Made by a program: the position numbers and the translations under genes
Notes under the pieces: generated by a model
What the model was told of the DNA's origin: nothing
Database searches by the model: none
The model's input: only the letters and a program-made list of their open reading frames with translations
Origin: Gemmatimonadetes bacterium SCN 70-22
GTDB lineage: Bacteria > Gemmatimonadota > Gemmatimonadetes > Gemmatimonadales > Gemmatimonadaceae
DNA: 64,000 nt
NCBI GenBank assembly: GCA_001724275.1
Contig: MEDZ01000005.1
Span: 1-64,000 of the forward strand
Direction of reading: 5' to 3'
Shown here: positions 1 through 64,000 of the stretch, piece after piece
Position numbering within the stretch: position 1 is the stretch's first letter
How the letters are laid out: every line of letters begins with the position of its first letter

Positions 1-95
1 CGCCGGCGTGAACCGGCCGCGCGAACGCGGATAGTGCGGCTGACGACGGCGCCGGAGTCTCGGACGGACATGTTTCAGACCTATTCAGAGCTTCC

Positions 96-218
96 CTAGG
101 CGGGATGTACGTCGAAGCGCTTCGCCAGCGCCAGGAAAATGCCTTCGTTGCGCACGGCCGCCCAGGCGAGTCTCGCCTCAAAAGCCGGAGCATGGTTCCG
201 ATGGGGGCGTTTCGGCAT
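96..218 (-). pseudogene. IS3-family transposase OrfA, N-terminal remnant
   Basis: Read on the minus strand from an ATG at 218-216 to a TAG at 98-96, this gives about 40 residues that begin MPKRPHRNHAP and end KRFDVHP. That is the usual start of an IS3-family OrfA helix-turn-helix protein: a basic N-terminus, then A-F-E-A-R-L-A, then F-D-V-H-P. The family normally runs to about 90-100 residues, so this copy stops after the first helices. AAGGAG lies just upstream of the ATG (minus strand), a good ribosome binding site. The remainder of the element is not visible here, so this is a relic. Assignment rests on recalled family patterns. Confidence 0.6.
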
Positions 219-775
219 CGTGGGCTCCTTCGGTTCGGAGCGAACTTGTCGCCGGGAGAGCCCACCGTCTACTCAACCACCCTGTTCAGAAAAGCGAAGC
301 CACTTCACTGCGCAGATTCAGTATTCAATCGGTGCAAACAGACGCAGGGCGACCGCGCCGAAGGCGCGGAGATCTTTCTCGAAGAACGGTCGGGGCGTCT
401 GCGCGATTCGCTTCAATTCCGTGGATACGCGCCGTCTACCAGCTTCTACCAGCGGCTCCTCGCCCGCGACGGGTAGCGTCCTGACGCGTCTTGGGGCAAC
501 AAGTCCCGTCCCCCAGACTCATAGGGGCGGCGGCTGGAGAAAGCTCGTCGAGTCCGGAGGGGCGTCGCGGAGACGCCGACACCACGCAGCCGTGAAGTGG
601 CAGTTGCGTTCTCCGTGGCGTTCAGGTGTCACGTCGTTTCAAGGGATGGTGAGTCCGACCCTCTGCGTTCTGTCGGGTCACGCGGTGTAGTAGTACGCGC
701 GTCCCTTGTGTCGGCGTCGTTCATCTTTCAGCTTCGACGACGTTCGGTTTCCTTGATTCCAGCAACCCGCAACAC
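219..775. other. No gene recognised between IS remnant and thioredoxin gene
   Basis: Open frames exist on the plus strand but are Arg/Ser/Pro-rich and match no family I know. The only structure seen is a 10-bp tandem repeat (TCTACCAGCT/G) at 435-454. The end nearest 775 probably carries the promoter of the thioredoxin-like gene. Confidence 0.5.
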
Positions 776-1252
776 ATGACTAGGCGCGCCATCTTCGCCA
801 CGCTCGGCGCCGCAGTCTTCGTGGTAGCGGCGGCGGCCCTGCTGCTTGGCCGCCGGCCGCCGCAACTCGCCGAACACACCGTCGCGCCAGCGACCGGTCC
901 GCGCGGCGAGCCGAACCCTGGCGGCTTCGTTGCGAGCGACGTCGCCCGTCTGGCCGCGACGGGGCGCCCGCAGCTTGTCGAGGTCTTCCACTACGGCTGA
1001 ATGGGCTGCCAGAAGATGGCGCCCGTCGTGCACGGGCTCGAGAAACTTTACGAGGGTCGGGTGGACTTCCTCTACCTCGACATGCTGAACGAGAAGAACA
1101 AGCCGACGATGAAGCGGCTCGGCTTCCAGTCCACGCCGCACTTCTTCTTCCTCCGACCGGACGGGACGCCGGTGGAAGCGATTCAGGGCGTCGTGCCGGA
1201 GGACAGCGTGCGCGGCGCTCTGGACCGGCTGCTGGCCGCGGGCAGGCGCTAG
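776..1252 (+). CDS. Thioredoxin-like protein with in-frame UGA (probable selenocysteine, UxxC)
   Basis: Two adjacent frames are one gene if the TGA at 998-1000 is read through. Residues 1-74 start with a membrane anchor or signal (AAVFVVAAAALLLG) and end in VEVFHYG. The next codon is TGA, followed in frame by MGCQKMAP and a full thioredoxin C-half with cis-Pro (STPHFFF) and the usual QGVVPEDSVRGAL end. TGA sits exactly where the first cysteine of the thioredoxin CxxC belongs, giving U75-M-G-C78. With read-through the protein is 158 residues, a normal length for a membrane-anchored thioredoxin. The likely role is a periplasm-facing thiol/selenol oxidoreductase. Alternatives are a nonsense pseudogene, or restart at the ATG directly after TGA; the restart would lose half of the fold. 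No strong ribosome binding site is visible. No sel genes lie in this window. Confidence 0.8.
998..1037 (+). promoter_or_regulatory. Candidate bacterial SECIS hairpin after the UGA
   Basis: Downstream of TGA 998-1000 a perfect 6-bp stem GCCCGT (1021-1026) / ACGGGC (1032-1037) closes a 5-base loop CGTGC. The loop begins 26 nt after the stop codon and has G as its second base, which fits the loose bacterial SECIS description. A competing hairpin pairs GGGC (1003-1006) with GCCC (1021-1024) and GCC (1008-1010) with GGC (1018-1020) around loop AGAAGAT. The two cannot form together. Bacterial SECIS elements vary widely, so this is supportive only. Confidence 0.45.
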
Positions 1253-1301
1253 GCGAACGCGCGGCCGCAGGCTGACGGGCATTGGCGACGCGACGCGCTC
1301 G

Positions 1302-1643
1302 TCAGGCGCCGCGAGGCCAGTACATGATGACACCGACGCCGGCGAGACAGATGAGCGCTCCGAGGACCGACGGCAGATCGGGCTGGTGGCCATCCACCCA
1401 CCAGCCCCAGAGCAGTGAGAGCACGACGAAGACGCCGCCGTAGGCGGCGTACACGCGCCCGAAGTCGTAGCCTGCAGGCTGCAGCGTGGGCAGCACGCCG
1501 TAGGCGAAGAGGATCAGGCCCCCGAGGGCACCGAAGGCCACGCCCCGTCCGTCGCGGAGCCAAAGCCAGACGAGGTACCCGCCGCCCACCTCGCAGAGGC
1601 CCGCCACGAGGAACAGGGCGACCGACTTTGCGAGTGGAGTCAC
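1302..1643 (-). CDS. YnfA/UPF0060-family small membrane protein
   Basis: This is a 113-residue protein if it starts at GTG 1643-1641, close to the roughly 108 residues usual for YnfA. It has four hydrophobic helices: [60 protein letters not shown] and [36 protein letters not shown] and the WPR end are family hallmarks. The frame opens further upstream to 1790, but the extra N-terminus is basic and unlike the family. YnfA relatives resemble small multidrug-resistance exporters, and their substrate is generally unknown. It faces the thioredoxin-like gene, its 3' end 50 bp from that gene's stop. Confidence 0.85.
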
Positions 1644-1949
1644 ACTTCTCGCCCGCGCGGGAGCGAGGATGGACGGGACAGGGCCGTGTCCCTGTTGCGC
1701 GGCACACACGCCGTCAGACCGTCGATGCAGCCGAAGTCGAGGTGCAGCGTGGCCCCTTCCTCCGCACCGAGCGCGACGAGTCGCGCGCACCGCCCGACCT
1801 CCCAGATTCTCATCCCTGCCATTGTCGCCCCCTCGTCAGACGTCCCGCCCCGCACGGGGACACGACGCGAAGTGCGCTCCAAGTTGTAGGGTTCTCGTGG
1901 CCCGGACAACGGCAACGGGCCGACGTACACCCCCGACGAGGCCACGACC
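1644..1949. other. Spacer between divergent YnfA and CCPF genes
   Basis: About 300 bp separate the divergently read YnfA and CCPF genes, so both promoters should lie here. I see a short inverted repeat GGGACA (1675-1680) / TGTCCC (1687-1692) close upstream of the YnfA start, which could be an operator. No convincing ORF is present. Confidence 0.45.
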
Positions 1950-2377
1950 ATGACCGCCGAAGGCAGAACTCCCCCGTCATCGAGCGAGATCCCTATCGCT
2001 TGTGTCTCAGGGGCCATTCCCGCCGCCGAACGGAGCGCGCACTTCCAGCTCGTCGCCCTGCTCTTCGGCACGATGGCGCGCGAACGCCGCGCGCTCTCTA
2101 GGGACACGCTCGCCCGCGACGGCGATGCCGAGAACGCCGACGGCGTCGAAGGCTACGCCTACCGTTTCGACGCCCACGCGTTCGACGACGTCGCACGCTG
2201 GATCGCGAACGAGCGCCTCTGCTGCCCGTTCTTGACCTTCCGCATCGAGCTCACCCCGGAGGCGGGCCGCTGTGGGTGTGGCTTACGGGCCCCAAGGGCA
2301 CGAGCGAGTTCCTCGATGCAGAGATTCCAGCGCAGGCAGGGCTCGCGACTGGCGCGTCGCCGGCCGCGTCAGCCTGA
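1950..2377 (+). pseudogene. CCPF-motif small conserved protein, frameshifted
   Basis: The first frame (from ATG 1950) runs through a region ending DVARWIANERLCCPFLTFRIEL, a cysteine-pair motif I know from small conserved proteins often found near mercury or other metal genes. After LTPE near 2258 the homologous sequence (GGPLWVWLTGPKGTSEFLDAE) continues in the next frame to a TGA at 2375-2377. A single missing base near 2255-2265 would restore one protein of about 142 residues. It is therefore a one-base frameshift mutant or a sequencing error. No biochemical role is known to me. The CC pair suggests metal or thiol chemistry. Confidence 0.6.
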
Positions 2378-2717
2378 GTCGGAAGATTCGAGAGGGACGA
2401 GCGCTGGCCTCTCTGCCGTGACGGATGCCGCCTTCGAACGGGACACCGCCCTAGGAGCGGGCGTCGTCGACGTCGCGTTCCGGGACGATCGGTGGGGACG
2501 AGGAGGTGCACGCTCCAGCGCGTACTTCCCCCGGTCGTCGAACAGGCCGCCCGCGCCCCCAATTTGGGCAGACGGATTCACGCTAAGCGAATGGTGCAGG
2601 ACTCGAATAGATGGGAATTTACCGCGCTGCAGGCACGCCTTACGGATGTCCGCAGCGACCGCAGGGTTGCCGACGATGATCAGCGCTGCTCGGTGGTGAG
2701 CGAACCACGAACTGCTC
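2378..2717. other. Intergenic, nothing recognised
   Basis: This stretch lies between the convergent CCPF gene and operon 1. GGTGAG (around 2695) and CTCACC (around 2718) form a weak inverted repeat near the end of the HEAT lipoprotein gene that might aid termination. No gene is supported. Confidence 0.4.
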
Positions 2718-3398
2718 TCACCGCTCCCCTGGGTGGACCGGGACCTGGGAGCGCGCGAGGCGTGCAAGCGCCTCGCGCGCTCCCTCCTTCGCGGCAGTTC
2801 CGCCGCTCGCCGCCGCCCGTCGTAGACCCTCTACGGTCTGGGGCCACTCACCGAGGCGCACGAGCGCGCGCACGGCCGCACCGCGGACTCGGACGCTGGG
2901 ATCCTCGAGTGCGCGGATCAGGGGGGAAACGACGTCGCCAACGTTTTCCGGAATCACGGCCGCGAGCAGTTCGGCCGCGTGCTCGCGCGTGTGCTCGTGC
3001 GCACTATCACTCATCAATCGTACCAAACCAGGCACGGCGGTCGGTGCGAGGCGATTGTGCTGCACGAGTGCGGTGCCGGCCTCGAGGCGCACATCATCGC
3101 TCGTGTCAGCCAGTGCCCGCACGAGCGCAGCGGTGACGCGCGTGGATCGCGGGTGGATCGCCAAGACACTTCCCAACGCCCGGGCGGCAGCGCGTCGCTC
3201 CACGCTGTCGGGCGACTGCTCGAGCTGCCTGATCCACTCCTCGGCCGTTCGCCCGCTGAATCCCGGGTCGGCGGAGCAGCCGAATGCCACCGACAGCAGC
3301 AACACGAGGGTGAGACGCGTGAGCGCTTGTCGGCACGCCGACGCCTCTCGCCGGTGGCTAGGGCCTTCAGGCCGGACGGCGCTGACTCCACTTCTCAT
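2718..3398 (-). CDS. HEAT-repeat lipoprotein, last gene of metal-efflux operon 1
   Basis: This protein is about 226 residues. A basic start, hydrophobic LVLLLSVAFGC and a cysteine form a plausible lipoprotein signal, followed by TAEEWIRQLEQ and then about four HEAT-type repeats (DSVERRAAARALG, DDVRLEAGTALVQH, EHTREHAAELLAAV, PSVRVRGAAVRALVRLG). HEAT repeats form curved solenoids that bind proteins; no catalytic residue is evident. The ATG (3398-3396) overlaps the stop of the HMA-like gene (ATGA), so the two are translationally coupled. Position after the RND, P1B and CDF genes suggests a periplasmic scaffold or adaptor for a metal exporter. That role is inferred. Confidence 0.75.
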   Translation of the reverse strand: MRSGVSAVRPEGPSHRREASACRQALTRLTLVLLLSVAFGCSADPGFSGRTAEEWIRQLEQSPDSVERRAAARALGSVLAIHPRSTRVTAALVRALADTSDDVRLEAGTALVQHNRLAPTAVPGLVRLMSDSAHEHTREHAAELLAAVIPENVGDVVSPLIRALEDPSVRVRGAAVRALVRLGEWPQTVEGLRRAAASGGTAAKEGAREALARLARSQVPVHPGER

Positions 3399-3682
3399 AC
3401 GGCATCCTCTCCCGGAGGTCGGACTCCCCACGGAGCATGATTCGACGTGCCGTGCACGTCCGGATGGGCTGCGGAGATCCCCAGCGGCTGCAGGGCCTTC
3501 ACGATGTTGGCGCGCACATCGTCCGACTGCTCGTGCACGATCCGCACGCGAAAGGCCGCTGACGCCACGGAAACACGGATGACGCCAGCGACGTCCGCGA
3601 GGGCTCCGTGAATGCGCTCCTCGATCCCCTCGCTCGCCGCACCGCGCAGGGGAATTTCCAGCACCACGTGCGTCCCCGTCAT
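3395..3682 (-). CDS. Small cysteine-less HMA-like domain protein
   Basis: The product is 95 residues from ATG 3682; an earlier ATG at 3724 is also possible. The order strand (THVVLEIPL), helix (EGIEERIHGALADVAGV), strand (IRVSVASAAFRVRIV) and helix (DDVRANIVKALQPLGI) matches the beta-alpha-beta-beta-alpha-beta plan of heavy-metal-associated domains. The CxxC metal site is absent, and His at the C-terminal end (AAHPDVHGTSNHAPWG) is the only metal-ligand-rich stretch. It overlaps the downstream HEAT lipoprotein start by ATGA. It may bind metal weakly through His, or act as a protein-docking module. It resembles the cysteine-less N-terminal domains of the P1B ATPase in the same operon. Confidence 0.6.
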   Translation of the reverse strand: MTGTHVVLEIPLRGAASEGIEERIHGALADVAGVIRVSVASAAFRVRIVHEQSDDVRANIVKALQPLGISAAHPDVHGTSNHAPWGVRPPGEDAV

Positions 3683-3839
3683 CGCTCTCCCGCTGTCCGA
3701 TGTCGAGCGCGCCCCGTGTCCCAACCCCCGCTTCCTGGTCCGTCGCGACTGGGAGGGAACGCCGAGGATGCATCAGACGATGCATCATTGGACCCCACAG
3801 AGGACCTGGATCGCCCCACCTGCCGTGCCACTGCGGTGG

Positions 3840-4832
3840 CTACCGTGAAATGCGAGCGAGCGCCGCCGCCGCGGCCTCGCGCGTCCCCCCATCCGGGTCC
3901 GACAGCGCCAGGCGCAATTGCGGCACGGCGGCAGCGGCACGAGGGCCGATTCGTCCGAGCGCGACGGCCGCCGCGACACGCATCCCGAAGTGACCGTCCT
4001 TCAAGGCGCGTCCTAACGCGGGGACTGCGGTCCCGGCGTACTCCCCGTATCGCGCGACGGCGTAAGCGGCTGCCAAACGCACCTGCTCGGAGGAGTCGCT
4101 CAAGGCCGCCACGAGAGCTGGAAGCACAAGTGTTGTTTCCGGTGCAGTCACCATGAGGCTTCGCACTGCCTCGAGTCGCACGGCTGCGTTGGAGTCGCCC
4201 GCGGCCATGACGAGCTCCCGGCGGTACCGCTCGGCATGGGTGCCGCCCAGCCCCACCGATCGCGCCGCGGCGCGGCGCACGCGAGCATCGGCATCCGTCA
4301 GCGCGGCGGCCACCGGCGCAAGGTGATCGCCCTTCGTTGATCCGACCTGACCCAGTATCAACGCAGCCTGCGCGCGAATCCCCGGGTGCTCGTCCCGCAA
4401 CAGCGCGACAAACTGTCCGGAGGCTGCCTGGGCTACGGGACCGAGCTGCACGATTGCGTCGGCTACGGTCCCGTGGAGCTCATCGCGGTCGCCGGCGTCA
4501 AGCACGGCGAGTAGTGCATGCGTCACGGCCGGCGAGCGCGGGGCGGCCCGCACGAAGGCGCCTGCTGCCTGCCGTCGCGTCTCGGCATCCTCACTCTGAA
4601 GGGCCCGCGTCCACGCTGCCACGCTCCGCCCCTCGAAGCGTTCACCGCGCTTCGCGCGCATGAGGCTGGCCGCCAACACCAGTACAGCTCCCGCGACTCC
4701 TATGCCAACAGCGGTCAGCAGCGTCGCCCGCCCGTGCTGCCCCAAGCTCGCCCGGTCCAACGCTCGATGCCCGAGATACACGCTATCTCCACTGGTGGGC
4801 GGCGAGGGTCTCAGCGTTGGAGCCCCGCTCAT
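3840..4832 (-). CDS. Membrane-anchored HEAT-repeat protein
   Basis: This 330-residue protein starts at ATG 4832, which overlaps the CDF stop as ATGA. After about 35 residues comes one membrane helix (LLTAVGIGVAGAVLVLAASL). It is followed by SVAAWTRALQSEDAETRRQAAGAFV and about seven HEAT/PBS-lyase-like repeats of roughly 31-38 residues (HPGIRAQAALILGQVG, DARVRRAAARSVGLGG, AAVRLEAVRSLM, EQVRLAAAYAVARYG, FGMRVAAAVALGRIG, GGTREAAAAALARI). The other HEAT protein of this operon has a similar opening (AEEWIRQLEQSPDSVERRAAARAL), so the pair look like paralogues, one membrane-anchored and one lipid-anchored. The role is probably protein-protein docking. Nothing enzymatic is visible. Confidence 0.8.
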   Translation of the reverse strand: MSGAPTLRPSPPTSGDSVYLGHRALDRASLGQHGRATLLTAVGIGVAGAVLVLAASLMRAKRGERFEGRSVAAWTRALQSEDAETRRQAAGAFVRAAPRSPAVTHALLAVLDAGDRDELHGTVADAIVQLGPVAQAASGQFVALLRDEHPGIRAQAALILGQVGSTKGDHLAPVAAALTDADARVRRAAARSVGLGGTHAERYRRELVMAAGDSNAAVRLEAVRSLMVTAPETTLVLPALVAALSDSSEQVRLAAAYAVARYGEYAGTAVPALGRALKDGHFGMRVAAAVALGRIGPRAAAAVPQLRLALSDPDGGTREAAAAALARISR

Positions 4833-5752
4833 GTGTGTGTCTCCGCCTGTTCCCATCCAGGCGGCTCGACTTGGAGTGTGACATGCACGATCGAGGCGTG
4901 CGCCTCGTTGATGGCGACTTGCGTAGCGCGCAGCACGGTCGCGTGGTCGCTGCCAGGCGCCATGACGACGTGCGCGCTCAGCGCATTCGTCCCCGACGTC
5001 AGCGACCAGACGTGGAGGTCGTGAGCGCCGCTCACGCCCTCTGTGGCCACGACCGTGTCGCGCACTGCCACGAGGTTGACGTCGGCGGGCGTACCCTCCA
5101 GCAGCACGCCGACCGCCTCGCGCAGCAGCCGCCAGGTCCGGGGAAGGATGAACAATCCGATGCCGGCTGACACGAGCGGGTCGGCGTAGTACCACCCCGT
5201 CGTGAGCATGATGACCCCGGCGATGATCACGCCGATGGACGTCAGCATGTCGGAGAGCACCTCGAAATACGCGCCCTTCATGTTGAGGCTTTCGTTCGAC
5301 GCGTCGCGCAGGAGGCGCATGCTGATCAGATTCACCACAAGGCCGACGCCGGCTACCCAGAGCATGGCCCCGCTTTCGACCGCTGGCGGATTGCGGAACC
5401 GCTGCCAGGCCTCGTAGAGGATGTAGAACGATATGCCGAAAAGCACGATTGCGTTGGCCATCGCCGCCAGGATCTCGGTGCGGTAATAGCCGTACGTTCG
5501 TTCGGGCGTCGCCGGTCGCGCCGCGAACCGGATGGCGAAAAGCGCCAACCCGACGCCTGCGACGTCGGTGAGCATGTGGCCCGCGTCAGCGAGCAGCGCG
5601 AGGCTCTTCGTGAGAATCCCGCCGACCACTTCAGCGATGAGGTAGGTGCCAGTCAACACGAGCACGACCGTCAGCTTTCGCTGATGCTTGCCGGAATTCG
5701 TCATTCGACGCTTCCCGGATCTCGCGCCCGCCTCGGGGTCGGAAGTCTGCAT
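4829..5752 (-). CDS. czcD: Cation diffusion facilitator (CzcD-like zinc/cobalt/cadmium exporter)
   Basis: The 307-residue length is normal for bacterial CDFs, with six membrane helices and a C-terminal cytoplasmic domain (HDLHVWSLTSGTNALSAHV). The first transport site is intact (H59-M-L-T-D63 within LLADAGHMLTD). In the TM5 site the usual His is Glu (Y-F-E164-V-L-S-D168), which some CDF subgroups show. The family exchanges cytosolic Zn2+, Co2+ or Cd2+ for protons. The start overlaps the P1B ATPase stop by one base (TGATG) and the end overlaps the HEAT gene, so it is internal to operon 1. It would load the periplasm for CzcCBA. Confidence 0.9.
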   Translation of the reverse strand: MQTSDPEAGARSGKRRMTNSGKHQRKLTVVLVLTGTYLIAEVVGGILTKSLALLADAGHMLTDVAGVGLALFAIRFAARPATPERTYGYYRTEILAAMANAIVLFGISFYILYEAWQRFRNPPAVESGAMLWVAGVGLVVNLISMRLLRDASNESLNMKGAYFEVLSDMLTSIGVIIAGVIMLTTGWYYADPLVSAGIGLFILPRTWRLLREAVGVLLEGTPADVNLVAVRDTVVATEGVSGAHDLHVWSLTSGTNALSAHVVMAPGSDHATVLRATQVAINEAHASIVHVTLQVEPPGWEQAETHT

Positions 5753-8331
5753 CAGTCGACGCCGCGATAGGCGAGGAGGCGGAGTGCGTTGGCGACGACG
5801 ACCAGCGTGCTTCCCTCATGCACGATGACCGCGGTTCCGATCCCGGCGACTCCGGTGACGGTGACCACTATAAGCCCCGCGATCACGCTCAGCGACACGT
5901 AGAGGTTCTGTCGGATGATCGCACGTGCGCGGTGACTGAGGCCGATCGCGAAGGGTAGCTGGCCCAGATCATCGCTCATGAGCGCCACGTCCGCCGTCTC
6001 CAGGGCAGCGGCCGTTCCAGCGCCGCCCATGGCGATGCCGACCGTGGCGTTTGCCAGCGCGGGCGCATCGTTCACGCCGTCGCCGATCATGGCGACCGGA
6101 CCCGTGGCGACGAGCTCCCGGATTGCCTCCACCTTGTCTTCGGGCAACAATCCGGCGCGCACCTCGTCTACGCCCACTGCACGTCCAACGGCATTGCCCA
6201 CCCCGGCATTGTCGCCGGTGAGCATGACGATGCGTGTGATGCCGCTCTTGCGGAGCCGCTCGATCGTCGCCGCCGCGTTCGCCCGCGGTTCGTCAGCGAT
6301 GCCGATAACGCCGAGCCAGCCATCGGTCTGGTCGTCCGTCGACCGCCGCACCACCATCGTTGACCGGCCATTCGCCTCGAGCCGCACGACGTCCGCCCGA
6401 ATCGCTTCGGGCACCAGCATCCCGCGTTCCTCGAACATCAGGAGCCGCCCCACGTCCACGGTATCGGCGCCAACCGACGCTCGGATGCCACGCCCCGTGA
6501 CCGACTGCACCTCGCCCGCTTCGGCGATGGCGAGACCTTTCGTCGCCGCCGCCGCCATGATCGCACGCGCCAACGGATGCTGGGAACGCCGTTCGACTGC
6601 GGCGGTCGTGGCGAGCAGATCGTCCGCCCCGATGCCCGCCGCAGGCACGATATCGGTGACCGCCGGTTCACCCTTCGTGATCGTCCCGGTCTTGTCCAGA
6701 GCGAGCACACGGATCGCGCCGAGCGCCTCCAAGTGCGCGCCTCCCTTGATGAGTACGCCGCGCCGAGCTGCTTGGGCGATACCTGCCAGGACCGCAGAGG
6801 GTGTGCCCAGGGCGAGGGCGCAGGGCGACGCAGCGACCAGCAACGCCATGGCACGATAGAACGCCTCACCCCACGTCCACACGCCGAGCAATGGCGGCAC
6901 CACGATGAGGAGGAGATCGGCCACCAGCACGACTGGAACGAAGATCCTTTCGAAGCGATCCGTGAACTGCTGCGTGGGCGCCTTCTGCGTCTGCGCTTCC
7001 GCCACGAGCTTCACCACACGGTCCAGCGTGCGGTCGCCGAGCGCCGCGGTGACGTTGACCACGAGCACCCCCTCGCCGTTCACCGAACCGGCGAAAACCG
7101 ATTCACCAGGCACCTTCTCCACAGGGACACTTTCGCCGGTGATCGGCGCCTGATTCACCCCCGAACGCCCCTCGGTCACCGTGCCGTCAACCGGGATGCG
7201 TTCGGCCGGCTTCACTACGACGCGGTCCCCCGGTCGCACCTCCTCGATCGCTACCGTCACCTCGCGCGCGACGCCACCCTCGTCGCGCAGGACGACGGCC
7301 CGGGTCGGCGCGAGCTCGGCGAGTGCCTTGATGGCGTTGCGCGCGCGTCCGAGCGCGTAGTGCTCGAGCGCGTGCCCGAGGCTGAAGAGAAAGAGCAGGA
7401 GTGCGCCTTCGAACCACTCGCCCAACACGGCCGCGCCGAGGGCCGCCACAACCATCAACAGGTCGATGTTGAAGTTGAAGCGTCCCTTGCCCAGATCCCG
7501 GAGGAAGTGGGCCACGTTGTCGCGCGCCCCGAAGATGTACGCGCCGACGAAGGCGGCGATCGACGCCATCGGCGCCACGCCGGCGCGCTCCAGCCCCCAC
7601 CCGGCAGCGAGCATGGTTCCCGCCATCAGGCTCCACGCAAGCTCGCGATTGCGGGCGTACCACGAGACATCCGGCTCGGGGCCCTCGATCCGACCCTTCG
7701 CACTGACGTTCGCATTCTCCGCTTCACGAGCGTCGCGACTCGGCAACGGCACGGACGGCATCGCAGCACCCGATGTCACCCCGTTGCCCGCACCGGTGGC
7801 AGCCGCAGTCGGCGCGCGCCGCTCCTGGGCGCCGAGCGCGGCCAATTCGGCGTGAATGGTGGCGAGCGAGATGCGCCGCCGGTCGTACTCGACGCGCGCA
7901 ACCTGCCCGGCCAGGCTGACCGCCGCCGTCGTCACGCCCGGTAACCGCCGGAGGCTCGCCTCGATTCGGCGACCCTCATCCTCCGCGCCGACCAGGTGAA
8001 TGGGGATCACCTCGTGCGCAAAGCGGTCGGTCAGCTGCGCACCGGCGAGACGCGCCAGCTTCTCGATCTGCGCGAGTGACAGCCGCTCGGCGTCGTAGTG
8101 CAGGCACAACTGCGCGCCGCTGGCCCCGTTTGGGGTCGTGTTGGCGGCTGGACGCAACTCCTCGAGCGGAGGCTCGTCATCGGGAAGTGCATCACCGGGT
8201 TGCACCAGATGTACGCTGACGATGTCGGAACGCTTCTCGAGGAGGTGCATGAGACGCGCGACGCACGCGTCACGCGCGTCGGTCACGTCGGGAAGGAGGA
8301 GTGGCAGGTCCAGCCGGGTGGAACGATTCAT
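5752..8331 (-). CDS. P1B-4-type metal ATPase with cysteine-less HMA-like N-domains
   Basis: The 859-residue P-type ATPase has all catalytic motifs: TGES, DKTGT phosphorylation site, SQHPLA, MLTGDN and [10 protein letters not shown]6 carries S502-P-C504 instead of CPC, and a late helix carries HEGST. Together these define the P1B-4 group (cobalt, iron, zinc or nickel export in characterised members). About 200 residues precede the membrane part and contain two HMA-like beta-alpha-beta-beta-alpha-beta units (one ending near LARLAGA, one spanning VIPIHLVGAEDEGRRIEASLRRLPGV-type sequence), neither with a CxxC. The group often lacks such domains, so this extension is unusual. A 108-bp gap separates it from the PII-like gene and a one-base overlap joins it to the CDF gene. 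Confidence 0.9.
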   Translation of the reverse strand: MNRSTRLDLPLLLPDVTDARDACVARLMHLLEKRSDIVSVHLVQPGDALPDDEPPLEELRPAANTTPNGASGAQLCLHYDAERLSLAQIEKLARLAGAQLTDRFAHEVIPIHLVGAEDEGRRIEASLRRLPGVTTAAVSLAGQVARVEYDRRRISLATIHAELAALGAQERRAPTAAATGAGNGVTSGAAMPSVPLPSRDAREAENANVSAKGRIEGPEPDVSWYARNRELAWSLMAGTMLAAGWGLERAGVAPMASIAAFVGAYIFGARDNVAHFLRDLGKGRFNFNIDLLMVVAALGAAVLGEWFEGALLLFLFSLGHALEHYALGRARNAIKALAELAPTRAVVLRDEGGVAREVTVAIEEVRPGDRVVVKPAERIPVDGTVTEGRSGVNQAPITGESVPVEKVPGESVFAGSVNGEGVLVVNVTAALGDRTLDRVVKLVAEAQTQKAPTQQFTDRFERIFVPVVLVADLLLIVVPPLLGVWTWGEAFYRAMALLVAASPCALALGTPSAVLAGIAQAARRGVLIKGGAHLEALGAIRVLALDKTGTITKGEPAVTDIVPAAGIGADDLLATTAAVERRSQHPLARAIMAAAATKGLAIAEAGEVQSVTGRGIRASVGADTVDVGRLLMFEERGMLVPEAIRADVVRLEANGRSTMVVRRSTDDQTDGWLGVIGIADEPRANAAATIERLRKSGITRIVMLTGDNAGVGNAVGRAVGVDEVRAGLLPEDKVEAIRELVATGPVAMIGDGVNDAPALANATVGIAMGGAGTAAALETADVALMSDDLGQLPFAIGLSHRARAIIRQNLYVSLSVIAGLIVVTVTGVAGIGTAVIVHEGSTLVVVANALRLLAYRGVD

Positions 8332-8439
8332 GGTGTCCTCTCGTGCGAACTCGTGACGATCAACATGATCATGCGGTAGCGCCGGTGGTGCGGTGCGAGG
8401 CGACGCTCGGGATATACCTCCGTCACGTCGCCCGGCCCG

Positions 8440-8775
8440 CTAGACCACACCTTCGCCCTCCTCATCATCGGCAATGCGAAGCGCGTGTTCGACAGGCAGG
8501 ACAAACACCTTCCCGTCTCCGCGATTGCCGGTTCGTGCGGCCTGCCGCATGGCCTGCGCCACCTCACCGGCCAACACGTCACGCACGACCACCTCGACCC
8601 GTACCTTCGGGGTGCCGTTCGGAATCTCTTCGACATTCGGCGCGCCGTGTCGGCGCCCGCGTCCAAAGCCGCGCACGTCGGTGAACGTGGCGCCGGTGAC
8701 GGCGTGCACCCCATGCAATGCGCGGTACACCTCCGCCGCCATGAACGGCTGCACGATGGCGATGATCAGCTTCAT
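8440..8775 (-). CDS. PII-like signalling protein of the metal-efflux operon
   Basis: The 111 residues have the PII fold pattern: MKLIIAIVQPFMAAEVYRAL at the start, VTGATFTDVRGFGRGR, then PKVRVEVVVRD and TGNRGDGKVFVLPVEHALRI at the end. The T-loop is short and lacks the modified tyrosine and the conserved motif of GlnB/GlnK, while the nucleotide-binding TG-x-x-G-D-G-K region is kept. A PII subgroup encoded beside heavy-metal RND pumps is known, with unclear function. Its ATG overlaps the CzcA stop (ATGA). It may sense nucleotide or metal state and act on the RND pump or the ATPase. That is inference. Confidence 0.88.
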   Translation of the reverse strand: MKLIIAIVQPFMAAEVYRALHGVHAVTGATFTDVRGFGRGRRHGAPNVEEIPNGTPKVRVEVVVRDVLAGEVAQAMRQAARTGNRGDGKVFVLPVEHALRIADDEEGEGVV

Positions 8776-11700
8776 GACGGATGTCCTCCGCTGGCGATCA
8801 GATCGGTGTGGGGCGCCGCCGGCACGCCCTGCGCAACGTGCGCCTCCGGCTCGCGCTCGGAGTCGCGCTCGGCTTGCTTCCGTTCAAAGAGCAGGTAGAG
8901 CAACGGAAGCACGAGCAGCGTCAGCAGCGTGCTCGTGACGAGGCCACCGATGACGACCGTCGCCAGGGGCTGTTGGACCTCGGCGCCCGCCCCGGTGGAG
9001 ATCGCCATCGGGATGAAGCCGAAGCTCGCCACGAGCGCTGTCATCAGCACGGGCCGCAGTCGCGTCATGCCCCCCTCGCGGATCGCTCGTTCGAGGGGCA
9101 TGCCGTGCATGCGCAACTCGTTCATGTACGAGACCATCACGACGCCGTTCAGCACCGCGATGCCGAACAGCGCAATGAAGCCGACGCCCGCGGAGATGCT
9201 GAAGGGCATGCCGCGCAGGAAGAGCGCGATCACGCCGCCCACCGTGGCGAGCGGGATGCCCGTGAAGACGAGCGCCGCCTGCCGCACGGAGTTGAAGGTC
9301 GCGAACAGGAGTACGAAGATGAGCAGGAGTGAGAGCGGGACGACGAGCGTCAGCCGCCGTGAGGCGCGCTCCAGGTTCTCGAACTGTCCGCCGAACTCCG
9401 GTCGGTAGCCGGTGGGCAGCGTGATGGTGCCCCCCTCGAACAGCGCGCGCACGTCGCCCACGAAGCTGCCGATGTCGCGGCCACGCACGTTGCCCTCGAT
9501 GATGACCAGTCGCGAGCCATTCTCGTGGCTGATCTCCGCCGGCCCGTTGACCGTTTCGACGCGGGCGAGTGTGCCGAGCGGCACGCGCTGACCATTCGGC
9601 GCGCTGACGAGAATGCCCGCGATGGTCGAGGCATTCCGCCGCACGGTTGCGGGAAACCGGACGGTCAGCGCGAAACGCCGTTGACCCTCGAGCACTTCCG
9701 AGGCCTGCACGCCGCCGATCGCCTCGACGACCTGCATCACGTCGGCCGAGTTGATCCCGTATCGGCTCAACTGCTCCGGCAGGACCGTCACCTGCAATTG
9801 GGGAAGGCCCTCCAGTTGCTGCGCCTTGAAGCCCGTTGCGCCGTCGAGCTTCGACACTTCCGCCACCACCTGGTCGGCGATCGTACTCAGTTGGCTCAGG
9901 TCATCCCCATACACCTTGATGGCGAGGTCCGAGCGGACGCCAGCGATCAGCTCGTTCACTCGCAGCTCGATCGGCTGGCTGAAGCTGAATACGAGTCCGG
10001 GGATCTCCGACAGGACGGCCGACATCTTCTCCTCCAGTTCGCCCTTGGACTCGGCCTTCGACCATCCATCGTGCGGCTTGAGCAGGACGAAGATGTCGCT
10101 GATGTTGACGCCCATCGGGTCGGTGGCGATCTCCGGCCGGCCCGTCTTGGCGACGACGTCTTCGATCTCGTCGGGGAACGCTTCAAGCAGCACCGTCTCG
10201 AGCTGCGTCGTCTGCCGCACCGACTCCTCGAGCGAGACGCTCGGGAGCCGGAGCACTTGCAGCGCGAACGAGCCCTCATCGAGGCGCGGAATGAACTCCG
10301 AGCCGAGAAACGGCGCCAGGCCCACAGCCAGTGCGACCGCCACAACGGAGCCGGTGAGTACCTTGCGCACGTTCGCGAGCGTCCATTCGAGCGCCGGCTC
10401 GTAGATCGCCTTTGCCTTGCGCACGAGCCAGACGTCCTTCTCCTCGACCTTGCCCTTGAGCAGCAGCGAGATGAGGACGGGCGTCAGCAGGAAGGTGAGG
10501 AGCAGCGAGCCGACGAGCGCGAAGACGACGGTCAGCGCCATGGGCTTGAACATCTTGCCCTCGACCCCTTCCAGCGTGAGAATCGGCAGGTACACCACGA
10601 TGATGATGCCCACTCCGAAGAGGATGGGCCGCGCCACCTCGGAGCACGCCGACAGCACGGTCGCGACGAACCCCTCGCCCGATCGGCGGTGGCCCAGCCG
10701 GCGCATGGAGTTCTCGACCATGACGACGGAGCCATCCACGACGAGCCCGAAGTCGATCGCCCCCAGGCTCATCAGGCTCCCCGCGATTCCGGCCTTCACC
10801 ATCAGACTGACCGCGAACAGCATCGAGAGTGGGATGGCGAGCGCCACGATGAACGCGGCGCGCAGGTTGCCCAGGAGGAGGAAGAGGATCACTACGACCA
10901 GGACCGCGCCCTCCACGAGATTCTTCTCCACCGTCTTGATCGTGCGGTCGACGAGTTCGGTGCGGTCGTAGAACGCGCGCAATTCGATGCCCGGCGGGAG
11001 ACTCTTCGCCGCGGTGGCGAAGCGCTCCTTCACGGCGTTCACGACCGTCCGCGAGTTCGAGCCAAGGCGCATCAGGACGATGCCAGTCACGACTTCTCCC
11101 GTCCCATCCTTCGTGACGGCGCCCTGTCGAATGGTCGAACCGATCACCACGTCGGCGAGGTCGCCGACCCGTACGGGGGTGCCGTTGCGGCTCGCCACCA
11201 CGATCCCCTGGATCTGCTCGAGGTTCTGCACCTGCCCCACGCCGCGGATCACGAGTTGCTCGGCGCCCTGCGTGATGTAGCCGCCGCCCGCATTCTGGTT
11301 GTTGGCGGCGATTGCATTGAGCACCTGCGACAACGTGAGGTCGTACTGGATCAGCGCTTCCGGACGGACGAGTACTTGATACTGCTTCTCGAAGCCACCG
11401 AAGGCGTTGACCTCGGCCACGCCGGGTACACCGCGCAGCTGCGGCGCCACCACCCAGTCCTGCAGGGTCCGCAGTTCCGTCGGGTCCAGCCCGGTGGTAT
11501 CGCGTGCTGAAACCGTGTACTGGAAAATTTCCCCGAGCCCGGACGAGATCGGGCCCATCTCGGGGCGGCCGATGCGCTCCGGGATCTGCTCGCGCGCCTG
11601 TTGCAGGCGCTCTTGCACCTGCTGTCGCGCGAAGTAGATGTCGGTGCCTTCCTTGAAGACCACCGTGACTTGTGACAGGCCGAACTTGGAGATCGCGCGG

Positions 11701-11942
11701 ATCTCCTCGAGCTCCGGCAGGCCGAACATTGCCAGTTCCACGGGCAGCGTGATCTGTCGCTCCACCTCGAGCGGCGACAGCGCCGCGGCGTTCGTATTGA
11801 TCTGGACCTGTACGTTGGTTACGTCGGGAACCGCGTCGATGGGCAGCCGCATCGCGGACCAGATGCCGACGCCGATGAGCAGAGCCACAAGGGCTAGCAC
11901 CAGCAGCCGCTGCTTGAGCACGAAGGCTATGAGGGAAGTCAT
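8772..11942 (-). CDS. czcA: CzcA-type heavy-metal RND efflux pump
   Basis: The product is 1056 residues, typical for HME-RND inner-membrane pumps with two repeats of six helices and two periplasmic loops. The N-terminus MTSLIAFVLKQRLLVLALVALLIGVG and RLPIDAVPDVTNVQVQINT are classic. TM4 carries D-F-G-L-V-V-D-G-S-V-V-M-V-E-N, the signature of the divalent Zn/Co/Cd/Ni group (HME1/2) rather than copper pumps. It uses proton import to push periplasmic metal into an outer-membrane channel, with CzcB and CzcC encoded just upstream. The start is 8 bp after the CzcB stop and the end overlaps the PII-like gene by 4 bp. Confidence 0.95.
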   Translation of the reverse strand: MTSLIAFVLKQRLLVLALVALLIGVGIWSAMRLPIDAVPDVTNVQVQINTNAAALSPLEVERQITLPVELAMFGLPELEEIRAISKFGLSQVTVVFKEGTDIYFARQQVQERLQQAREQIPERIGRPEMGPISSGLGEIFQYTVSARDTTGLDPTELRTLQDWVVAPQLRGVPGVAEVNAFGGFEKQYQVLVRPEALIQYDLTLSQVLNAIAANNQNAGGGYITQGAEQLVIRGVGQVQNLEQIQGIVVASRNGTPVRVGDLADVVIGSTIRQGAVTKDGTGEVVTGIVLMRLGSNSRTVVNAVKERFATAAKSLPPGIELRAFYDRTELVDRTIKTVEKNLVEGAVLVVVILFLLLGNLRAAFIVALAIPLSMLFAVSLMVKAGIAGSLMSLGAIDFGLVVDGSVVMVENSMRRLGHRRSGEGFVATVLSACSEVARPILFGVGIIIVVYLPILTLEGVEGKMFKPMALTVVFALVGSLLLTFLLTPVLISLLLKGKVEEKDVWLVRKAKAIYEPALEWTLANVRKVLTGSVVAVALAVGLAPFLGSEFIPRLDEGSFALQVLRLPSVSLEESVRQTTQLETVLLEAFPDEIEDVVAKTGRPEIATDPMGVNISDIFVLLKPHDGWSKAESKGELEEKMSAVLSEIPGLVFSFSQPIELRVNELIAGVRSDLAIKVYGDDLSQLSTIADQVVAEVSKLDGATGFKAQQLEGLPQLQVTVLPEQLSRYGINSADVMQVVEAIGGVQASEVLEGQRRFALTVRFPATVRRNASTIAGILVSAPNGQRVPLGTLARVETVNGPAEISHENGSRLVIIEGNVRGRDIGSFVGDVRALFEGGTITLPTGYRPEFGGQFENLERASRRLTLVVPLSLLLIFVLLFATFNSVRQAALVFTGIPLATVGGVIALFLRGMPFSISAGVGFIALFGIAVLNGVVMVSYMNELRMHGMPLERAIREGGMTRLRPVLMTALVASFGFIPMAISTGAGAEVQQPLATVVIGGLVTSTLLTLLVLPLLYLLFERKQAERDSEREPEAHVAQGVPAAPHTDLIASGGHPS

Positions 11943-11950
11943 CGGCTCTC

Positions 11951-13201
11951 CTAATGTCCGCTTTCGCCGATGTCGCTCTTCGCCAGCTCGGATCGCAGGG
12001 CGAACGCGCCGCGCGTCACGATGCGGCTGCCGAGCCGCAGACCGCTGCGAATGGTCACACGCCCACCGTCGATCGACTCGCCGACCTCCACGTCCTGGGT
12101 TCGGAACTCGCCCGCGTTCGTGCCCGGCACGAAGACGACCTGCCGTCCCTCGACCTCCTGCACCGCCTCTCGCGGAACGACGACGACGATTGGACCGCCC
12201 GCCCCCACCTGAATGCTCGCATTGGCGAACATTCCCGGCTTGAGGGCGCCGTCGGTATTCGGAATCTCGACGCGCGCGCGCACCGTGCGGCGCGTCGCAT
12301 CCAGCACGGATCCGACGTAGACGATTCGGCCCTCAAACGTGCGGTCCGGGTACGCGGCCGTCCGCACGGCGACCGACTGGCCTTCCCGAATGCGCGTCAG
12401 GTCACGCTCGAAGATGTCCAGCTCGATCCACACGCGTGACAGGTCGGCGACCGTGAAGAGGGTGTCTGCCGGACTCGCCATCTCACCCACGCTCGCGTCC
12501 CGGGCCACGATCACGCCCGCAAAGGGGGCCGAGATGCCGAATTGCCCGCCCGTCCCGTGCCCCGCCCCAAGCACCTGCAGACGCGTTCGTGCGCTGCGCA
12601 AGGACGCCTGCATGCGGCGCAACTCCGCCTCCGCGTCGAGCAGCTCCTTTCGGCTCGAAATGCCTTGGATGGCCAGACGCTGCTCGCGCGCGAAGTTCTC
12701 TTCCGCGATCTTCACCAGCTCCTCCGCCTCGCGCTCGTCGGCCCGGATCTGGCCGACGTCCGGACTCTCGAGTAGCGCGAGCAGCTGTCCACGCCGCACA
12801 CGCGCGCCGAGCTCGGCGCGAAGCCCGGTGATGCGTCCCTCCGTCCGAGAGCCGACGTGGCTCACGCGGTTGGCGTCGTAGGTGATGGTGCCGGTCACGG
12901 GCAGTCCGCTCGTCGTGATCGTCGCGACCGTGTCGATGGCGATCCCGCCCAGTCGAAGCGCTGTGCTGTCGAGCGTTACGACATCCTCGTCCGGTCCGCC
13001 GGCCCGGCTCTCCTTGGCGCTGTCGCCACTGGGGCTTGAGTCGCCGCTGTCGACGGCGGATTCGGGTGCCCCTCCGCCGCAAGAGGCTATGGCGATCGCT
13101 GAAAGGAGGCCGGTGAGCCACGACAGCGTTCGTGCGTGGCGCCAGGTTCTTCTCGCAAGGGGAGGCCTGCCTGCACCATGCGTATTGATCAGGGAACTCA
13201 T
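11951..13201 (-). CDS. czcB: CzcB-type RND periplasmic adaptor lipoprotein
   Basis: The 416 residues begin with a long basic region and hydrophobic LLSAIAIASCGGG, a lipoprotein box. Then come the barrel and lipoyl halves (SRTEGRITGLRAELGARVRRGQLLALLESPDVG), an alpha-hairpin (ADEREAEELVKIAEENFAREQRL), and SAPFAGVIVARDASVGEMASP with the membrane-fusion C-terminus. It links CzcA to the CzcC channel. No extra metal-binding His-rich N-domain of classical CzcB is visible. The start overlaps the CzcC stop by ATGA (13198-13201). Confidence 0.93.
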   Translation of the reverse strand: MSSLINTHGAGRPPLARRTWRHARTLSWLTGLLSAIAIASCGGGAPESAVDSGDSSPSGDSAKESRAGGPDEDVVTLDSTALRLGGIAIDTVATITTSGLPVTGTITYDANRVSHVGSRTEGRITGLRAELGARVRRGQLLALLESPDVGQIRADEREAEELVKIAEENFAREQRLAIQGISSRKELLDAEAELRRMQASLRSARTRLQVLGAGHGTGGQFGISAPFAGVIVARDASVGEMASPADTLFTVADLSRVWIELDIFERDLTRIREGQSVAVRTAAYPDRTFEGRIVYVGSVLDATRRTVRARVEIPNTDGALKPGMFANASIQVGAGGPIVVVVPREAVQEVEGRQVVFVPGTNAGEFRTQDVEVGESIDGGRVTIRSGLRLGSRIVTRGAFALRSELAKSDIGESGH

Positions 13202-14736
13202 CGTGAGGTCCTGGGGGAGGATGGAGAAGTGGCGTCGGAGGCGCGCAGTCTCTCACGCGCGAGTAGTCCAGTCGCGGCGTCGAGTTGCACCAGTGCGTCC
13301 TGACGTGCGAGCCAGGCATCCCAATAGCCGAGCTCCGCTTCCACGAGTTGGTTGCGTAGGAGGAGGAGGGTAGGCAGCGCGATCTTTCCGGCGCGGAACG
13401 CCGTCTCGAGCAGTACGCTGTTGACGCGTGCTGGTTGGCGAACCGTCGACTCGTAGGTCGCCGCCTCCTGCGTGGCGGCGCGGTAAGCGCGAAGGGCGAT
13501 TTCGACGTCGGTGCGCACCCGGGCCTCGGCGGCCCGTCGCTCCAGCACACTCTGTTGCAGCTGGGCACGCCGCTGGGCGATGACACCCTGATTGCGATTC
13601 CAGAAGGGGAGCGAGACGCCGATGGCGGGGCCGAGGCGCAGGCCACCCTCGTTGGGGACCCGCTCGGCCAGTGCGCCCACGCGTAGGTTCGGCAGCGTCT
13701 CGCGTCGCGCGAGAGCGGTGAGTGTCTCGAGCTCTTGCACGGCGACGGTGGATGCAGCGAGATCGGGACGCTGCGACAGTGCGAGGTGCATCAGTGAGTC
13801 AGCATCGAGGGCCGCAGGATCGGGGAGCTGACCCGACGGCTGTGAGCCGGATGCGGCCGCCGCAACCGTGTCGGCGCGCGCCGCGACCGCCGAAAGCGAG
13901 TCGGAGGGGAGACCGGCGAGGAAAACGGGCGGCGGCGCGAGCGGGTCCTCCAGACGCACGAGGGTGGTCGCGTCGATCCCTACCAGTCGCTTGAGCTCGA
14001 GGAGACTGCCGGACGCGAGACGCTCCGCTTCGAGCACACGTGCCTTCGCCCGGCCGAATTCGATCTCGGCGAGTGTTCCCTCCAACACGCTTATCTCCCC
14101 TTCGCCGAGCTGCGTTCGCACCGCGTCCATGAGGCGCGTGGTCAGGGCGAGACCGTCACGCGTGACCGCGAGACGCCGCTCCGTCGCGAGCGCGCGATAA
14201 AAGGTGCGCGAGACGTCGGCCACGCCTAGGCGCGCGCTGTTCGCCACCCCGGCTTCCGCGCGTGTCACGCCCGCCTGCGCCGCATCACGCCGAAGGCCGC
14301 GTTGCCCCGCGAGCTCGATCTCCTGCAACACGGTCAGTTCCACCGGGTTGCGAAGGCTGGTCGACCCGGTGCCTGGCGAGGCCACCGAAAGCTCGGGATT
14401 GAAGCGGAGGAGTCCGGCCTGGCGCAGCCCGCCGCGTGCGATGGCGCTCTCCTGGCGGTCAGCCAGGAAGGAGGGATTTCGCGCCAGTGTCAGCCGCTGT
14501 ACGTCGCCAATACTCAGGACGACCGAGTCGCTGGCCGAGCCCTCGGCTCGGCGTTGCCCGGGTATCTGCGCCTCCAAAGAGTCGGGCATTCCGATGCCCA
14601 TGAGCGTCGTCGCGAGGGCAAGGGCACGACGAACACTGTGCAGCTTGAGGTTGTCGCCAGCAGCAGGGCGGTTCCTGTCACCGAGAGGTGAAGACCGCGC
14701 GTCTCGCCGACGTGCACGAAATGGATTGAGGGGCAC
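13198..14736 (-). CDS. czcC: CzcC/TolC-type outer-membrane efflux channel
   Basis: The frame contains a full outer-membrane efflux protein with two repeated OEP halves (NPSFLADRQESAIARGGLRQAG, PDLAASTVAVQELETLTALA) rich in Ala/Arg coiled coils. LLLRNQLVEAELGYWDAWLARQDALVQLDAATG closes it. The start is uncertain: the frame stays open to 14940. GTG 14736 gives a long n-region before RRALALATTLMGIG; ATG 14601 gives a short start MGIGMPDSLEAQ. A signal peptide ending near SLEAQ supports something between. It exports metal across the outer membrane with CzcBA. Confidence 0.88.
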   Translation of the reverse strand: MPLNPFRARRRDARSSPLGDRNRPAAGDNLKLHSVRRALALATTLMGIGMPDSLEAQIPGQRRAEGSASDSVVLSIGDVQRLTLARNPSFLADRQESAIARGGLRQAGLLRFNPELSVASPGTGSTSLRNPVELTVLQEIELAGQRGLRRDAAQAGVTRAEAGVANSARLGVADVSRTFYRALATERRLAVTRDGLALTTRLMDAVRTQLGEGEISVLEGTLAEIEFGRAKARVLEAERLASGSLLELKRLVGIDATTLVRLEDPLAPPPVFLAGLPSDSLSAVAARADTVAAAASGSQPSGQLPDPAALDADSLMHLALSQRPDLAASTVAVQELETLTALARRETLPNLRVGALAERVPNEGGLRLGPAIGVSLPFWNRNQGVIAQRRAQLQQSVLERRAAEARVRTDVEIALRAYRAATQEAATYESTVRQPARVNSVLLETAFRAGKIALPTLLLLRNQLVEAELGYWDAWLARQDALVQLDAATGLLARERLRASDATSPSSPRTSR

Positions 14737-14988
14737 GAGCTGAGCTCTCCCGAAGTGATCGAGTGCGTCCGATCCGCGCCCGGAAGGCAATCCGATCTCG
14801 CTATCAGCGGGATGGTAGCCGAATACGGGATTCGAGAAGCCCGTAACTCCGGAACGCGGCGATGGTGGCGGACGCGAACGTTGAGTGAAATGCGCGTAGC
14901 TCGGAGCGCCGACTGGTGGGCGGTGTCCGGCGATCTTCACGAGGCTGGCGGGGACGTCACGCGAGCACGCTCGTGAAGCGCGATCGGC

Positions 14989-15468
14989 TCAGGCGATCGG
15001 GGGACGCAGCTGAGGTTCCGGACCGCGGCTCGGCGGCATCAGCACGGCACGAGGCACGGGGGTGTTCGTCCGGGGGGACGGGGGCGCACTCACGGCTCGT
15101 GCACTCGAATCCATGCCGCTGTGCGCGTGCACGCAGTGACAGGCATGCTGCGTATGGACCGGCTGCTGGGGCGCTCGCTCACTCGGTGGCGGGGAGTCGT
15201 CGCCGCTACCCTGGGCGGTCGTTTGCCCTGTCGTCTGCATTCGCAAAGCGATAGCTGCGCTCACGTGGGTACCAACGTGGGCCCCACTGACGACCTGCAG
15301 CTCAGTCGCTGTGGCATCGCCGTCGTGCACGTCGGCCAACAGCGCCTCGCCCGAGAAAAGCGCGAAACACCATATCAGGACGAGTGCGGTGCACCGACGA
15401 AGCGTCACAGTCCGACCGCGAAAGGTTAGGGTGCGACTCCCTCGCACCACGCTGCGGATAGGTAGCAC
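14989..15468 (-). CDS. Secreted His/Cys-motif protein heading operon 1
   Basis: The 159 residues have a signal-like helix (CTALVLIWCFALFSGEALLADV), a Ser/Thr/Pro-rich middle and a compact metal-ligand cluster HTQHACHCVHAHSGM at about residues 108-122. The rest is Pro-rich. It matches no named family I know. Its place at the head of the RND operon, just inside the ArsR-divergent promoter, mirrors the His-rich gene at the head of operon 2. It is probably a periplasmic metal-binding or sensing protein. A 250-bp gap follows before the channel gene, in which I see no separate gene. Confidence 0.6.
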   Translation of the reverse strand: MLPIRSVVRGSRTLTFRGRTVTLRRCTALVLIWCFALFSGEALLADVHDGDATATELQVVSGAHVGTHVSAAIALRMQTTGQTTAQGSGDDSPPPSERAPQQPVHTQHACHCVHAHSGMDSSARAVSAPPSPRTNTPVPRAVLMPPSRGPEPQLRPPIA

Positions 15469-15564
15469 TTGATCGCTCGCGAAGGCAAGACTCGTCGACC
15501 ATCGAAAGGCACGTGCTTCGGCGACGCCCGACGTTGCAAGTCCCGCGGCGACACTCTACCATAC

Positions 15565-15580
15565 CTGAGCAATCGCTCAG
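15565..15580. promoter_or_regulatory. ArsR/SmtB-type operator palindrome
   Basis: A perfect inverted repeat, CTGAGC-AATC-GCTCAG, lies between the divergent operon 1 head gene (start 15468) and the ArsR gene (start 15612). TGAxC(A)...T(G)xTCA is the usual core of SmtB/CadC-family sites. Binding by the adjacent regulator would repress both directions until metal is bound. Confidence 0.65.
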
Positions 15581-15611
15581 ATGACAACGTAACCTAACCC
15601 CGGTTGGTGCA

Positions 15612-16133
15612 ATGCCGCAATCCGATCCCGTGCCCATCGTGCGTCCGCCCGAAGACGCACCCCCCGCTCCCCGCCGTCGCCCGGTCGCTCCACAACCCGC
15701 GCGGCGGATCAGGGTAACTGGCGGCGCCCCCACCGACATGTGCGAGGTCCGGTGCATTGACCCCGCCGCCGTGGCCCGCGTTCGCGCAGACTTGCCGACG
15801 TCGACTTCCGTGGAGCGCGCGTCGCACCGACTTCGACTGCTGGGCGATCCGACGCGCCTTCGTCTGCTGGCGGCCTTGGCATGTACCGAGGAGCTCTGCG
15901 TGTGCGACCTGACGCTCCTCGTCGCCTCCGCGCCGGGCCCGACCGTGTCGGAGAGTGCGGTCTCGCACGCCCTGCGCAGCTTGCGGCTCGCCGGCATCGT
16001 CGCATTTCGGAAACATCGCAGGGTAGCCTACTACCGGCTTACCGATCCCACGGTGCAACGCATGCTCGCGCACCTCTTCGAGGCGCAGGCCTCTCCCGGG
16101 CTCGACGAGGAATCCTTCTCGTCGTCCGCATGA
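15612..16133 (+). CDS. ArsR/SmtB-family metal-sensing repressor (CadC-like)
   Basis: The product is 173 residues, with a Pro-rich leader, then MCEVRCID, and a winged helix (RLLGDPTRLRLLAALACTEELCVCDLTLLV, SESAVSHALRSLRLAGIVAFRKHRRVAYYRLTD). Cysteines in the N-terminal MCEVRC arm plus C-V-C-D in the alpha-3/4 region match the CadC-type metal site that senses Cd/Pb/Zn. Start at ATG 15738 (MCEVRC) would give a protein nearer the usual 120-130 residues. It is divergent from operon 1, with a perfect palindrome in the spacer. Its stop overlaps the next gene start (ATGA). Confidence 0.9.
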   Translation: MPQSDPVPIVRPPEDAPPAPRRRPVAPQPARRIRVTGGAPTDMCEVRCIDPAAVARVRADLPTSTSVERASHRLRLLGDPTRLRLLAALACTEELCVCDLTLLVASAPGPTVSESAVSHALRSLRLAGIVAFRKHRRVAYYRLTDPTVQRMLAHLFEAQASPGLDEESFSSSA

Positions 16134-17029
16134 CCCGAGACCGCACGTCCGTCGTGCAGTATCGTGTGACCGGGATGGACTGCGCGCACGACGCCGCCGA
16201 GATCGAAGCGGCGGCGCGGCGCGTTTCCGGTGTCGCCGAGGTGAAGGTGTCGGTCGCCACGCACCGCATGACGGCGACGGTGTCCGAGCCTGAGGCGCAG
16301 GAGCACGTCGAGCGTGTGGTGTTCGACCTCGGCTACCGTCTGGAGCGGCTCGCTGAGGGGGCATCCGTGGGGGAGTCCTCCGCCTCAGACGACGTTGCGT
16401 CGACCCGTGGTGGCGTGTCGCCCGGTTATCGGCGCGCGCTCTGGATCGTGGTACTCCTGAACGCCGGATACGGTGTCGTCGAGGCGGTCGGAGGTTTTCT
16501 CTCGGGCTCCCAATCCCTGCGAGCCGACGCGCTCGATTTCGTGGGCGACGGAGTGATCTCGTTCCTCGGATTGCTCGCGCTTCGGTGGTCGCTGAAGGCG
16601 CGTGCTCGTACGGCGTTGCTCCAGGGGCTCTTTCTGGCGGCGCTCGGCGTCGGTGTCCTCGCCTCCACGGCCTATGGGATGATCGTGCAGCAGCAACCCG
16701 AGGCCGAGCTCATGGGTGTCTTCGCCGGCGGGGCGCTTCTGGTCAACCTCGCGGCCGCCGCCGTCCTGCTTCCGCACCGGACGGGCGACGCGAATGTCCG
16801 GGCGATCTGGCTCTTCTCCCGGAACGACGCGTTAGGCAACCTGGCTGTGGTGGTGGCTGCTGGGTTGGTTGCCTGGACGGGGTCGCCCTGGCCTGACCTC
16901 GTTGTGGCCGTCGCGATTGCTGCACTGTTCCTGCAGTCGGCGTGGGCCATCGTGCTCGACGCGCGCGCGGAGCTGCGGGCGGCGAGTCGGGGGCGAACGA
17001 CAGACACGTCAGTTCACGCATCGGAGTGA
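16130..17029 (+). CDS. HMA-CDF fusion cation transporter
   Basis: The product is 299 residues from ATG 16130, overlapping the ArsR stop. Residues about 6-70 form an HMA domain whose motif is GMDCAHDAAEIE, so CxxD rather than CxxC. The remainder is a six-helix CDF-like membrane part with two Asp-rich sites, A-D-A-L-D-F-V-G-D and R-N-D-A-L-G-N-L, and no C-terminal cytoplasmic domain. The HMA part may deliver metal to the transporter or sense it. Coupling to the ArsR gene implies metal induction. The substrate is not deducible. Confidence 0.85.
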   Translation: MTRDRTSVVQYRVTGMDCAHDAAEIEAAARRVSGVAEVKVSVATHRMTATVSEPEAQEHVERVVFDLGYRLERLAEGASVGESSASDDVASTRGGVSPGYRRALWIVVLLNAGYGVVEAVGGFLSGSQSLRADALDFVGDGVISFLGLLALRWSLKARARTALLQGLFLAALGVGVLASTAYGMIVQQQPEAELMGVFAGGALLVNLAAAAVLLPHRTGDANVRAIWLFSRNDALGNLAVVVAAGLVAWTGSPWPDLVVAVAIAALFLQSAWAIVLDARAELRAASRGRTTDTSVHASE

Positions 17030-17369
17030 CGCTGCGGCACGGCTAGGCACTCTGGGGCGACGACACACGAACGCCGAATGCGCGACGCCACGGCTCGCTC
17101 AGTCGACCTGCGCGGGGAGCGTGCTCACACACGCTGAGGCCGCGGACCGTCGACTGTGCGGCCCATGGTGTCACACGGAGAGTACGCGAACGGAGACGCG
17201 AAGCGAGGCTGAGCCGGAGATGCGCGAGTCCTGAGCGTTTCCGCCGACGTGCAGTACGCCGCGCCGTAGCTGCAGCCGGGCTCGAGGGGGAAGCCGTCGA
17301 GTAGCTGCATGCGCAGAAGCTACGCGCGCATGTGTGCGTTGGATGGACGTCCCACTCTGCGACTCCACG
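17030..17369. other. Intergenic, nothing recognised
   Basis: This is the spacer between the convergent HMA-CDF gene and operon 2. Short minus-strand frames exist but show no family pattern. No clear terminator with a T-run is visible. Confidence 0.4.
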
Positions 17370-18215
17370 CTACCGCACTTCGAACGTCAGCGTCGCCCAC
17401 TTCGACTCGTAGTCCACCGAATCCTTCGCGACCTTGGTCATGTTGATGAACTTGACGTACCACACGCCCGCCGCCGCGAGCGGAATGTTCGCGATGCCTT
17501 GCGCGTCCGAGCGCGTGCTCTTCTGCTCGATCCCACCGGCACCGTTCGCAAGCTCGCCGCCGTAGAGGACGTACTGGTTCGCGGCCGGCTTGCCATCGAC
17601 CAGCGTCTTCACCCGCAGGGTCGCCCCTTTCTGGAGGGTGTAGGGGTTCACCGTGGGGATGAGCTCTGCCGGGTAGCCCATCGGCGTGGCATACAGCTCG
17701 CTCCGTGCACTCCCGACCTGCACGAGCGCCTTCACGTGCTTGTGGTACCGCTCCTTGGCCGGCTTGTTCAGCTCCCCGGCCTTGGTCCGCGCCTCCAGCA
17801 CGTCGGGAATACCGTCGTCCTTCAGGTAGAGGTTGAAGTCGTCCGCCGAGAGATCGATCTGGGCCGCCTTGGTGGAGACGCCGATGACGTAGGTGCCCGC
17901 GGCGCGGGTGTGGATGTGAAAGGTGCTCGTGTCCCCCTTCACTCCCCATTCGGCCGTGTCGAGCTTGATGCGACCACGCGGGGTGAGCACGCTCGCGTCG
18001 GCAAGCCGATTTCGGGCGATCGAGTTCTCGCTCTTGGAGAAGGTGCCGTTGAGGAGCCTGACGCGCACCTCGGCGTTCTCGGGAGCAAAGAAACGCGTGG
18101 GCTTCACGAACATGTCGTGCGCGGCGGCGATCGTCGCCGAGGCGAGCAGCAGGGCGACGGCAGCGGCGGCAGGAGCGACGCGACGAGCGCGCGACGACGA
18201 CTGTGGAACGGGCAT
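17370..18215 (-). CDS. DUF4198-family periplasmic protein, end of operon 2
   Basis: The product is 281 residues from ATG 18215, with GGAGAG upstream (minus strand). The signal peptide AAVALLLASATIAAA is followed directly by HDMFVKPTRFF, the conserved His at the mature N-terminus of DUF4198 proteins. These have a two-domain Ig-like build and often sit with nickel/cobalt or RND metal genes. Two HE/HK-rich segments (ERYHKHVKAL, STFHIHTRAAG) could bind metal. A second, diverged DUF4198 copy lies at 31451-32314. Confidence 0.85.
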   Translation of the reverse strand: MPVPQSSSRARRVAPAAAAVALLLASATIAAAHDMFVKPTRFFAPENAEVRVRLLNGTFSKSENSIARNRLADASVLTPRGRIKLDTAEWGVKGDTSTFHIHTRAAGTYVIGVSTKAAQIDLSADDFNLYLKDDGIPDVLEARTKAGELNKPAKERYHKHVKALVQVGSARSELYATPMGYPAELIPTVNPYTLQKGATLRVKTLVDGKPAANQYVLYGGELANGAGGIEQKSTRSDAQGIANIPLAAAGVWYVKFINMTKVAKDSVDYESKWATLTFEVR

Positions 18216-18299
18216 TGGGCTACTCTCCAGTATGGGGATGGGGGACAAACAGGGGACCAGTACCTGCGGGAGAGCGAGGCATCGTGGCCACCGCGGCGT

Positions 18300-18599
18300 C
18301 TACTGTTGGGGCACGCTATCCGGAACCCCGGTCGCTTCGGCCTCGGCCGCGTCGAGCGCCGCCGCGTCAGCGGCTGCGTCTTCGGCCGCTTCGCGCGCCA
18401 GGCGTACCTTGATCTCGCCCATCTGCGTGAGGCCCAGCACGCGCCCGGCGCCGGTGGGGTCGATGCCATACTCCGCCGGAAGTACGGCCGTCAGCAGCAA
18501 CGCTCCGGCCACGGCCAGTGCGATGAGGGTTGAGCGGACCAGGGCGCGCGAGGACGGCAGCTCCGGCGACGGCCGGGATGTGGGGACGGGAGCAGACAC
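18300..18599 (-). CDS. Small membrane-anchored protein of RND operons ('transmembrane anchor protein')
   Basis: The 99 residues have one membrane helix (STLIALAVAGALLLTAVLP), then the conserved segment EYGIDPTGAGRVLGLTQMGEIKVRLA, and an Ala/Glu/Asp-rich helical tail. This segment is typical of a small protein found next to HupE and RND metal pumps and usually annotated only as a transmembrane anchor. It lies 4 bp after the HupE stop. Its function is unknown, possibly assembly of the pump or HupE. Confidence 0.78.
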   Translation of the reverse strand: MSAPVPTSRPSPELPSSRALVRSTLIALAVAGALLLTAVLPAEYGIDPTGAGRVLGLTQMGEIKVRLAREAAEDAAADAAALDAAEAEATGVPDSVPQQ

Positions 18600-18603
18600 G
18601 AGC

Positions 18604-19308
18604 TCAGCCTCCGAAGGAACGCGTGACGAAGTAGCCGACGAGCTGGTAACCCATCAGCACGAAACCGGCGGACATGATGGCGACGTTTGCCGACCACGCG
18701 CGGCGATCAAAGCTGGGAAGGCGACGCCAGTACGACATCGCGATGAGGATCGTGCTCAGCGCGAGAATCTGCCCCAGCTCCACGCCGACGTTGAAGGCCA
18801 CGAGGTTCGGAACGAGTCCCTCGGGCGAGACTTGGAAGTCGAGGATCTTGGTCGCCAACCCCAATCCGTGGAAGAGCCCGAAGACCAGCGTCGCGACGCG
18901 CGGGTTCGGGCTGCGCCCGAACCACCGCTCGAAGGCCCGGAGATTGTCCAGCGCCTTGTAGACCACCGAGAGCCCGATGATGGCGTCGATCACGTGGGCG
19001 TTGACGCCCACTCCCGTCAGCACGCCGGCCAGCAGGGTGACCGAGTGGCCGACCGCGAAGAGCGTGACGTAGAGCGCCACGTCCTTGAGCCGGTACAGGA
19101 AGAAGATCACCCCAAGCAGGAAGAGCAGGTGATCGTAACCCGTGATCATGTGCTTGGCGCCAAGATAGGCGAACGGGATGAGGAGCACGCCGGACATCTC
19201 CTGCAGGTACCCCTTGTCGCCCGCCGCCACGCCGTGCGCCAGCGCCGCACTGGGGAGCAGGAGCAAGGGGATGGCAAAGGCCAGCAGCCGCGCAAGTAAT
19301 GGTCTCAT
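18604..19308 (-). CDS. HupE/UreJ-family membrane protein
   Basis: The 234-residue protein has signal sequence LLAFAIPLLLLPSAALAHG, then about six helices with the HupE hallmark G-Y-D-H-L-L-F-L and FGLFHGLGLA, H-S-V-T. HupE/UreJ proteins are linked to nickel or cobalt permeation in hydrogenase and urease systems. In RND operons the role is probably metal movement across the inner membrane. The start overlaps the RND pump stop by ATGA. Confidence 0.88.
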   Translation of the reverse strand: MRPLLARLLAFAIPLLLLPSAALAHGVAAGDKGYLQEMSGVLLIPFAYLGAKHMITGYDHLLFLLGVIFFLYRLKDVALYVTLFAVGHSVTLLAGVLTGVGVNAHVIDAIIGLSVVYKALDNLRAFERWFGRSPNPRVATLVFGLFHGLGLATKILDFQVSPEGLVPNLVAFNVGVELGQILALSTILIAMSYWRRLPSFDRRAWSANVAIMSAGFVLMGYQLVGYFVTRSFGG

Positions 19309-22300
19309 GAACGGGAGGATGGCATGGAGGTGGCGAGTGCGGGGGTCAGGCCGCCGATCTCGCCACGGGGTGTGAGCTCGAACGACGTGGCCGGCGCCAC
19401 CGCGCGTTCGCCATACAGCCAGTACAGCGCGGGGACCACGAGCATGTTCAAGGCGGTCGCCGACAGGAGTCCGCCCAGGATCACGATGGCCATCGGCGTC
19501 TGCAGCTCGTTGCCGGGCTCCCCGCCGCCTAACGCCAGCGGGATGAGTGCGAGCCCCGCCGTGAGCGCGGTCATCAGGATCGGCGACAGGCGCTCGAGCG
19601 AGCCCCGCACTACCGCCTCGCGGAACGGGACTCCTTCTGCCAGGAGCTGCCGGTAGTGTGACACGAGGAGGATCCCGTTGCGGGTGGCGATGCCGAAGAG
19701 TGTCACGAAGCCCACCAGCGACGCGATGCTCACGACGCGCCCGGTGATCAGGACGGCGACAACCCCGCCGATGAGCGCCAACGGGAGGTTGGCCATGACG
19801 AGCGTGGCGGTGCGCGCCGAGCGGAACTCCATGAAGAGGATGATGAAGATCGCGGCGATGGCGAGGAGCGACAGGGCGCCGAGCGTGCGCGTGGCCTCGG
19901 CTTGCGCCTCGAACTGGCCGCCATATTCCACGAAGTAGCCGGGCGGAAGCGATACCTGCTCGCTCACTGTGCGCCGGATCTCCTCGACGGTGCTCCCCAG
20001 GTCGCGCCCGGCCACGTTGGCCTGCACCACGATTTTGCGTTGCACGTTCTCGCGCGAGATGGTATTCGGCCCGCGGTCGACGGTGACCGTTGCGAGTTGC
20101 GAGAGCGGGACGCGCTGTCCGGTGGGAGTGTCGAAGGGGACCGCGGCGATGGCCTCGGCGTTGGCGCGTAGCGTCTCGGGGAATCGCACGACCAGGTCGA
20201 CGCTCCGCCCCTGTTCCAGCACCTGCGACACCACCTCACCGTTGAGCGCCACGTCGATCCCCTGGGCGAGCTGCCCTACGCTCATCCCGTAGCGGGCGAG
20301 CGCCGTGCGATCGGCGCGGATGCGGAGCTGGGGGACGTCCATCTGCTGCTCGAGCTGCAGGTCTGCCACGCCCGGCACTCCCTGCATCACGTCGCGCACG
20401 CTCGCCCCCACCTGGCGGAGCTGATACAGGTCGGGACCGAAGATCTTCACGGCGATGTTGGCCCGCGTCCCCGAGAGCATGTGGTCGATGCGGTGGCCGA
20501 TTGGCTGGCCAACGGTCACGCTCGTTCCCGGTATCGCCGAGAATGCGCTGCGCAGCTCCTCGAAGACCGCCTCCTTGTCGATGCCGTCCTTCAACGTCAC
20601 GTCGATCTCGGCGGCATTGACCCCCTGCGCGTGTTCGTCGAGCTCCGCTCGTCCCTGACGGCGGTCGGTGTTGAGCACGGCGGCGTTCGCCTTGAGGATC
20701 CCCTCGACGCGGCGCCCGATACCGTTGGATTCCTCGAGTGACGTCCCCGGGACCGTGACGACCGAGACGGTCAGCGCCCCTTCGTTGAACTCGGGGAGAA
20801 AGGCGGAGCCGAGGAGCGGGAGGGTGCCTAACGTCGCGGCGAGGGCGAGGGCGGCGAAGGCAAGGACACGTTTGGGATGCGCCAACACCGGCTGGAGCAC
20901 CCGGTCATACCGCGCCTTGAGCCAGGTGACGAGCCGGCTCTCGTGCTCGCGCTGCACCGCGCCGGAGTTCGGCAGGAGGTAGGCGCACAGGACCGGGGTG
21001 ACCGTGACGGCGACGAGGAGCGAGGCGAGGATGGAGACGACGTAGGCGAAGCCCAGGGGACGAAGGAGCCGTCCCTCCACACCACCCAGGAAGAAGAGCG
21101 GGAGAAAGACGACGATGATGATCATGGTCGCATTCACGATGCTGGCCCTTATCTCCTTCGACGCGTCGAAGACGACGCGCAGCGCGCTGCGACGCTCGCC
21201 GTCCGGCCGGTGATGGTTCTCCTTGAGCCTCCGGAAGACGTTCTCGACGTCGATGATGGCGTCGTCGACCAGCGCCCCGATGGCGATCGCCATGCCGCCC
21301 AGCGTCATCGTGTTCACCGTGATCCCGAGGAGCTTCATGGCGAAGATCGCCACCACCAGCGACAGTGGAATCGCCACCACCGAGATCGCCGTTGCCCGGA
21401 AGTTCCAGAGGAAGAGGAAGAGGACGACGACGACCAGCACCGCGCCGTCGCGCAGCGCCTTGACCACGTTGTCGACGGCGACTCGGATGAAGTCCGCCTG
21501 ACGGAAGAGATCGGAGTGAATCGTGACTCCCTTGGGGAGCGTTGGCTGTATCGCGGCCAGCTCGCGCTCGATGCGTCCCGTGAGCTCCAGCGTGTTGGCA
21601 CCGGGTTGTTTCTGCACCGCGAGCACCACGCCGGGGGCCGCGTCGACCGAGCCGTCGCCAAACTTGGGCGCCGTTCCCACGCGCACGTCGGCCACCTGCG
21701 ACAGGAGGACCGGGACGCTGCCGCGCACCGCGACCACCGTCCGCGCGATCTCGTCGACCGACTGCACCCGCCCGATCCCGCGAATCACGTACTCCTGGCC
21801 CTTGTCCATGTACACGCCGCCCGAGGCGTTGGCGTTCGAGCCGCGCGCGGCGCGCACCACTTCATCGAGCGTGACACCGGCGCTGAGCATGCGCGCCGGG
21901 TCGGCGAGCACCTGGTACTGCTTCACCCCTCCCCCGATGGGGATCACCTGCGCCACACCGGGAACGGCGAGCAACCGGCGACGGATGGTCCAATCGGCGA
22001 TGGTGCGCAGCTCGCGGGCCGAGCTGTCGGTCGCCGGTGCAGCCCCGGTCAGGCCGATCATCAGGATCTCGCCCATCACGCTCGACACCGGGGCGAGCAC
22101 GGGCGCGGAGATCCCGTCCGGCAGCGCAGCGGTCACCACCTGCAACTTCTCGGCGACGATCTGTCGCGCGCGGAAGATGTCGGTCCCCCAGTCGAATTCC
22201 ACCCAGACGACCGAGATACCCTGTGCCGTCGACGAACGCACGCGGCGCACGCCGGTGGCGCCGTTGACGGCGGTTTCGATGGGGAAGGAGACGAGCGCCT

Positions 22301-22484
22301 CGACTTCTTCCGGCGCCATCCCGTGCGCTTCGGTCAGGACCGTGACCGTGGGCGCGGTGAGGTCGGGGAAGACGTCCACGGGCATGCGCCACGCGGTCCA
22401 CGCGCCGCCGACGAGCATCACCCCCGCGATGGCGAGGACGACGACGCGGTTGCGGAGCGAGAGGGCAATGAGGTTGTTCAGCAT
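19305..22484 (-). CDS. CzcA/CusA-family heavy-metal RND pump, operon 2
   Basis: The product is 1059 residues from ATG 22484 (MLNNLIALSLRNRVVVLAI); the frame stays open further upstream but that extension overlaps the adaptor and is not homologous. Periplasmic loops and the IPIGGGVKQYQVLADPARM region are typical HME. TM4 reads G-G-M-A-I-A-I-G-A-L-V-D-D-A-I-I-D-V-E-N, so it lacks the DFG of operon 1 CzcA. Metal specificity therefore differs and is not predictable from the motif. It is followed by HupE with a 4-bp overlap. Confidence 0.93.
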   Translation of the reverse strand: MLNNLIALSLRNRVVVLAIAGVMLVGGAWTAWRMPVDVFPDLTAPTVTVLTEAHGMAPEEVEALVSFPIETAVNGATGVRRVRSSTAQGISVVWVEFDWGTDIFRARQIVAEKLQVVTAALPDGISAPVLAPVSSVMGEILMIGLTGAAPATDSSARELRTIADWTIRRRLLAVPGVAQVIPIGGGVKQYQVLADPARMLSAGVTLDEVVRAARGSNANASGGVYMDKGQEYVIRGIGRVQSVDEIARTVVAVRGSVPVLLSQVADVRVGTAPKFGDGSVDAAPGVVLAVQKQPGANTLELTGRIERELAAIQPTLPKGVTIHSDLFRQADFIRVAVDNVVKALRDGAVLVVVVLFLFLWNFRATAISVVAIPLSLVVAIFAMKLLGITVNTMTLGGMAIAIGALVDDAIIDVENVFRRLKENHHRPDGERRSALRVVFDASKEIRASIVNATMIIIVVFLPLFFLGGVEGRLLRPLGFAYVVSILASLLVAVTVTPVLCAYLLPNSGAVQREHESRLVTWLKARYDRVLQPVLAHPKRVLAFAALALAATLGTLPLLGSAFLPEFNEGALTVSVVTVPGTSLEESNGIGRRVEGILKANAAVLNTDRRQGRAELDEHAQGVNAAEIDVTLKDGIDKEAVFEELRSAFSAIPGTSVTVGQPIGHRIDHMLSGTRANIAVKIFGPDLYQLRQVGASVRDVMQGVPGVADLQLEQQMDVPQLRIRADRTALARYGMSVGQLAQGIDVALNGEVVSQVLEQGRSVDLVVRFPETLRANAEAIAAVPFDTPTGQRVPLSQLATVTVDRGPNTISRENVQRKIVVQANVAGRDLGSTVEEIRRTVSEQVSLPPGYFVEYGGQFEAQAEATRTLGALSLLAIAAIFIILFMEFRSARTATLVMANLPLALIGGVVAVLITGRVVSIASLVGFVTLFGIATRNGILLVSHYRQLLAEGVPFREAVVRGSLERLSPILMTALTAGLALIPLALGGGEPGNELQTPMAIVILGGLLSATALNMLVVPALYWLYGERAVAPATSFELTPRGEIGGLTPALATSMPSSRS

Positions 22485-22497
22485 TCGCTCTCCCGCT

Positions 22498-24027
22498 CTA
22501 GTGCTCGTGGCCCTGCGCCGGCACGCTCGTGGAGAGCGAGGCCAGCCGAATCTGATAGGCGGCACCGGTCACCACCCGCTCCCCCACCGCGATCCCCGTG
22601 CGAAGGAGTACACGATCGCCCTCCCGCCCGGCGATGGTGAGCTCTCGCTTCACGAACGATTCGCCGTCGGGCTGTATGTAGGCAATGGCACGACCATCCT
22701 CGTCGAGCACCGCCGACGCGGGAATCGTCACGCCGCGTTCGCGCTGACCCGTGCGTACGGCGACCCGTGCATTCGCCCCGACCTTCAACGACCCGTCGGG
22801 GTTGGCCACCTCGAACAGGACGGGGACGGTGCGCGAGAGCGAGTCGATGATACTTCCCACCGAGACGACGCGCCGCGCCGAATAGGCGCGGGGCGATCCC
22901 TCGACCAGGAACTCCACTCCGGAGCTCCGCGAGACGTTCGGCGCCTGCGCCGCGGGCACATTCACTCGCAGCCACACCACCGACGCGTCGACGATCGTGA
23001 ATAGCGGGGCCCCCGCCTCCACGCGGCTCCCGGGGGTTATGCGTCGCTCGGCGACGACGCCGCCCACGGGCGAGCGCACCGTCACGCGGCCGCCGGCGTC
23101 GGTGCCGTAGCCGGCGAGCGCCTCCTTGGCCGCGGTGAGCCGGATCTCGGCCGCGCGCACGCGCCGTTGCGGCACCGCCTCGACGGCCACGAGTCGCTGG
23201 GCGCGGTCGTACTCATCCTGGGCCTCGCGCAGCCGCGCGCGTGCCTCGGCCACCAGCGCCCCGCCCCCATCGCCTAACGACGGCGCCAGGACGGCGAGCA
23301 CCTGTCCGCGTCCCACCCGCTCCCCGGGCACCGGCGACCTGGCGATCCCGGAAGCATCCACCAGTCCGGCCACCGGGGCACTCACCTGCGCCCAACGCCC
23401 TGCCTGCGGCTCGATCACCCCCGACGCCTCGAAGGTCGCTGCCACCTCGCCTTCGGCGGCGAAGGCGGTGGTGAAGCCCGGCGTCTTCCACTGCTGCTCC
23501 TTGAGGAAGGAGATCGCGCGCTCTCCCCCGGCGTCCACCAGCGGCGCCTCGGCCACGCTGGCATACACCGGCAGGCCCGGCACGGTGATGCTGTCCTTCG
23601 CCTGCGGCGAGTCGACGAGAATCGTGAGGTCGTACGTTCCCGGGCGCTCGAAAGTGGGCGCCGGGCCGTAGATCCCCGGCGCCCGAGGCGTCTCCTGCAC
23701 GACCACCACCGGTGCTCCCCCGTCCCGTGCACGGAAGGTGAGCGTGATGCGCCCGGAGCGGAGTGGCGCGAAGTCGGTGAGGTCCGTCAGGTGCACCGCG
23801 AACTTGTCCGGCGCGCCGACGATCAGCGCCGGATGCTCCATGAAGAGCTCCGTCGAGTCGGTCCAGAGGGTGATGGCGCCTCCCGCGGGTTCGGGCGCTT
23901 CGGGGGCGGCGCTCGCGCCGTCGCCGGCGCCACCGCGGCCACAGGCGCCTAACGCCAACAGGGTCGCGCCGAGCAGCGCCGCGCGTGGCGCGCGTGGCGC
24001 GCGAAAGGTTACAGGCATCGTGATCAT
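22498..24027 (-). CDS. RND periplasmic adaptor lipoprotein, operon 2
   Basis: The 509 residues start MITMPVTFRAP with an ATGA overlap to the channel stop. Lipobox LLALGAC comes first. An extra N-terminal Ig-like domain of about 150 residues follows (HPALIVGAPDKFAVHLTDLTDFAPLRSGRITL), as in CusB-like adaptors with added sensor domains. Then come the barrel and hairpin (APSLGDGGGALVAEARARLREAQDEY) and the lipoyl/beta-barrel end, finishing in GHEH, a small His tag that could bind metal. It bridges the RND pump and the outer channel. Confidence 0.9.
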   Translation of the reverse strand: MITMPVTFRAPRAPRAALLGATLLALGACGRGGAGDGASAAPEAPEPAGGAITLWTDSTELFMEHPALIVGAPDKFAVHLTDLTDFAPLRSGRITLTFRARDGGAPVVVVQETPRAPGIYGPAPTFERPGTYDLTILVDSPQAKDSITVPGLPVYASVAEAPLVDAGGERAISFLKEQQWKTPGFTTAFAAEGEVAATFEASGVIEPQAGRWAQVSAPVAGLVDASGIARSPVPGERVGRGQVLAVLAPSLGDGGGALVAEARARLREAQDEYDRAQRLVAVEAVPQRRVRAAEIRLTAAKEALAGYGTDAGGRVTVRSPVGGVVAERRITPGSRVEAGAPLFTIVDASVVWLRVNVPAAQAPNVSRSSGVEFLVEGSPRAYSARRVVSVGSIIDSLSRTVPVLFEVANPDGSLKVGANARVAVRTGQRERGVTIPASAVLDEDGRAIAYIQPDGESFVKRELTIAGREGDRVLLRTGIAVGERVVTGAAYQIRLASLSTSVPAQGHEH

Positions 24028-25355
24028 TGGTCAGGCGAGTCAGAGGGGAACAGCGCCGTGCCGACGGCGCGCGCGAGCGCAGCCTGTCGGATGGCGACTT
24101 CTGCCTGCAGGGTGAGGTAGGTGGACTCTGCGTCCTGATAGGCGCGGACGGCGTCAAGCCACTCGAGGAGGGTGATCTCTCCTTCGACGTAGGACGCCTG
24201 CACCGCCTGCACGGCGATGCGGGCGTCTGCCCCGAGGTGCGGGGCGAGCGCCGCGCGCTGTGCCTCGGCGGCCCGCAGGGCGTCCAGGGCGTCGGTCACC
24301 TCGCGACCCACGCGCCGCCGCGCGACATCGACTTCGGCGGCGACGCGGCGCGCGTCGGATTCCGCCGCCGCGACGGCGCTGGCGCGCCGGTCGAAGACCG
24401 GGAGGGGAATCGACACCCCAGCGATGATGCCGCGGAAGCCGGTGAGCGAGCCCAGCGACGGATCGGCCAGACGCTCACCCTTGTAACCGGCGGACAACGT
24501 CGGCGTTGGAATCCGTTCGCGCGCCGCCAGGCGGGCCTCCGCCGACGCGACTGCGGCATCGAGTGCAACGGCACGCACGTCCGCGCGCTCGCGTTCCGCG
24601 CGTTGCAGCAGCGAGTCGAGGGAGAGCGCCGCGAGCGCAGTGGCGGTCGCCGGCAGCTCGTCTGGAAGTGCGAGCGAGTCGCCCGCCGCGGTCGGCAAAC
24701 CCATGAGCGTCGAGAGCGCGGTGCGTGTCGAGCGACGCTCCAGCGCCGCACCCGCTCGGACCGCCGCGAAACGCGCGGCTTCGAGCCGAAGCCGCCGCGC
24801 CGAGTAGCCGGAGACGTCACCCGCGGTGAGCCGCTGCTCGCTGACGCGCTGTGCCTCCGTGAACGCGCTCGCCGTCCGCTCGGCGAGGCGCACCCGTTGA
24901 TCGGCGGCCACTGCAAAGGCGAAGGCGCGGGCCACGTCGAAATCGAGTTGCCCCATCGTTGCGGCGAGTCGTGCCTCGGCCCCCTCGCGTCGCAACCGCG
25001 CCGCTTCGCGTCGCGCTGCGCGCTGCCCGCCGACCTCGAGCGGCTGCTCGAACTGCGCGATGTCCTGCGCATTGGTCTGGCCTGCTCGGGAGGTTTGTTC
25101 GCGACTGTACGCGAGCGTGGGATTGAGAAACGCGCCGGCCTGGCGTTCGCGATCCGCCGCGGCGTTCACCGCCTCACGGGCCGCACGCAACTCGGGACTG
25201 GCGCGGCGCGCGGCCGTCAGGGCGGCATTCAAGGTGAGCTGCCCATCGGCACTGCGTGGGGGCAGCAGGAGGGCAGAGCCGCTCGCGAAGATCGTGAGGG
25301 CTGGTCGAAACACGCCGAGCTGTCGCATTCGGCGCATGAAGCAGGAGGTGGACAA
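24024..25355 (-). CDS. TolC-family outer-membrane channel, operon 2
   Basis: The 443 residues have a signal region (ALTIFASGSALLLPPRSADGQ) and two OEP repeats (ASPELRAAREAVNAAADRERQAG, RADVRAVALDAAVASAEARLAARE). It ends VRAYQDAESTYLTLQAEVAIRQAALARAVG. It is the outer-membrane duct of the second RND system. The 185 bp before it (25356-25540) hold no recognised gene. Alternative starts at MRRM (25337) are possible. Confidence 0.9.
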   Translation of the reverse strand: MSTSCFMRRMRQLGVFRPALTIFASGSALLLPPRSADGQLTLNAALTAARRASPELRAAREAVNAAADRERQAGAFLNPTLAYSREQTSRAGQTNAQDIAQFEQPLEVGGQRAARREAARLRREGAEARLAATMGQLDFDVARAFAFAVAADQRVRLAERTASAFTEAQRVSEQRLTAGDVSGYSARRLRLEAARFAAVRAGAALERRSTRTALSTLMGLPTAAGDSLALPDELPATATALAALSLDSLLQRAERERADVRAVALDAAVASAEARLAARERIPTPTLSAGYKGERLADPSLGSLTGFRGIIAGVSIPLPVFDRRASAVAAAESDARRVAAEVDVARRRVGREVTDALDALRAAEAQRAALAPHLGADARIAVQAVQASYVEGEITLLEWLDAVRAYQDAESTYLTLQAEVAIRQAALARAVGTALFPSDSPDQ

Positions 25356-25540
25356 GGCTGACCTGAGCTGGCGTGTCGCTCGACGCTCCTATCGACGCGG
25401 CAGGGAAGCCGCGCCCGGATGCGCGCGATTCGGAGACGTCCGCGTCGGGGCGCGACGTGGAGGACGGCGAACGCAGGACACCTCGAGACGTCAGTGGCTC
25501 GCCCGCTGGGGCGGGGGCTCGGTGACGTGCGAGGGGTCGG

Positions 25541-26017
25541 TCAGAGGGTGGGTGGGGCCCGCAGGGTGGGTGGCGGGCCTTGCTCCGGATCGGGGCGCGC
25601 GAGGAGCACGCGGTCGGTGCGGGCTGGTGCGCGCACCGCATGGAGCGGGTCGTGAATCGTGACCGGGGCCGCGACCATGGCCGCGACGCTCGGCGCCGTG
25701 GCGAGTCGGATCAGCTCCTGGGCTCTCGGAACGGCGTCGAGGCGGAGGTGCCCATGTGCGTGATCGTCATTCGGTGCATTCGCTGCAGCCACGTGATGCG
25801 CCGGGACGTCTCGAGCCGGAGCGTCGTGATGCTTCGCGTGCTCGGCCGTGCGGCCACTCCCGTGTCGTTGCGCCAGGTGCTCGTGCACCTGCCCGTGCGA
25901 CAATGCCAGCACGGGACCCGAAAAGCCCCCCATGAGGGCGATGGCGAACGCGATCAGGCGAAAGAGGGGGGTTTGGCGCACGTTCCAATGTATAGGAATA
26001 ACCACTCGTTTGCGCAT
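25541..26017 (-). CDS. Secreted His-rich protein of operon 2
   Basis: The 158 residues have hydrophobic helix LFRLIAFAIALMGGFSGPVLA and then a His-dense stretch (HGQVHEHLAQRHGSGR, EHAKHHDAPARD, HHVAAAN, DDHAHGHL) at about residues 41-95. The C-terminus is Pro/Arg-rich. No named family is recognised. Like the His/Cys protein at the head of operon 1 it precedes the channel gene. It probably buffers or delivers metal in the periplasm. It lies 90 bp downstream of the metallothionein-like gene on the same strand. Confidence 0.6.
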   Translation of the reverse strand: MRKRVVIPIHWNVRQTPLFRLIAFAIALMGGFSGPVLALSHGQVHEHLAQRHGSGRTAEHAKHHDAPARDVPAHHVAAANAPNDDHAHGHLRLDAVPRAQELIRLATAPSVAAMVAAPVTIHDPLHAVRAPARTDRVLLARPDPEQGPPPTLRAPPTL

Positions 26018-26107
26018 GGCCGCGTATTTGGCGGCGCGCCACGTCGCATTCGACGCGTACCGGGCGGCGATCCCCGTCTCGAGGCCATCATCGCCCGCTG
26101 GCGACGC

Positions 26108-26203
26108 TCAGTCGCAACAACACTGCCCGCAGCAAGGGCCCGCGTCGCAGCCGCATGCGCAGCAGCAGGAAGGATTCTCGCAGCAACAAACGTCGCTCTT
26201 CAT
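26108..26203 (-). CDS. Metallothionein-like 31-residue peptide with 13 cysteines
   Basis: From ATG 26203-26201 to TGA 26110-26108 a 31-residue peptide reads MKSDV, then CCC, ENPS, CCC, A-C-G-C, DAGP, CC, GQ, CCC, D. Cysteines fall at positions 6-8, 13-15, 17, 19, 24, 25 and 28-30: 42 percent of residues. GGGAGAG ends six bases before the ATG, a proper ribosome binding site. There is no signal peptide, so it is cytosolic. Composition (Cys, Gly, Ser, Pro, Asp, no aromatics) is that of a metal-thiolate peptide such as metallothionein, but spacing differs from the cyanobacterial SmtA/BmtA pattern I know. Location at the head of the RND operon 2 strand fits a metal role. It is easily missed by gene callers because of its size. 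Confidence 0.75.
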   Translation of the reverse strand: MKSDVCCCENPSCCCACGCDAGPCCGQCCCD

Positions 26204-26298
26204 CGCCGTCTCTCCCAAGTTGGTGGGCAGAAGCTACGAGTTCGCGGGTAGGCAATCAAGCTGAACCGCGCCAACTGCCCTCCGCCGCCCACTGCATC

Positions 26299-28350
26299 CT
26301 AACGCGCCACCCTCGTCGCGAGAGGGAGGCGCAGCTCGAACGTGCTCCCGACGCCCGGTGTACTCTCGACGGTCAGGTCGCCCCCCATGCCGCGCGCCAG
26401 GTCCCGGCTGATGGCGAGCCCGAGGCCGGTGCCCTCGTGAGCGCGCGTGAGCGGCGCCGATACTTGCACGAAGGGATCGAAGATGCGTGCCCAATGTTTG
26501 CTGTCGATGCCGACCCCCGTGTCGGTCACCGTGATGCGAACGACCGGCTGCGCCACGTCCCGTTGCGCCACGTACCGCAGTTCGAGGCGTCCGCCGGGCG
26601 CCGTGAACTTGATGGCGTTCGAGAGCAGGTTGAGCAGGATCTGCTGCATCTTCTCACGGTCGGCACGGACCCGGAGCGCCGGGTCGCCGGACATGCGCTC
26701 CAGCGTCAGCCCCTTCTGGCGGACCTGAGGCGCAGTGAGCGACTCGCTCGTGATCAGGATCTCATCGATCGACACGTCTTCCAGGTGGTACCGCTCGGCG
26801 CCAGCCTCGATGCGCGCGAAGCTCAGGACACCGTCGATGAGCCCCAGCAGGTGGCGCTCGCTCCTCCGGATCCGTCCGATGTCCTCGCGTTGGGCATCAG
26901 TCAACGGCCCGCGGATTCCCAGCTCCAGCAACTCGGCGTAACCGTCGATCGCGTTGAGGGGGGTGCGCAGCTCGTGACTCATTACTGCGAGGAACTCGCT
27001 CTTTGCCCGATTGGCCTCCTCCGCCGCGTGGCGCAGTCGCCGCTCGGGCTCGATGTTCGTATTGATGCCGAACCACCGGACCACGTGTCCCTCGGCGTCG
27101 CGTGCCGGCACGATCCGGGTGAGGAAGGGGCGAAACTCTCCGTCCGCCCCGCGCAGCGGAAAGGTCATCTCGAACGGCTCACCCGTTCCGATCGAGGCCC
27201 GCCATCGCGCCAGCACCGACGGCAGCGTCTCCGGATCGTGCACCGACTGCCACCCCCACCCCTCCATCTCGCTCGCCGTGGTGCCCGTGTACTCGTACCA
27301 GCGCGCGTTGTACCAGTCGATGTAGCCGTCTGGCTGAGCCATCCATGCGAGGGTGGGGATGGCGTCCACGAGGGCGCGGAATTTCGCCTCGCTCGCGCGC
27401 ACCTCCGCGAGCGCGCGTTCCGCCGCCCGACGGGCCTCCACCTGCTCGGTCACGTCGGTGCCGTGGGCGATCACGGCGAGATCGCTGCCGTCCGCCTCCA
27501 CGAGTGGCAGGTACGTCACGTCGAGGAAGCGCTCCTCGAGCGGCGCCCCTTTCTGGCGATGGAGCAACACGGGCAAGTCCCGAAACACCAACGACTCGCC
27601 CGTGCGGCGGACGTGCCCCAGGTAGTCGTCGAACCCCTGCCCGCGGGTCTCCGGGAGCGCGTCGAGCAGCGGCTTTCCCACCACCTCGCGCCCGTGCCCG
27701 ATGATCTGCTCGTACGCGCCGTTCACGAGCTCGAACACGTTGTCGGGGCCGCGGAGGACGGCGAGAAACGATGGCGATTGGCGGAAGACCGCCTCCAGAT
27801 GCGAGTGCTCGATCTGCATCGCCCGGAGCAGCGGCTCCCGCTCCCGCTCGGCCTGAATCCGTGGGGTGGTCTCCGTGCAGACGACGAGTGTGCCGCCGAT
27901 GGTGCCGTCGTCGTCGTAGACAGGGCTATAGCCGTACGTCCAGTACACCTCCTCCAGGCGCCCATTCCGCACGATGGGGACGAGGTGGTCTTCGTGCCAC
28001 GTCGCCTCCCCGCGCGTCATCACCCCCTCGATCTGCGGGCCGATGATGGGCCAGATGTCCGTCCAGAACTCCGCGCCACGCATTCCCAGCGCCCCCGGGT
28101 GGCGCCCACCCTCCCCGAACGACGGACGGTAGGCGTCGTTGTAGATCTGGACCAGGTCAGCCCCCCACCAGAGGAACATCGGGTGCCGCGAGGCGAGCAC
28201 GATGCCGACGGCGGTGCGCAAGCTCGAGGACCAGCGCTCGACGGGCCCGAGCGGGGTGGCGGCCCAGTCGAGGGCACGACACCGCGCGGCCATCTCGCCG
28301 TCGCCGATGAAGACCGTGCCGAGAGACCGGGGCGCGTCAGCGCTCGTCAT
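26299..28350 (-). CDS. PAS-domain sensor histidine kinase
   Basis: The product is 683 residues from ATG 28350. The frame is open further upstream but the part before MTSADAPRSLG is not kinase-like. The domain order is an N-terminal PAS-like module (RHPMFLWWGADLVQIYNDAYRP), a second PAS (HLEAVFRQSPSFLAVLRGPDNVFELVNGAYEQI), a third PAS/PAC (FRALVDAIPTLAWMAQPDGYIDWYNARWYEYTG), HisKA with phospho-acceptor H459 in VMSHELRTPLNA, and HATPase with NLLSNAIKFT and GTGLGLAI. There are no membrane helices, so it is a soluble sensor. No response regulator is adjacent, so the partner is unknown. A link to the metal operon is positional only. Confidence 0.88.
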   Translation of the reverse strand: MTSADAPRSLGTVFIGDGEMAARCRALDWAATPLGPVERWSSSLRTAVGIVLASRHPMFLWWGADLVQIYNDAYRPSFGEGGRHPGALGMRGAEFWTDIWPIIGPQIEGVMTRGEATWHEDHLVPIVRNGRLEEVYWTYGYSPVYDDDGTIGGTLVVCTETTPRIQAEREREPLLRAMQIEHSHLEAVFRQSPSFLAVLRGPDNVFELVNGAYEQIIGHGREVVGKPLLDALPETRGQGFDDYLGHVRRTGESLVFRDLPVLLHRQKGAPLEERFLDVTYLPLVEADGSDLAVIAHGTDVTEQVEARRAAERALAEVRASEAKFRALVDAIPTLAWMAQPDGYIDWYNARWYEYTGTTASEMEGWGWQSVHDPETLPSVLARWRASIGTGEPFEMTFPLRGADGEFRPFLTRIVPARDAEGHVVRWFGINTNIEPERRLRHAAEEANRAKSEFLAVMSHELRTPLNAIDGYAELLELGIRGPLTDAQREDIGRIRRSERHLLGLIDGVLSFARIEAGAERYHLEDVSIDEILITSESLTAPQVRQKGLTLERMSGDPALRVRADREKMQQILLNLLSNAIKFTAPGGRLELRYVAQRDVAQPVVRITVTDTGVGIDSKHWARIFDPFVQVSAPLTRAHEGTGLGLAISRDLARGMGGDLTVESTPGVGSTFELRLPLATRVAR

Positions 28351-28416
28351 GCGAAACCATGCGATCTCCCGCACCTGTGTGGCGACCGGCGGCAACTTAC
28401 CGTCCGGAGGCCTAAC

Positions 28417-28449
28417 GGCAAGCGAAGGGCAAGCGAACGGCAAGCGAAG
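28417..28449. repeat. 11-bp tandem repeat, three copies
   Basis: The unit GGCAAGCGAAG is repeated at 28417, 28428 and 28439 (middle copy ends C). It lies in the spacer between the kinase start and the divergent ArsR-rhodanese gene. The period is 11 bp, like several duplications elsewhere in the window. Confidence 0.85.
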
Positions 28450-28534
28450 GGCGGCGCTCCGACAGGGCGCGCATGCGGCGTGATCGGCAGCCTCGTCCAC
28501 CACCGCTCGCTTGCGCCGCACGATCCCTGGTTCT

Positions 28535-28560
28535 AGTATTCCGACAATCACTGGAATACT
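28535..28560. promoter_or_regulatory. Inverted repeat operator before ArsR-rhodanese gene
   Basis: AGTATTCC (28535-28542) and GGAATACT (28553-28560) are a perfect 8-bp inverted repeat with a 10-bp spacer, ending 9 bp before the GTG start at 28570. Position and symmetry suit autoregulation by the ArsR protein. Confidence 0.65.
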
Positions 28561-28569
28561 GGAGTCCTC

Positions 28570-29292
28570 GTGGACCACCGCCGCGTCAAGGATCGCCTCT
28601 ACGCCGCCTGGGCCGACACCGCCAAGGCGCTCGCCAGCCCCAAACGCGTCGAGCTGCTCGACCTGCTCGCGCAAGGCGAGCGCACCGTCGAGGCACTCGC
28701 GCGCGAGGCTGGGCTTACCGTCAACAATACCAGCTCACACCTGACAGTCCTCAAGGGCGCCCGCCTGGTCGAGACACGCAAGGAGGCGCAGTTCGTCTTC
28801 TACCGCCTCGCCGATGACGCGGTCGTCGTCCTCGTTCGCGAGATCCAATCGCTCGCCCGGCGACGGCTGCACGAAGTCGAGCACCTGGCCCATACCTACT
28901 TCGACGGACGCGACCCGCTCGAACCGGTCAGCGCGGCCGAGCTCCGACGCCGGCTCGCCGCCGGCGAAGTGACAGTCATCGACGTCCGCCCCGCCCTCGA
29001 GTACGAGGCGGGGCACATCGCTGGCGCTAGCTCATTCCCCGTCGACGCGCTCGAATCCCGACTGGGCGACTTGCCGCCGGAACACCCCGTCGTCGCATAC
29101 TGCCGCGGCCCGTACTGTGTCTACGCGATCGAGGCCGTCGAACGCTTGCGCGCGCGCGGCTTCGACGCGCGCCGGCTCGCCGAGGGGCTCCCTGAGTGGC
29201 GACTGGCGGGATATCCGGTAGCAGTAGGCCCCGAGCCTCCCCGCGCGTCAACTCCTCCACCCGTACGCGCCTCGCGTCGGAGGGCGTCATGA
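28570..29292 (+). CDS. ArsR-family regulator fused to a rhodanese domain
   Basis: The product is 240 residues from a GTG start. Residues about 10-110 are a winged-helix ArsR domain (ALASPKRVELLDLLAQGERTVEALARE, NNTSSHLTVLKGARLVETRKEAQFVFYRL). Residues about 120-220 are a rhodanese domain (VTVIDVRPALEYEAGHIAGASSFPVDALE) whose active loop is C-R-G-P-Y-C. ArsR-rhodanese proteins are known as sulfur or redox-linked regulators next to persulfide or MBL genes. No ArsR metal-site cysteines are visible, so the sensing residue may be the rhodanese Cys. The stop overlaps the next gene start. Confidence 0.9.
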   Translation: MDHRRVKDRLYAAWADTAKALASPKRVELLDLLAQGERTVEALAREAGLTVNNTSSHLTVLKGARLVETRKEAQFVFYRLADDAVVVLVREIQSLARRRLHEVEHLAHTYFDGRDPLEPVSAAELRRRLAAGEVTVIDVRPALEYEAGHIAGASSFPVDALESRLGDLPPEHPVVAYCRGPYCVYAIEAVERLRARGFDARRLAEGLPEWRLAGYPVAVGPEPPRASTPPPVRASRRRAS

Positions 29293-29927
29293 TCGTGCGT
29301 CACTACCTGCACACGGACCACGTCTCCACGGGCCGCGCGCTGGCCGCGGCGTCGGGCGCGCCGTACGTCCTGCACGCGAGTGCCGGCGCCAGATATCCCT
29401 TCCACGCAGTGCGCGACCGCGACAGCCTGTCTTTAGGCAACGTGACGGCGACGGTCTGGCACGCGCCGGGCCATACCCCAGAGCACCTCGCACCCGTCGT
29501 CACCGACCGCGCGCGCGCCGAGGAGCCGTGGCTCATCTTCACGGGGCATACGCTCATGGTGGGTGACCTGGGGCCTACCGAGCTCGCGGCAAGCACCGAG
29601 GAAGGGGCGCGCGCACTGGCCGCCAGCGCCGCGCGCCTCCGCACGCTGAGCGACTTCGTCCAGGTCCTCCCGGGCGCCTTCTCCGGCTCCGTCTGCGGCC
29701 GCGGGCTGAGCGGCAATCCATTCTCCACCATCGGCTTCGAACGGCGCTTCAACCGGGCCTTCCGCGTCACCGACACCGGGGCGCTGGTCGCGATGATGCT
29801 GCAGGACATCCCGCCGCGCCCGCCGCGCGCCGCGGATACGCGAGCCGTGAACATGGGGGTCGCACAACACACGCACAGCGACAGTACGCACGACGCCCGA
29901 CCCGACACCATGCAAACCTCGCCGTGA
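29289..29927 (+). CDS. Degenerate, N-terminally shortened metallo-beta-lactamase-fold protein
   Basis: The 212-residue product resembles the rhodanese-associated MBL hydrolases (persulfide dioxygenase-like) in NVTATVWHAPGHTPEHLAPVV and SGNPFSTIGFERRFNRAF. Three ligand sites are altered. The first His motif is cut: only L-H-T-D-H-V-S remains where T-H-x-H-A-D-H is usual, because about 50 N-terminal residues are missing. FTG-H-T stands where FTG-D-T is usual. PG-A-F-S-G-S stands where PG-H-x-x-G-S is usual. It begins with an ATGA overlap, so it is translated. It is probably non-catalytic, or has a changed metal centre. Confidence 0.75.
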   Translation: MIVRHYLHTDHVSTGRALAAASGAPYVLHASAGARYPFHAVRDRDSLSLGNVTATVWHAPGHTPEHLAPVVTDRARAEEPWLIFTGHTLMVGDLGPTELAASTEEGARALAASAARLRTLSDFVQVLPGAFSGSVCGRGLSGNPFSTIGFERRFNRAFRVTDTGALVAMMLQDIPPRPPRAADTRAVNMGVAQHTHSDSTHDARPDTMQTSP

Positions 29928-31252
29928 CCCTCCGGGCGACTGGAGGCACGATCCTGCCAGCGCCCGAGGATCGGTCCGCGCACCCGCCACTCGGCCTGCG
30001 CGAGAACTGGCGCCAGTTCGCCCTCCTGCTGCTCGTGAACGCCTTCGTCGGCGCGATGGTGGGGCTCGAGCGGAGTATCCTTCCCCTGCTCGGTGAACGC
30101 GAGTTCGCCCTCGCCTCGAAGAGCGCGGCACTCTCCTTCATCGCCACCTTCGGCGTCGTGAAGGCGCTGACCAATCTCCTCGCCGGCCGGCTCGGCGACC
30201 GCTACGGTCGCAAGCAGGTTCTTGTGGCTGGGTGGCTCTTTGCCCTGCCAGTCCCCCTCATGGTCATCTGGGCGCCGACGTGGGGATGGGTGGTCGCGGC
30301 CAACGTGCTGCTCGGCATCAACCAGGGGCTCGCCTGGTCCACGGCGGTGATCATGAAGATCGACCTCGTGGGACCGAAACAGCGCGGCCTGGCGATGGGG
30401 CTCAACGAGTTCGCCGGCTACCTGGCGGTCGCGCTGTCGGCGCTCGCCACGGGGATGCTTGCGAGCCGCTACGGCCTGCGCCCCGAGCCGTTCTACCTCG
30501 GCATCGCCTTCGCCACGGCGGGGCTCGCCCTCAGCGTGCTCCTCGTTCGCGACACCACAGCCCACGTGCACGCGGAAGCACACGCCCAGGCGCGAGCGCG
30601 TGCCGCCGTCTCCGCGACCACGCCGGCCTTCCGAGAGCTCCTCGCGCGCGGCACGTGGCGAGACCCGGCACTCGCCAGCGCCCGTCAGACAGGGCTGGTC
30701 AACAACCTGAACGACGGCCTCGCCTGGGGACTTTTCCCGCTGTTCTTTGCCGCCGCCGGACTCTCGGTGCGGCAGATCCGGGTGCTCGCCTTCGTGTATC
30801 CCGCCACGTGGGGGGTGGCCCAGCTCTGGACCGGCGCACTCTCCGACCGCGTGGGACGGAAGGGGCTGATTGCGGGAGGGATGCTGCTCCAGGGCGTCGC
30901 GCTCGCCGCAATGCTCCTCTGGCGCGGCTTCGCCCCGTGGGCGGCGAGTGGTGTGGCGCTGGGCATCGGTACGGCAATGGTCTACCCGACCTTGCTCGCC
31001 GCCATTGGCGATGTCGCGCATCCGTCGTGGCGCGGCTCGGCGATCGGCGTGTATCGCCTGTGGCGCGACATGGGTTACGCCGTCGGTGCACTCCTCGCTG
31101 GTGTCGTCGCCGACGTGTTCGGGATGGGCACCGCCATCGGCGTCGTCGCGGCGCTCACTGCGGCGTCGGGTGGGCTGGTGGCGTTGCGCATGCCGGAGAC
31201 GCTGCATACACGTCCGGTCCCACCCTCCCTACCCGGCCGGAGGCTGCCATGA
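29924..31252 (+). CDS. MFS transporter
   Basis: The product is 442 residues from GTG 29924, overlapping the previous stop (GTGA). There are twelve hydrophobic helices, with the loop 2-3 motif G-R-L-G-D-R-Y-G-R-K and its repeat G-A-L-S-D-R-V-G-R-K. A His/Ala-rich central loop (HVHAEAHAQARAR) may bind metal. Co-transcription with ArsR-rhodanese and the MBL-like gene suggests export of a small sulfur or metal-related solute. The substrate is unknown. Confidence 0.88.
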   Translation: MTLRATGGTILPAPEDRSAHPPLGLRENWRQFALLLLVNAFVGAMVGLERSILPLLGEREFALASKSAALSFIATFGVVKALTNLLAGRLGDRYGRKQVLVAGWLFALPVPLMVIWAPTWGWVVAANVLLGINQGLAWSTAVIMKIDLVGPKQRGLAMGLNEFAGYLAVALSALATGMLASRYGLRPEPFYLGIAFATAGLALSVLLVRDTTAHVHAEAHAQARARAAVSATTPAFRELLARGTWRDPALASARQTGLVNNLNDGLAWGLFPLFFAAAGLSVRQIRVLAFVYPATWGVAQLWTGALSDRVGRKGLIAGGMLLQGVALAAMLLWRGFAPWAASGVALGIGTAMVYPTLLAAIGDVAHPSWRGSAIGVYRLWRDMGYAVGALLAGVVADVFGMGTAIGVVAALTAASGGLVALRMPETLHTRPVPPSLPGRRLP

Positions 31253-31390
31253 ACGCGGTCGACATCGCGTGTCGGTCTCGAGATGGGGGGGCGACGTAGC
31301 GGCGACAGCTGGCGCGGAACGATCGATGACGCGATCGAGTTCCCTTCTCGTACTGTACCAGCGCAGCCTCACTCCTCCGACAGGTGCACG

Positions 31391-31430
31391 CGACACGGCG
31401 GCGGGGGAGTACTCCCCCGCCGCCGTGTCG
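31391..31430. terminator. Perfect 40-bp palindrome between convergent genes
   Basis: Bases 31391-31410 and 31411-31430 are exact reverse complements (20-bp arms, no spacer; arms begin CGACACGGCGGCGGG). It sits between the 3' ends of the MFS and DUF4198 genes, so a bidirectional terminator is likely. There is no T-run. Confidence 0.6.
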
Positions 31431-31450
31431 TCCCAAGCGTCCCATGCGTC

Positions 31451-32314
31451 TCAGTGGCCGGCGGCGCGGAAGACGAGGGTGGCGAAGAACACGTCCCACG
31501 TACCCGCCGCACCCTCGGCAGGGGCGGCGTGCAGCGTGCGGACGTTCCACGGGCCGGCCCGGTCGATCGGCAGCCGCGCCTCGCCGTCGTCGCCCGTCAC
31601 GATCGACACATCCCGCGCTTTCGTCGTGTCACCCTCGGCGGGCGCCGCGCCGGCATGCAGGTGCGCGCCCGCCAGCGGCCGGCCGCGGAAGAGGAGCTGC
31701 ACGACGAGCGTGTCGCCCATGTGCAGGGTCGCCGGATCGGTCACCGGCACGAACTCCAGCGGGTGCCCGGCCGTGCGCCGGAAGGCGCGTGGGCCGCCTC
31801 GTCCCACCTCGACGAGCGTCTTCGCATACTTCGTCGTCCGTTGTGTCACGCTGTCCGTAGTGGGCAGGATGCCGTCCCGCTCGTAGCGCTCGGCCAACTC
31901 CGGAGCGCCCTCGAGCGCGATGTAGCGCTTGAGCGCTGCCGAGGCCGCGCGCGAGGTGCGGGTGACGAGCCCCACGGCGACGACGCGTTGCCCGGCTGTC
32001 GTCGGTCGATGCCGGATGCGGAGCGACTTGCCGCTCACCGACAAGTCGCCGATGCGCTCCTCGCCGGCCGCGCCGATCAGCCGCGCTTCGGCGACGCGAT
32101 CGGGCGCCACGGCCGAGAGGCTGGTCGGGAACGCGGTGCTGGTCTGGCCATGCACCTCCAGCGCGCCGTCGGTCGCGACCTCGAATGCGGTGGGAACGAT
32201 CCAGAAGTCGTGGGCAGAGAGCGCGACGGCGCTTGCCGCGAAAAGGACGCCGGCCAGCACAGCGGTGGTCAACGACTGCCGCCAGCGGCGGGACGGGGAA
32301 ATCGAGTTGCGCAC
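31451..32314 (-). CDS. DUF4198-family periplasmic protein, second copy
   Basis: The product is 287 residues from GTG 32314 (VRNSISPSRRW). Signal helix TTAVLAGVLFAASAVALS leads to A-H-D-F-W-I-V-P, the conserved mature N-terminus with His-Asp. HLHAGAAPAEGD and RTLHAAP are further His sites. It is diverged from the copy at 17370-18215. A perfect palindrome precedes the start. It is probably a periplasmic metal-binding accessory. No pump gene adjoins it here. Confidence 0.82.
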   Translation of the reverse strand: MRNSISPSRRWRQSLTTAVLAGVLFAASAVALSAHDFWIVPTAFEVATDGALEVHGQTSTAFPTSLSAVAPDRVAEARLIGAAGEERIGDLSVSGKSLRIRHRPTTAGQRVVAVGLVTRTSRAASAALKRYIALEGAPELAERYERDGILPTTDSVTQRTTKYAKTLVEVGRGGPRAFRRTAGHPLEFVPVTDPATLHMGDTLVVQLLFRGRPLAGAHLHAGAAPAEGDTTKARDVSIVTGDDGEARLPIDRAGPWNVRTLHAAPAEGAAGTWDVFFATLVFRAAGH

Positions 32315-32348
32315 GGGTGCCTTCGGTGAGTGGAGGGGTGAACCGGCA

Positions 32349-32372
32349 CGACAGGCATCGCGATGCCTGTCG
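32349..32372. promoter_or_regulatory. 24-bp perfect palindrome upstream of DUF4198 gene
   Basis: Bases 32349-32360 (CGACAGGCATCG) and 32361-32372 are exact reverse complements. It lies about 35 bp upstream of the GTG start at 32314, in the likely leader. It could be a dimeric repressor site or an RNA hairpin. If translation began at ATG 32395 it would be coding, which I think less likely. Confidence 0.5.
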
Positions 32373-32494
32373 GTTCGCTGACGCCAGCTATCCAATTGCT
32401 TTACGCCCTATAGAACGCCCCCGGCGCTGCGCTGTCAATGCTCCAAGACACGTCAGGGTGCGGCCCCACGAGTCGCCCGGCAGAGAGGCGGCTG

Positions 32495-32510
32495 CCCCTC
32501 CCAGGAGGGG
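32495..32510. promoter_or_regulatory. C/G-run inverted repeat, CsoR-like operator candidate
   Basis: CCCCTCC (32495-32501), CA, GGAGGGG (32504-32510) then GGTAAC. Poly-C/poly-G inverted repeats flanked by TA are typical of copper-sensor CsoR sites. It is 178 bp upstream of a periplasmic SodC-like gene in a copper gene neighbourhood. There is no csoR in the window. Confidence 0.35.
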
Positions 32511-32687
32511 GGTAACGGTCGACGTCGTGCACATTCGCCGCCGACTTCCGCTGTAGAGCCTCGCATTTTAGCTTGCATAAACTATCGCCCATGACGCGGA
32601 GAACTGGCGACGCGTTCATGCTGCCCTCTCCAATCGTTGCCGCGCTCGACAGCGGCGGTGGCACTTCTCTACCACGAGGATACTTCG

Positions 32688-33167
32688 ATGTTCGTTCGAC
32701 TTCTCGGCATTGTCGGCGCCGCCCTCCTCGGCGTGACCGCCACCGCCTCGGCACAGAGCACAGGCTCGGCGGGCGGGCACGCGGGACACGCCAGCCACGG
32801 TGCGCCTTCCGCCAAGCAGATGGAGCGCGGACACGCCATGCTCGCCGCGCCGTCCGGCGCCCAGTCCCCCGCCGGCATGGTCATGCTGCACGGCACGTCG
32901 GCAGAGCTCACGCTCACCGGCGATCAGGCCGGAGCCACGCGGCCGTGGCGCATTCACAAGGGTACGTGCACGAACGACCAAGATGTCGTCGGTGAGGTGA
33001 GCGCGTTCCCGCCGGTCACCATCGGAAGCGACGGCAAGGGCACGGCGAAGGCGACCCTTCCCGCGCCGCTGACGGCCGATGGTGCGTATTATGTGGCCGT
33101 GCACGCGTCGGCGTCGGACATGAAGACGATCGTCGCCTGCGGCGCGCTTACGAAGGGCCAGATGTGA
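32688..33167 (+). CDS. Secreted SodC/CHRD-like His-rich protein
   Basis: The product is 159 residues from ATG 32688, with GAGGA nearby. The signal peptide is LLGIVGAALLGVTATASAQS. A His-rich HAGHASHGAPS follows, then a beta-domain with R-P-W-R-I-H-K-G-T-C, AFPPVTIGSDGKGTAKATL, Y-Y-V-A-V-H-A-S and TIVACGAL. This order resembles the Cu/Zn superoxide dismutase-like or CHRD-type barrel but lacks the full set of metal ligands. It is probably a periplasmic copper-binding or scavenging protein. It sits beside the copper genes. Confidence 0.68.
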   Translation: MFVRLLGIVGAALLGVTATASAQSTGSAGGHAGHASHGAPSAKQMERGHAMLAAPSGAQSPAGMVMLHGTSAELTLTGDQAGATRPWRIHKGTCTNDQDVVGEVSAFPPVTIGSDGKGTAKATLPAPLTADGAYYVAVHASASDMKTIVACGALTKGQM

Positions 33168-33208
33168 CGACGTGACGCTTCGTGGCGGGCTGACTTCGCC
33201 CTCACGCG

Positions 33209-33250
33209 CGCCGCGGCGGTGAATGGCTCAGGCCATTCACCGCCGCGGCG
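33209..33250. terminator. 19-bp stem hairpin between convergent genes
   Basis: Arms 33209-33227 and 33232-33250 are perfect reverse complements around the loop TCAG. The right arm overlaps the stop codon of the CopC-CopD gene (33237-33239). The SodC-like gene ends at 33167 on the other side, so it can terminate both. Confidence 0.65.
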
Positions 33251-34811
33251 TCACCGCGTCCGTCCCAACCTCGCCCCTCGTCTCACCTGCCGCCTGCGTC
33301 GTCGCCGTGGCGTCCATCGTCGCGTCCATCGTCGCGTCCATCGTCGCGTCCATCGTCGCGTCCATCGGCGTCGGGGTGGCCACGAGCACAGCCGTCACGG
33401 CGAGGACCAGCACGCCGACCGCCAGCTCGAGCGTCGCCGAGCGGCGGATGCGGATAGCACCCTGCGCGGTCCCCAACGTCGGCTTGACGCGTAGCCAGTT
33501 GTAGGCGCCCGTCGCTGCCACGGCCGAGAGGACAGCCAGCTTGAGCAGCAGTGTCCGGCCGTACGCCGACTGCCAGAGCGCGCTCACGGCATCGAGATGG
33601 AGCCAGGCGGAGAAGACGCCCGTCGCGGCCGCGATTCCGGCAAACACCAGTGCCGTCGGAGAGAAGGCGTTGACGAGATCTGCCACGCCGCGTTCGCGCG
33701 CGCCCTCCGGAAGTTGACGGGCGGCCGGGATGCCAACGGCGACGACGAACAGGAGGCTGCCGAGCCAGCCGGCGGCGCCGATCACATGCGCGCTATCGGC
33801 GAGAACCGCCAGTGGCGTCAACGTGGGCACCGCGGCCGCGTGGCCGGAGAGAGCGGGCGTGAAGGCGAGGGCCACGACGCCGAGTAGGGCGACCGCCCAC
33901 CCCGACCGACGTGCACGGCGTGCCGAGAGGAAGCCGGCGACCGCGATCGTGACGCCCACTGCTTGAAGCACCCATCCCCATCCCCACACGGTCCGGCTCA
34001 GCATCGTGGCGATCAACGCGGGATCGAGCGCGCGCTCCGCCCCCTGCAGGGCGAACGACTGGGCGTACAAGCGGAGCAGCGCGCCCACGCCGAGAAGAGC
34101 GGTCGCCCACAGCCCGAGCGCAGCCGCGCGCGCGCTCGCCGGCGCGAGCATCGGCGAGTCGGGATCCTGGGCACGCCGGAGGAAGCCCAGCACGAAGAAG
34201 TGGAAGGCGACGGCACCGAGTGCAACGAGCAGCGCGGTGAAGGTCACCCACCGGATCGCCACGTAGAGCGGCGACTCCGCGGCGAATCCATTGCCCGTCG
34301 GCATAGTGACGGGATCGTGGTGCGCGGCAGGTGGCGGGACCTGCCCCGGCGCCGTGACACCGCCAGCGGCCTCGCCGGGAAGCGGCGTCGCGGCGCCGAC
34401 AACCGACGAGTCGGTGAGTCCGCTCGCGCCCGGCATGATCCTGAAGGTGAACCGTTCACGCACGGGGTGCCCATCGGCCCCAGCCATCTGCCAGGCTACG
34501 GTGTACTTCCCCTCACGCAGCGCGCCACGAATCGCGGCGACGACCACGCGGCGGGCGTCGCCGTCGGCGAAGGCGACCGGCCCGAGGACGACCGCTTGGC
34601 TGTCTGGGCCAAAGAGCTCGATGCGCGTGAAGGCCAGCTCCGTCGCCTCGGTGAACGTGAGCCGCAGTTCCGTCGGCACCGCCGACAGGGGCGCCCCGGC
34701 TCTAGGTGCCGAGCTTTTGAGCTTCCCGTGCGCCAGCGCGGCAGTCGGTGTCAGGAGCGCGAGGGCCAGCAATCCGCGGAGAAGTCGAGAGGGGAGGCGC
34801 ACGTTGTCCAT
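33237..34811 (-). CDS. CopC-CopD fusion copper resistance membrane protein
   Basis: The product is 524 residues from ATG 34811. Signal sequence LLALALLTPTAALA is followed at once by H-G-K-L-K-S-S-A-P, the N-terminal copper-binding His of CopC. A CopC beta-domain to about residue 125 ends with D-G-H-P-V-R-E-R-F-T-F. Then come a linker and an eight-helix CopD domain (GHAAAVPTLTPLAVLADSAHVIGAAGWLGSLLF). The C-terminus carries MDAT repeats. CopC-CopD fusions are linked to copper import across the inner membrane or copper tolerance. The cytoplasmic tail is repetitive and poorly conserved. Confidence 0.9.
   Translation of the reverse strand: MDNVRLPSRLLRGLLALALLTPTAALAHGKLKSSAPRAGAPLSAVPTELRLTFTEATELAFTRIELFGPDSQAVVLGPVAFADGDARRVVVAAIRGALREGKYTVAWQMAGADGHPVRERFTFRIMPGASGLTDSSVVGAATPLPGEAAGGVTAPGQVPPPAAHHDPVTMPTGNGFAAESPLYVAIRWVTFTALLVALGAVAFHFFVLGFLRRAQDPDSPMLAPASARAAALGLWATALLGVGALLRLYAQSFALQGAERALDPALIATMLSRTVWGWGWVLQAVGVTIAVAGFLSARRARRSGWAVALLGVVALAFTPALSGHAAAVPTLTPLAVLADSAHVIGAAGWLGSLLFVVAVGIPAARQLPEGARERGVADLVNAFSPTALVFAGIAAATGVFSAWLHLDAVSALWQSAYGRTLLLKLAVLSAVAATGAYNWLRVKPTLGTAQGAIRIRRSATLELAVGVLVLAVTAVLVATPTPMDATMDATMDATMDATMDATATTQAAGETRGEVGTDAVTPRR
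33310..33369. repeat. 12-bp tandem repeat encoding MDAT
   Basis: Five units of GCGTCCATCGTC, the last altered, give M-D-A-T repeats in the CopD tail. The 12-bp period keeps the frame. Confidence 0.9.
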
Positions 34812-35456
34812 ACCAGCATGGGCCGATGAGAGACGCCCTGCGGCACGATTCCGAGCCATGCGGCGGCCTCGGATCGTTCCTGCGGTGACGCCGCGCCGGC
34901 GGCGCGGATTTTACGCTGACTAAAGAATAACCCCGACTGCCCGACATGCGCCAGTCGGCTGGTATTCACGCCTGCGGCGAGCGCCGTCTGGGTGGAGGTG
35001 CAGGCGGCTTCTTGGTGGGTCATGGAGGTTTCCGCCATCTGGCCCACCTTCATCCTGACCATCCTGCCGGTCTGCTCATTGTGCCTCATCACGGCGCCAT
35101 TCGTCACCGTCTTCGCCGGGAGCGCCGGCGTGAACCCGACGCGAGACTCCGGCTCGTGCCGGCACGCAAGCAGAAGGTGCGAGTCATAGGTGAATGGAGC
35201 GAAAGCGGCGGGGGCCCGATGCTGACGCCACCCTTCGGCTGGGCTCGAGGGCGGATCGTCTCCTCGCAGGTGGAGGGCGAAGCATGGTGCCTTTACAACG
35301 CATCGAGTGTACGCGCCGCATGAAATGCGTCTGCCGGGAGGCGGCATGAACCTACGCCCACCCCGAACAACACCTTGCGCGGGAAGCCGCGGGCGATGAG
35401 ACTCGCGCATCGCCCAAGGCAGTCAACGGTCTAGCCGGCTGCGGCCATGCTCCAGC
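34812..35456. other. Intergenic, no supported gene
   Basis: This is about 645 bp between the divergently read CopC-CopD gene and the nuclease-like gene. Minus- and plus-strand frames exist, one with a single hydrophobic stretch near 35020-35130, but none has family features. An AT-richer patch near 34910-34935 may hold the CopC-CopD promoter. Confidence 0.4.
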
Positions 35457-36875
35457 GTGGTCCTGCAGTGCATTGAGTCCGCACGCCTGTCGTTGCCTGC
35501 TCTTCGATTCCCCACGTTCCCGGAACATCCCGTGTCTTCCACCGTCGCCCGCGACGACGAGCCAACACCCGCCGACGCGGCACTTCGTACGCTCATTGCC
35601 CGATGGCGGGACGATCCGGGCGGCACCTACCGCTCATGGTTCCTCTGGGAGGAGCGCCTCAAGAACTTCCGCTCCATCCGCCGGGGCATCACCGAGGTGG
35701 TGGCGGAGATCGAGATCGGGACGTTCGGCAATGCCTACCGCGGGTCTGCCCTCGAGACAGTCGTACATTCCGTGGCTGAGCAGCGGCAGCTCTTCAAGGG
35801 GGCCGATCACGCGTGGCTGTGGAAGCCGAAGCTGCGCATTCCCGACATCTACGAGCACCCCGACAACCAGCGCGCCTTCGGCCGCTTCCTCGACACCTGC
35901 GCCTGTTGCTCCACGGAGGCGCAGGTCCTGACCGCCATTCGGCGGCTCGACGAGCGCGCGATCAAGGGGCTGGGCCCCGCCGCGGCGAACCTGCTCTATT
36001 TCCTGCACCCGACGCTCGTCCCGCCGTTCAACACGGCGATCGTGAACGGGTACAACGCCCTCACCGGCGCCCGGGTAAAGCTCGGCCGCTGGGACGAGTA
36101 CCTGGCGATGCGCGAGGGCGTCCTCCGGCTGAACGCTCAACATCGCGACCTGTTATCCAACGACCTGGGCGCCATCGCCGGGCTCCTGTTCGATGTTGGG
36201 AGCGGCCGGTACGCCGCGCCGCCGCGCGGCATCGCCGCGGCGGCGGCGGCGGAGCGAGCTAAGTGGGAAGCGGACCTCGCGCGCGTTCGCGACGAAGGGG
36301 CGAAGTCGGCGAGGGCGCTCGCCATCGCCCGCGAGGGTGATCGTACACACACCGAGGTGCAGGGGTGGCTTCGAGATCTCGGACACGCGCTCGGCTACGA
36401 GGTGTGGGTGGCGGCGAACGATCGGGCCAGACCGTGCGGCGACGGCCGCCTGAGTGACGGGTGTCTCGAGACACTCCCACCGGCCGTGGCAGGCGCGCCG
36501 GGCGCGGACGCCATCCGGCTCATCGACGTGCTCTGGCTGGAGCGGCCTGATACTGCAGTCGCCGACGACGGCCGCGTAGCGGCAGCCTTCGAGGTCGAGC
36601 ACACGACCTCGATCTACTCGGGCATCGTGCGCTTGCTGGACCTCGCGCTCGGTGTCCCCGACCATGCGGTACGCGGGCTCTTTCTCGTCGCGCCGGACGA
36701 CCGCGAGCACGAGGTCCGCGCGCAGCTCGCCCGGCCGGCCTTCAGCCGCGTCGCCGATCTCTCCGTGCGCTTCCTGCCGTATGGCGAGCTGGAGGCGCAC
36801 CGGCACGCCATGGGGCGCTTCGGGCACGGGCTGAAGGCGGTCGAGGCGGTCGCGCGAGCGTTGACCCGACCGTAG
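35457..36875 (+). CDS. PD-(D/E)XK-like nuclease-fold protein, orphan
   Basis: The product is 472 residues from GTG 35457; GTG 35532 (VSSTVARDDEP) also fits. The N-terminal half (FRSIRRGITEVVAEIEIGTFGNAYRG, LGPAAANLLYFLHPTLVPPFNTAIVNGYNAL) looks like a conserved helical domain I cannot name. The C-terminal third has IRLIDVLWLERPD followed by AAAFEVEHTTSIYSGIVRLLDLAL, a D...ExE arrangement found in restriction-endonuclease-like folds, with V-F/L-V-A-P-D-D-R further on. No methylase or helicase partner is nearby. It is possibly a solitary restriction or defence nuclease. Assignment is by fold pattern only. Confidence 0.55.
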   Translation: MVLQCIESARLSLPALRFPTFPEHPVSSTVARDDEPTPADAALRTLIARWRDDPGGTYRSWFLWEERLKNFRSIRRGITEVVAEIEIGTFGNAYRGSALETVVHSVAEQRQLFKGADHAWLWKPKLRIPDIYEHPDNQRAFGRFLDTCACCSTEAQVLTAIRRLDERAIKGLGPAAANLLYFLHPTLVPPFNTAIVNGYNALTGARVKLGRWDEYLAMREGVLRLNAQHRDLLSNDLGAIAGLLFDVGSGRYAAPPRGIAAAAAAERAKWEADLARVRDEGAKSARALAIAREGDRTHTEVQGWLRDLGHALGYEVWVAANDRARPCGDGRLSDGCLETLPPAVAGAPGADAIRLIDVLWLERPDTAVADDGRVAAAFEVEHTTSIYSGIVRLLDLALGVPDHAVRGLFLVAPDDREHEVRAQLARPAFSRVADLSVRFLPYGELEAHRHAMGRFGHGLKAVEAVARALTRP

Positions 36876-37121
36876 ACCGGGAGACTGGCCGACGACTGCG
36901 GCGGCGCATCGACCGAGCAACCGCTCTCAGAGATCCAGCCTTGTTGCCGATGGCACGGCTGAATACGATTCGTGCACGTTTTATGCTGCGTGCAGTACAC
37001 CCGGACGAAGCCGAATGACGCGGTGGCAACGCAACCGGGCCGCGTTAGGTGCTCGACGCCCGTGTGTCCACCGATCCGGAGCCGAGCCCTCCCACGTGGA
37101 CATTCTCCTACCGATGAGATC

Positions 37122-39095
37122 ATGAAGGACCACCTGAGCGACCGATTGGAGGCCGCCGCACGCGCGCCGCTGTCGCGCCGCCGATTCCTGCAATCGACCA
37201 GTGCCCTCGGGCTGCTCGCCGGCGCCGAGGCGCTGCTGCCCAGTTACGCGCGTACGGCGCCCAACGGACGCGCGGCGCAGCCACTCCAGCCACGGATGAT
37301 CGATGGGGTCGCCGTGTACGACCTGGCGATCGCCGAGACGCCGTTCGAGATCGCGGGGCGTCGCACGACGGCGGTCACCATCAACGGAACCGTCCCGGGT
37401 CCGCTCCTCCAGCTCCGCGAGGGGCAGGAGACGATCCTCCGTGTGTCCAATCGGCTGAAGGAGGATACCTCCATCCACTGGCACGGTGTGCTTCTGCCGC
37501 CAGAGATGGATGGCGTACCCGGCGTGAGCTTTCCCGGCATCGTTGCGGGCTCGACATTCGAGTACCGATTCCCTCTGAAGCAGTACGGCTCCTATTGGTA
37601 CCACAGCCACTCGGGTCTTCAGGAGCAGCTCGGTCACTACGGGCCGCTCGTCATCGAGCCTCAGGATGGCTACCCGTACCAGTTCGACCGGGAGTATTTC
37701 GTCGTGCTCTCGGACTGGACGTTCGAGAACCCATACCGCGTGCTGGAGAAGCTCAAGAAGCAGCCGGACTACTACAACTTCCAGAAGCGCACAGTCTTCG
37801 ACTTTTTTGGGGACGTCGCGAAGCGCGGCTTCAGGTCCACTGTTCGGGATCGACTCATGTGGGCGGGAATGCGCATGAACCCGACGGACCTCAACGACGT
37901 CACCGGCGCCACCTACACGTACCTGGTGAACGGGATGGCGCCCGTCTCGAACTGGACGGGGCTCTTCCGTCCGGGCGAGCGCGTGCTGCTGCACTTCGTC
38001 AACGCCGCGGCGGCCACCTACTTCGACGTGCGCATCCCGGGGCTGCCGATGACGCTCGTTCAGGCGAGCGGCCAGTACGTGCAGCCGGTGGAGACGGACG
38101 AGTTCCGCATCGAGATCGCGCAGACGTTCGACGTGATCGTCGAGCCGACGGAGGATCGCGCCTACACCGTGTTCGCCGAGTCCATGGACCGCAGCGGTTA
38201 CGCGCGCGGCACACTGGCGCCGCGCGAGGGGATGAGCGCCGAGGTACCGCCCCGCCGCCCGCGCCCCGTGCTCACCATGGCCGACATGGGTATGGACCAC
38301 GACGAAATGGCAGGCATGGACCACAGCCAGATGCCGGGAATGGGGCAGACGCCGCCGACGGCGGACACGGCGCGGAGCGCGGCCGCCCCACGCGACACCA
38401 GCGCGATGACCGATCACGCTGGGCACGACATGAATGCCATGGCCAAGGCCGAGACAGTCGACCAAGCGAAGTACGCGATCGCCGGCATCGTGCGGACGAG
38501 TGGGCTCCGTTCCCCCGGCACGGTGCCGGGCATGCTCGAACACGAGGCGAACAGGCACGGCCCCGGCAACGCCGCCGTGCCGATGATGGTGCAAAGCCGT
38601 CTCTCGGAGCCCGGCCTCGGCCTCGGCGACGACGGGTGGCGCGTGCTCCGGTATACCGACGTGCGCGCGCTGAAGCCGCGTCCGGACTTCCGCGCTCCCG
38701 AGCGGGAGATCGAGCTGCACCTGACTGGCAACATGGAGCGTTTCATGTGGTCGATCGACGGCGTCGCGTTCAAGGACAGCGAGCCGATCCGTTTCAAGTA
38801 CGGCGAGCGACTGCGGTTCACCATGGTAAACGACACCATGATGAACCATCCGATGCACCTGCACGGGATGTGGATGGAGCTGGAGAACGGCCACGGCGAG
38901 CTGATCCCGCGCGTGCACACGGTAAACGTGAAGCCTGCCGAGCGTCTCTCCCTGCTGATCACGGCCGATGCGCCGGGGATGTGGGCTTTCCACTGCCACA
39001 TCCTCTATCACATGGAAGTGGGAATGTTTCGCGTGGTCGAGGTCTCGCAGCCGGGGCAGCCCCGAACCACGGAGCAACACCACCATGAGAGCTGA
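37122..39095 (+). CDS. copA: CopA-type multicopper oxidase, Tat-exported
   Basis: The product is 657 residues from ATG 37122. Tat signal L-S-R-R-R-F-L-Q is followed by hydrophobic ALGLLAGAEALL. Copper sites are intact: HWHG, WYHSHSG, H-P-M-H-L-H-G and H-C-H-I-L-Y-H-M-E-V-G-M. The loop between contains Met/His runs (MADMGMDHDEMAGMDHSQMPGM, DHAGHDMNAMAK) as in PcoA/CopA. It oxidises Cu(I) to Cu(II) in the periplasm. It overlaps CopB by 11 bp (39085-39095), forming a copAB pair. Confidence 0.94.
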   Translation: MKDHLSDRLEAAARAPLSRRRFLQSTSALGLLAGAEALLPSYARTAPNGRAAQPLQPRMIDGVAVYDLAIAETPFEIAGRRTTAVTINGTVPGPLLQLREGQETILRVSNRLKEDTSIHWHGVLLPPEMDGVPGVSFPGIVAGSTFEYRFPLKQYGSYWYHSHSGLQEQLGHYGPLVIEPQDGYPYQFDREYFVVLSDWTFENPYRVLEKLKKQPDYYNFQKRTVFDFFGDVAKRGFRSTVRDRLMWAGMRMNPTDLNDVTGATYTYLVNGMAPVSNWTGLFRPGERVLLHFVNAAAATYFDVRIPGLPMTLVQASGQYVQPVETDEFRIEIAQTFDVIVEPTEDRAYTVFAESMDRSGYARGTLAPREGMSAEVPPRRPRPVLTMADMGMDHDEMAGMDHSQMPGMGQTPPTADTARSAAAPRDTSAMTDHAGHDMNAMAKAETVDQAKYAIAGIVRTSGLRSPGTVPGMLEHEANRHGPGNAAVPMMVQSRLSEPGLGLGDDGWRVLRYTDVRALKPRPDFRAPEREIELHLTGNMERFMWSIDGVAFKDSEPIRFKYGERLRFTMVNDTMMNHPMHLHGMWMELENGHGELIPRVHTVNVKPAERLSLLITADAPGMWAFHCHILYHMEVGMFRVVEVSQPGQPRTTEQHHHES

Positions 39096-39867
39096 ACTGT
39101 TCCGACGGTTGGTCCGTCGCGTACGCTCCGCAGCCGTAGTGCTCGGGTCGCTGCTTCTGACCCTTCCCGGCCGCGCTGACGCACAGGGCATCGGGCTGAA
39201 GCACCTGCTGGAGATGATGGACTGGGGACGGGAGACCTACGTCCTGGCCGAGGTGCTGGAATTCGCGCCGGACGGCGTGGGCCGGCCCGTGCGCTACGAT
39301 CTGCTGGGCTGGGCCGGGGGCGCCTCCAACCGTCTCTGGGCCAAGGCGGACGGCGAGCACGGCACGCGCAACGGCGGCGGGGAGATGGAGGTCCAGCTAC
39401 TCTACGGCCGGCTGCTCACACCCTGGTGGGACGGACAGGTCGGCGCGAAGGTGGACACCCACTACGGCGAGGGGAGCACGAGCACCCGCACCTCGCTCGC
39501 GCTCGGTGTCCAGGGACTGGCGCCGGGCTGGTTCGAGGTGGAGCCCACGCTCTTCGTCAGCCAGGACGGTGACGTCTCCGCGAGCCTGGAGGCGTCGTAC
39601 GACCTGCTGTTCACGCAGCGCCTGGTGCTCCAGCCGCGCCTCGAGACGAGTGTCGCCCTCCAGGAGGTGCCGGAGTTCGGCGTCGGGTCCGGCTTCAACG
39701 ACGTCGAGCTCGGCATGCGGATGCGCTATGAAATCCGGCGTGAGTTCGCCCCCTACCTCGGCTTCTCGTGGGCCCGCCGGCTCGGAGGCACGGCGGACCT
39801 CGCCCACGCGTCGGGCGAGCCGGTGCGCGAGTTCTCCCTCGTGGCCGGGGTGCGGCTTTGGCGCTGA
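39085..39867 (+). CDS. copB: CopB outer-membrane copper resistance protein
   Basis: The product is 260 residues from ATG 39085. Signal peptide LGSLLLTLPGRADAQ precedes a beta-barrel (GEMEVQLLYGRLLTPWWDGQVGAKVDTHYG, EVPEFGVGSGFNDVELGMRMRYEIRREFAPYLGFSWARRLG) ending in L-V-A-G-V-R-L-W, the aromatic C-terminal outer-membrane signature. It lacks the long Met-rich N-terminus of classical CopB/PcoB, so it is at the short end of the family. It overlaps copA and is followed by a strong terminator. Confidence 0.9.
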   Translation: MRAELFRRLVRRVRSAAVVLGSLLLTLPGRADAQGIGLKHLLEMMDWGRETYVLAEVLEFAPDGVGRPVRYDLLGWAGGASNRLWAKADGEHGTRNGGGEMEVQLLYGRLLTPWWDGQVGAKVDTHYGEGSTSTRTSLALGVQGLAPGWFEVEPTLFVSQDGDVSASLEASYDLLFTQRLVLQPRLETSVALQEVPEFGVGSGFNDVELGMRMRYEIRREFAPYLGFSWARRLGGTADLAHASGEPVREFSLVAGVRLWR

Positions 39868-39894
39868 GCGACGCCGAGCGTCGGGGAATCCCTT

Positions 39895-39926
39895 GCCGGC
39901 CAGCGGGCTGCCACCCGCTGGCCGGC
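39895..39926 (+). terminator. Rho-independent terminator after copAB
   Basis: GCCGGCCAGCGGG and CCCGCTGGCCGGC form a perfect 13-bp stem around CTGCCA, followed by TGCTTTTAT. It lies 27 bp after the CopB stop. Confidence 0.85.
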
Positions 39927-39979
39927 TGCTTTTATCTGTCATAAACTCGGGTGCGACCCAGCGCCGTCGTCGAGTGACG

Positions 39980-41701
39980 ATGCGGTTCTGGTTGGACGAG
40001 CCGGACCAGCGCAGGACGCGAGGCCGCGAGACACCGGAGGAGATCGTGACGGGCGCATCCGCAGGACGGACGGCTAGGCAGCTGAGGGCGGAGCGGCGCA
40101 CCGCGCCAGACTCTGGCATGACAGCGACGCTGCGCTCGGCACCCCGCCTGGGCCGGATCCTGCGGGTGCTCGCGCGCCACGGTTTCATCGGCGCCGTCCG
40201 CGGCGAGCGGCACTGGCCGTCCCCGGCGCAGGCGCGCGAGGCGCTGGAGGAGCTCGGCGTCGTCTTCCTCAAGTTCGGCCAGGTGCTCGCCATGCGGCGA
40301 GACCTCCTGCCGGCGGCGTACATCGACGAGTTGGAGCGCCTGCACGATCGGCTCCCGCCGATGCCGGACGCCGAGGTCCGTGCCACCATCGAAACGGAGC
40401 TCGGCGGCACCGTCGAGGAGCTGTTCGGCTCGTTCGAGGGCGAGCCGCTCGCGGCGGCGACGATCGCGCAGGTGCACGTCGCGACGCTGGCCGACGGCCG
40501 TGCCGTGGTCGTAAAGGTGCGCCGGGGCGGCCTGTCCGAGCGGATCGCCGAGGACACCGCGACGCTTGCATACCTGGCGGCGCTCACCGAGCAGTTGGCA
40601 CCGCGGTTCCGCTCGCTCGACCTCGTAGGGATGGTGCGCGAGTTCCGCCAGAGCCTGCGTCGCGAGACCGACCTCGCCCGCGAGGGCCAGACGATCCGCC
40701 GCTTCCGCGCGGCGCTGGCGGACGTGGACGGCGTGTGGATCCCGGACGTCGTGTCGGAGCGCACGACGAGCGCGGTGCTGACGCTGGAGCACTCGCCGGG
40801 CGTTCGCATCGACCGGTACGCGGAGGAGCACCCGGCGGCAGGGCCGACGCTGGCGCGGCAGCTCGCCACGCTGGTGCTGTACCAGGTGTTCGAGACCGGC
40901 CTGTTCCACGCTGACCCGCACCCCGGCAACGTGTTCGTGCTGCCGGACGGGCGGCTCTGCCTGCACGACTTCGGCATGATCGGCGAGCTCGACGAGCCGC
41001 TGCGGGAGGGGCTCACGCGGCTCCTGGACGCCGTCGTGCGCGGCGACGCGCGGGTCGCGACGGACACGTACCTGGAGCTGGGGCTCGTCGGCGACGACGT
41101 CGACCGGCCGGCGCTCGAGGCCGATCTGGCGGCGCTGCTCCGAGACGTGCGGGAGCGATCGCTGGCGGAGATCTCGGTGGGGAACGCGCTCGCATCGCTC
41201 CTGCGGGTGGGGAGCCAGCATCGCGTGCGGAACCCGGGCGAGCTGCTCCTGCTCGCCCGGGCGTTCCTCCTCGCCGAGGCGGTCATGCGCCGGCTCGACC
41301 CTCAGCTCGACGTGCTGGAGGTCTTCCGGGGCCAGGTCGCGCGGCTCGCCCTCCGCCGGTACTCGCCGGAGCGGCTGCTACGGGACGGACGGCAGCTCAC
41401 CCGCGACCTCGAACGCGTGGCGCGCGAGGCGCCGGCCGACGTGCGACGAACGCTCCGGCGCCTCGCCGACGGCGACCTCGGCCGGGTACATGCGCCGGAG
41501 CTCACCGCGCTCGGGCAGCGCGCGAGCCGGAACCTCGAGAGGCTCACGGGCGCGGTCGCGTCCGCGGCGCTCGTCGTCGCCGGAGCCATGCTCGTGATGG
41601 TGGACGGTTGGCACCGCATCGCCGGCGATGTGCTCCTCGCCGTGGGCGTGGTGGGGACTCTCGCCACCGCGCTTGGCGCCCTCCGGAGGCGGCGCTCGTG
41701 A
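39980..41701 (+). CDS. ABC1/UbiB/ADCK-family protein kinase-like
   Basis: The product is 573 residues. Motifs of the family are present: K-F-G-Q (VFLKFGQVLAMRRDLLP), the Ala-rich loop A-A-A-T-I-A-Q-V-H, V-V-V-K-V-R, H-A-D-P-H-P-G-N and D-F-G-M-I-G. The C-terminus has two membrane helices (VASAALVVAGAMLVMVDGW, DVLLAVGVVGTLATALGAL). UbiB relatives support quinone synthesis or lipid handling; the substrate here is unknown. It precedes a two-component pair with a 105-bp gap. Confidence 0.9.
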   Translation: MRFWLDEPDQRRTRGRETPEEIVTGASAGRTARQLRAERRTAPDSGMTATLRSAPRLGRILRVLARHGFIGAVRGERHWPSPAQAREALEELGVVFLKFGQVLAMRRDLLPAAYIDELERLHDRLPPMPDAEVRATIETELGGTVEELFGSFEGEPLAAATIAQVHVATLADGRAVVVKVRRGGLSERIAEDTATLAYLAALTEQLAPRFRSLDLVGMVREFRQSLRRETDLAREGQTIRRFRAALADVDGVWIPDVVSERTTSAVLTLEHSPGVRIDRYAEEHPAAGPTLARQLATLVLYQVFETGLFHADPHPGNVFVLPDGRLCLHDFGMIGELDEPLREGLTRLLDAVVRGDARVATDTYLELGLVGDDVDRPALEADLAALLRDVRERSLAEISVGNALASLLRVGSQHRVRNPGELLLLARAFLLAEAVMRRLDPQLDVLEVFRGQVARLALRRYSPERLLRDGRQLTRDLERVAREAPADVRRTLRRLADGDLGRVHAPELTALGQRASRNLERLTGAVASAALVVAGAMLVMVDGWHRIAGDVLLAVGVVGTLATALGALRRRRS

Positions 41702-41806
41702 GGCGGCCGCTTGGCGGACGGCGACCGGGCAGCACCCGACGTGCGGCAGCGCGCCGGCGTTGGCTGCCATGCCGGCCCGAATGATCAACCGAAAGAGGTG
41801 AACGAC

Positions 41807-42481
41807 ATGCCACGCATCCTCGTGATCGACGACGACCCGACCGTGACCAGCGTGCTGAAGCGCGGGCTGGCCTACGAGGGATTCATCGTGGACACGGCTG
41901 CTACCGGCGCGCAGGGGCTCGCCATCGCTCGCGATCACGCACCCGACCTCGTGATCCTCGACGTCATGTTGCCGGGGCTCGACGGCTTCCAGGTACTCGA
42001 GCGCCTGCGGAACGCCGACGCGGAACTGCCCGTCATGATGCTCACGGCGCGCGACGCACCGGCCGACGAGGTGCGCGGCCTGCGTCAGGGCGCCGACGAC
42101 TATGTCATCAAGCCATTCACTCTCGAGGTGCTCGCGGCGCGCGTCAAGGCGCTGCTCCGCCGCCGCGAGCAAGACGCCCCGGAGGTGCTACGCTTCGCCG
42201 ACCTGAGCCTCGACACCGGCACGCGTCGCGCGTTACGGACTGTGCGCGACATCGAGCTCACGGCCACGGAATACGAGGTGCTGCGGCAGTTCCTGCTCCA
42301 CCCACGTCGCGTCCTGCCCAAGCACTTCCTCATGGACCGCGTGTGGGGCTACGACATGGAGGGAAGCTCGAACGTGCTGGAGGTCTACGTCAAGCAGCTC
42401 CGGCAGAAGCTCGAGGCGGGCGGCGAACCGCGACTCATCCACACATTCCGCGGCGCGGGGTACGTGCTACGCGAGACGTGA
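41807..42481 (+). CDS. OmpR/PhoB-family response regulator
   Basis: The product is 224 residues from ATG 41807, with AGAGGTG upstream. The receiver domain has DDD near residue 9, phospho-acceptor Asp in L-V-I-L-D-V-M-L-P-G, Thr (MMLTARDA) and Lys (YVIKPF). A winged-helix domain follows (ELTATEYEVLRQFLLHPRRVLPKHFLMDRVWGYD, VYVKQLRQKLEAGGEPRLIHTFRGAGYVL). It pairs with the downstream kinase. The context suggests envelope or metal stress. Confidence 0.95.
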   Translation: MPRILVIDDDPTVTSVLKRGLAYEGFIVDTAATGAQGLAIARDHAPDLVILDVMLPGLDGFQVLERLRNADAELPVMMLTARDAPADEVRGLRQGADDYVIKPFTLEVLAARVKALLRRREQDAPEVLRFADLSLDTGTRRALRTVRDIELTATEYEVLRQFLLHPRRVLPKHFLMDRVWGYDMEGSSNVLEVYVKQLRQKLEAGGEPRLIHTFRGAGYVLRET

Positions 42482-42515
42482 GGAGCAAGAGCAGTCGGCC
42501 ACGGGAGCACATCCC

Positions 42516-43949
42516 GTGACCATGTCGCTTCGGCTGCGGCTCGCGCTCTGGTACTGCGCCCTTACTGGCGCGGTCGTCGTCCTCGTGTGCGTCTACAGTT
42601 ATGCTGTCCACAGCCGGGCGCACTACGACGAGCTCGACGCGTCGCTGCGGAGCGCTACCCGCTACGTCGCCGCGGAGCTCGGCGGCGCCCGCAGCGACGC
42701 CGAGCGAGCCCGGATCACCTCGAGCGCGCACCGGCTTGGGACCGGAGTCCAGATGTACCGGGCCGACGACCGACGGCAGACGCTTCTGCCGACGGCGCCG
42801 GCAATCGACGTCGACGTCGGGGCGGTGCTCGCCGGGCCACCACGGGCCGCCTATCCCGCCGTCGCCGCGCTCGCCCCCGCGCTCCACCCGGCGGAGCACG
42901 GCCCAGGCGCCTTCGGACTCATGCGAGGAGCCGACGGGGGACGGTGGCGCGTGTTCGTCCTGCCAGACACCACGCCGGACGGGACGCCGCACTACCTGGC
43001 GACGGCGCTCTCGCTCGCCCACCTCGATGCCTCGGTCCGGCAGTTCGCGCGCCTCATGGCTGTCATGGCCGTCCTCGGCTGCGCGCTCACCTTTGTGGCC
43101 GGCTGGCTCATCGCCGGCCGGGCGCTCCGACCGGTCGCGCTCCTCACCGCGACCGCGCACGACATTGCGCAGTCGCGCATGTTCTCGCGGCGCGTGACCG
43201 TCGGCGCCCCGCGCGACGAGCTGGGCCGCCTCGCCATGACGTTCAACGAGATGCTCGGCAGCCTCGAACAGGCGTATGCCGCCCAGCAACGCTTCGTCTC
43301 CGACGCCTCGCATGAGCTGCGCGCACCCATCACGGCCATTCAGGCCAACCTGGAGCTGCTGCGGCGCCATGTCGCCATGCCGACGTCGGAGCGGGAGCAA
43401 GCGGTGGCCGAGGCGTACGCCGAGTCGGCGCGGCTCGCCCGCCTGGTTGCGGATCTCTTGGCGATGGCCCGGGCCGACGCGGGCGTGCCGATGCGTCGCG
43501 AGCGTGTGGAGCTGGATCGGATGTTGATGACCGTGCTCGGCGAGGTACGGCACCTCGCACGCGGCCAGCGGCTCGAGATCGAAGCCATCGAGCCGGTGGT
43601 CGTCCTGGGCGACCCCGACCGTCTCACCCAGCTCCTCATCATCCCGCTCGACAATGCGCTCCGTTACACGCCCCGGAACGGGCGCGTCGGCGTGGTGCTT
43701 CGCCGGCAGAGCGGTGTTGTCGAGGTCAGCGTCCGTGACACGGGCATCGGGATCACCGCGGACGATCTGCCGCACGTCTTCGATCGATTCTACCGCGCCG
43801 ACCCGGCGCGCACCCGCGATCCGGGCGGCACGGGCCTCGGGCTCGGCATCGCCCGCTGGATCGCCGAGCAGCACGGCGGCACCATTGCCCTTGCGAGCGC
43901 ACCGGGGCAAGGGACGACGGTCAGCATCCGCCTACCCACGGTCGCGTGA
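42516..43949 (+). CDS. Membrane sensor histidine kinase paired with the response regulator
   Basis: The product is 477 residues. GTG 42516 or ATG 42522 gives the start. TM1 (LALWYCALTGAVVVLVCVYSYAV) precedes a periplasmic domain of about 140 residues, then TM2 (LMAVMAVLGCALTFVAGWLIAG), HAMP, and HisKA with H in S-D-A-S-H-E-L-R-A-P-I-T-A. HATPase follows with N-A-L-R-Y-T-P, D-T-G-I-G-I and G-T-G-L-G-L-G. The arrangement is that of CusS/TcrY-like kinases. The ligand is unknown. Confidence 0.94.
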   Translation: MTMSLRLRLALWYCALTGAVVVLVCVYSYAVHSRAHYDELDASLRSATRYVAAELGGARSDAERARITSSAHRLGTGVQMYRADDRRQTLLPTAPAIDVDVGAVLAGPPRAAYPAVAALAPALHPAEHGPGAFGLMRGADGGRWRVFVLPDTTPDGTPHYLATALSLAHLDASVRQFARLMAVMAVLGCALTFVAGWLIAGRALRPVALLTATAHDIAQSRMFSRRVTVGAPRDELGRLAMTFNEMLGSLEQAYAAQQRFVSDASHELRAPITAIQANLELLRRHVAMPTSEREQAVAEAYAESARLARLVADLLAMARADAGVPMRRERVELDRMLMTVLGEVRHLARGQRLEIEAIEPVVVLGDPDRLTQLLIIPLDNALRYTPRNGRVGVVLRRQSGVVEVSVRDTGIGITADDLPHVFDRFYRADPARTRDPGGTGLGLGIARWIAEQHGGTIALASAPGQGTTVSIRLPTVA

Positions 43950-44117
43950 CGACGGATCGGCCACGCCCGGGCCCGCCCACCTCACAATCCACCACGGGCT
44001 GCGGCGTCGGCGCGGCTTTCAGTGCTTCCTCAGCGTGCATTCAGCGTGCGAGTGAACCTTTCGCCCATCGACTGGCCGCCACTCGCACAGTCCGTCCCAC
44101 CCTTCTGCAGGAGCAGG

Positions 44118-45383
44118 ATGATGGCAGAGAGAGCCAAAGCCCGCGTCGCCGTGAACGGCTACGGCGTGATCGGCAAGCGCATCGCGGACGCGGTCGCGCT
44201 GCAGGACGACATGGAGCTGGTCGGCGTGGCCGACGTCGTTTCGGACTACCGCATCCGCGTCGCCGTCGAGCGCGACTACCCGATCTACGCGGCTGCCGAT
44301 GAGGCGCGGGCCGGCATGGAGGCGGCGGGCATCCCCGTCGCCGGCTCCCTCGACGACCTGCTCGGGCAGGTGGACGTGGTGCTGGACTGCACGCCGAAGA
44401 AGATCGGCGCGCAGAACCGCCCCCGCTACCAGGCCGCCGGCGTGAAGTCCATCTGGCAGGGCGGCGAGAAGCACGAGGTGGCCGGCTACTCCTTCGTGGC
44501 GCAGGTGAACTACGAGGGCGCTCTCGGCCGCGACTCGGCGCGCGTGGTGTCGTGCAACACGACCGCGCTGAGTCGCGTGCTGTTCGCGCTGCACCGTCAC
44601 GGCTGGGTGAAGCGCGCCCGCGCCGTGTTGCTCCGCCGCGGCACCGACCCGTGGGAGTCGCACCTGAACGGGATGATCAACACCGTCATCCCCGAGACGA
44701 AGGTCCCAAGCCACCAGGGTCCCGACGCCCGGACGGTGATCCCCGATCTCGACATCACGACCATGGCCGGGGCTGGGCCATACAACCTGAGCCACATCCA
44801 TTTCGCCATGGTGGAGACGACGCGGCCGGTGAGCCTCGACGAGCTGCGTGACGCGCTCTGGGACGCGCCGCGCATCGCCTTCGTGCGCAGCGGCGACGGA
44901 CTGGTGGCGCTCAACAGCGTGGTCGAGTTGATGCGCGACCTCGGCCGCCCACGCGGCGACATGTGGGAGGTGGGCGTCTGGGAGGACGCGCTCGCGGTCG
45001 ACGACCGCGAGGTCTATCTCACCTTCCAGGTGCACAACGAGTCGATCGTCGTGCCGGAGACCATCGACTGCATCCGTGCGCTCACCGGCATCGAGCACGA
45101 CGGCTCGGCATCCATCGCCAAGACGGATGCGACGCTTGGTGTGACGAAGGCGTTCCTGCCGCGCACCACGCAGCCCGTGGCGCACGTCACGGGCGCGGAC
45201 GTAGCGCACCCCGAGCTGGCGGTCGTGCGCGAGCGGCGCGCGGCGTTCATGGATGTCGGGTTCAAGGGCGCTGAGGAGCCGACTGATCCGGAGCCGACAC
45301 CCGAGCAGATGGGGGGCACGGGGCGGAGCGCCACGACGAACCGGCCCGCAGGGCCCGCAGGAACACCCGAGGGCAAGGCGTGA
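44118..45383 (+). CDS. Type II (archaeal-type) glyceraldehyde-3-phosphate dehydrogenase
   Basis: The product is 421 residues from ATG 44118, with AGGAG just upstream. Rossmann start RVAVNGYGVIGKRIADAV is followed by VVLDCTPKKIGAQN and the catalytic S-C-N-T-T loop. H-I-H-F-A-M and L-N-S-V-V-E-L follow. This is the class II GAPDH of archaea, rare in bacteria and unlike GapA. It converts glyceraldehyde-3-phosphate with NAD(P)+ and phosphate. An acidic/Pro tail of about 50 residues extends beyond the usual end. It runs into the P1B ATPase gene 59 bp on. Confidence 0.9.
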   Translation: MMAERAKARVAVNGYGVIGKRIADAVALQDDMELVGVADVVSDYRIRVAVERDYPIYAAADEARAGMEAAGIPVAGSLDDLLGQVDVVLDCTPKKIGAQNRPRYQAAGVKSIWQGGEKHEVAGYSFVAQVNYEGALGRDSARVVSCNTTALSRVLFALHRHGWVKRARAVLLRRGTDPWESHLNGMINTVIPETKVPSHQGPDARTVIPDLDITTMAGAGPYNLSHIHFAMVETTRPVSLDELRDALWDAPRIAFVRSGDGLVALNSVVELMRDLGRPRGDMWEVGVWEDALAVDDREVYLTFQVHNESIVVPETIDCIRALTGIEHDGSASIAKTDATLGVTKAFLPRTTQPVAHVTGADVAHPELAVVRERRAAFMDVGFKGAEEPTDPEPTPEQMGGTGRSATTNRPAGPAGTPEGKA

Positions 45384-45442
45384 CCGCCATCCGTCGTCGC
45401 GGCAGTCGCCGCAGCACGTGTCATCGTACGAGGTGAACCCGA

Positions 45443-47869
45443 ATGCGTGAAGTCGTCCTCGAGGCTGGCGGACTCCTTCGCGGGAGCTCCGCCCCCGCGC
45501 TGCAGACCTTTCTCCAGCGCCAGCCCGGCGTGCACCACGCCGAGGCGAACTACCTGAGCGAGACGGTGACCGTCGGCTTCGACGAGACGGTGACCACCCA
45601 GGCCGAGATCGAGCGGCTCATCGAGCAATGCGGCTACCACTGCCGCGGCGAGGTAGTGCCGCGCCACCTCTGCGCCCCCGAGCCGGGGGTCGCGGTCGAC
45701 CACGCGGGGCACCCTGCCCCGCCGGGGCGGCCCGCGGCGGCGCCGGTCTCGCAGCCGGCGGCGCAGCTCGCCCACGAGATGGGGCACGGCGCCGGGATGG
45801 ACATGGAGGCGATGGTGCGCGACGTCCGCCGCCGCTTCTGGGTGACGCTCGCGCTCTCCCTCGGCGTCGTGCTCTACTCGCCGATGGCGGAGATGCTCTT
45901 CGGATTGCGGCTCGAGGCCCCCTTCGGGCTGTCGAACAACGTCCTGATGTTCCTCCTCTCCACGCCGGCGATCCTGTGGGGCGGGCAGATGTTCTTCGTC
46001 GGCGGCTGGCGCGCGCTGAAGAACCGGGTGCTCGACATGTCGGTGCTCGTCGCGCTCTCGGTGGGCGCGGGCTACCTGTTCAGCATCGTCACCACCTTCG
46101 TCGTCGAGGGGGAGACGTTCTACGAGGCGGTGGTGGTGCTGCTCGTCTTCATCCTCTTCGGGCACTGGATGGAGATGCGCGCGCGGGCCGGCGCGTCGAA
46201 CGCCATGCGGGCGCTGCTCGACCTGGCGCCGCCGATGGCGACGGTCGTCCGCGACGGGCAGCCGGTCGAGGTCCCGACGTCCGCGGTGCTGCAGGGGGAG
46301 ATCGTCCTCATCCGGCCGGGCAACAAGATCCCGGTGGACGGGGACGTGCTCGACGGAGAGTCGAAGGTGGACGAGTCGATGATCACCGGCGAGAGCCTGC
46401 CGCTGGACAAACGACCGGGCGACACGGTGACGGGCGGCACGATCAACCTGATGGGCACCTTCCGCTTCCGGGCGACGAAGGTCGGTGCGGACACCGCGCT
46501 CGCTCAGATCGTCAAGCTGGTGCAGATCGCGCAGAACTCCAAGGCGCCGGCCCAGCGGCTGGCCGACAGCGCGGCCCAGCTCCTCGTGGTGGCGGCCATC
46601 GTCCTCGGCGTCCTGACCTTCGTCGGCTGGTACTGGATCGGCGGCGAGCCGGCCATGTTCGCGATGACGCTGGCGATCACGGTCGTGGTCATCGCCTGCC
46701 CCGACGCGCTCGGCCTGGCCACACCGACGGCGGTGATGATCGGCACCGGGCTGGGTGCGTTGAACGGGATCCTCTTCAAGAACGCAACTGCGCTCGAGCA
46801 GGCGAGCAAGATCCAGACGATCGTCTTCGACAAGACCGGGACGCTGACCGTCGGTCAGCCGCGGGTCGTCGACGTGGTCGTCGACCCCTCGAGCCCGGTC
46901 GCCGAGGACGAGTTCGTGCGCCTGGTGGGCTCGGCGGAGCAGTCGAGCGAGCACCCGCTGGCGCGCGCCGTGGTCGACCACGCCCGGGAGCGGCAGCTCG
47001 CGCTCGCGGACGCGACCGGCTTCGAGGGGATCGCCGGGCACGGGCTCCGGGCGACGGTGGACGGTCGCACGATCCTCGTGGGCAATCGCAAGCTGATGCA
47101 GGACAACGGCGTCGCGTTGGACGGTCTGGGGACACGCGCGAGCGAGATGCAGGGCGCGGGGCGCACGGTCTTCTTCGCCGCCATCGATGGGCGCCCCGGC
47201 GGCCTCATCGCCATCGCCGACGCCATCCGCCCCTCCTCCCGCCGCACGATCGAGGAGCTGCATGCGCACGGCGTGCAGGTCGCGATGCTCTCGGGCGACA
47301 ACCAGGCGACCGCCGAGCGGATCGCGGCGGAGCTGGGGATGGACACCGTGTTCGCCGACGTCCTCCCGGGGCAGAAGGCGGACAAGGTCAAGGAGCTGCA
47401 GAGCCAGGGGAAGCTGGTGGCCATGGTGGGCGACGGCGTCAATGACGCGCCGGCACTCGCGCAGGCCGACGTCGGCATCGCCATCGGCGCGGGGACCGAC
47501 GTCGCCATGGAGACGGCCGACGTGGTGCTCATGAAGAGCGACCCGTACGACGTGCTCGGCGCGATCGCGCTGAGCCGCGCGACGGTGCGCAAGATGAAGC
47601 AGAACCTCTGGTGGGCGACCGGCTACAACATCGTCGCGTTCCCGCTCGCGGCTGGCGTCTTCTATCCGAGCCTCGGCGTCCTGCTGAGCCCCTGGGTCGC
47701 CGCCGTCTCGATGTCGGGCAGCTCGCTCATCGTCGCGGTGAACGCGATGCTGCTCAAGTGGACGCGCCTGCCCGGCATCCGCCGGCAGGCGCCGGGCGGG
47801 CCGATCGACGATCGCGTGCTTGCGGCCGACGCCGGAGCCGCGGGGCCCCAACGAGTGGCCGCGTCGTAG
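45443..47869 (+). CDS. P1B-type metal ATPase with CPD transport motif
   Basis: The product is 808 residues. TM6 has C419-P-D421 ([12 protein letters not shown]) where copper pumps have CPC or [26 protein letters not shown] and GDGVND are intact. The N-terminal HMA-like domain ([29 protein letters not shown]) lacks CxxC. A His/Met linker ([15 protein letters not shown]) precedes TM1. CPD ATPases are often filed as copper exporters. The changed third ligand leaves specificity open. GAGGTGA precedes the start. Confidence 0.9.
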
Positions 47870-47880
47870 TTGGAGGCACG

Positions 47881-48843
47881 ATGCGAGCGTGGTCGTGGGT
47901 GCTACTCGGCACGGGCGCGGTGGCTGTGGTGGGTGCGGGGCATATCGCGATCCCGAAGCCGGCGATCCCGAAGCCGGCGGACCCTGCCGCCGAACCACTG
48001 GCGACTGAGCCGGTGTCCGCCGCGGGGCCGCCGTTGCACGTGGTCGAGCGGGGCGGGGGCGGGCGCACGCTAGTCTTCCTGCCGGGGGTGGGCGGCACGA
48101 CGCGGTACTGGGACAGCCGCGTCGTCCCCCTCGCGGCAGACCACCGCCTGGTGCTGGTTGACCCGCTCGGCTTCGGGCTCTCGGCGAAACCGGACACCGT
48201 CTACTCCGTGGAACGCCATGTCGCGGAACTTCACCGCGTGCTTGCAGGACGCGGGCGCGTGACGCTCGTCGGGCATTCGTTCGGGGCGCTTCTGGCAGTC
48301 GCCTACGCTGCACGCCACCCCCAGGGCATCGACGGTCTGGTGCTCGTGGGGCTGCCGTACTTTGGAAATGAGGAACTTGCGCTCGCCCACTTCGGTCGCA
48401 GTCGGGTGCCGGAGCGGTGGCTAATGACGAACGTCGGACTTGCGGCCGCCACGTGCATCGTCACGCGACGCGTCGTGGGCCGTGCGCTGCCGCGGCTCCT
48501 GCCGGACCTCCCGCGGGAGGTCGCCGAGGACCTGGTGCAGCACACTTGGCGCTCCTCGACGTCCACGCTCTGGGAGGTGGTCTACCGATACGACGCGGCG
48601 CCGGACGCCGCACGACTGCCTGACACTCTCCCGATCCTTATGCTCCACGGCGACCGCGACGAGACAGCACCGCTGGCGGGCGCGCGTCGGCTGATGCAAG
48701 GGCGTCGGTTGTGGCAGCTTGCCGTCCGGCCAGGGGGCGACCACCACCTGCTCCTCCGTGACCCAGCCTGGGTCGTCGCGAAAATCCAGTCCTTCCTCAA
48801 CGCTACGCAGCGGAAGGTCGGCGCGACGGCATCACCCGCGTGA
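47881..48843 (+). CDS. Membrane-tethered alpha/beta-hydrolase
   Basis: The product is 320 residues from ATG 47881, with GGAGGC upstream. An N-terminal helix (VLLGTGAVAVVGAGHIAI) is followed by a 15-bp direct repeat giving IPKP-A-IPKP-A. Then come the hydrolase core, nucleophile G-H-S-F-G-A, acid in L-H-G-D-R-D-E-T and His in G-G-D-H-H-L-L-L. It is an esterase or peptidase of unknown substrate. It follows the ATPase by 11 bp, so it is probably co-transcribed. Confidence 0.85.
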   Translation: MRAWSWVLLGTGAVAVVGAGHIAIPKPAIPKPADPAAEPLATEPVSAAGPPLHVVERGGGGRTLVFLPGVGGTTRYWDSRVVPLAADHRLVLVDPLGFGLSAKPDTVYSVERHVAELHRVLAGRGRVTLVGHSFGALLAVAYAARHPQGIDGLVLVGLPYFGNEELALAHFGRSRVPERWLMTNVGLAAATCIVTRRVVGRALPRLLPDLPREVAEDLVQHTWRSSTSTLWEVVYRYDAAPDAARLPDTLPILMLHGDRDETAPLAGARRLMQGRRLWQLAVRPGGDHHLLLRDPAWVVAKIQSFLNATQRKVGATASPA

Positions 48844-49159
48844 ACGGCGCACGGTCGCCATCGACATGGAGAATGGCCGGCTCGGCAGAGACGAGATCGG
48901 CACACTGCCGTCCGGCGCCGCCACCCGTGTCGTCAACCGATGAACAGGGGGCTCAACTCTGGGTACTTCGAGTCCGCGTACTACTCAAACAGGCGCGCAT
49001 CGGGCGATGCTGCAGCCGCTGCCGCTCGGTCGCACGCGGTCGGACCTGGGTCGGCCGAGGCGTCGCAGGGGATACTGCCCGTTGCCTTCGATGAGTCGAG
49101 GCCACCAGGTGGCGAGAGGTTTCCTGGGGCGACGCAGAAGGGACGAGGGATCTGCCTCA
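48844..49159. other. Spacer, no gene recognised
   Basis: Between the hydrolase gene and the decayed protease I see only short frames without family features. Confidence 0.4.
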
Positions 49160-49756
49160 TCAGTTGAGTCTTCGGTGTGGTGCCGTCATGGAGCAGCCGT
49201 CGGCCGCCGCTGCCCGGTACAGCCGGGCAGACCCATGGCGAGCGCGCCCAGCGATCACATGGTGCCCGAGCTCGTGGATACCGACAATACCGATCACCGC
49301 GAGCGCGTACGACGGTACACCGAGCGTTTAGCGCAGCAGCTCTGCCATGAGGTTGACGCGCTGGTGCAGTGCCCCGGACCACGTTGTCGTGGCGAGCGTC
49401 GCCAGCAGTAGCACCGTCGGCCACTGCGAGGCGACTCGGCTGTGGCAGCGGGATGCGACGTCTACCGACGCGTCTCCACCGGCGGCGCAGACATCCTCCG
49501 ACGACGGCCGGGGCCGGTGGATCTGCACATCGGGCGCTCGCGTCCTCGCATCCTCGCGTTCTCCCGCCATGCTGCCTCGCATCCCCGGGACTCGCCTCGT
49601 CCGAAGACCGCCCGTTGCCCGCCGGCGACCGCGTCGCCAAGGCCGACGAACGACCGGCCACGATCTCCTCCGCTGGCGTGTGAATGAGGTCAGCAAGAGA
49701 TGAAGACCGCCTGAGGGCGCTCTGAGGCGATTGCAACGGCACGCCCCGTCAAGCAC
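49160..49756 (-). pseudogene. Decayed M50 site-2-protease gene
   Basis: On the minus strand one frame gives PTVLLLATLATTTWSGAL then NLMAELLR, a TAA (49330-49328), then VPSYALAVIGIVGIHELGHHVIAG. L-A/L-T-T-T-W-(A/S)-G-A-L followed by a helix ending H-E-L-G-H-H is the N-terminal signature of EGY-type M50 metalloproteases (HExxH at 49276-49259). There is an in-frame stop and no intact upstream or downstream part, such as the second motif with NPxPxxxLDG. It is clearly broken. The family assignment is from pattern memory. Confidence 0.6.
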
Positions 49757-49840
49757 AACTGCGCGCTCAGCCCGGTGTTCATCCGTTGGTGACTCGGCCA
49801 GGCTCCCTCACGTTGCGCTCACCCCGTCCTCGAGGGAACG

Positions 49841-50240
<400 letters not shown>

Positions 50241-50288
50241 AAACGAGACTCAGGGACAGGGTGACGTTGGTCCCGTTTGGAGACAGGT

Positions 50289-51176
50289 CTAAGCTGGAGT
50301 AGCCGCGAGCGAACGCTCCTCAGTGTCCTGACGCTTACGCGTAAACTCCCTGGGGGTCAGGTGTCCCAGGGCGCTGTGTGGGCGGTGGTCGTTGTAGTCC
50401 CGCTGCCAAGCTTTGAGCTTGGCGCGGGCGTCGTCAAGCGACACGTAGTGCTGCACGTTCAAGCACTCGTCCCACACTCGTCCCGCAGCCGGCCATTGAA
50501 GGACTCGATGTGCCCGTTATCCGTGGGTTTACCGGGGCGCGTGAAGTCGAGCTGGACGCCCCGCTCGTAGGCCCACGCTTCGAGCGCGCGGGAGGTGAAT
50601 TCCGTGCCGTGGTCGCACGTGGATCGCACGTGATCGAGACGGGGCGTCCCGCCCGCGCGATGGCCTCATCCAGCAGGGCGGCGACGCGCGCGCCCCGGAA
50701 GCCAAACGCGGGCTCCAGTAGCACACTCTCGCGATTCCAGTGATCGATCAGGGTCAGATCAGGGTCAGATCAGGGTCAGCACGCGAAAGGGCCGTCCGTC
50801 GAGCAACTGACAAGCAACTGATCATGCACGAAGTCCATGCTCCATGGTTACTCCAGCGCTGCGCCCGCGCGGTCGGCGGCGGGGGCGCCCCACGGTGCAG
50901 CGCCACGTGCTACCGTCGGCGCAGCCGATTGCGCAGTTGCAACCCCTCCAGGCGATACAACCGCCGCACCCGCTTCTTGTGGACCAGCCAGCCCTCCCGG
51001 CGGAGCAGCACGTGGAGGCGCAAATACCCGAAGCGCGGACGGGCCTGCGCGAGGTCGCGGATCCGGAGGCGGAGCGCCCCCTGATCCTTCGCGCGACTGC
51101 GCCGATACCACGCGTGTTCCACGCGGCCCGCGAGAAGCCCGCCAGGCGACAGGCGCGCACCACGGAGACCTGAAAC
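50289..51176 (-). pseudogene. IS3/IS407-group OrfB, broken by 11-bp duplications
   Basis: Reading toward lower coordinates: VSVVRACRLAGFSRAAW, FGYLRLHVLLRREGWLVHKKRVRRLYRLEGLQLRNR, MDFVHDQL, LLEPAFGFRGARVAALLDEAIARAGRPVS, VTD-like T-C-D, F-N-G-R-L-R-D-E-C-L-N and ARAKLKAWQRDYNDHRPHSALGHLTP. All are OrfB motifs of the IS407 type, but the frame is lost at five sites where about 11 extra bases sit. The gene is dead. OrfA is not found upstream. Confidence 0.75.
50463..50855. repeat. Cluster of 11-bp tandem duplications inside IS407-type orfB
   Basis: Paired or tripled 11-bp units are seen at 50463/50474, 50610/50621, 50746/50757/50767 (unit GATCAGGGTCA, exact), 50803/50814 and 50840/50851 (shared CTCCA only). 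Removing one unit restores the expected OrfB reading at each. Confidence 0.7.
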
Positions 51177-51240
51177 TGGCCTTGCCCCGCTGGGACGGAC
51201 ACCCAGATAGCCTCGCTATAGTTCGGGGCGGAGGTGTCCA

Positions 51241-51543
51241 ATGGGCGAGAAGCGACGGCAGTTCACGGCGGAGTTCACGGTGGAGGCGGTGCGTCTGGCC
51301 GGCGAGCCGGGACGGACGACGGGTCAGGTGGCCCGGCAGCTCGGCATCCGGCCCGACATGCTGCGGACCTGGCGGCGGCAGTACAACGCGGCACCGGCGC
51401 CACACGAGGCGTTTCCGGGCAATGGGAAGCTCACGAGCCAGGATGAGGAGATCCGGCGTCTCCGGCGAGAGTTGGAGGTCACCAAGCAGGAGCGGGATTT
51501 TTTGAAGCGAGCGACGGCGTTCTTCGCGCGGGAATCGCGGTGA
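51241..51543 (+). CDS. IS3-family transposase OrfA
   Basis: The 100 residues are a helix-turn-helix protein (RRQFTAEFTVEAVRLAGEPGRTTGQVARQLGIRPDMLRTWRRQYN) with a leucine-zipper tail (EEIRRLRRELEVTKQERDFLKRATAFFA). These are standard for OrfA. It ends TGA overlapping GTG of OrfB (GTGA at 51540), where the normal -1 frameshift fusion would occur. Confidence 0.93.
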   Translation: MGEKRRQFTAEFTVEAVRLAGEPGRTTGQVARQLGIRPDMLRTWRRQYNAAPAPHEAFPGNGKLTSQDEEIRRLRRELEVTKQERDFLKRATAFFARESR

Positions 51544-52173
51544 CGTACGGCTGCATCGACGAGCACCGGGACCGGTTCGACGTCGCTCTCCGTCGCTCTG
51601 ATGTGTCGCCTGCTCCGCGTCTCGCGCGGCGGGTACTACGGTTGGCGCGCCCGCCAGGCGGCAGGCCGCTCGACGGGACGCGCGGCCGCCGATGCCGCGC
51701 TTACCGCCGACATTCGCGAGGTGCACCGCGCGAGTCGCCGCACCTACGGCAGCCCGCGCGTCCACGCCGAGCTCAGGTCCAAGGGCCAGCACGTGGCGCG
51801 CAAGCGGGTCGCGCGCTTGATGCAGGCGCATGGCTTGGTCGCGCGCCGACGCCGGCGCCGGGCGTGCACGACCGACTCGGCGCATGCGCATCCGGTCGCC
51901 GAGAACGTGCTGGATCGCCAGTTCGGCGTCGAGCAGCAGGCCGCAGCCGCCCGCACGTGGGCGAGCGTGTGGGTGGGCGACATCCCCTATCTGCCCACCC
52001 GGGAAGGGTGGCTGTACCTGGCCGTCGTGCTCGATCTTGGCTCACGGCGTGTGATCGGCTGGAGCATGCGACACACCCTGGAGCGTGGGCTCACGCTCGA
52101 CGCGCTCGCCATGGCGATCACGGCGCGGCAGCCGGGGCGAGGGGTCTTGCATCACACGGATCGGGGAAGCCAG
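51540..52173 (+). pseudogene. IS3 OrfB, 5' part, disrupted
   Basis: VTYGCIDEHRDRFDVAL begins at GTG 51540 but the frame shifts at a 10-bp tandem duplication (CGTCGCTCTC / CGTCGCTCTG, 51581-51600). It continues from ATG 51601 as MCRLLRVSRGGYYGW, with DDE residues in VGDIPYLPTREGWLYLAVVLDLGSR and H-H-T-D-R-G-S-Q. At 52173 IS30 interrupts it. The remainder resumes at 53648. Confidence 0.85.
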
Positions 52174-53647
52174 CACGGATTCAACCGGTCGTCGCAACAG
52201 TTGTGGTGTGCGTAGATCGTAGTAGGTCGTTGAAGGCTTCGGCAGGGGTTCGCCAGCCAAGAGTCTTGCGGGGACGCGTGTTGAGCGCGAGTGCAACCGC
52301 GGAAAGTTCTGAGGCGCTGTGTGCGCTGAGATCGGTACCCTTCGGGAAGTACTGGCGCAGCAGCCCATTAGTGTTTTCGTTCGTGCCACGCTGCCACGGA
52401 CTGCGCGGATCGCAGAAGTAGACGGCCAGCCCCGTGTCGAGGCGCAGTGCCGCGTGTTCGGCCAACTCAGCTCCCTGATCCCACGTCAGAGAACGACGTA
52501 GTTGCGTGGGCAGTTGCTTCATCGCGCGAGTGATCGCGTCGCGGACGGCGGCAGCGCCATGCCCCGCGAGCGGCGGACCGTTCTTCGTGTCCGTGACGCG
52601 CAGACCCGGCGTGTGGCCGGCCATCCGCGGGAGATGCAGCAGGAGGGTAAAGCGGCTGGTGCGCTCCACCAGTGTGCCGATAGCGGAGCTCTCGAGGCCG
52701 AGTATGAGATCGCCCTCCCAATGCCCAGGAACGGCGCGATCCTGCACTTCGGGCGGACGCTCGCTGATCAGGATCTCGGGTGTGACGAAGTGCTTGCCGC
52801 TGCGCCCGGTCCTGCCACGCGGCACGCGAAGCGCCCGCCCCGTACGCAGGCACGCGGTGAGTTCCTGGCGGAGCGCCCCACGGCCTTGGATGTACAGCGC
52901 TTGGTAGATCGCTTCCGCGCTAATGCGCATCGTGGGATCATCGGGGAAGTCGAGCATCAGACGGTGCGCGATCTGAGCGGGGCTCCACGCGCGGCCCCAG
53001 CGGCGGTGCTGCCGTCGCCCTTTCTTCCGGCCGGTCCATTCAACCGTCGGCCCATGGACCCGCCGGCCGCCGGGCGTGGCGATCACGCCGGCCAAGCGGT
53101 CCTGCACATACTGCCGCAGCTTGGGGTGGACCGCCAGCTTCGCGGCCTTCGGGCGCTGCGCCGCGCGATCCGCGTGCCACTGCGCCGTCGTGGCCTTGTA
53201 GTCGAGGCAGCCTCCGCGTCGCGCGGCGTTACGCCGAAGCTCCCGCGAGATCGTGGAAGGGGCTCGGCCCATTCGCCGTGCGCAGTCCCGCACCCCCAAG
53301 CCTTGGGCCCGCAGGAGCGCGAGTTCTTCACGCTCGGCGAAGGAGAGATAGCGACCGCTGAGCGGCGGCGCGGAGGGTGCGAGGTGAGTGGGCGGCATCC
53401 CACCAGCATGCCGGAACCATCGCGCCCCCACCACCCACGACACCCGAGCCTCCTGCACTGCCATCTCCGGATACAGCCCACGCGCAATAGCCGCCCAGAA
53501 GCGGACACGGTCCTCGCGTCGGCCGACGGGTGGGCGTCCAGGGGACCGCAGGGGCTTCTGCACACGCTTCGCCGCCAACCAGTCGGAATGCTTGGTCATC
53601 GAACCCTCAACGTCACTAGAGGTGTTTCGACGACCGATTGAATCCAC
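52174..53647. mobile_element. IS30-family element inserted in IS3 orfB
   Basis: The element lies between CCAG copies at 52170-52173 and 53648-53651 (likely target duplication). Inverted ends GGATTCAACCGGTCGTCG (52177-52194) and GGATTCAATCGGTCGTCG (complement of 53628-53645) differ at one base. It encodes one transposase on the minus strand. Confidence 0.85.
52181..53599 (-). CDS. IS30-family transposase
   Basis: The product is 472 residues from ATG 53599. An N-terminal HTH (GRYLSFAEREELALLRAQGLGVRDCARRMGRAPSTISRELRRN) precedes the DDE domain: H-W-E-G-D-L-I-L-G, S-L-T-W-D-Q-G-A-E-L and R-G-T-N-E-N-T-N-G-L-L-R-Q-Y-F-P-K-G-T-D. All three acidic residues are present, so it could be active. Confidence 0.93.
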   Translation of the reverse strand: MTKHSDWLAAKRVQKPLRSPGRPPVGRREDRVRFWAAIARGLYPEMAVQEARVSWVVGARWFRHAGGMPPTHLAPSAPPLSGRYLSFAEREELALLRAQGLGVRDCARRMGRAPSTISRELRRNAARRGGCLDYKATTAQWHADRAAQRPKAAKLAVHPKLRQYVQDRLAGVIATPGGRRVHGPTVEWTGRKKGRRQHRRWGRAWSPAQIAHRLMLDFPDDPTMRISAEAIYQALYIQGRGALRQELTACLRTGRALRVPRGRTGRSGKHFVTPEILISERPPEVQDRAVPGHWEGDLILGLESSAIGTLVERTSRFTLLLHLPRMAGHTPGLRVTDTKNGPPLAGHGAAAVRDAITRAMKQLPTQLRRSLTWDQGAELAEHAALRLDTGLAVYFCDPRSPWQRGTNENTNGLLRQYFPKGTDLSAHSASELSAVALALNTRPRKTLGWRTPAEAFNDLLRSTHTTTVATTG

Positions 53648-53924
53648 CCAGTATGCCTCCGGCGATTACCAGGCGATGCTTGCGGCGCAGGGCATGACGT
53701 GCAGCATGAGCCGGAGGGGCGATTGCTGGGACAATGCCGTGGCGGAGAGCTTCTTCGCCACGTTGAAGGCGGAGCTGGTGGAGGACGTTGACTGGCCGAC
53801 GCGTGAGGCCGCCCGGGCTTCGGTGTTCGCGTACATCGAGGTCTGGTACAACAGGCAGCGACGGCACTCGAGCCTCGGTTACGTCAGCCCCGTGCAGTAC
53901 GAGGAGCAGCAGCAGGCAGCATAA
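53648..53924 (+). pseudogene. IS3 OrfB, 3' part
   Basis: After the IS30 insertion the frame continues YASGDYQAMLAAQGMTCSMSRRGDCWDNAVAESFFATLKAEL, with the final catalytic Glu in AESFFATLKAE. It ends RRHSSLGYVSPVQYEEQ. It joins to the 5' part at H-H-T-D-R-G-S-Q. Confidence 0.9.
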
Positions 53925-53958
53925 ACCCCGTGTCCGTCAAAGCGGGGCAGGCCCAATC

Positions 53959-55065
53959 CCCGCATGGGCTCGCAAGTACAATGCGAACTGCTCCATGTGC
54001 CATAGTCCCGCGGTGCCGCGCCTGAACGCCCGCGGCATTCAGTTCAAGTGGGCGGGCTACCGCATGCCTGAGGAGATCGGTGAGAACGCGGAGGTCACGC
54101 GCCTTCAGGACTACGTTGCTGCGCGGACGCTCGTCCAATACCTGTACGAGAAGGCGAGTGGGGCCGCGACAGAAACCAATGGGTTCAGCGTCGACAACGT
54201 GAGCGTGTTTGTTGGGGGAGCGATCGGCAAAGCGTACGGGGGACTGGTCGAACTCGCGCGCGCGGCTGACGGTGAGGTCGAGGCACTGGTCTCGGCATCG
54301 TCCGTGTGGGGGTCCGAGCGACGCTTCGGGGGCCTCCGCGCCGGACAAGGACACATGCTCGCGCTTGGAGGAGGGGTCGCCGGTTTCGACCGTGCCATCG
54401 GCATTGCCCCGCCGCTGCCATTCGGCATGTCCAACACCGCGGTCCCCCTGAACCTTGGTGGAGATCTTGTAGGCGTGGAAGCGTTCCTCGTGGCCGGTTC
54501 GAATCGCAGCTCGGTCCAGGTGGTGAATGCCGTGGGAGGCGAGGCAGAGGGCTCGCGGAGCACGTCCAAAGATCTGGTGTTGACGAACCAGTTCGTCTGG
54601 GACGCGGCCGGCGCCGGGATCGGTGCAGCGGTGTACCTCGGGAGCACGCAGGGCCTCGCGGCCGAGGCGGCCAGCGAAAGATCGCGGTACACGCGAGTCG
54701 CGGTCACGGCCAACAAGTATATGGGCAACTTCGAAGCGCTCGGCGCGTATGTGCTCAGCAGAGATCGTGATCTCCCGGTCGGCGACGAGTTCGCTCGTGC
54801 TCGCGTTGATGGGCGGGCTTTTTGGTTCTCGGGTCAGCACACCTTTCGTCCGTCGCCGCTGACGCTCTTCTCACGGTGGGAAGTTCGTGACCCTGACGGT
54901 GACGCGGTAGACGACGCCGATCGCCGGTTCGTCGCGGGCGGTGTGCTCCCCCTCAATCTGCCGGAGTTTCTGCGACTGGCCCTCGAGTACCGAAGGGATC
55001 TACCGCAGGGAGGGAGCCGCCCTCGCCGTAACGGCTTGGCGGTCGAGTTTCAGATGACATTCTGA
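53959..55065 (+). pseudogene. Haem-motif outer-membrane protein, 5' truncated by IS3
   Basis: After the IS3 right end (53956) the frame reads IPAWARKYNANC-SMCH, a CxxCH haem site. Then come S-P-A-V-P-R-L-N-A-R-G-I-Q-F-K-W-A-G-Y-R-M-P-E-E and about 330 residues of beta-barrel-like sequence ending in F-Q-M-T-F. Relatives I recall begin with a signal peptide before the same motif, so the start and export signal are lost. It probably acted with the cytochrome c downstream. It may be expressed only if the IS provides a start. Confidence 0.65.
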
Positions 55066-55104
55066 TAGTCCCTCACAAATCCACCGCAGCGGAGTTGCAC
55101 ACGG

Positions 55105-55458
55105 ATGACATGGATCAGGACAACTATCCTAGGGGTGCTCGTCGCACTTCCAGGCATCGCGACTCGTGGCGACGCGCAGGACGCGGATGGCAAAGCGCTC
55201 TACTTGAAGAACTGCCGCAGTTGTCACGGCGATAGCGGCACGCCATCGAAGCAGGCTCTGCGCGAGACACCTAAGATCGCCAAACTCGATCAAGCGTTTC
55301 TTTCCACGCGTTCTGATGATTCCCTCACTGCCGCCATCACTCGCGGTGTCGGCAAGGACATGAAGCCGTTCAAGGACAAACTCTCAGCCCCGGAAATCGA
55401 GGCCGTGGTGAAGTACGTGCGAACGCTCGGAGCCTCGACGCCGAAGAAGGAGCCGTGA
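55105..55458 (+). CDS. Small c-type cytochrome
   Basis: The product is 117 residues with a signal peptide (TTILGVLVALPGIATRGDAQ). Haem site C-R-S-C-H and Met ligand in D-M-K-P-F, ending EIEAVVKYVRTLG, mark a class I monohaem cytochrome. It lies 39 bp after the truncated haem-motif barrel gene, probably one unit carrying electrons in the periplasm. Confidence 0.88.
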   Translation: MTWIRTTILGVLVALPGIATRGDAQDADGKALYLKNCRSCHGDSGTPSKQALRETPKIAKLDQAFLSTRSDDSLTAAITRGVGKDMKPFKDKLSAPEIEAVVKYVRTLGASTPKKEP

Positions 55459-55511
55459 CTGAGGCGATGGGGTCTTCACCAGGTCACGATGAACGAGAGG
55501 CTGGTGGGTGA

Positions 55512-55540
55512 CCAAGCCGAGCGAGCGACGCTCGGCTTGG
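55512..55540. terminator. Hairpin after cytochrome c gene
   Basis: CCAAGCCGAGCG (55512-55523), loop AGCGA, CGCTCGGCTTGG (55529-55540): perfect 12-bp stem, no T-run. It sits 54 bp after the stop. Confidence 0.5.
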
Positions 55541-55581
55541 CCGCAGCAAAGACCCTCAGTCCCGACCCGCCGCTTCACATC

Positions 55582-55633
55582 GCGTACCCGACTGCGCATC
55601 TCGAGCAAGCCGTTGGAGCGCAGTCGGGTACGC
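55582..55633. repeat. 16-bp inverted repeat with 20-bp spacer
   Basis: GCGTACCCGACTGCGC (55582-55597) and its exact complement (55618-55633) flank 20 bases. Core sequences of integron attC sites are absent. Function unknown. Confidence 0.6.
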
Positions 55634-55845
55634 CCGGGAACACGACCCGTCAGGGGCGCCGCGCGTAGCCATGACGGGAGTAAGTCAGCCGTGGCAGCCT
55701 GACCGGAAGTTCGCGCTGCCGATGTGGTGCTCGGTCAATTGTCACGATTCCACTGTGTTCGCGCTCCTTATACCCTCACCGCCCTCTGTCTAGCATCCAC
55801 CGCTCGAGATGTGATCGCGGCAGGAATTTCGCCATCACTGCCCTC

Positions 55846-56241
55846 ATGGTGATCGTCGCCGCATGCGGCACTGACCGCCCGACGGTCGGCGCCGGAAACG
55901 CGCCACTGCGGGATACGCTAGCGCTCGCACCGCCGCCAGTGGACTATGACGCGTGGTGGCGGGCGACCGAGGCCTGTGCCGATGTCCGGGGCGACATCAG
56001 TGCCGTGCGATGGTACGTGATCGACCGGGACAGCTTCTCGGTGGATGGGACATGGTTCAACGCCTTCTGGTTCGCGGCCGGTAACATCATCGTGCTGGCA
56101 CGCCCCTACGTGTACGACGGGCCGGTAGTTCGGCACGAAATGCTGCACGCGCTGCTGCGTCGCGGCGACCACCCGGCGACGTATTTCCGGGGGCGGTGTG
56201 CGCGCGTCGTGCGATGTGCGCAGGAGTGCCAGCGCGGCTGA
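55846..56241 (+). CDS. Small HExxH-motif lipoprotein
   Basis: The product is 131 residues from ATG 55846. VIVAACG is a short lipobox; the start may lie a few codons upstream because the signal is short. Y-D-A-W-W near residue 35, then V-V-R-H-E-M-L-H-A-L-L-R-R-G-D-H-P, carry HExxH plus a further His, as in gluzincin metallopeptidases. The remainder is short, so it may be a minimal peptidase or a binding remnant. A 13-bp repeat overlaps its stop. Confidence 0.55.
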   Translation: MVIVAACGTDRPTVGAGNAPLRDTLALAPPPVDYDAWWRATEACADVRGDISAVRWYVIDRDSFSVDGTWFNAFWFAAGNIIVLARPYVYDGPVVRHEMLHALLRRGDHPATYFRGRCARVVRCAQECQRG

Positions 56242-56268
56242 CCAGCGCGGCTGACCAGCGCGGCTGAC
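56230..56268. repeat. 13-bp tandem repeat, three copies
   Basis: CAGCGCGGCTGAC is repeated at 56230, 56243 and 56256, covering the end of the HExxH gene and part of the following spacer. Confidence 0.9.
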
Positions 56269-56281
56269 CAGCGGGCGCCAT

Positions 56282-57319
56282 TCAACGTGCGACGACGTCG
56301 AACACGCGCGCCATGCCGACCGGCGATCCTTCGGGACCCTCCTGCATGGCGTTCGACGTGTGGTGCGGAAAGTGGCAGTGTACGAGCCACCGCCCGGGCT
56401 TGTCCGGCGTGAACACCACTTCGTGGAAGTTCCCCGGTCCTTCATCGACCGTCGTGACCACGGGGCGGTCGACGCGCTCATGCCCATTCTGCGACTCGAT
56501 GGTGAGGTCGAAGCCGTGCTGGTGCATCGAATGCACCAGTTGGCTGGCGTTGTAGAACCGCACACGTATCTTCTCGCCGACCCGCACCCTCATTTCGGAC
56601 GCGGCATCTCGCGTCTTCCCGTTCATCGTGTGGAAGTTGAAGTCGCCGCCAGGCGGGAACACCACGACGGGCTGCCCGTCGCCCTGGAAGAACCACGACT
56701 GCAATACGAACGCGTAGTCGCGGTCGACGCGGTCGCGCGCCGCCTCGCGCCGAGGGAGCACGATGAAGAAGCCGTCGAGCCCCTTGAGTTCCTGCGTGGC
56801 GCTGTTCGTGTGCGAGTGGTAGGCAAACGTCCCCGCGTGCCCGGGCGTGAACTCGTACACGTACGAGCCACCGGGCGGAATCGGCTTCAGCTGGCTGACG
56901 CCGGGCACCCCGTCGGCCTCGTTGGGCGCATGCGCACCGTGAAAATGCACGGTGGTCGGTTCGGGCAGGTCGTTCTGTACGACAAAACGGACGCGCTCCC
57001 CGTCGTGCGCGATCGCGGTCGGTCCCGGCGTCGAGCCGTTGTAGCCCCAGACTTCCGCCATACGGTAGGGGAACGTGGCCAGTTGTTGTTGGAAGACGTG
57101 CGCGCGCAGCCGGAACTCTCGGACGTCACCGACTACCGTGGACGGCAGATTCGGGACATCCGGCGTCTCAGGTATCGTGGCCGTCGTCAGGCGATCGCCC
57201 CGTGAGCCCCCACCGACAGTCGGCGCACTCACGCCGTCGCTGCACCCGAAGGCGCCGATCAGCACGAGGACCGTGCCGGTCGCGGCAGCCTGCCATCGCT
57301 CCCGCTTTGTCTTTTGCAT
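56282..57319 (-). CDS. Short multicopper oxidase, lipoprotein
   Basis: The product is 345 residues from ATG 57319, supported by GGAGGGAAT eight bases upstream. TVLVLIGAFGC is a lipobox. Cupredoxin sites: T-V-H-F-H-G-A-H, F-A-Y-H-S-H-T-N, M-H-Q-H-G-F-D and V-H-C-H-F-P-H-H-T-S-N-A-M. At this length it is a two-domain oxidase rather than the three-domain CopA at 37122-39095. Likely periplasmic or outer-membrane-facing oxidation of copper or another reductant. Confidence 0.88.
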   Translation of the reverse strand: MQKTKRERWQAAATGTVLVLIGAFGCSDGVSAPTVGGGSRGDRLTTATIPETPDVPNLPSTVVGDVREFRLRAHVFQQQLATFPYRMAEVWGYNGSTPGPTAIAHDGERVRFVVQNDLPEPTTVHFHGAHAPNEADGVPGVSQLKPIPPGGSYVYEFTPGHAGTFAYHSHTNSATQELKGLDGFFIVLPRREAARDRVDRDYAFVLQSWFFQGDGQPVVVFPPGGDFNFHTMNGKTRDAASEMRVRVGEKIRVRFYNASQLVHSMHQHGFDLTIESQNGHERVDRPVVTTVDEGPGNFHEVVFTPDKPGRWLVHCHFPHHTSNAMQEGPEGSPVGMARVFDVVAR

Positions 57320-57838
57320 CAGATTCCCTCCGGTCTCATCAGCTTTCATGCTCAACGCGGCCGAGACAGCCGCCCGCCGCACTTGTCATCCAGCGGCAGC
57401 AAGATTGGTGCACGCATTTGACGTGCAGTAAAGCAGCCGGCCCGTCGGGTTCTCGCGATATCGAGGATGGTGTCGGGCGCGCTGGTGGCTGACCTCCCAG
57501 GCTGCGTGGCCGCTGTCCCCCGCTGTCCCCCGCTGTCCCCCTATGTCAGGATAGTTGTCGCATGAGCGGTGCGTCGGCATCAGTCATGGTCACGTCGTAG
57601 ATCGAGGGCCTCGACCTGGAGCGCTTCGGGATCCGGTACCAGCGTCGGCTTGCCGGTGCGGGGGAGGACGGGGGGTAGGAGCGGGAGCGAGGGGCGCGGC
57701 GACATGCGAGCCCCCGGACAGCGGGAGTCTCCACGCTACCGCACCAAACACGTGACGCTACGGCACCTGCCCGCAGCGTCGTCGGCGAGCTGAGCCGCCG
57801 TCATCAACATGGTCCATGAGCCAATTTCACGGAGCTGC
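57320..57838. other. Spacer with 10-bp tandem repeat, no gene
   Basis: It holds the oxidase promoter region and the repeat CGCTGTCCCC at 57511, 57521 and 57531. Minus-strand short frames are not convincing. Confidence 0.45.
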
Positions 57839-59218
57839 TCAGTTTCCTAAGAAACTCCTGCTGTCAGCGGTTGGGGGGGGGCGGACCACTTGCAGTCCCA
57901 GCTGTCGGGCGCGGCGCTCCAGGTTGTCGATGACCCGCGCTCGGTACTTCGCTTCATAGTAGTCGACGCCGGGGTCGATGTAGGTCATGCCGAAGCGCAG
58001 CGCATTGTAGAAGAGGACGGCCAGTTTGCGCGCCGTCGCCGTGACGGCCTTGGCCTTCCCGATGCGCGCCGCCAGCCGGCGGTAGAAGGCGCCGAGCGCC
58101 GACTGGGTCTTCCCGACGTTGACGGCGGCGATCCGCAGCAGCACGGCGCCCCGATTGGAGGACCGCCGCGTCTTCGCACTGAGGACACGCCCGCCGGAGA
58201 TCTTGCTGCCAGGACAGAGCGTGAGCCAACTGGTGAAGTGCTTCACCGTCGGCCATCTCGTCATGTCGGTGCCACACTCGCTGACCATGCGCAGAATCGT
58301 GTACGGCCCGAGCGCATGGATCTGGCTCAGGTCGGCGCCGAGGAGTGTGTACAGCACGCGCCGCACATCGAACCGCGGGTCATTCTTCCCGGTCGCGCGT
58401 CGCACCTTGGGCAGTGGGGTCGGCGGCGGCGCCCGGTCGACAGTCAGCTGCTCGAGCACGTGGGCGATCTCCACGTCACACTCGCCGATCTTGGCCTGCA
58501 AGACATCGTAGAGGTCGAGCGTCTGCCGCAAGGCAAAGAGATGTTCCGGTCGATAGTTGCCGATCAAGGCCTGCCGAATCGTCTCCAGCGACTGCTTGCA
58601 GTGAGCGTCGCGATGCGCCGCGAGCCGCGCCGGATCGTGCACGCCGGCGACGATATCGCGAATGATCTTGAGGCCCGTCACGCCGGTGATATCCGTGACG
58701 ACGTGATGCAACTGCACATTCATCTGCATCATCGCCTTCTGCATGCGCTGGACGTACGTGGCCGCCGCCGCCACCAGCCCCTCCCGGTGCCGCAGCAGCG
58801 CCCGCAGGCGGACGACGCGATCCTGCGGGCGAAAGCTGCCGCGCAACAACCCGAACTGGTGCAACTGCTGCAGCCACTGCGCATCGTGCACATCCGTCTT
58901 GCGGCCGGGGACATTCCTGACGTCGCGCGCATTGACCAGCAGCACCTCGAAGCCGCGTGCCTCGAGGATCTCGAACACCGGAATCCAGTAGACGCCCGTG
59001 GATTCCATCGCGACCGTCGTCACCCCCACCTCGTGCAACCAGTCCGCCAACCGGCGCAGGTCCTGCGTGAAGCTCCGCAACGTGCGCACCGGCTCGTCCG
59101 CGCGCTCCGGGGCCACCGCCACGACATGAAACGTGGAGCCGACATCCAATCCGGCGGCGTGTGCGTGAATCGTCGGCATCGTGCGTGGGGACCGTCGCCC
59201 GCGCGTCTGCTCGCCCAT
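57839..59218 (-). CDS. IS110-family transposase
   Basis: The 459 residues have the DEDD/RuvC-like N-terminal part (AGLDVGSTFHVVAVAPE, VAMESTGVYWIPVFEILEARGFEVLLVNARDVRNVPGRKTDVHDAQWL). The C-terminal transposase_20 part is ILRMVSECGTDMTRWPTVKHFTSWLTLCPGSKISGG. Length is at the upper end for the family. TTTCCTAA occurs at both flanks (57842 and 59283), possibly the ends of the insertion. Confidence 0.93.
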   Translation of the reverse strand: MGEQTRGRRSPRTMPTIHAHAAGLDVGSTFHVVAVAPERADEPVRTLRSFTQDLRRLADWLHEVGVTTVAMESTGVYWIPVFEILEARGFEVLLVNARDVRNVPGRKTDVHDAQWLQQLHQFGLLRGSFRPQDRVVRLRALLRHREGLVAAAATYVQRMQKAMMQMNVQLHHVVTDITGVTGLKIIRDIVAGVHDPARLAAHRDAHCKQSLETIRQALIGNYRPEHLFALRQTLDLYDVLQAKIGECDVEIAHVLEQLTVDRAPPPTPLPKVRRATGKNDPRFDVRRVLYTLLGADLSQIHALGPYTILRMVSECGTDMTRWPTVKHFTSWLTLCPGSKISGGRVLSAKTRRSSNRGAVLLRIAAVNVGKTQSALGAFYRRLAARIGKAKAVTATARKLAVLFYNALRFGMTYIDPGVDYYEAKYRARVIDNLERRARQLGLQVVRPPPTADSRSFLGN

Positions 59219-59899
59219 CGTCTCCTCCGTCTCCTCCTCGCTGCGGGGAATCCCGAACGAAGGGGCGGCGAGGATCGATCACTTTCCTAAACGGGATCGC
59301 CCGCAGGCGTCACCACTCGCAAGTCCGCAATCCGCCCCCGGACCATGTTTTTTTACGGGCTTTTTTACGGGCTCAGACGACACCACAAAGCTGACGGCCA
59401 CGTCGCTCGGGCCCGAGACAGTAGTCCCTCCGAGTTTCTGGTGCAACAGGTGGCGCGGCAGGCGCAAGATCGTTTTTATGAAGACGGTATGACGCAAGGC
59501 CTCGTCCCATAGGGCGTTTGGCAATTCGGAGGACTCCCGCGGCTCATCCGTGCAACTCTTTGCGCTGCGGTGCCATGGGAGAGCGCTTCACCAAATGTTG
59601 ATCAGTTCCAAAAATTCGAGAACTCACACCGCTGGAATGCGTGAGGACGTGGTGCACGTCGTGGGACGCGCGGGGCGCCGGCATCGCCCCGTCCCCTCGC
59701 CCCGTCCACTCGTCTCGAGGTCCCGGTGGGTGTCGTGGCACCTGTCTCGCAAGATCGAGTCGCCGCCTGCGGCGTTCGTGAAGGCGCGCTGAACGGGGCC
59801 GACGGCGCGGTGGCGTCGGGACGCCGCGGCGTCGGGTCGTGGTGGCGCACGACGGGCACGCAGCGCGTCCGCGACGCGCCCCGCCCGCGCGCCGGCGCC
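59219..59899. other. Spacer after IS110, no supported gene
   Basis: A minus-strand frame (59279-59524) reads RHTVFIKTILRLPRHLLHQKLGG and could be a fragment of a lost gene but matches nothing I know. A 12-bp tandem repeat TTTTTTACGGGC lies at 59349-59372. Confidence 0.4.
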
Positions 59900-61498
59900 T
59901 CAGTCCGCGTTGCCTCCGTCGGCCGGATCGCCGGCCGCGCCGATTGCGCACCACTGGTGCCGGCGCCCCTCCACCAGCGACCGCGCCGCGGCCGGCCCGT
60001 CGCTCCCTGCGGCGTAGTCGGGAAAGCGCGGGGGCGGCAGCTGCGCCCACGCCTCCTGAATGGGCGTGATGATGCGCCAGGCGGCTTCCACCTCGTCCCG
60101 GCGCGTGAAGAGCGTCGCGTCGCCGCGCATCGCGTCGTGCAGGAGCGTCGTGTAGGCGTCGGCGAGCGCCGCCGGGAAGACCCGCGCGTACGCGAACTCC
60201 GCCTCGACGGGGCGCGGCCGCATCGCCGAGCCGGGCTCCTTGACCGCGAAGGTGATCGTGATCCCCTCGTCCGGCTGGATCCGGATGGTGATCAGGTTCG
60301 GCGCCGCGAGCGCGGCGGGCGTGCTCGCGAAGAGCGCCTGCGGCGTGCGCCGGAAGTGGACCCGGATCTCCGTCATCTTGCGTCCGAGACGCTTGCCCGT
60401 GCGGATGTAGAAGGGGATCCCCGCCCAGCGCCAGTTGTCGACGTGCAGCTCGACCGCGGCGAAGGTCTCGACGGTCGAGCCCGCCCGCACGCCCGGTTCC
60501 TCCCGGTAGCCCGGGACGGCTGCCCCGTCGATCATGCCGGCGCCGTACTGGCCGCGCACGGTGCGCCGGGCCACCTCGTCGACCGTCATCGGCGGGATCG
60601 CCCGCAGCACCTGCACCTTCTGGTCGCGCACCGCGTCGGCGTCGAAGACGGCCGGCGGCTCCATCGCGACGAGCGTCACGAGCTGCAGCAGGTGATTCGC
60701 GACCATGTCGCGCAACGCGCCCGTCTCCTCGTAGAACGCGGCCCGGTGCTCGACGCCGAGCGCCTCGACCGCCGTGATCTCGACGTACTCGACGTAGTGG
60801 CGGTTCCAGACCGGCTCGAAGAGCGAGTTGCCGAAGCGGAAGACGAGGAGATTCTGGACGGTCTCCTTCCCGAGGTAGTGGTCGATGCGGTAGACCGAGT
60901 CCTCGGGGAAGACGTCGTTGACCACGCGGTTCAGCGCGTGCGCCGAGGCGAGATCCCGGCCAAACGGCTTCTCGAGGACGATGCGCGACCAGCCGTGCGG
61001 GTTGCGCCCGAGACCCGCAGCGCCGAGCCCCTCGATGATCGGCCCAGCCACCGAGGCGGGCGTGGCGACGTAGAAGACATGGTTCGGGCTCGCGCCCGCC
61101 TGCCGCATGGCCTCCAGCTCCGCCGCCAAGCGCGGGTAGAGCGCCGGGTCGCCCGGATCGCCGGCGATGTAGTGCAGCCGGCGCTCGAGCTGCTGCCACC
61201 GCGGATCGTCCACACCGCCGCCCTCCGGCGGCGTTGCCGTGGCGGTGTGGCGCATGCGCGCGCGGAACTCCTCCTCGGTGAGCGGGGTGCGTCCCGTGCC
61301 GAGCACCGCGCAGCGGCTGTCCAGGCCGCCCGCGCAACGCAGCGCGTAGAGCGCGGGCATGAGCTTGCGGCGCGTCAGGTCGCCCGTCGCGCCGAAGATG
61401 ATCACGGTGCACGACGCCGCGCGCAGGGCCGGCGCGCGCTCGTCCGCACTGGTCTCGGCAGGCGTCGCCGGCGCCGCCGCTCGCATGGTCAGGGTCAT
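59900..61498 (-). CDS. zwf: Glucose-6-phosphate 1-dehydrogenase
   Basis: The product is 532 residues. Start I-F-G-A-T-G-D-L-T-R-R-K-L gives the NADP-binding loop. I-V-L-E-K-P-F-G and R-I-D-H-Y-L-G-K-E-T-V-Q-N are the substrate and catalytic signature, with H in R-I-D-H. It oxidises glucose-6-phosphate, giving NADPH at the head of the oxidative pentose phosphate path. The start overlaps the gnd stop by ATGA (61495-61498), so gnd precedes zwf in the operon. Confidence 0.96.
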   Translation of the reverse strand: MTLTMRAAAPATPAETSADERAPALRAASCTVIIFGATGDLTRRKLMPALYALRCAGGLDSRCAVLGTGRTPLTEEEFRARMRHTATATPPEGGGVDDPRWQQLERRLHYIAGDPGDPALYPRLAAELEAMRQAGASPNHVFYVATPASVAGPIIEGLGAAGLGRNPHGWSRIVLEKPFGRDLASAHALNRVVNDVFPEDSVYRIDHYLGKETVQNLLVFRFGNSLFEPVWNRHYVEYVEITAVEALGVEHRAAFYEETGALRDMVANHLLQLVTLVAMEPPAVFDADAVRDQKVQVLRAIPPMTVDEVARRTVRGQYGAGMIDGAAVPGYREEPGVRAGSTVETFAAVELHVDNWRWAGIPFYIRTGKRLGRKMTEIRVHFRRTPQALFASTPAALAAPNLITIRIQPDEGITITFAVKEPGSAMRPRPVEAEFAYARVFPAALADAYTTLLHDAMRGDATLFTRRDEVEAAWRIITPIQEAWAQLPPPRFPDYAAGSDGPAAARSLVEGRRHQWCAIGAAGDPADGGNAD

Positions 61499-63000
61499 CG
61501 CGCCGCGTCGGCCTCTACGGACTGGTCGAGGACTGCGCGCCAGTCGGTGTGCACGAAGCCCGCTTCCGGCCGGTCGACGCGCTGATACGTGTGCGCGCCG
61601 AAGAAGTCACGCTGGGCCTGCGTGAGGTTCTGCGGCAGCACGGCGGTGCGATAGGCGTCGAAGTACGCCAGCGACGCCGACAGCGCGGGCACGGGGATCC
61701 CATGGGCCGCCGCCATCTGCGCGGTGCGGCGCCATCCCGCCTCCGCCTCGAGCAGCTCGAGCCCGATGCCCGGGTCGAGCAGCAGGTTTGGAAGGTCGGA
61801 CTCTCGCTCGAACGCGTGCATGATGGGGTCGAGGAGCCGCGCGCGAATGATGCAGCCGCCCTTCCAGATGCGGGCGACCTCGCGCAGATCCGTGTTCCAC
61901 CGGTACTCGGCCGAGGCGACGCGCAGCAGCGCCATGCCCTGCGCGTAGGCGCAGCTCGCCGCCGCCGCGAGCGCACTGCCGATGGCCGGCACGAGCGCGC
62001 GCCCCTCGGCCGCGACGTGGTGCCCGGCGGCGCTCGCGCGCGCCTCGTCGGCGAACCGCGTGCTGACGATCTGCTCGCTGGCGCGCACGCGCTCGGCCTT
62101 CATGGCGGAGAGGGCGCGCGCGTCGATCCCCGCCGCGATGGTCGGGATCGGCACGCCGAGGTCGAGGGCGGCCTGAACGGTCCACTTGCCCGTGCCCTTC
62201 TGCCCGGCCTGGTCGAGGATCATCTCGACCAGCGGGCGCCCCGTTTCGGGGTCGCGCGCGCGGAGCACCAGCGACGTGATCTCGAGCAGGTACGATGCCA
62301 TCGGCCCACCGTTCCACTCGGCGAAGACCTCGGCCACTTCGTCGGCCGGGAGGCGTAGGCCGCGGCGTAGCAGGTCGTACGCCTCGGCGATCGCCTGCAT
62401 GATGCCGTACTCGATGCCGTTGTGCACCATCTTCGTGAAGTGGCCGGCGCCGTCGGGGCCGATGTAGGTCACGCATGGCCCGGAGTCCGTCTTCGCAGCG
62501 ATCGCCTCGAGCATGGGGCGCAGCAGCTCGTACGCGGGGCGCGGCCCGCCAGGCATCAGCGACGGGCCGTAGCGGGCGCCCTCCTCGCCGCCGGATACCC
62601 CCATCCCGACGAAGCTGAGGCCGCGGGCGCGCAGCGCGGCCTCGCGACGCTGCGTGTCCGCGAAGTGCGAGTTGCCTCCGTCGATCACGACGTCGCCCGG
62701 CGCGAGGTGCGGCGCCAGCCGCTCGAGCATCTCGTCCACCGGCGCACCGGCCTTGACCATGAGCAGCACGCGACGCGGCGCGGACAGACGGCTCACGAAC
62801 TCCTCGAGCGTGTGCGTGCCGATCAGGCGCTGGTTGCCACGCTCCCGCGTGAGAAAGTCGTCCACCCGCTCCGGCGTGCGGTTCCACACCGCCACGCGGT
62901 AGCCGTGGTCGGCGACGTTGAGCGCGAGATTCTCGCCCATCACGGCGAGGCCGATCGTGCCGATGTCGGCTGTCGCTGGTGTCGTCGTTCCCGATTCCAT
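61495..63000 (-). CDS. gnd: 6-phosphogluconate dehydrogenase
   Basis: The product is 501 residues. I-G-L-A-V-M-G-E-N-L-A-L-N is the coenzyme site. D-G-G-N-S-H-F-A-D-T, G-V-S-G-G-E-E-G-A-R-Y-G-P and K-M-V-H-N-G-I-E-Y are substrate motifs, and AGFVHTDWR-type end. It is the decarboxylating NADP type, producing ribulose-5-phosphate. It forms a two-gene operon with zwf for NADPH supply. Confidence 0.96.
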   Translation of the reverse strand: MESGTTTPATADIGTIGLAVMGENLALNVADHGYRVAVWNRTPERVDDFLTRERGNQRLIGTHTLEEFVSRLSAPRRVLLMVKAGAPVDEMLERLAPHLAPGDVVIDGGNSHFADTQRREAALRARGLSFVGMGVSGGEEGARYGPSLMPGGPRPAYELLRPMLEAIAAKTDSGPCVTYIGPDGAGHFTKMVHNGIEYGIMQAIAEAYDLLRRGLRLPADEVAEVFAEWNGGPMASYLLEITSLVLRARDPETGRPLVEMILDQAGQKGTGKWTVQAALDLGVPIPTIAAGIDARALSAMKAERVRASEQIVSTRFADEARASAAGHHVAAEGRALVPAIGSALAAAASCAYAQGMALLRVASAEYRWNTDLREVARIWKGGCIIRARLLDPIMHAFERESDLPNLLLDPGIGLELLEAEAGWRRTAQMAAAHGIPVPALSASLAYFDAYRTAVLPQNLTQAQRDFFGAHTYQRVDRPEAGFVHTDWRAVLDQSVEADAAR

Positions 63001-63428
63001 AGTGCGCTCCTGTTCGGCCGTTGCGCGGCACGATATACCCGCTATGGTTCGGATGCGCGTTCACGGCCAGGCGCCATCGGCGTATCCGGACTACCATCGG
63101 CCTCCCACGCTGCTCGGCCCGTAGTGGTGCAGGGTAGGATAGCACGACGAGCTGAGCGCCCGCTGAAGCCGCGCTGAGCGACTGGAATCGATTCGTCAGT
63201 GCGGGTCACGTCGACAGGTCGTCCCCGTGGCGCTCTTCCCTGTCGTGCGCTGGGGCGCGGTGGCGACGCGGCGAGGGCCACGGCCTCCTGGCGTGAGCCC
63301 TCGAAGCTTCAATTGCGATTCAGGCGCCGCTCAGCTTCCCACGATACCATCCGCGCGGTGGGCGGGCCGTCTGGGCGGCGCCGCCCGCATTCACACACGG
63401 CCGGCACACATTCCTGGCGGAGGACCGA
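63001..63428. other. Divergent promoter spacer, no gene
   Basis: This lies between gnd (leftward) and the propeller gene (rightward) and should hold both promoters. No repeats or ORFs of note are seen. Confidence 0.45.
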
Positions 63429-64000
63429 ATGATGGACAGGACGCTGCTCGCATCGGTGCGCGCCGCGGTCTTGACGGTGGCGCTCGGCTCGGTGTCGTGC
63501 GCCCGTCAGGCGGCGTCCACCCAGGCGGCGTACGCGAATGAGACCGGATTCGTTTACACCGCGAACGAACGTGGCACCTCCATCAGCGTGGTCGACCTCG
63601 GCACGGGACAGGTCAGAACCGTGCCCGTCGGCATCTCGCCGCACAATGTCCAGGTCTCGCACGACGGGCGATTGGTGCTCGTCGTCGGGAGGCCGGCCAT
63701 GGCCGGCCAGCCGGCGAATCATGACACCCGCGGCACTCAGGAAGTAGGGCGCGGGCGGCTGCTCATCTTCGATGCGGCAACGATGGGCGTGGACACGGCG
63801 GGCAACATCGAGGTCGGGCGCGACCCGGCGCACGTCATCATCGACTGGCAGGGGAGGTTCGCCTACACCACCAACGCCGAGGACAACAATCTCTCGGTCG
63901 TCGACGTCGCGCAGCGACGGATCGTCGACATGATCCCGACCGGGGCGTCGCCGCACGGGTTGCGTATGAGCCCCGACGGGCGCGAGATCTACGTCGCCAA
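63429..64000 (+). CDS. YVTN-family beta-propeller lipoprotein (partial, runs off right edge)
   Basis: From ATG 63429 at least 190 residues are open. L-G-S-V-S-C is a lipobox. Then G-F-V-Y-T-A-N-E, S-I-S-V-V-D-L-G-T-G-Q-V, P-V-G-I-S-P-H-N-V-Q-V-S-H-D-G-R-L and further blade repeats (FAYTTNAEDNNLSVVDVAQRRIV, TGASPHGLRMSPDGREIYVA). It is a YVTN beta-propeller of the nitrite-reductase-like surface protein type. The 3' end lies outside the window. Confidence 0.88.
   Translation, partial: MMDRTLLASVRAAVLTVALGSVSCARQAASTQAAYANETGFVYTANERGTSISVVDLGTGQVRTVPVGISPHNVQVSHDGRLVLVVGRPAMAGQPANHDTRGTQEVGRGRLLIFDAATMGVDTAGNIEVGRDPAHVIIDWQGRFAYTTNAEDNNLSVVDVAQRRIVDMIPTGASPHGLRMSPDGREIYVA

Follow-up and report, generated by a model that had tools for sequence, protein, structure and literature searches.

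A covarying hairpin and a conserved in-frame UGA point to an anchored UxxC thioredoxin selenoprotein in Gemmatimonadota and two other phyla

Selenoproteins of the UxxC thioredoxin kind have long been known, for example in Geobacter and Treponema denticola (PMC1794560, PMC13188914). The closest described systems are the selenocysteine (Sec) thioredoxin itself (Trx, PF00085), the Rcas_1661 family thioredoxin-like (seleno)lipoprotein (NF041057), which appears as a DsbG-like protein in PMC13188914, and the thiol:disulfide interchange selenoprotein (PF13098) together with SaoT/HUIPC (NF040730, NF047660). The bacterial SECIS (bSECIS) element is modelled as a stem of 4-16 bp with a loop of 3-9 nt and a G in one of the first two loop positions, located 16-37 nt from the UGA and having a minimum free energy of -7.5 or lower (PMC13188914). 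Gemmatimonadota are without mention in the selenoprotein reviews PMC1794560 and PMC13188914. The gene described here lies in a 64-kb stretch of DNA from this phylum (hereafter the window). Its product shares with the Sec thioredoxin the Trx fold, a UxxC motif with Sec as the N-terminal catalytic residue and a downstream hairpin within the coding sequence. Compared indirectly, the present family stands apart from known Sec thioredoxins by the membrane anchor or lipobox at its N-terminus and by a P-x-V-H-G/R-L-E motif that overlies the hairpin.

Existing protein models place the family only broadly. The read-through protein matched Pfam Thioredoxin PF00085 (3.7e-7, 30.5 bits, cut-off 23.5) and came barely above the cut-off of Thioredoxin_2 PF13098 (27.8 vs 27 bits), and with 31.5 bits against a cut-off of 96.8 it falls outside the thioredoxin equivalog TIGR01068. 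With NF041057 the family has in common that it is a Trx-like selenolipoprotein with UxxC; however, the Chloroflexota members reach at most 29 bits (cut-off 190) in matches confined to the N-terminal portion of the model, and the window protein gave no match at E 0.01. The PF13098-type selenoprotein and SaoT/HUIPC are likewise Trx-like with UxxC. When 18 members were searched at E 0.01, the 25 families with the most matches included neither NF040730 nor NF047660, and both were also missing from the match lists of the 13 members scanned singly. None of the singly scanned members reached the cut-off of a specific NCBIfam selenoprotein model, NF041057 being the nearest, so the family has no fitting model there. 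Within the open-access literature, as distinct from subscription papers and supplements, we found no report of the family. We class it as a new subfamily within the known UxxC thioredoxin kind.

Codon 75 of the gene is a TGA, the sole break in an otherwise open frame, and M-G-C78 follows directly (Table 1). The read-through product, MTRRAIFATLGAAVFVVAAAALLLGRR...EVFHYG-U-MGC-QKMAPVVHGLE..., has 158 residues. The first-pass annotation had claimed that two halves in the same frame join into an anchored thioredoxin of this length with the stop exactly at the first CxxC position, and both its coordinates and its description proved right. It had also expected gene calling to split the gene, and mechanical ORF calling did cut it into pieces of 74 and 83 aa. 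Because standard annotation splits the gene in this way, the family is easily missed.

Table 1. Positions of the gene, its predicted functional elements and the adjoining gene in the window
Feature	Position	Strand	Details
Predicted Sec thioredoxin gene	776..1252	+	158 aa, ATG start, TAG stop, one in-frame TGA; Pfam PF00085/PF13098 and homologues
N-terminal hydrophobic helix, probably a membrane anchor that leaves the Trx domain outside	788..847	+	Residues 5-24; model helix H5-24; sequence MTRRAIFATLGAAVFVVAAAALLLGRR
UGA codon, predicted Sec75, first residue of the UxxC active site	998..1000	+	Aligned TGA in 42/42 distinct sequences
Codon of the resolving Cys78 (TGC), invariant	1007..1009	+	Family alignment
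Candidate bacterial SECIS hairpin GCCCGU-CGUGC-ACGGGC	1021..1037	+	6 bp; 5-nt loop 1027-1031
Pro121 codon, cis-Pro position of the Trx fold, invariant	1136..1138	+	Alignment; just ahead of model strand E122-126
YnfA/UPF0060 small membrane protein, convergent neighbour	1302..1646	-	PF02694, 1.3e-39

The conservation of the TGA was followed in several sets of genomes. Among 395 genomes of the phylum, three orthologues with 46-52% identity were found in other Gemmatimonadota genera, all carrying TGA at the identical codon. Within the window's order, 288 genomes searched by profile yielded only the window's gene and those three (4/288). The same profile search did not find the gene in the same-genus genomes G089 and G395, and no other member was found in the window's genus. 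The distribution is patchy, and since these two genomes lack the gene, it appears to be dispensable. When 84,980 species genomes were scanned with peptide patterns, 18 loci were recovered (three from Gemmatimonadota, two from Acidobacteriota and the remainder from Chloroflexota), and the aligned codon was TGA in every one. Both patterns leave out the UGA codon; as one of them overlies the hairpin, the result may be biased towards loci that have it. No such bias affects the profile search of 396 genomes from one Chloroflexota class, in which 29 of the 30 best loci had TGA at the codon; Chloroflexota matches below about 1e-30, which may mix ordinary thioredoxins and terminal stops, were left out. 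Altogether, 42 distinct members read codon by codon have TGA at the position of codon 75 (4 from Gemmatimonadota, with the window counted, 2 from Acidobacteriota and 36 from Chloroflexota). In the phylogenetic tree, Gemmatimonadota and Acidobacteriota stand on one side (support 100/97), opposite Chloroflexota. Neither a scan of viral contigs for relatives nor a single-protein scan of the genome contig collection gave a match.

As the same aligned codon is TGA in every other member read apart from one Cys form, the TGA is more than chance, and a sequencing error is very unlikely to have recurred across independent genomes. This bears out the first-pass view of the gene as a UxxC selenoprotein candidate and not a random nonsense mutation. 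The homologues that it proposed to align at codon 75 turned out to have UGA in three phyla and Cys in one case. This exception, L077, reads TGC, and the 3' side of its hairpin is broken (GAG instead of GGG); tRNA-Sec was not detected in its genome, G756. Taken together, these three features are the pattern expected when Sec has been replaced by Cys. The UGA position also aligns with the Cys of the ordinary thioredoxins L027-L030. Thus, the in-frame UGA coincides with the catalytic Cys of homologues, as is characteristic of selenoproteins. L027-L030 are CxxC proteins in which any TGA that was counted is the natural stop, and they were dropped as evidence for UGA. G756, in which the codon was read in L077 only, has three strong family matches without UGA and no detected tRNA-Sec. 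In addition, a second VHGL-type Trx half-ORF (MAPIVHGLKNEYGDQ) lies in L048 at 4625-4849 (+), about 0.5 kb past the first UGA, which suggests a tandem copy of the selenoprotein gene.

The genome of the window (4.70 Mb in 84 contigs, with an estimated completeness of 99.98%) was searched for selA, selB, selD and tRNA-Sec, as had been advised for checking the candidate, and all four were found. There is one tRNA-Sec, over the Rfam cut-off at 65.6 bits, which ARAGORN assigned as SeC with the anticodon tca, and SelA, SelB and SelD scored 528, 313 and 384 bits, respectively. SelD has an in-frame TGA of its own (CAGUAAKMGPGDL). The Sec form of selenophosphate synthetase carries UxxK (PMC13188914), and the UGA of SelD falls at this known Sec site. 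With tRNA-Sec, SelA, SelB and a UGA-bearing SelD present, the genome has what is needed for decoding UGA as Sec. Moreover, tRNA-Sec was found in 19 of 19 hosts in the first set, which comprised the window's genome, those of the three orthologues and 15 genomes of Acidobacteriota and Chloroflexota. In Chloroflexota it was present in 48 of 49 further hosts of UGA genes compared with 18 of the 31 others that the same search had returned (p 7e-6 by Fisher's test, a value that serves as a guide only because related genomes are not independent). In these 49 hosts the codon was read where the loci had been fetched, and for the others the search had reported an internal TGA. The one UGA host in which no tRNA-Sec was found is G733, a draft genome scanned with strict filters. 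Within Gemmatimonadota, where 280 of 395 genomes already have selA, the co-occurrence of the machinery says little. In G120, the host of L026, tRNA-Sec is present, and selA is absent from the list obtained at E 1e-60.

The machinery also bears on whether the UGA could be decoded in some other way, namely by readthrough with a near-cognate tRNA (Trp or Cys) or through a genome-wide change of the code, so that residue 75 would be Cys or Trp. A misread Cys would be functional, as Cys in L077 is the only substitution seen at the site. However, SelD of the same genome has a UGA at the known Sec site, four family genes (L024, L026, L041 and L042) end in TGA, which implies that UGA is still a stop in those genomes, and the UGA form of the gene tracks the presence of tRNA-Sec. 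We therefore consider such decoding very improbable.

Insertion of Sec would further depend on a signal downstream of the UGA, and a candidate hairpin is located 20-36 nt past it, inside the coding sequence, with 26 nt between the UGA and the loop. Folded alone, this hairpin has an energy of -9.0 kcal/mol and a CGUGC loop with G second, and it agrees with the bSECIS model. Over the 42 distinct sequences, 97.6% of the hairpin cells are paired, and two-sided compensatory changes occur in four of the six pairs (25 cells). None of 500 shuffles matched the observed values of pairing, compensation or covariation, and controls with slid partners were only 9.5-47% paired. Columns 28/36 of the hairpin are either G-C (15 sequences) or A-U (27) with no exception among the 42, and the commonest switch ties the first base of codon 84 (G vs A) to the silent third base of His86 (C vs T) in 42 of 42 sequences. 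A degenerate hairpin motif, built from these same sequences, occurred once in the window and in none of 100 shuffles. The hairpin encodes the conserved protein motif P-V-V-H-G; because this motif is itself conserved, codon conservation in the hairpin is weaker evidence than the covariation. The locus offers a clear example of a SECIS hairpin co-evolving, codon by codon, with the protein that it encodes.

The folding of longer segments was less uniform. Folds of 42 and 60 nt of the window favour a competing structure over the hairpin, and 33-nt folds of L024, L037, L026, L043, L045, L048, L049 and L053 likewise favour another structure. The hairpins of L045 and L049 are weak, with 4 bp left, and the isolated hairpins of L039, L045, L049 and L053 fall short of the bSECIS energy limit. 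No Rfam family matched within window positions 1-6000.

That the TGA is an ordinary nonsense mutation in a decaying pseudogene, or an assembly error, would be in line with the fact that no other member was found in the genus and with a nearby ORF (1950-2380) that looks frameshifted, a possible sign of errors or decay close by. However, TGA stands at the same codon in dozens of independent genomes from three phyla, the members are nearly always without a further stop in frame, and the hairpin covaries. The recurrence in effect refutes this explanation, to which we give next to no credence.

We modelled the protein with AlphaFold2, taking U as Cys. An N-terminal helix occupies residues 5-24 of the model, and the thioredoxin domain, which begins at about residue 52, is predicted with confidence (pLDDT > 90 throughout). 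Residue 75 is placed just ahead of helix 76-91, and Pro121 ahead of strand 122-126. As expected for the Trx superfamily, the CxxC position opens the helix that follows the first central strand, and the cis-Pro is in place; thioredoxins were the top PDB matches both by fold and by profile. It is scarcely credible that the locus instead encodes two proteins, an anchor peptide of 74 residues and, starting from the ATG at 1001, a C-terminal Trx fragment of 83 residues. This ATG, which directly follows the TGA, is found at that codon in the window only (others have ATC, CTN, CCG, GGN, ACN etc.), and neither half would suffice for the modelled fold, in which strand E66-71 together with the active-site loop spans the UGA.

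The N-termini of the family point to a location outside the cytoplasm. All 12 Chloroflexota members aligned with an N-terminus have a lipobox-like sequence (e.g., LLAGC or VLAAC) and look like lipoproteins, and in the members from Gemmatimonadota the N-terminal segment is hydrophobic. These N-termini suggest that the redox domain is probably outside the cytoplasmic membrane; for the window protein, the orientation of the anchor is deduced from its positive N-terminus.

By all computational criteria the protein is a real selenoprotein of the UxxC thioredoxin type, and we infer that it almost certainly carries Sec. From the computed frame, UGA conservation, machinery, covarying hairpin and Trx fold, we are highly confident in regarding it as a membrane-anchored extracytoplasmic thioredoxin with catalytic Sec75-Met-Gly-Cys78, in which Sec is delivered by SelB and directed by the in-coding hairpin. 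SelD, SelA and tRNA-Sec would supply the Sec-tRNA, and SelB would bring Sec to the UGA, guided by the hairpin 20-36 nt downstream. By analogy with other UxxC thioredoxins, the Sec selenol would then attack disulfides and Cys78 would resolve the selenenylsulfide.

Judging from the gene's context, the protein probably serves disulfide chemistry outside the cytoplasm, which may be tied to metal handling. A YnfA/UPF0060 gene adjoins the family gene in three of the four Gemmatimonadota (the window, L037 and L040), convergent in the window and in the same direction in L037, with a four-base GTGA overlap, and in L040. A CDF exporter, a heavy-metal P-type ATPase and an RND efflux set are encoded within a few kb beyond the window gene. 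Elsewhere, an OEP gene lies close to the copies in L036 and L040, HMA and heavy-metal ATPase genes lie close to L042, an SCO1 gene is located just upstream in L045, and TlpA-like genes adjoin L042 and L050. No promoter- or terminator-like sites were found at the gene. The neighbouring metal-efflux and YnfA genes suggest that the protein may take part in the thiol and metal chemistry of the envelope. More broadly, and only tentatively, the family may represent an as yet unnamed subfamily of extracytoplasmic thioredoxins, with Sec in nearly all members, in Chloroflexota, Gemmatimonadota and Acidobacteriota. Its SECIS hairpin would be built into the conserved P-x-V-H motif, and its function would be connected, along with YnfA or metal-efflux genes, to metal-thiol chemistry. 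The family adds a thioredoxin subfamily almost always in Sec form, from phyla with little-described selenoproteomes, and it leads to the prediction that selenium supply influences cell-envelope thiol chemistry in these bacteria.

Several further observations were made around these loci. The start of the Acidobacteriota copy in L038 is overlapped by a small hydrophobic protein (1-309, +) that contains a CGVCC motif and has no Pfam match. The window ORF at 1950-2380 (+), the first part of which had no Pfam match, seems frameshifted near 2265, where ERLCCPFLTFRIEL continues as GPLWVWLTGPKGTSEFL in another frame. Two neighbouring HEAT-repeat proteins are encoded at 2718-4745 (-), between YnfA and the metal transporters. 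The region 4829-35000 is rich in metal-efflux genes (CDF, P-type ATPase, two RND sets and a CopC-CopD fusion), and a gene for a P-II-like protein adjoins an RND pump there.

Follow-up and report, generated by a model that had tools for sequence, protein, structure and literature searches.

Few bacterial metallothionein families have been characterised, and according to a 2020 paper function had been investigated for only two proteins, SmtA and MymT, of which MymT is reported for copper (PMC7387436). CadR of Pseudomonas aeruginosa controls zrd, whose product has been described as metallothionein-like and contains zinc-ribbon domains for which binding of single metal ions is predicted (2025 paper, PMC12301328). 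Control of Zrd by CadR provides a precedent for a MerR-type link to metallothionein-like proteins. Here we analyse a cysteine-rich peptide encoded by Gemmatimonadetes bacterium SCN 70-22 (family Gemmatimonadaceae) within the first 64,000 nucleotides of contig MEDZ01000005.1, the whole of which we refer to as the window. A cysteine pattern shared with three relatives, together with a metal-sensing switch adjacent to the gene in each of them, points to a small protein that probably soaks up toxic metals.

The gene and its immediate upstream region comprise three features.

26108..26203, minus strand: cysteine-rich peptide gene, 31 residues (MKSDVCCCENPSCCCACGCDAGPCCGQCCCD), conserved in three other genera and not due to chance
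26212..26216, minus strand: GGGAG, a ribosome-binding-like site 8 nt 5' of the ATG (Shine-Dalgarno match GGAG at spacing 8)
26204..26298, minus strand: gap of 95 nt between the stop codon of a histidine kinase gene and the ATG of the peptide, presumably the promoter or leader region

The initial annotation had described a 31-residue frame with 42 percent cysteine, a ribosome binding site and a start, and each of these elements is confirmed: the minus-strand frame occupies exactly 26203-26108 and ends in TGA, MKSDVCCCENPSCCCACGCDAGPCCGQCCCD contains 13 cysteines in 31 residues (42%), and GGGAG is found 8 nt ahead of the ATG. The clusters had been given as CCC/CCC/CxC/CC/CCC, which is correct overall except that the ‘CxC’ is in fact C-x-C-x-C, the full spacing being CCC-x6-CCC-x-C-x-C-x5-CC-x2-CCC. 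As had been claimed, a signal is missing, the sequence being devoid of a signal-like hydrophobic stretch. It also contains no histidine and no aromatic residue, and a zinc-finger fold is therefore not expected. Small size, cysteines in CCC/CxC/CC clusters and the absence of a signal-like stretch are traits of a metallothionein in the functional sense. The maximum number of cysteine codons per stop-free 25-codon stretch is 13 at the peptide and 8 elsewhere in the window, and is 5–7 in simulated 64-kb sequences (n = 120; Markov order 1 and 2, with the di- or trinucleotide make-up of the window), placing the 13-cysteine stretch far beyond chance.

Searches by tblastn, DNA pattern and profile, spanning 288 genomes of the order (179 from the family Gemmatimonadaceae), identified three relatives of 31–41 residues, each in a different Gemmatimonadaceae genus. 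Most weak tblastn matches were rejected as frames opposite other genes or as repeat tracts.

Relative in G028 (MAG Prado131): MTTADYATRTDTCCTDACCCDCPSCTCGCDGSPCCGKCCCD
Relative in G065 (MAG CAN_BIN14): MITELTSDACCCDCPSCGCGCDSGPCCGKCCCC
Relative in G188: MNSESCCCDCPNCTCGCEPGSPCCGNCCGSK

The four peptides contain 11–14 cysteines and have in common the pattern CCC[DE]xPxC(x2)xCGC[DE]x2-3PCCGxCC, in short CCC[DE]xPxC..CGC[DE]..PCCGxCC. Loss of the cysteine pattern in relatives had been named at the outset as an observation that would count against the peptide; it is instead conserved in three other genera, where the codon differences are mostly synonymous. The alignment has 14 invariant columns (C, P and G), 9 of which use more than one codon, and dN/dS is 0.10–0.22 in the four computable sequence pairs; in the two remaining pairs synonymous sites are saturated and non-synonymous divergence is 0.14–0.25 per site. 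Invariant residues with varying codons and low dN/dS are the mark of a selected protein-coding gene, and the frame is thus a real, conserved gene under purifying selection. That it could be a spurious TGC/TGT repeat without a product, as its shortness, its repeated TGC triplets and the lack of annotation support might suggest, is barely credible and already contradicted by the retention of the pattern across genera with synonymous drift, and by the Shine-Dalgarno-like sites that precede the peptide frames. Counting the window genome, 4 of the 288 genomes of the order carry the peptide, a rarity that suggests horizontal transfer or frequent loss.

The initial annotation had judged the cysteine spacing to differ from that of known bacterial metallothioneins. 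Consistent with this, Pfam returned no family at E ≤ 1 for the window peptide, NCBIfam returned no match, and by these searches the peptide is outside any catalogued metallothionein family, MymT being compared by its described features. A sequence search of the PDB gave no match, and PF02069 was not found in the window genome although a Synechococcus elongatus control was positive. Plasmids gave no match by tblastn. In viral contigs, none of 94 matches to a first pattern was confirmed, none of 9 matches to a second had the whole cysteine motif in a short frame, and a third pattern gave no match. A scan of 84,980 species with one DNA pattern yielded 27 matches, the only relatives being the two already known Gemmatimonadaceae copies; the other matches look like chance cysteine frames. 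This pattern is not exhaustive, as it misses TGT before GGN (G188, for example), and absence beyond Gemmatimonadaceae is therefore not proven by it. Searched with a profile, 359 genomes from the phylum of Polyangium and 367 from that of Verrucomicrobiaceae contained no relative, two weak matches being rejected because they lie inside long frames.

The peptide gene is surrounded in the window by the following genes.

26299..28674, minus strand: PAS-domain sensor histidine kinase, directly 5' of the peptide
25541..26017, minus strand: His-rich hypothetical protein of 158 residues that probably carries a signal sequence, 90 nt 3' of the peptide
24024..25355, minus strand: CzcC-like outer-membrane efflux protein (PF02321)
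22498..24027, minus strand: CzcB/CusB-like periplasmic adaptor (TIGR01730, PF16576)
19305..22565, minus strand: CusA/CzcA-family heavy-metal RND pump (TIGR00914)
8772-14940, minus strand: second set of RND pump, adaptor and outer-membrane factor, metal-resistance island
5752-8331, minus strand: heavy-metal P-type ATPase, metal-resistance island
45443-47869, plus strand: heavy-metal P-type ATPase, metal-resistance island

The position upstream of an RND operon on the same strand, as first annotated, is correct, since the next minus-strand frames are those of the His-rich protein, the outer-membrane factor, the adaptor and the RND pump, the last of which scores 840 bits against TIGR00914 (curated cutoff 701.45). 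No terminator-like hairpin was found at 25300-26700, which makes a shared transcript possible. The region is rich in metal genes, with CzcCBA, the second RND set, CopC-CopD and the two heavy-metal P-type ATPases lying around the peptide. The CopC-CopD fusion (33237-34859, minus strand) has a tandem MDAT repeat in its C-terminal part (MDATMDATMDATMDATMDAT), and two DUF4198 proteins (17370-18248 and 31451-32395, minus strand) flank the region of the RND and kinase genes. On the plus strand, the frame at 28570-29292 combines an ArsR-type regulator with a rhodanese domain; overlapping it, at 29196-29927, is a frame that resembles a metallo-beta-lactamase-type protein without its N-terminus, possibly through a frameshift or an unusual start.

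The adjacency to the RND operon is, however, not conserved. A congeneric genome (G001) has the hypothetical-CzcC-CzcB operon, with the His-rich protein kept ahead of CzcC (54% identity), but without the peptide and without the kinase, a DAHP-synthase-like gene lying upstream; and in none of the three relatives, within the stretches read, is the peptide next to an RND operon. The operon in G001 indicates that linkage of the peptide to RND genes is not general, even within the genus. The RND context is therefore weaker support than the initial annotation implied, and the strongest functional clue is the linkage to MerR regulators in the relatives.

All three relatives adjoin MerR-family metalloregulator genes, and their promoters contain a dyad and a spacer of 19 or 20 bp. 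In G188, the peptide gene comes immediately after the MerR gene, and the promoter in front (TTGACC-19-TAGGAT) contains a 9-4-9 dyad, ACCCTATAC-CTCC-GTATAAGGT. This unit has a CDF cation-efflux gene upstream and, downstream, a gene for a GDCCVxC-domain (seleno)protein (L073 7751-7984, minus strand). The order in G028 is TonB receptor, divergent MerRa, MerRb and peptide, with the stop codon of MerRb overlapping the ATG of the peptide, a further argument against a repeat without product. The promoter of this MerRb-peptide unit (TTGACT-20-TAGGAT) contains ACTCTGGAGCGCGCTCCAGAGT, both 9-base arms of which are identical to those of the published ZntR operator consensus, ACTCTGGAGTCGACTCCAGAGT (PMC1526738). 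The G065 peptide opens a unit that also contains a TonB receptor, a divergent MerR gene lies alongside, and the promoter directly ahead of the peptide (TTGACC-19-TACAAT) carries a perfect dyad, ACCTTGTAGCCACTACAAGGT, that is close to the CadR operator consensus AACCCTGTAGTTACTACAGGGTT (PMC12301328); a near-identical site is found at the TonB receptor of G028. Promoters of MerR type are rare: exactly four occur in the 47 kb of the three loci, all at these regulators, whereas the same scan counted 10 across 631 kb of other retrieved sequence.

Pfam recognises MerR domains in two of the four regulators and NCBIfam gives MerR-family matches in all four; within NCBIfam they fall among ZntR, CadR-PbrR, MerR and CueR, below every equivalog cutoff, so that the metal cannot be named. 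The C-terminal cysteine of the metal loop is found in all four and an earlier first cysteine in three, MerRb of G028 having Ala/Pro in that stretch. An extra, earlier cysteine is typical of divalent-metal sensors among MerR regulators. The window itself contains neither a relative of these MerR genes nor a promoter or operator of MerR type, the scan of the gap at 26204..26298 revealing neither a sigma-70 consensus nor a MerR-type dyad promoter. The three MerR-like genes detected in a genome-wide search lie on separate contigs or at a distance of 80 kb. The regulatory argument thus rests on the relatives.

These gene arrangements bear on the role of the peptide. Polycysteine short frames with attenuation have reportedly been found among mycobacterial short frames and are discussed in the literature, and the present peptide is short, has CCC runs and, in the window, is the first frame before an operon. 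It is nevertheless quite improbable that it is a leader at which ribosomes stall on cysteine codons when cysteine is short, thereby controlling downstream genes, as conservation extends to the non-cysteine residues (P, G and D/E) despite codon drift, unrelated genes follow the peptide in the different genomes with no cysteine gene among those seen, and at two loci, G188 and G028, the peptide comes second, after merR. Moreover, neither a terminator nor an attenuator structure was found after the frame, and folding of the RNA downstream is not better than that of shuffled sequences (z −0.78).

The TonB-dependent receptors (L072 7893-10220, minus strand, and L011 10695-13100, plus strand) are 63% identical between G065 and G028, each having a CadR-like operator and an adjacent MerR regulator, and a gene for an SBP family 5 transporter is near in G065. 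An outer-membrane importer under an apparent metal-excess activator is unusual. The presence of such receptors beside the peptide under the same operator type, the conservation of both receptors and regulators (65% identity between the G065 MerR and MerRa of G028) and the nearby transporter would fit a metal-binding natural product (RiPP or metallophore) made by modification of the peptide, exported and then re-imported via the receptor. This, too, is very improbable: none of the neighbours examined was recognisable as a RiPP-modifying enzyme, a TonB receptor of this type is absent from the window and not directly at the G188 gene, and there is almost no leader sequence ahead of the first cysteine.

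The metal transporters that adjoin the peptide in the window and in G188 could also suggest that, rather than acting as a sink, the peptide is a metallochaperone, or donor, passing metal to a sensor or to an efflux pump (CzcCBA in the window, CDF in G188). We regard this as unlikely, as the partners vary by locus (RND, CDF, TonB receptor) and 11–14 cysteines without a folded domain fit multi-metal storage better than delivery of a single ion.

The best explanation, and one we consider likely from the MerR linkage and the ZntR/CadR-like operators of the relatives, is a divalent-metal-inducible, metallothionein-like peptide for sequestration in the cytosol. A rise of divalent soft metals (Zn, Cd, Pb or Hg) would cause the peptide to be made, its 11–14 cysteines would wrap metal ions in a metal-thiolate cluster in the cytosol, and free metal would be lowered until efflux pumps remove it. 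The case rests on four sequences. The gene, its conservation and the linkage to regulator and promoter in the relatives are demonstrated, and we infer metal binding, the identity of the metal, inducibility in the window genome and joint action with CzcCBA. The possible new metallothionein of the initial annotation is thereby supported as a functional assignment by the conserved pattern, the MerR linkage and the lack of a family match. There is perhaps an even chance that it represents a family observed so far only in Gemmatimonadaceae, among the most cysteine-dense known in bacteria, under ZntR/CadR-like MerR control and moved from genome to genome as a small regulator-peptide cassette. At 31 residues with 13 cysteines, synthesis and direct titration are feasible, and would offer a minimal metal-thiolate cluster for study. 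The peptide also draws attention to a class of short genes adjoining merR-type regulators that may have been missed, with profile libraries probably overlooking such frames because they are short and low in complexity.

Comparison with known systems places the peptide near, but apart from, each. Like SmtA, BmtA and PmtA (PF02069) it is very small, cysteine-rich and without a signal peptide, and its relatives are likewise linked to a metalloregulator, which is of the MerR type instead of the ArsR family (SmtB in cyanobacteria). In contrast to PF02069, the window peptide has 31 rather than about 56 residues, a much denser cysteine content with CCC clusters and, in place of cysteine plus histidine ligands, neither histidine nor aromatic residues. 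The mycobacterial copper protein MymT, which has about 13 cysteines, is also a small, cysteine-rich bacterial peptide, but it is longer, comes from another phylum and is associated with copper, whereas the MerR operators of the relatives point to divalent metals. Zrd shares with the relatives a metallothionein-like character and control from an operator of MerR/CadR type, and differs in its zinc ribbons, in place of which the window peptide has clustered CCC/CC motifs.
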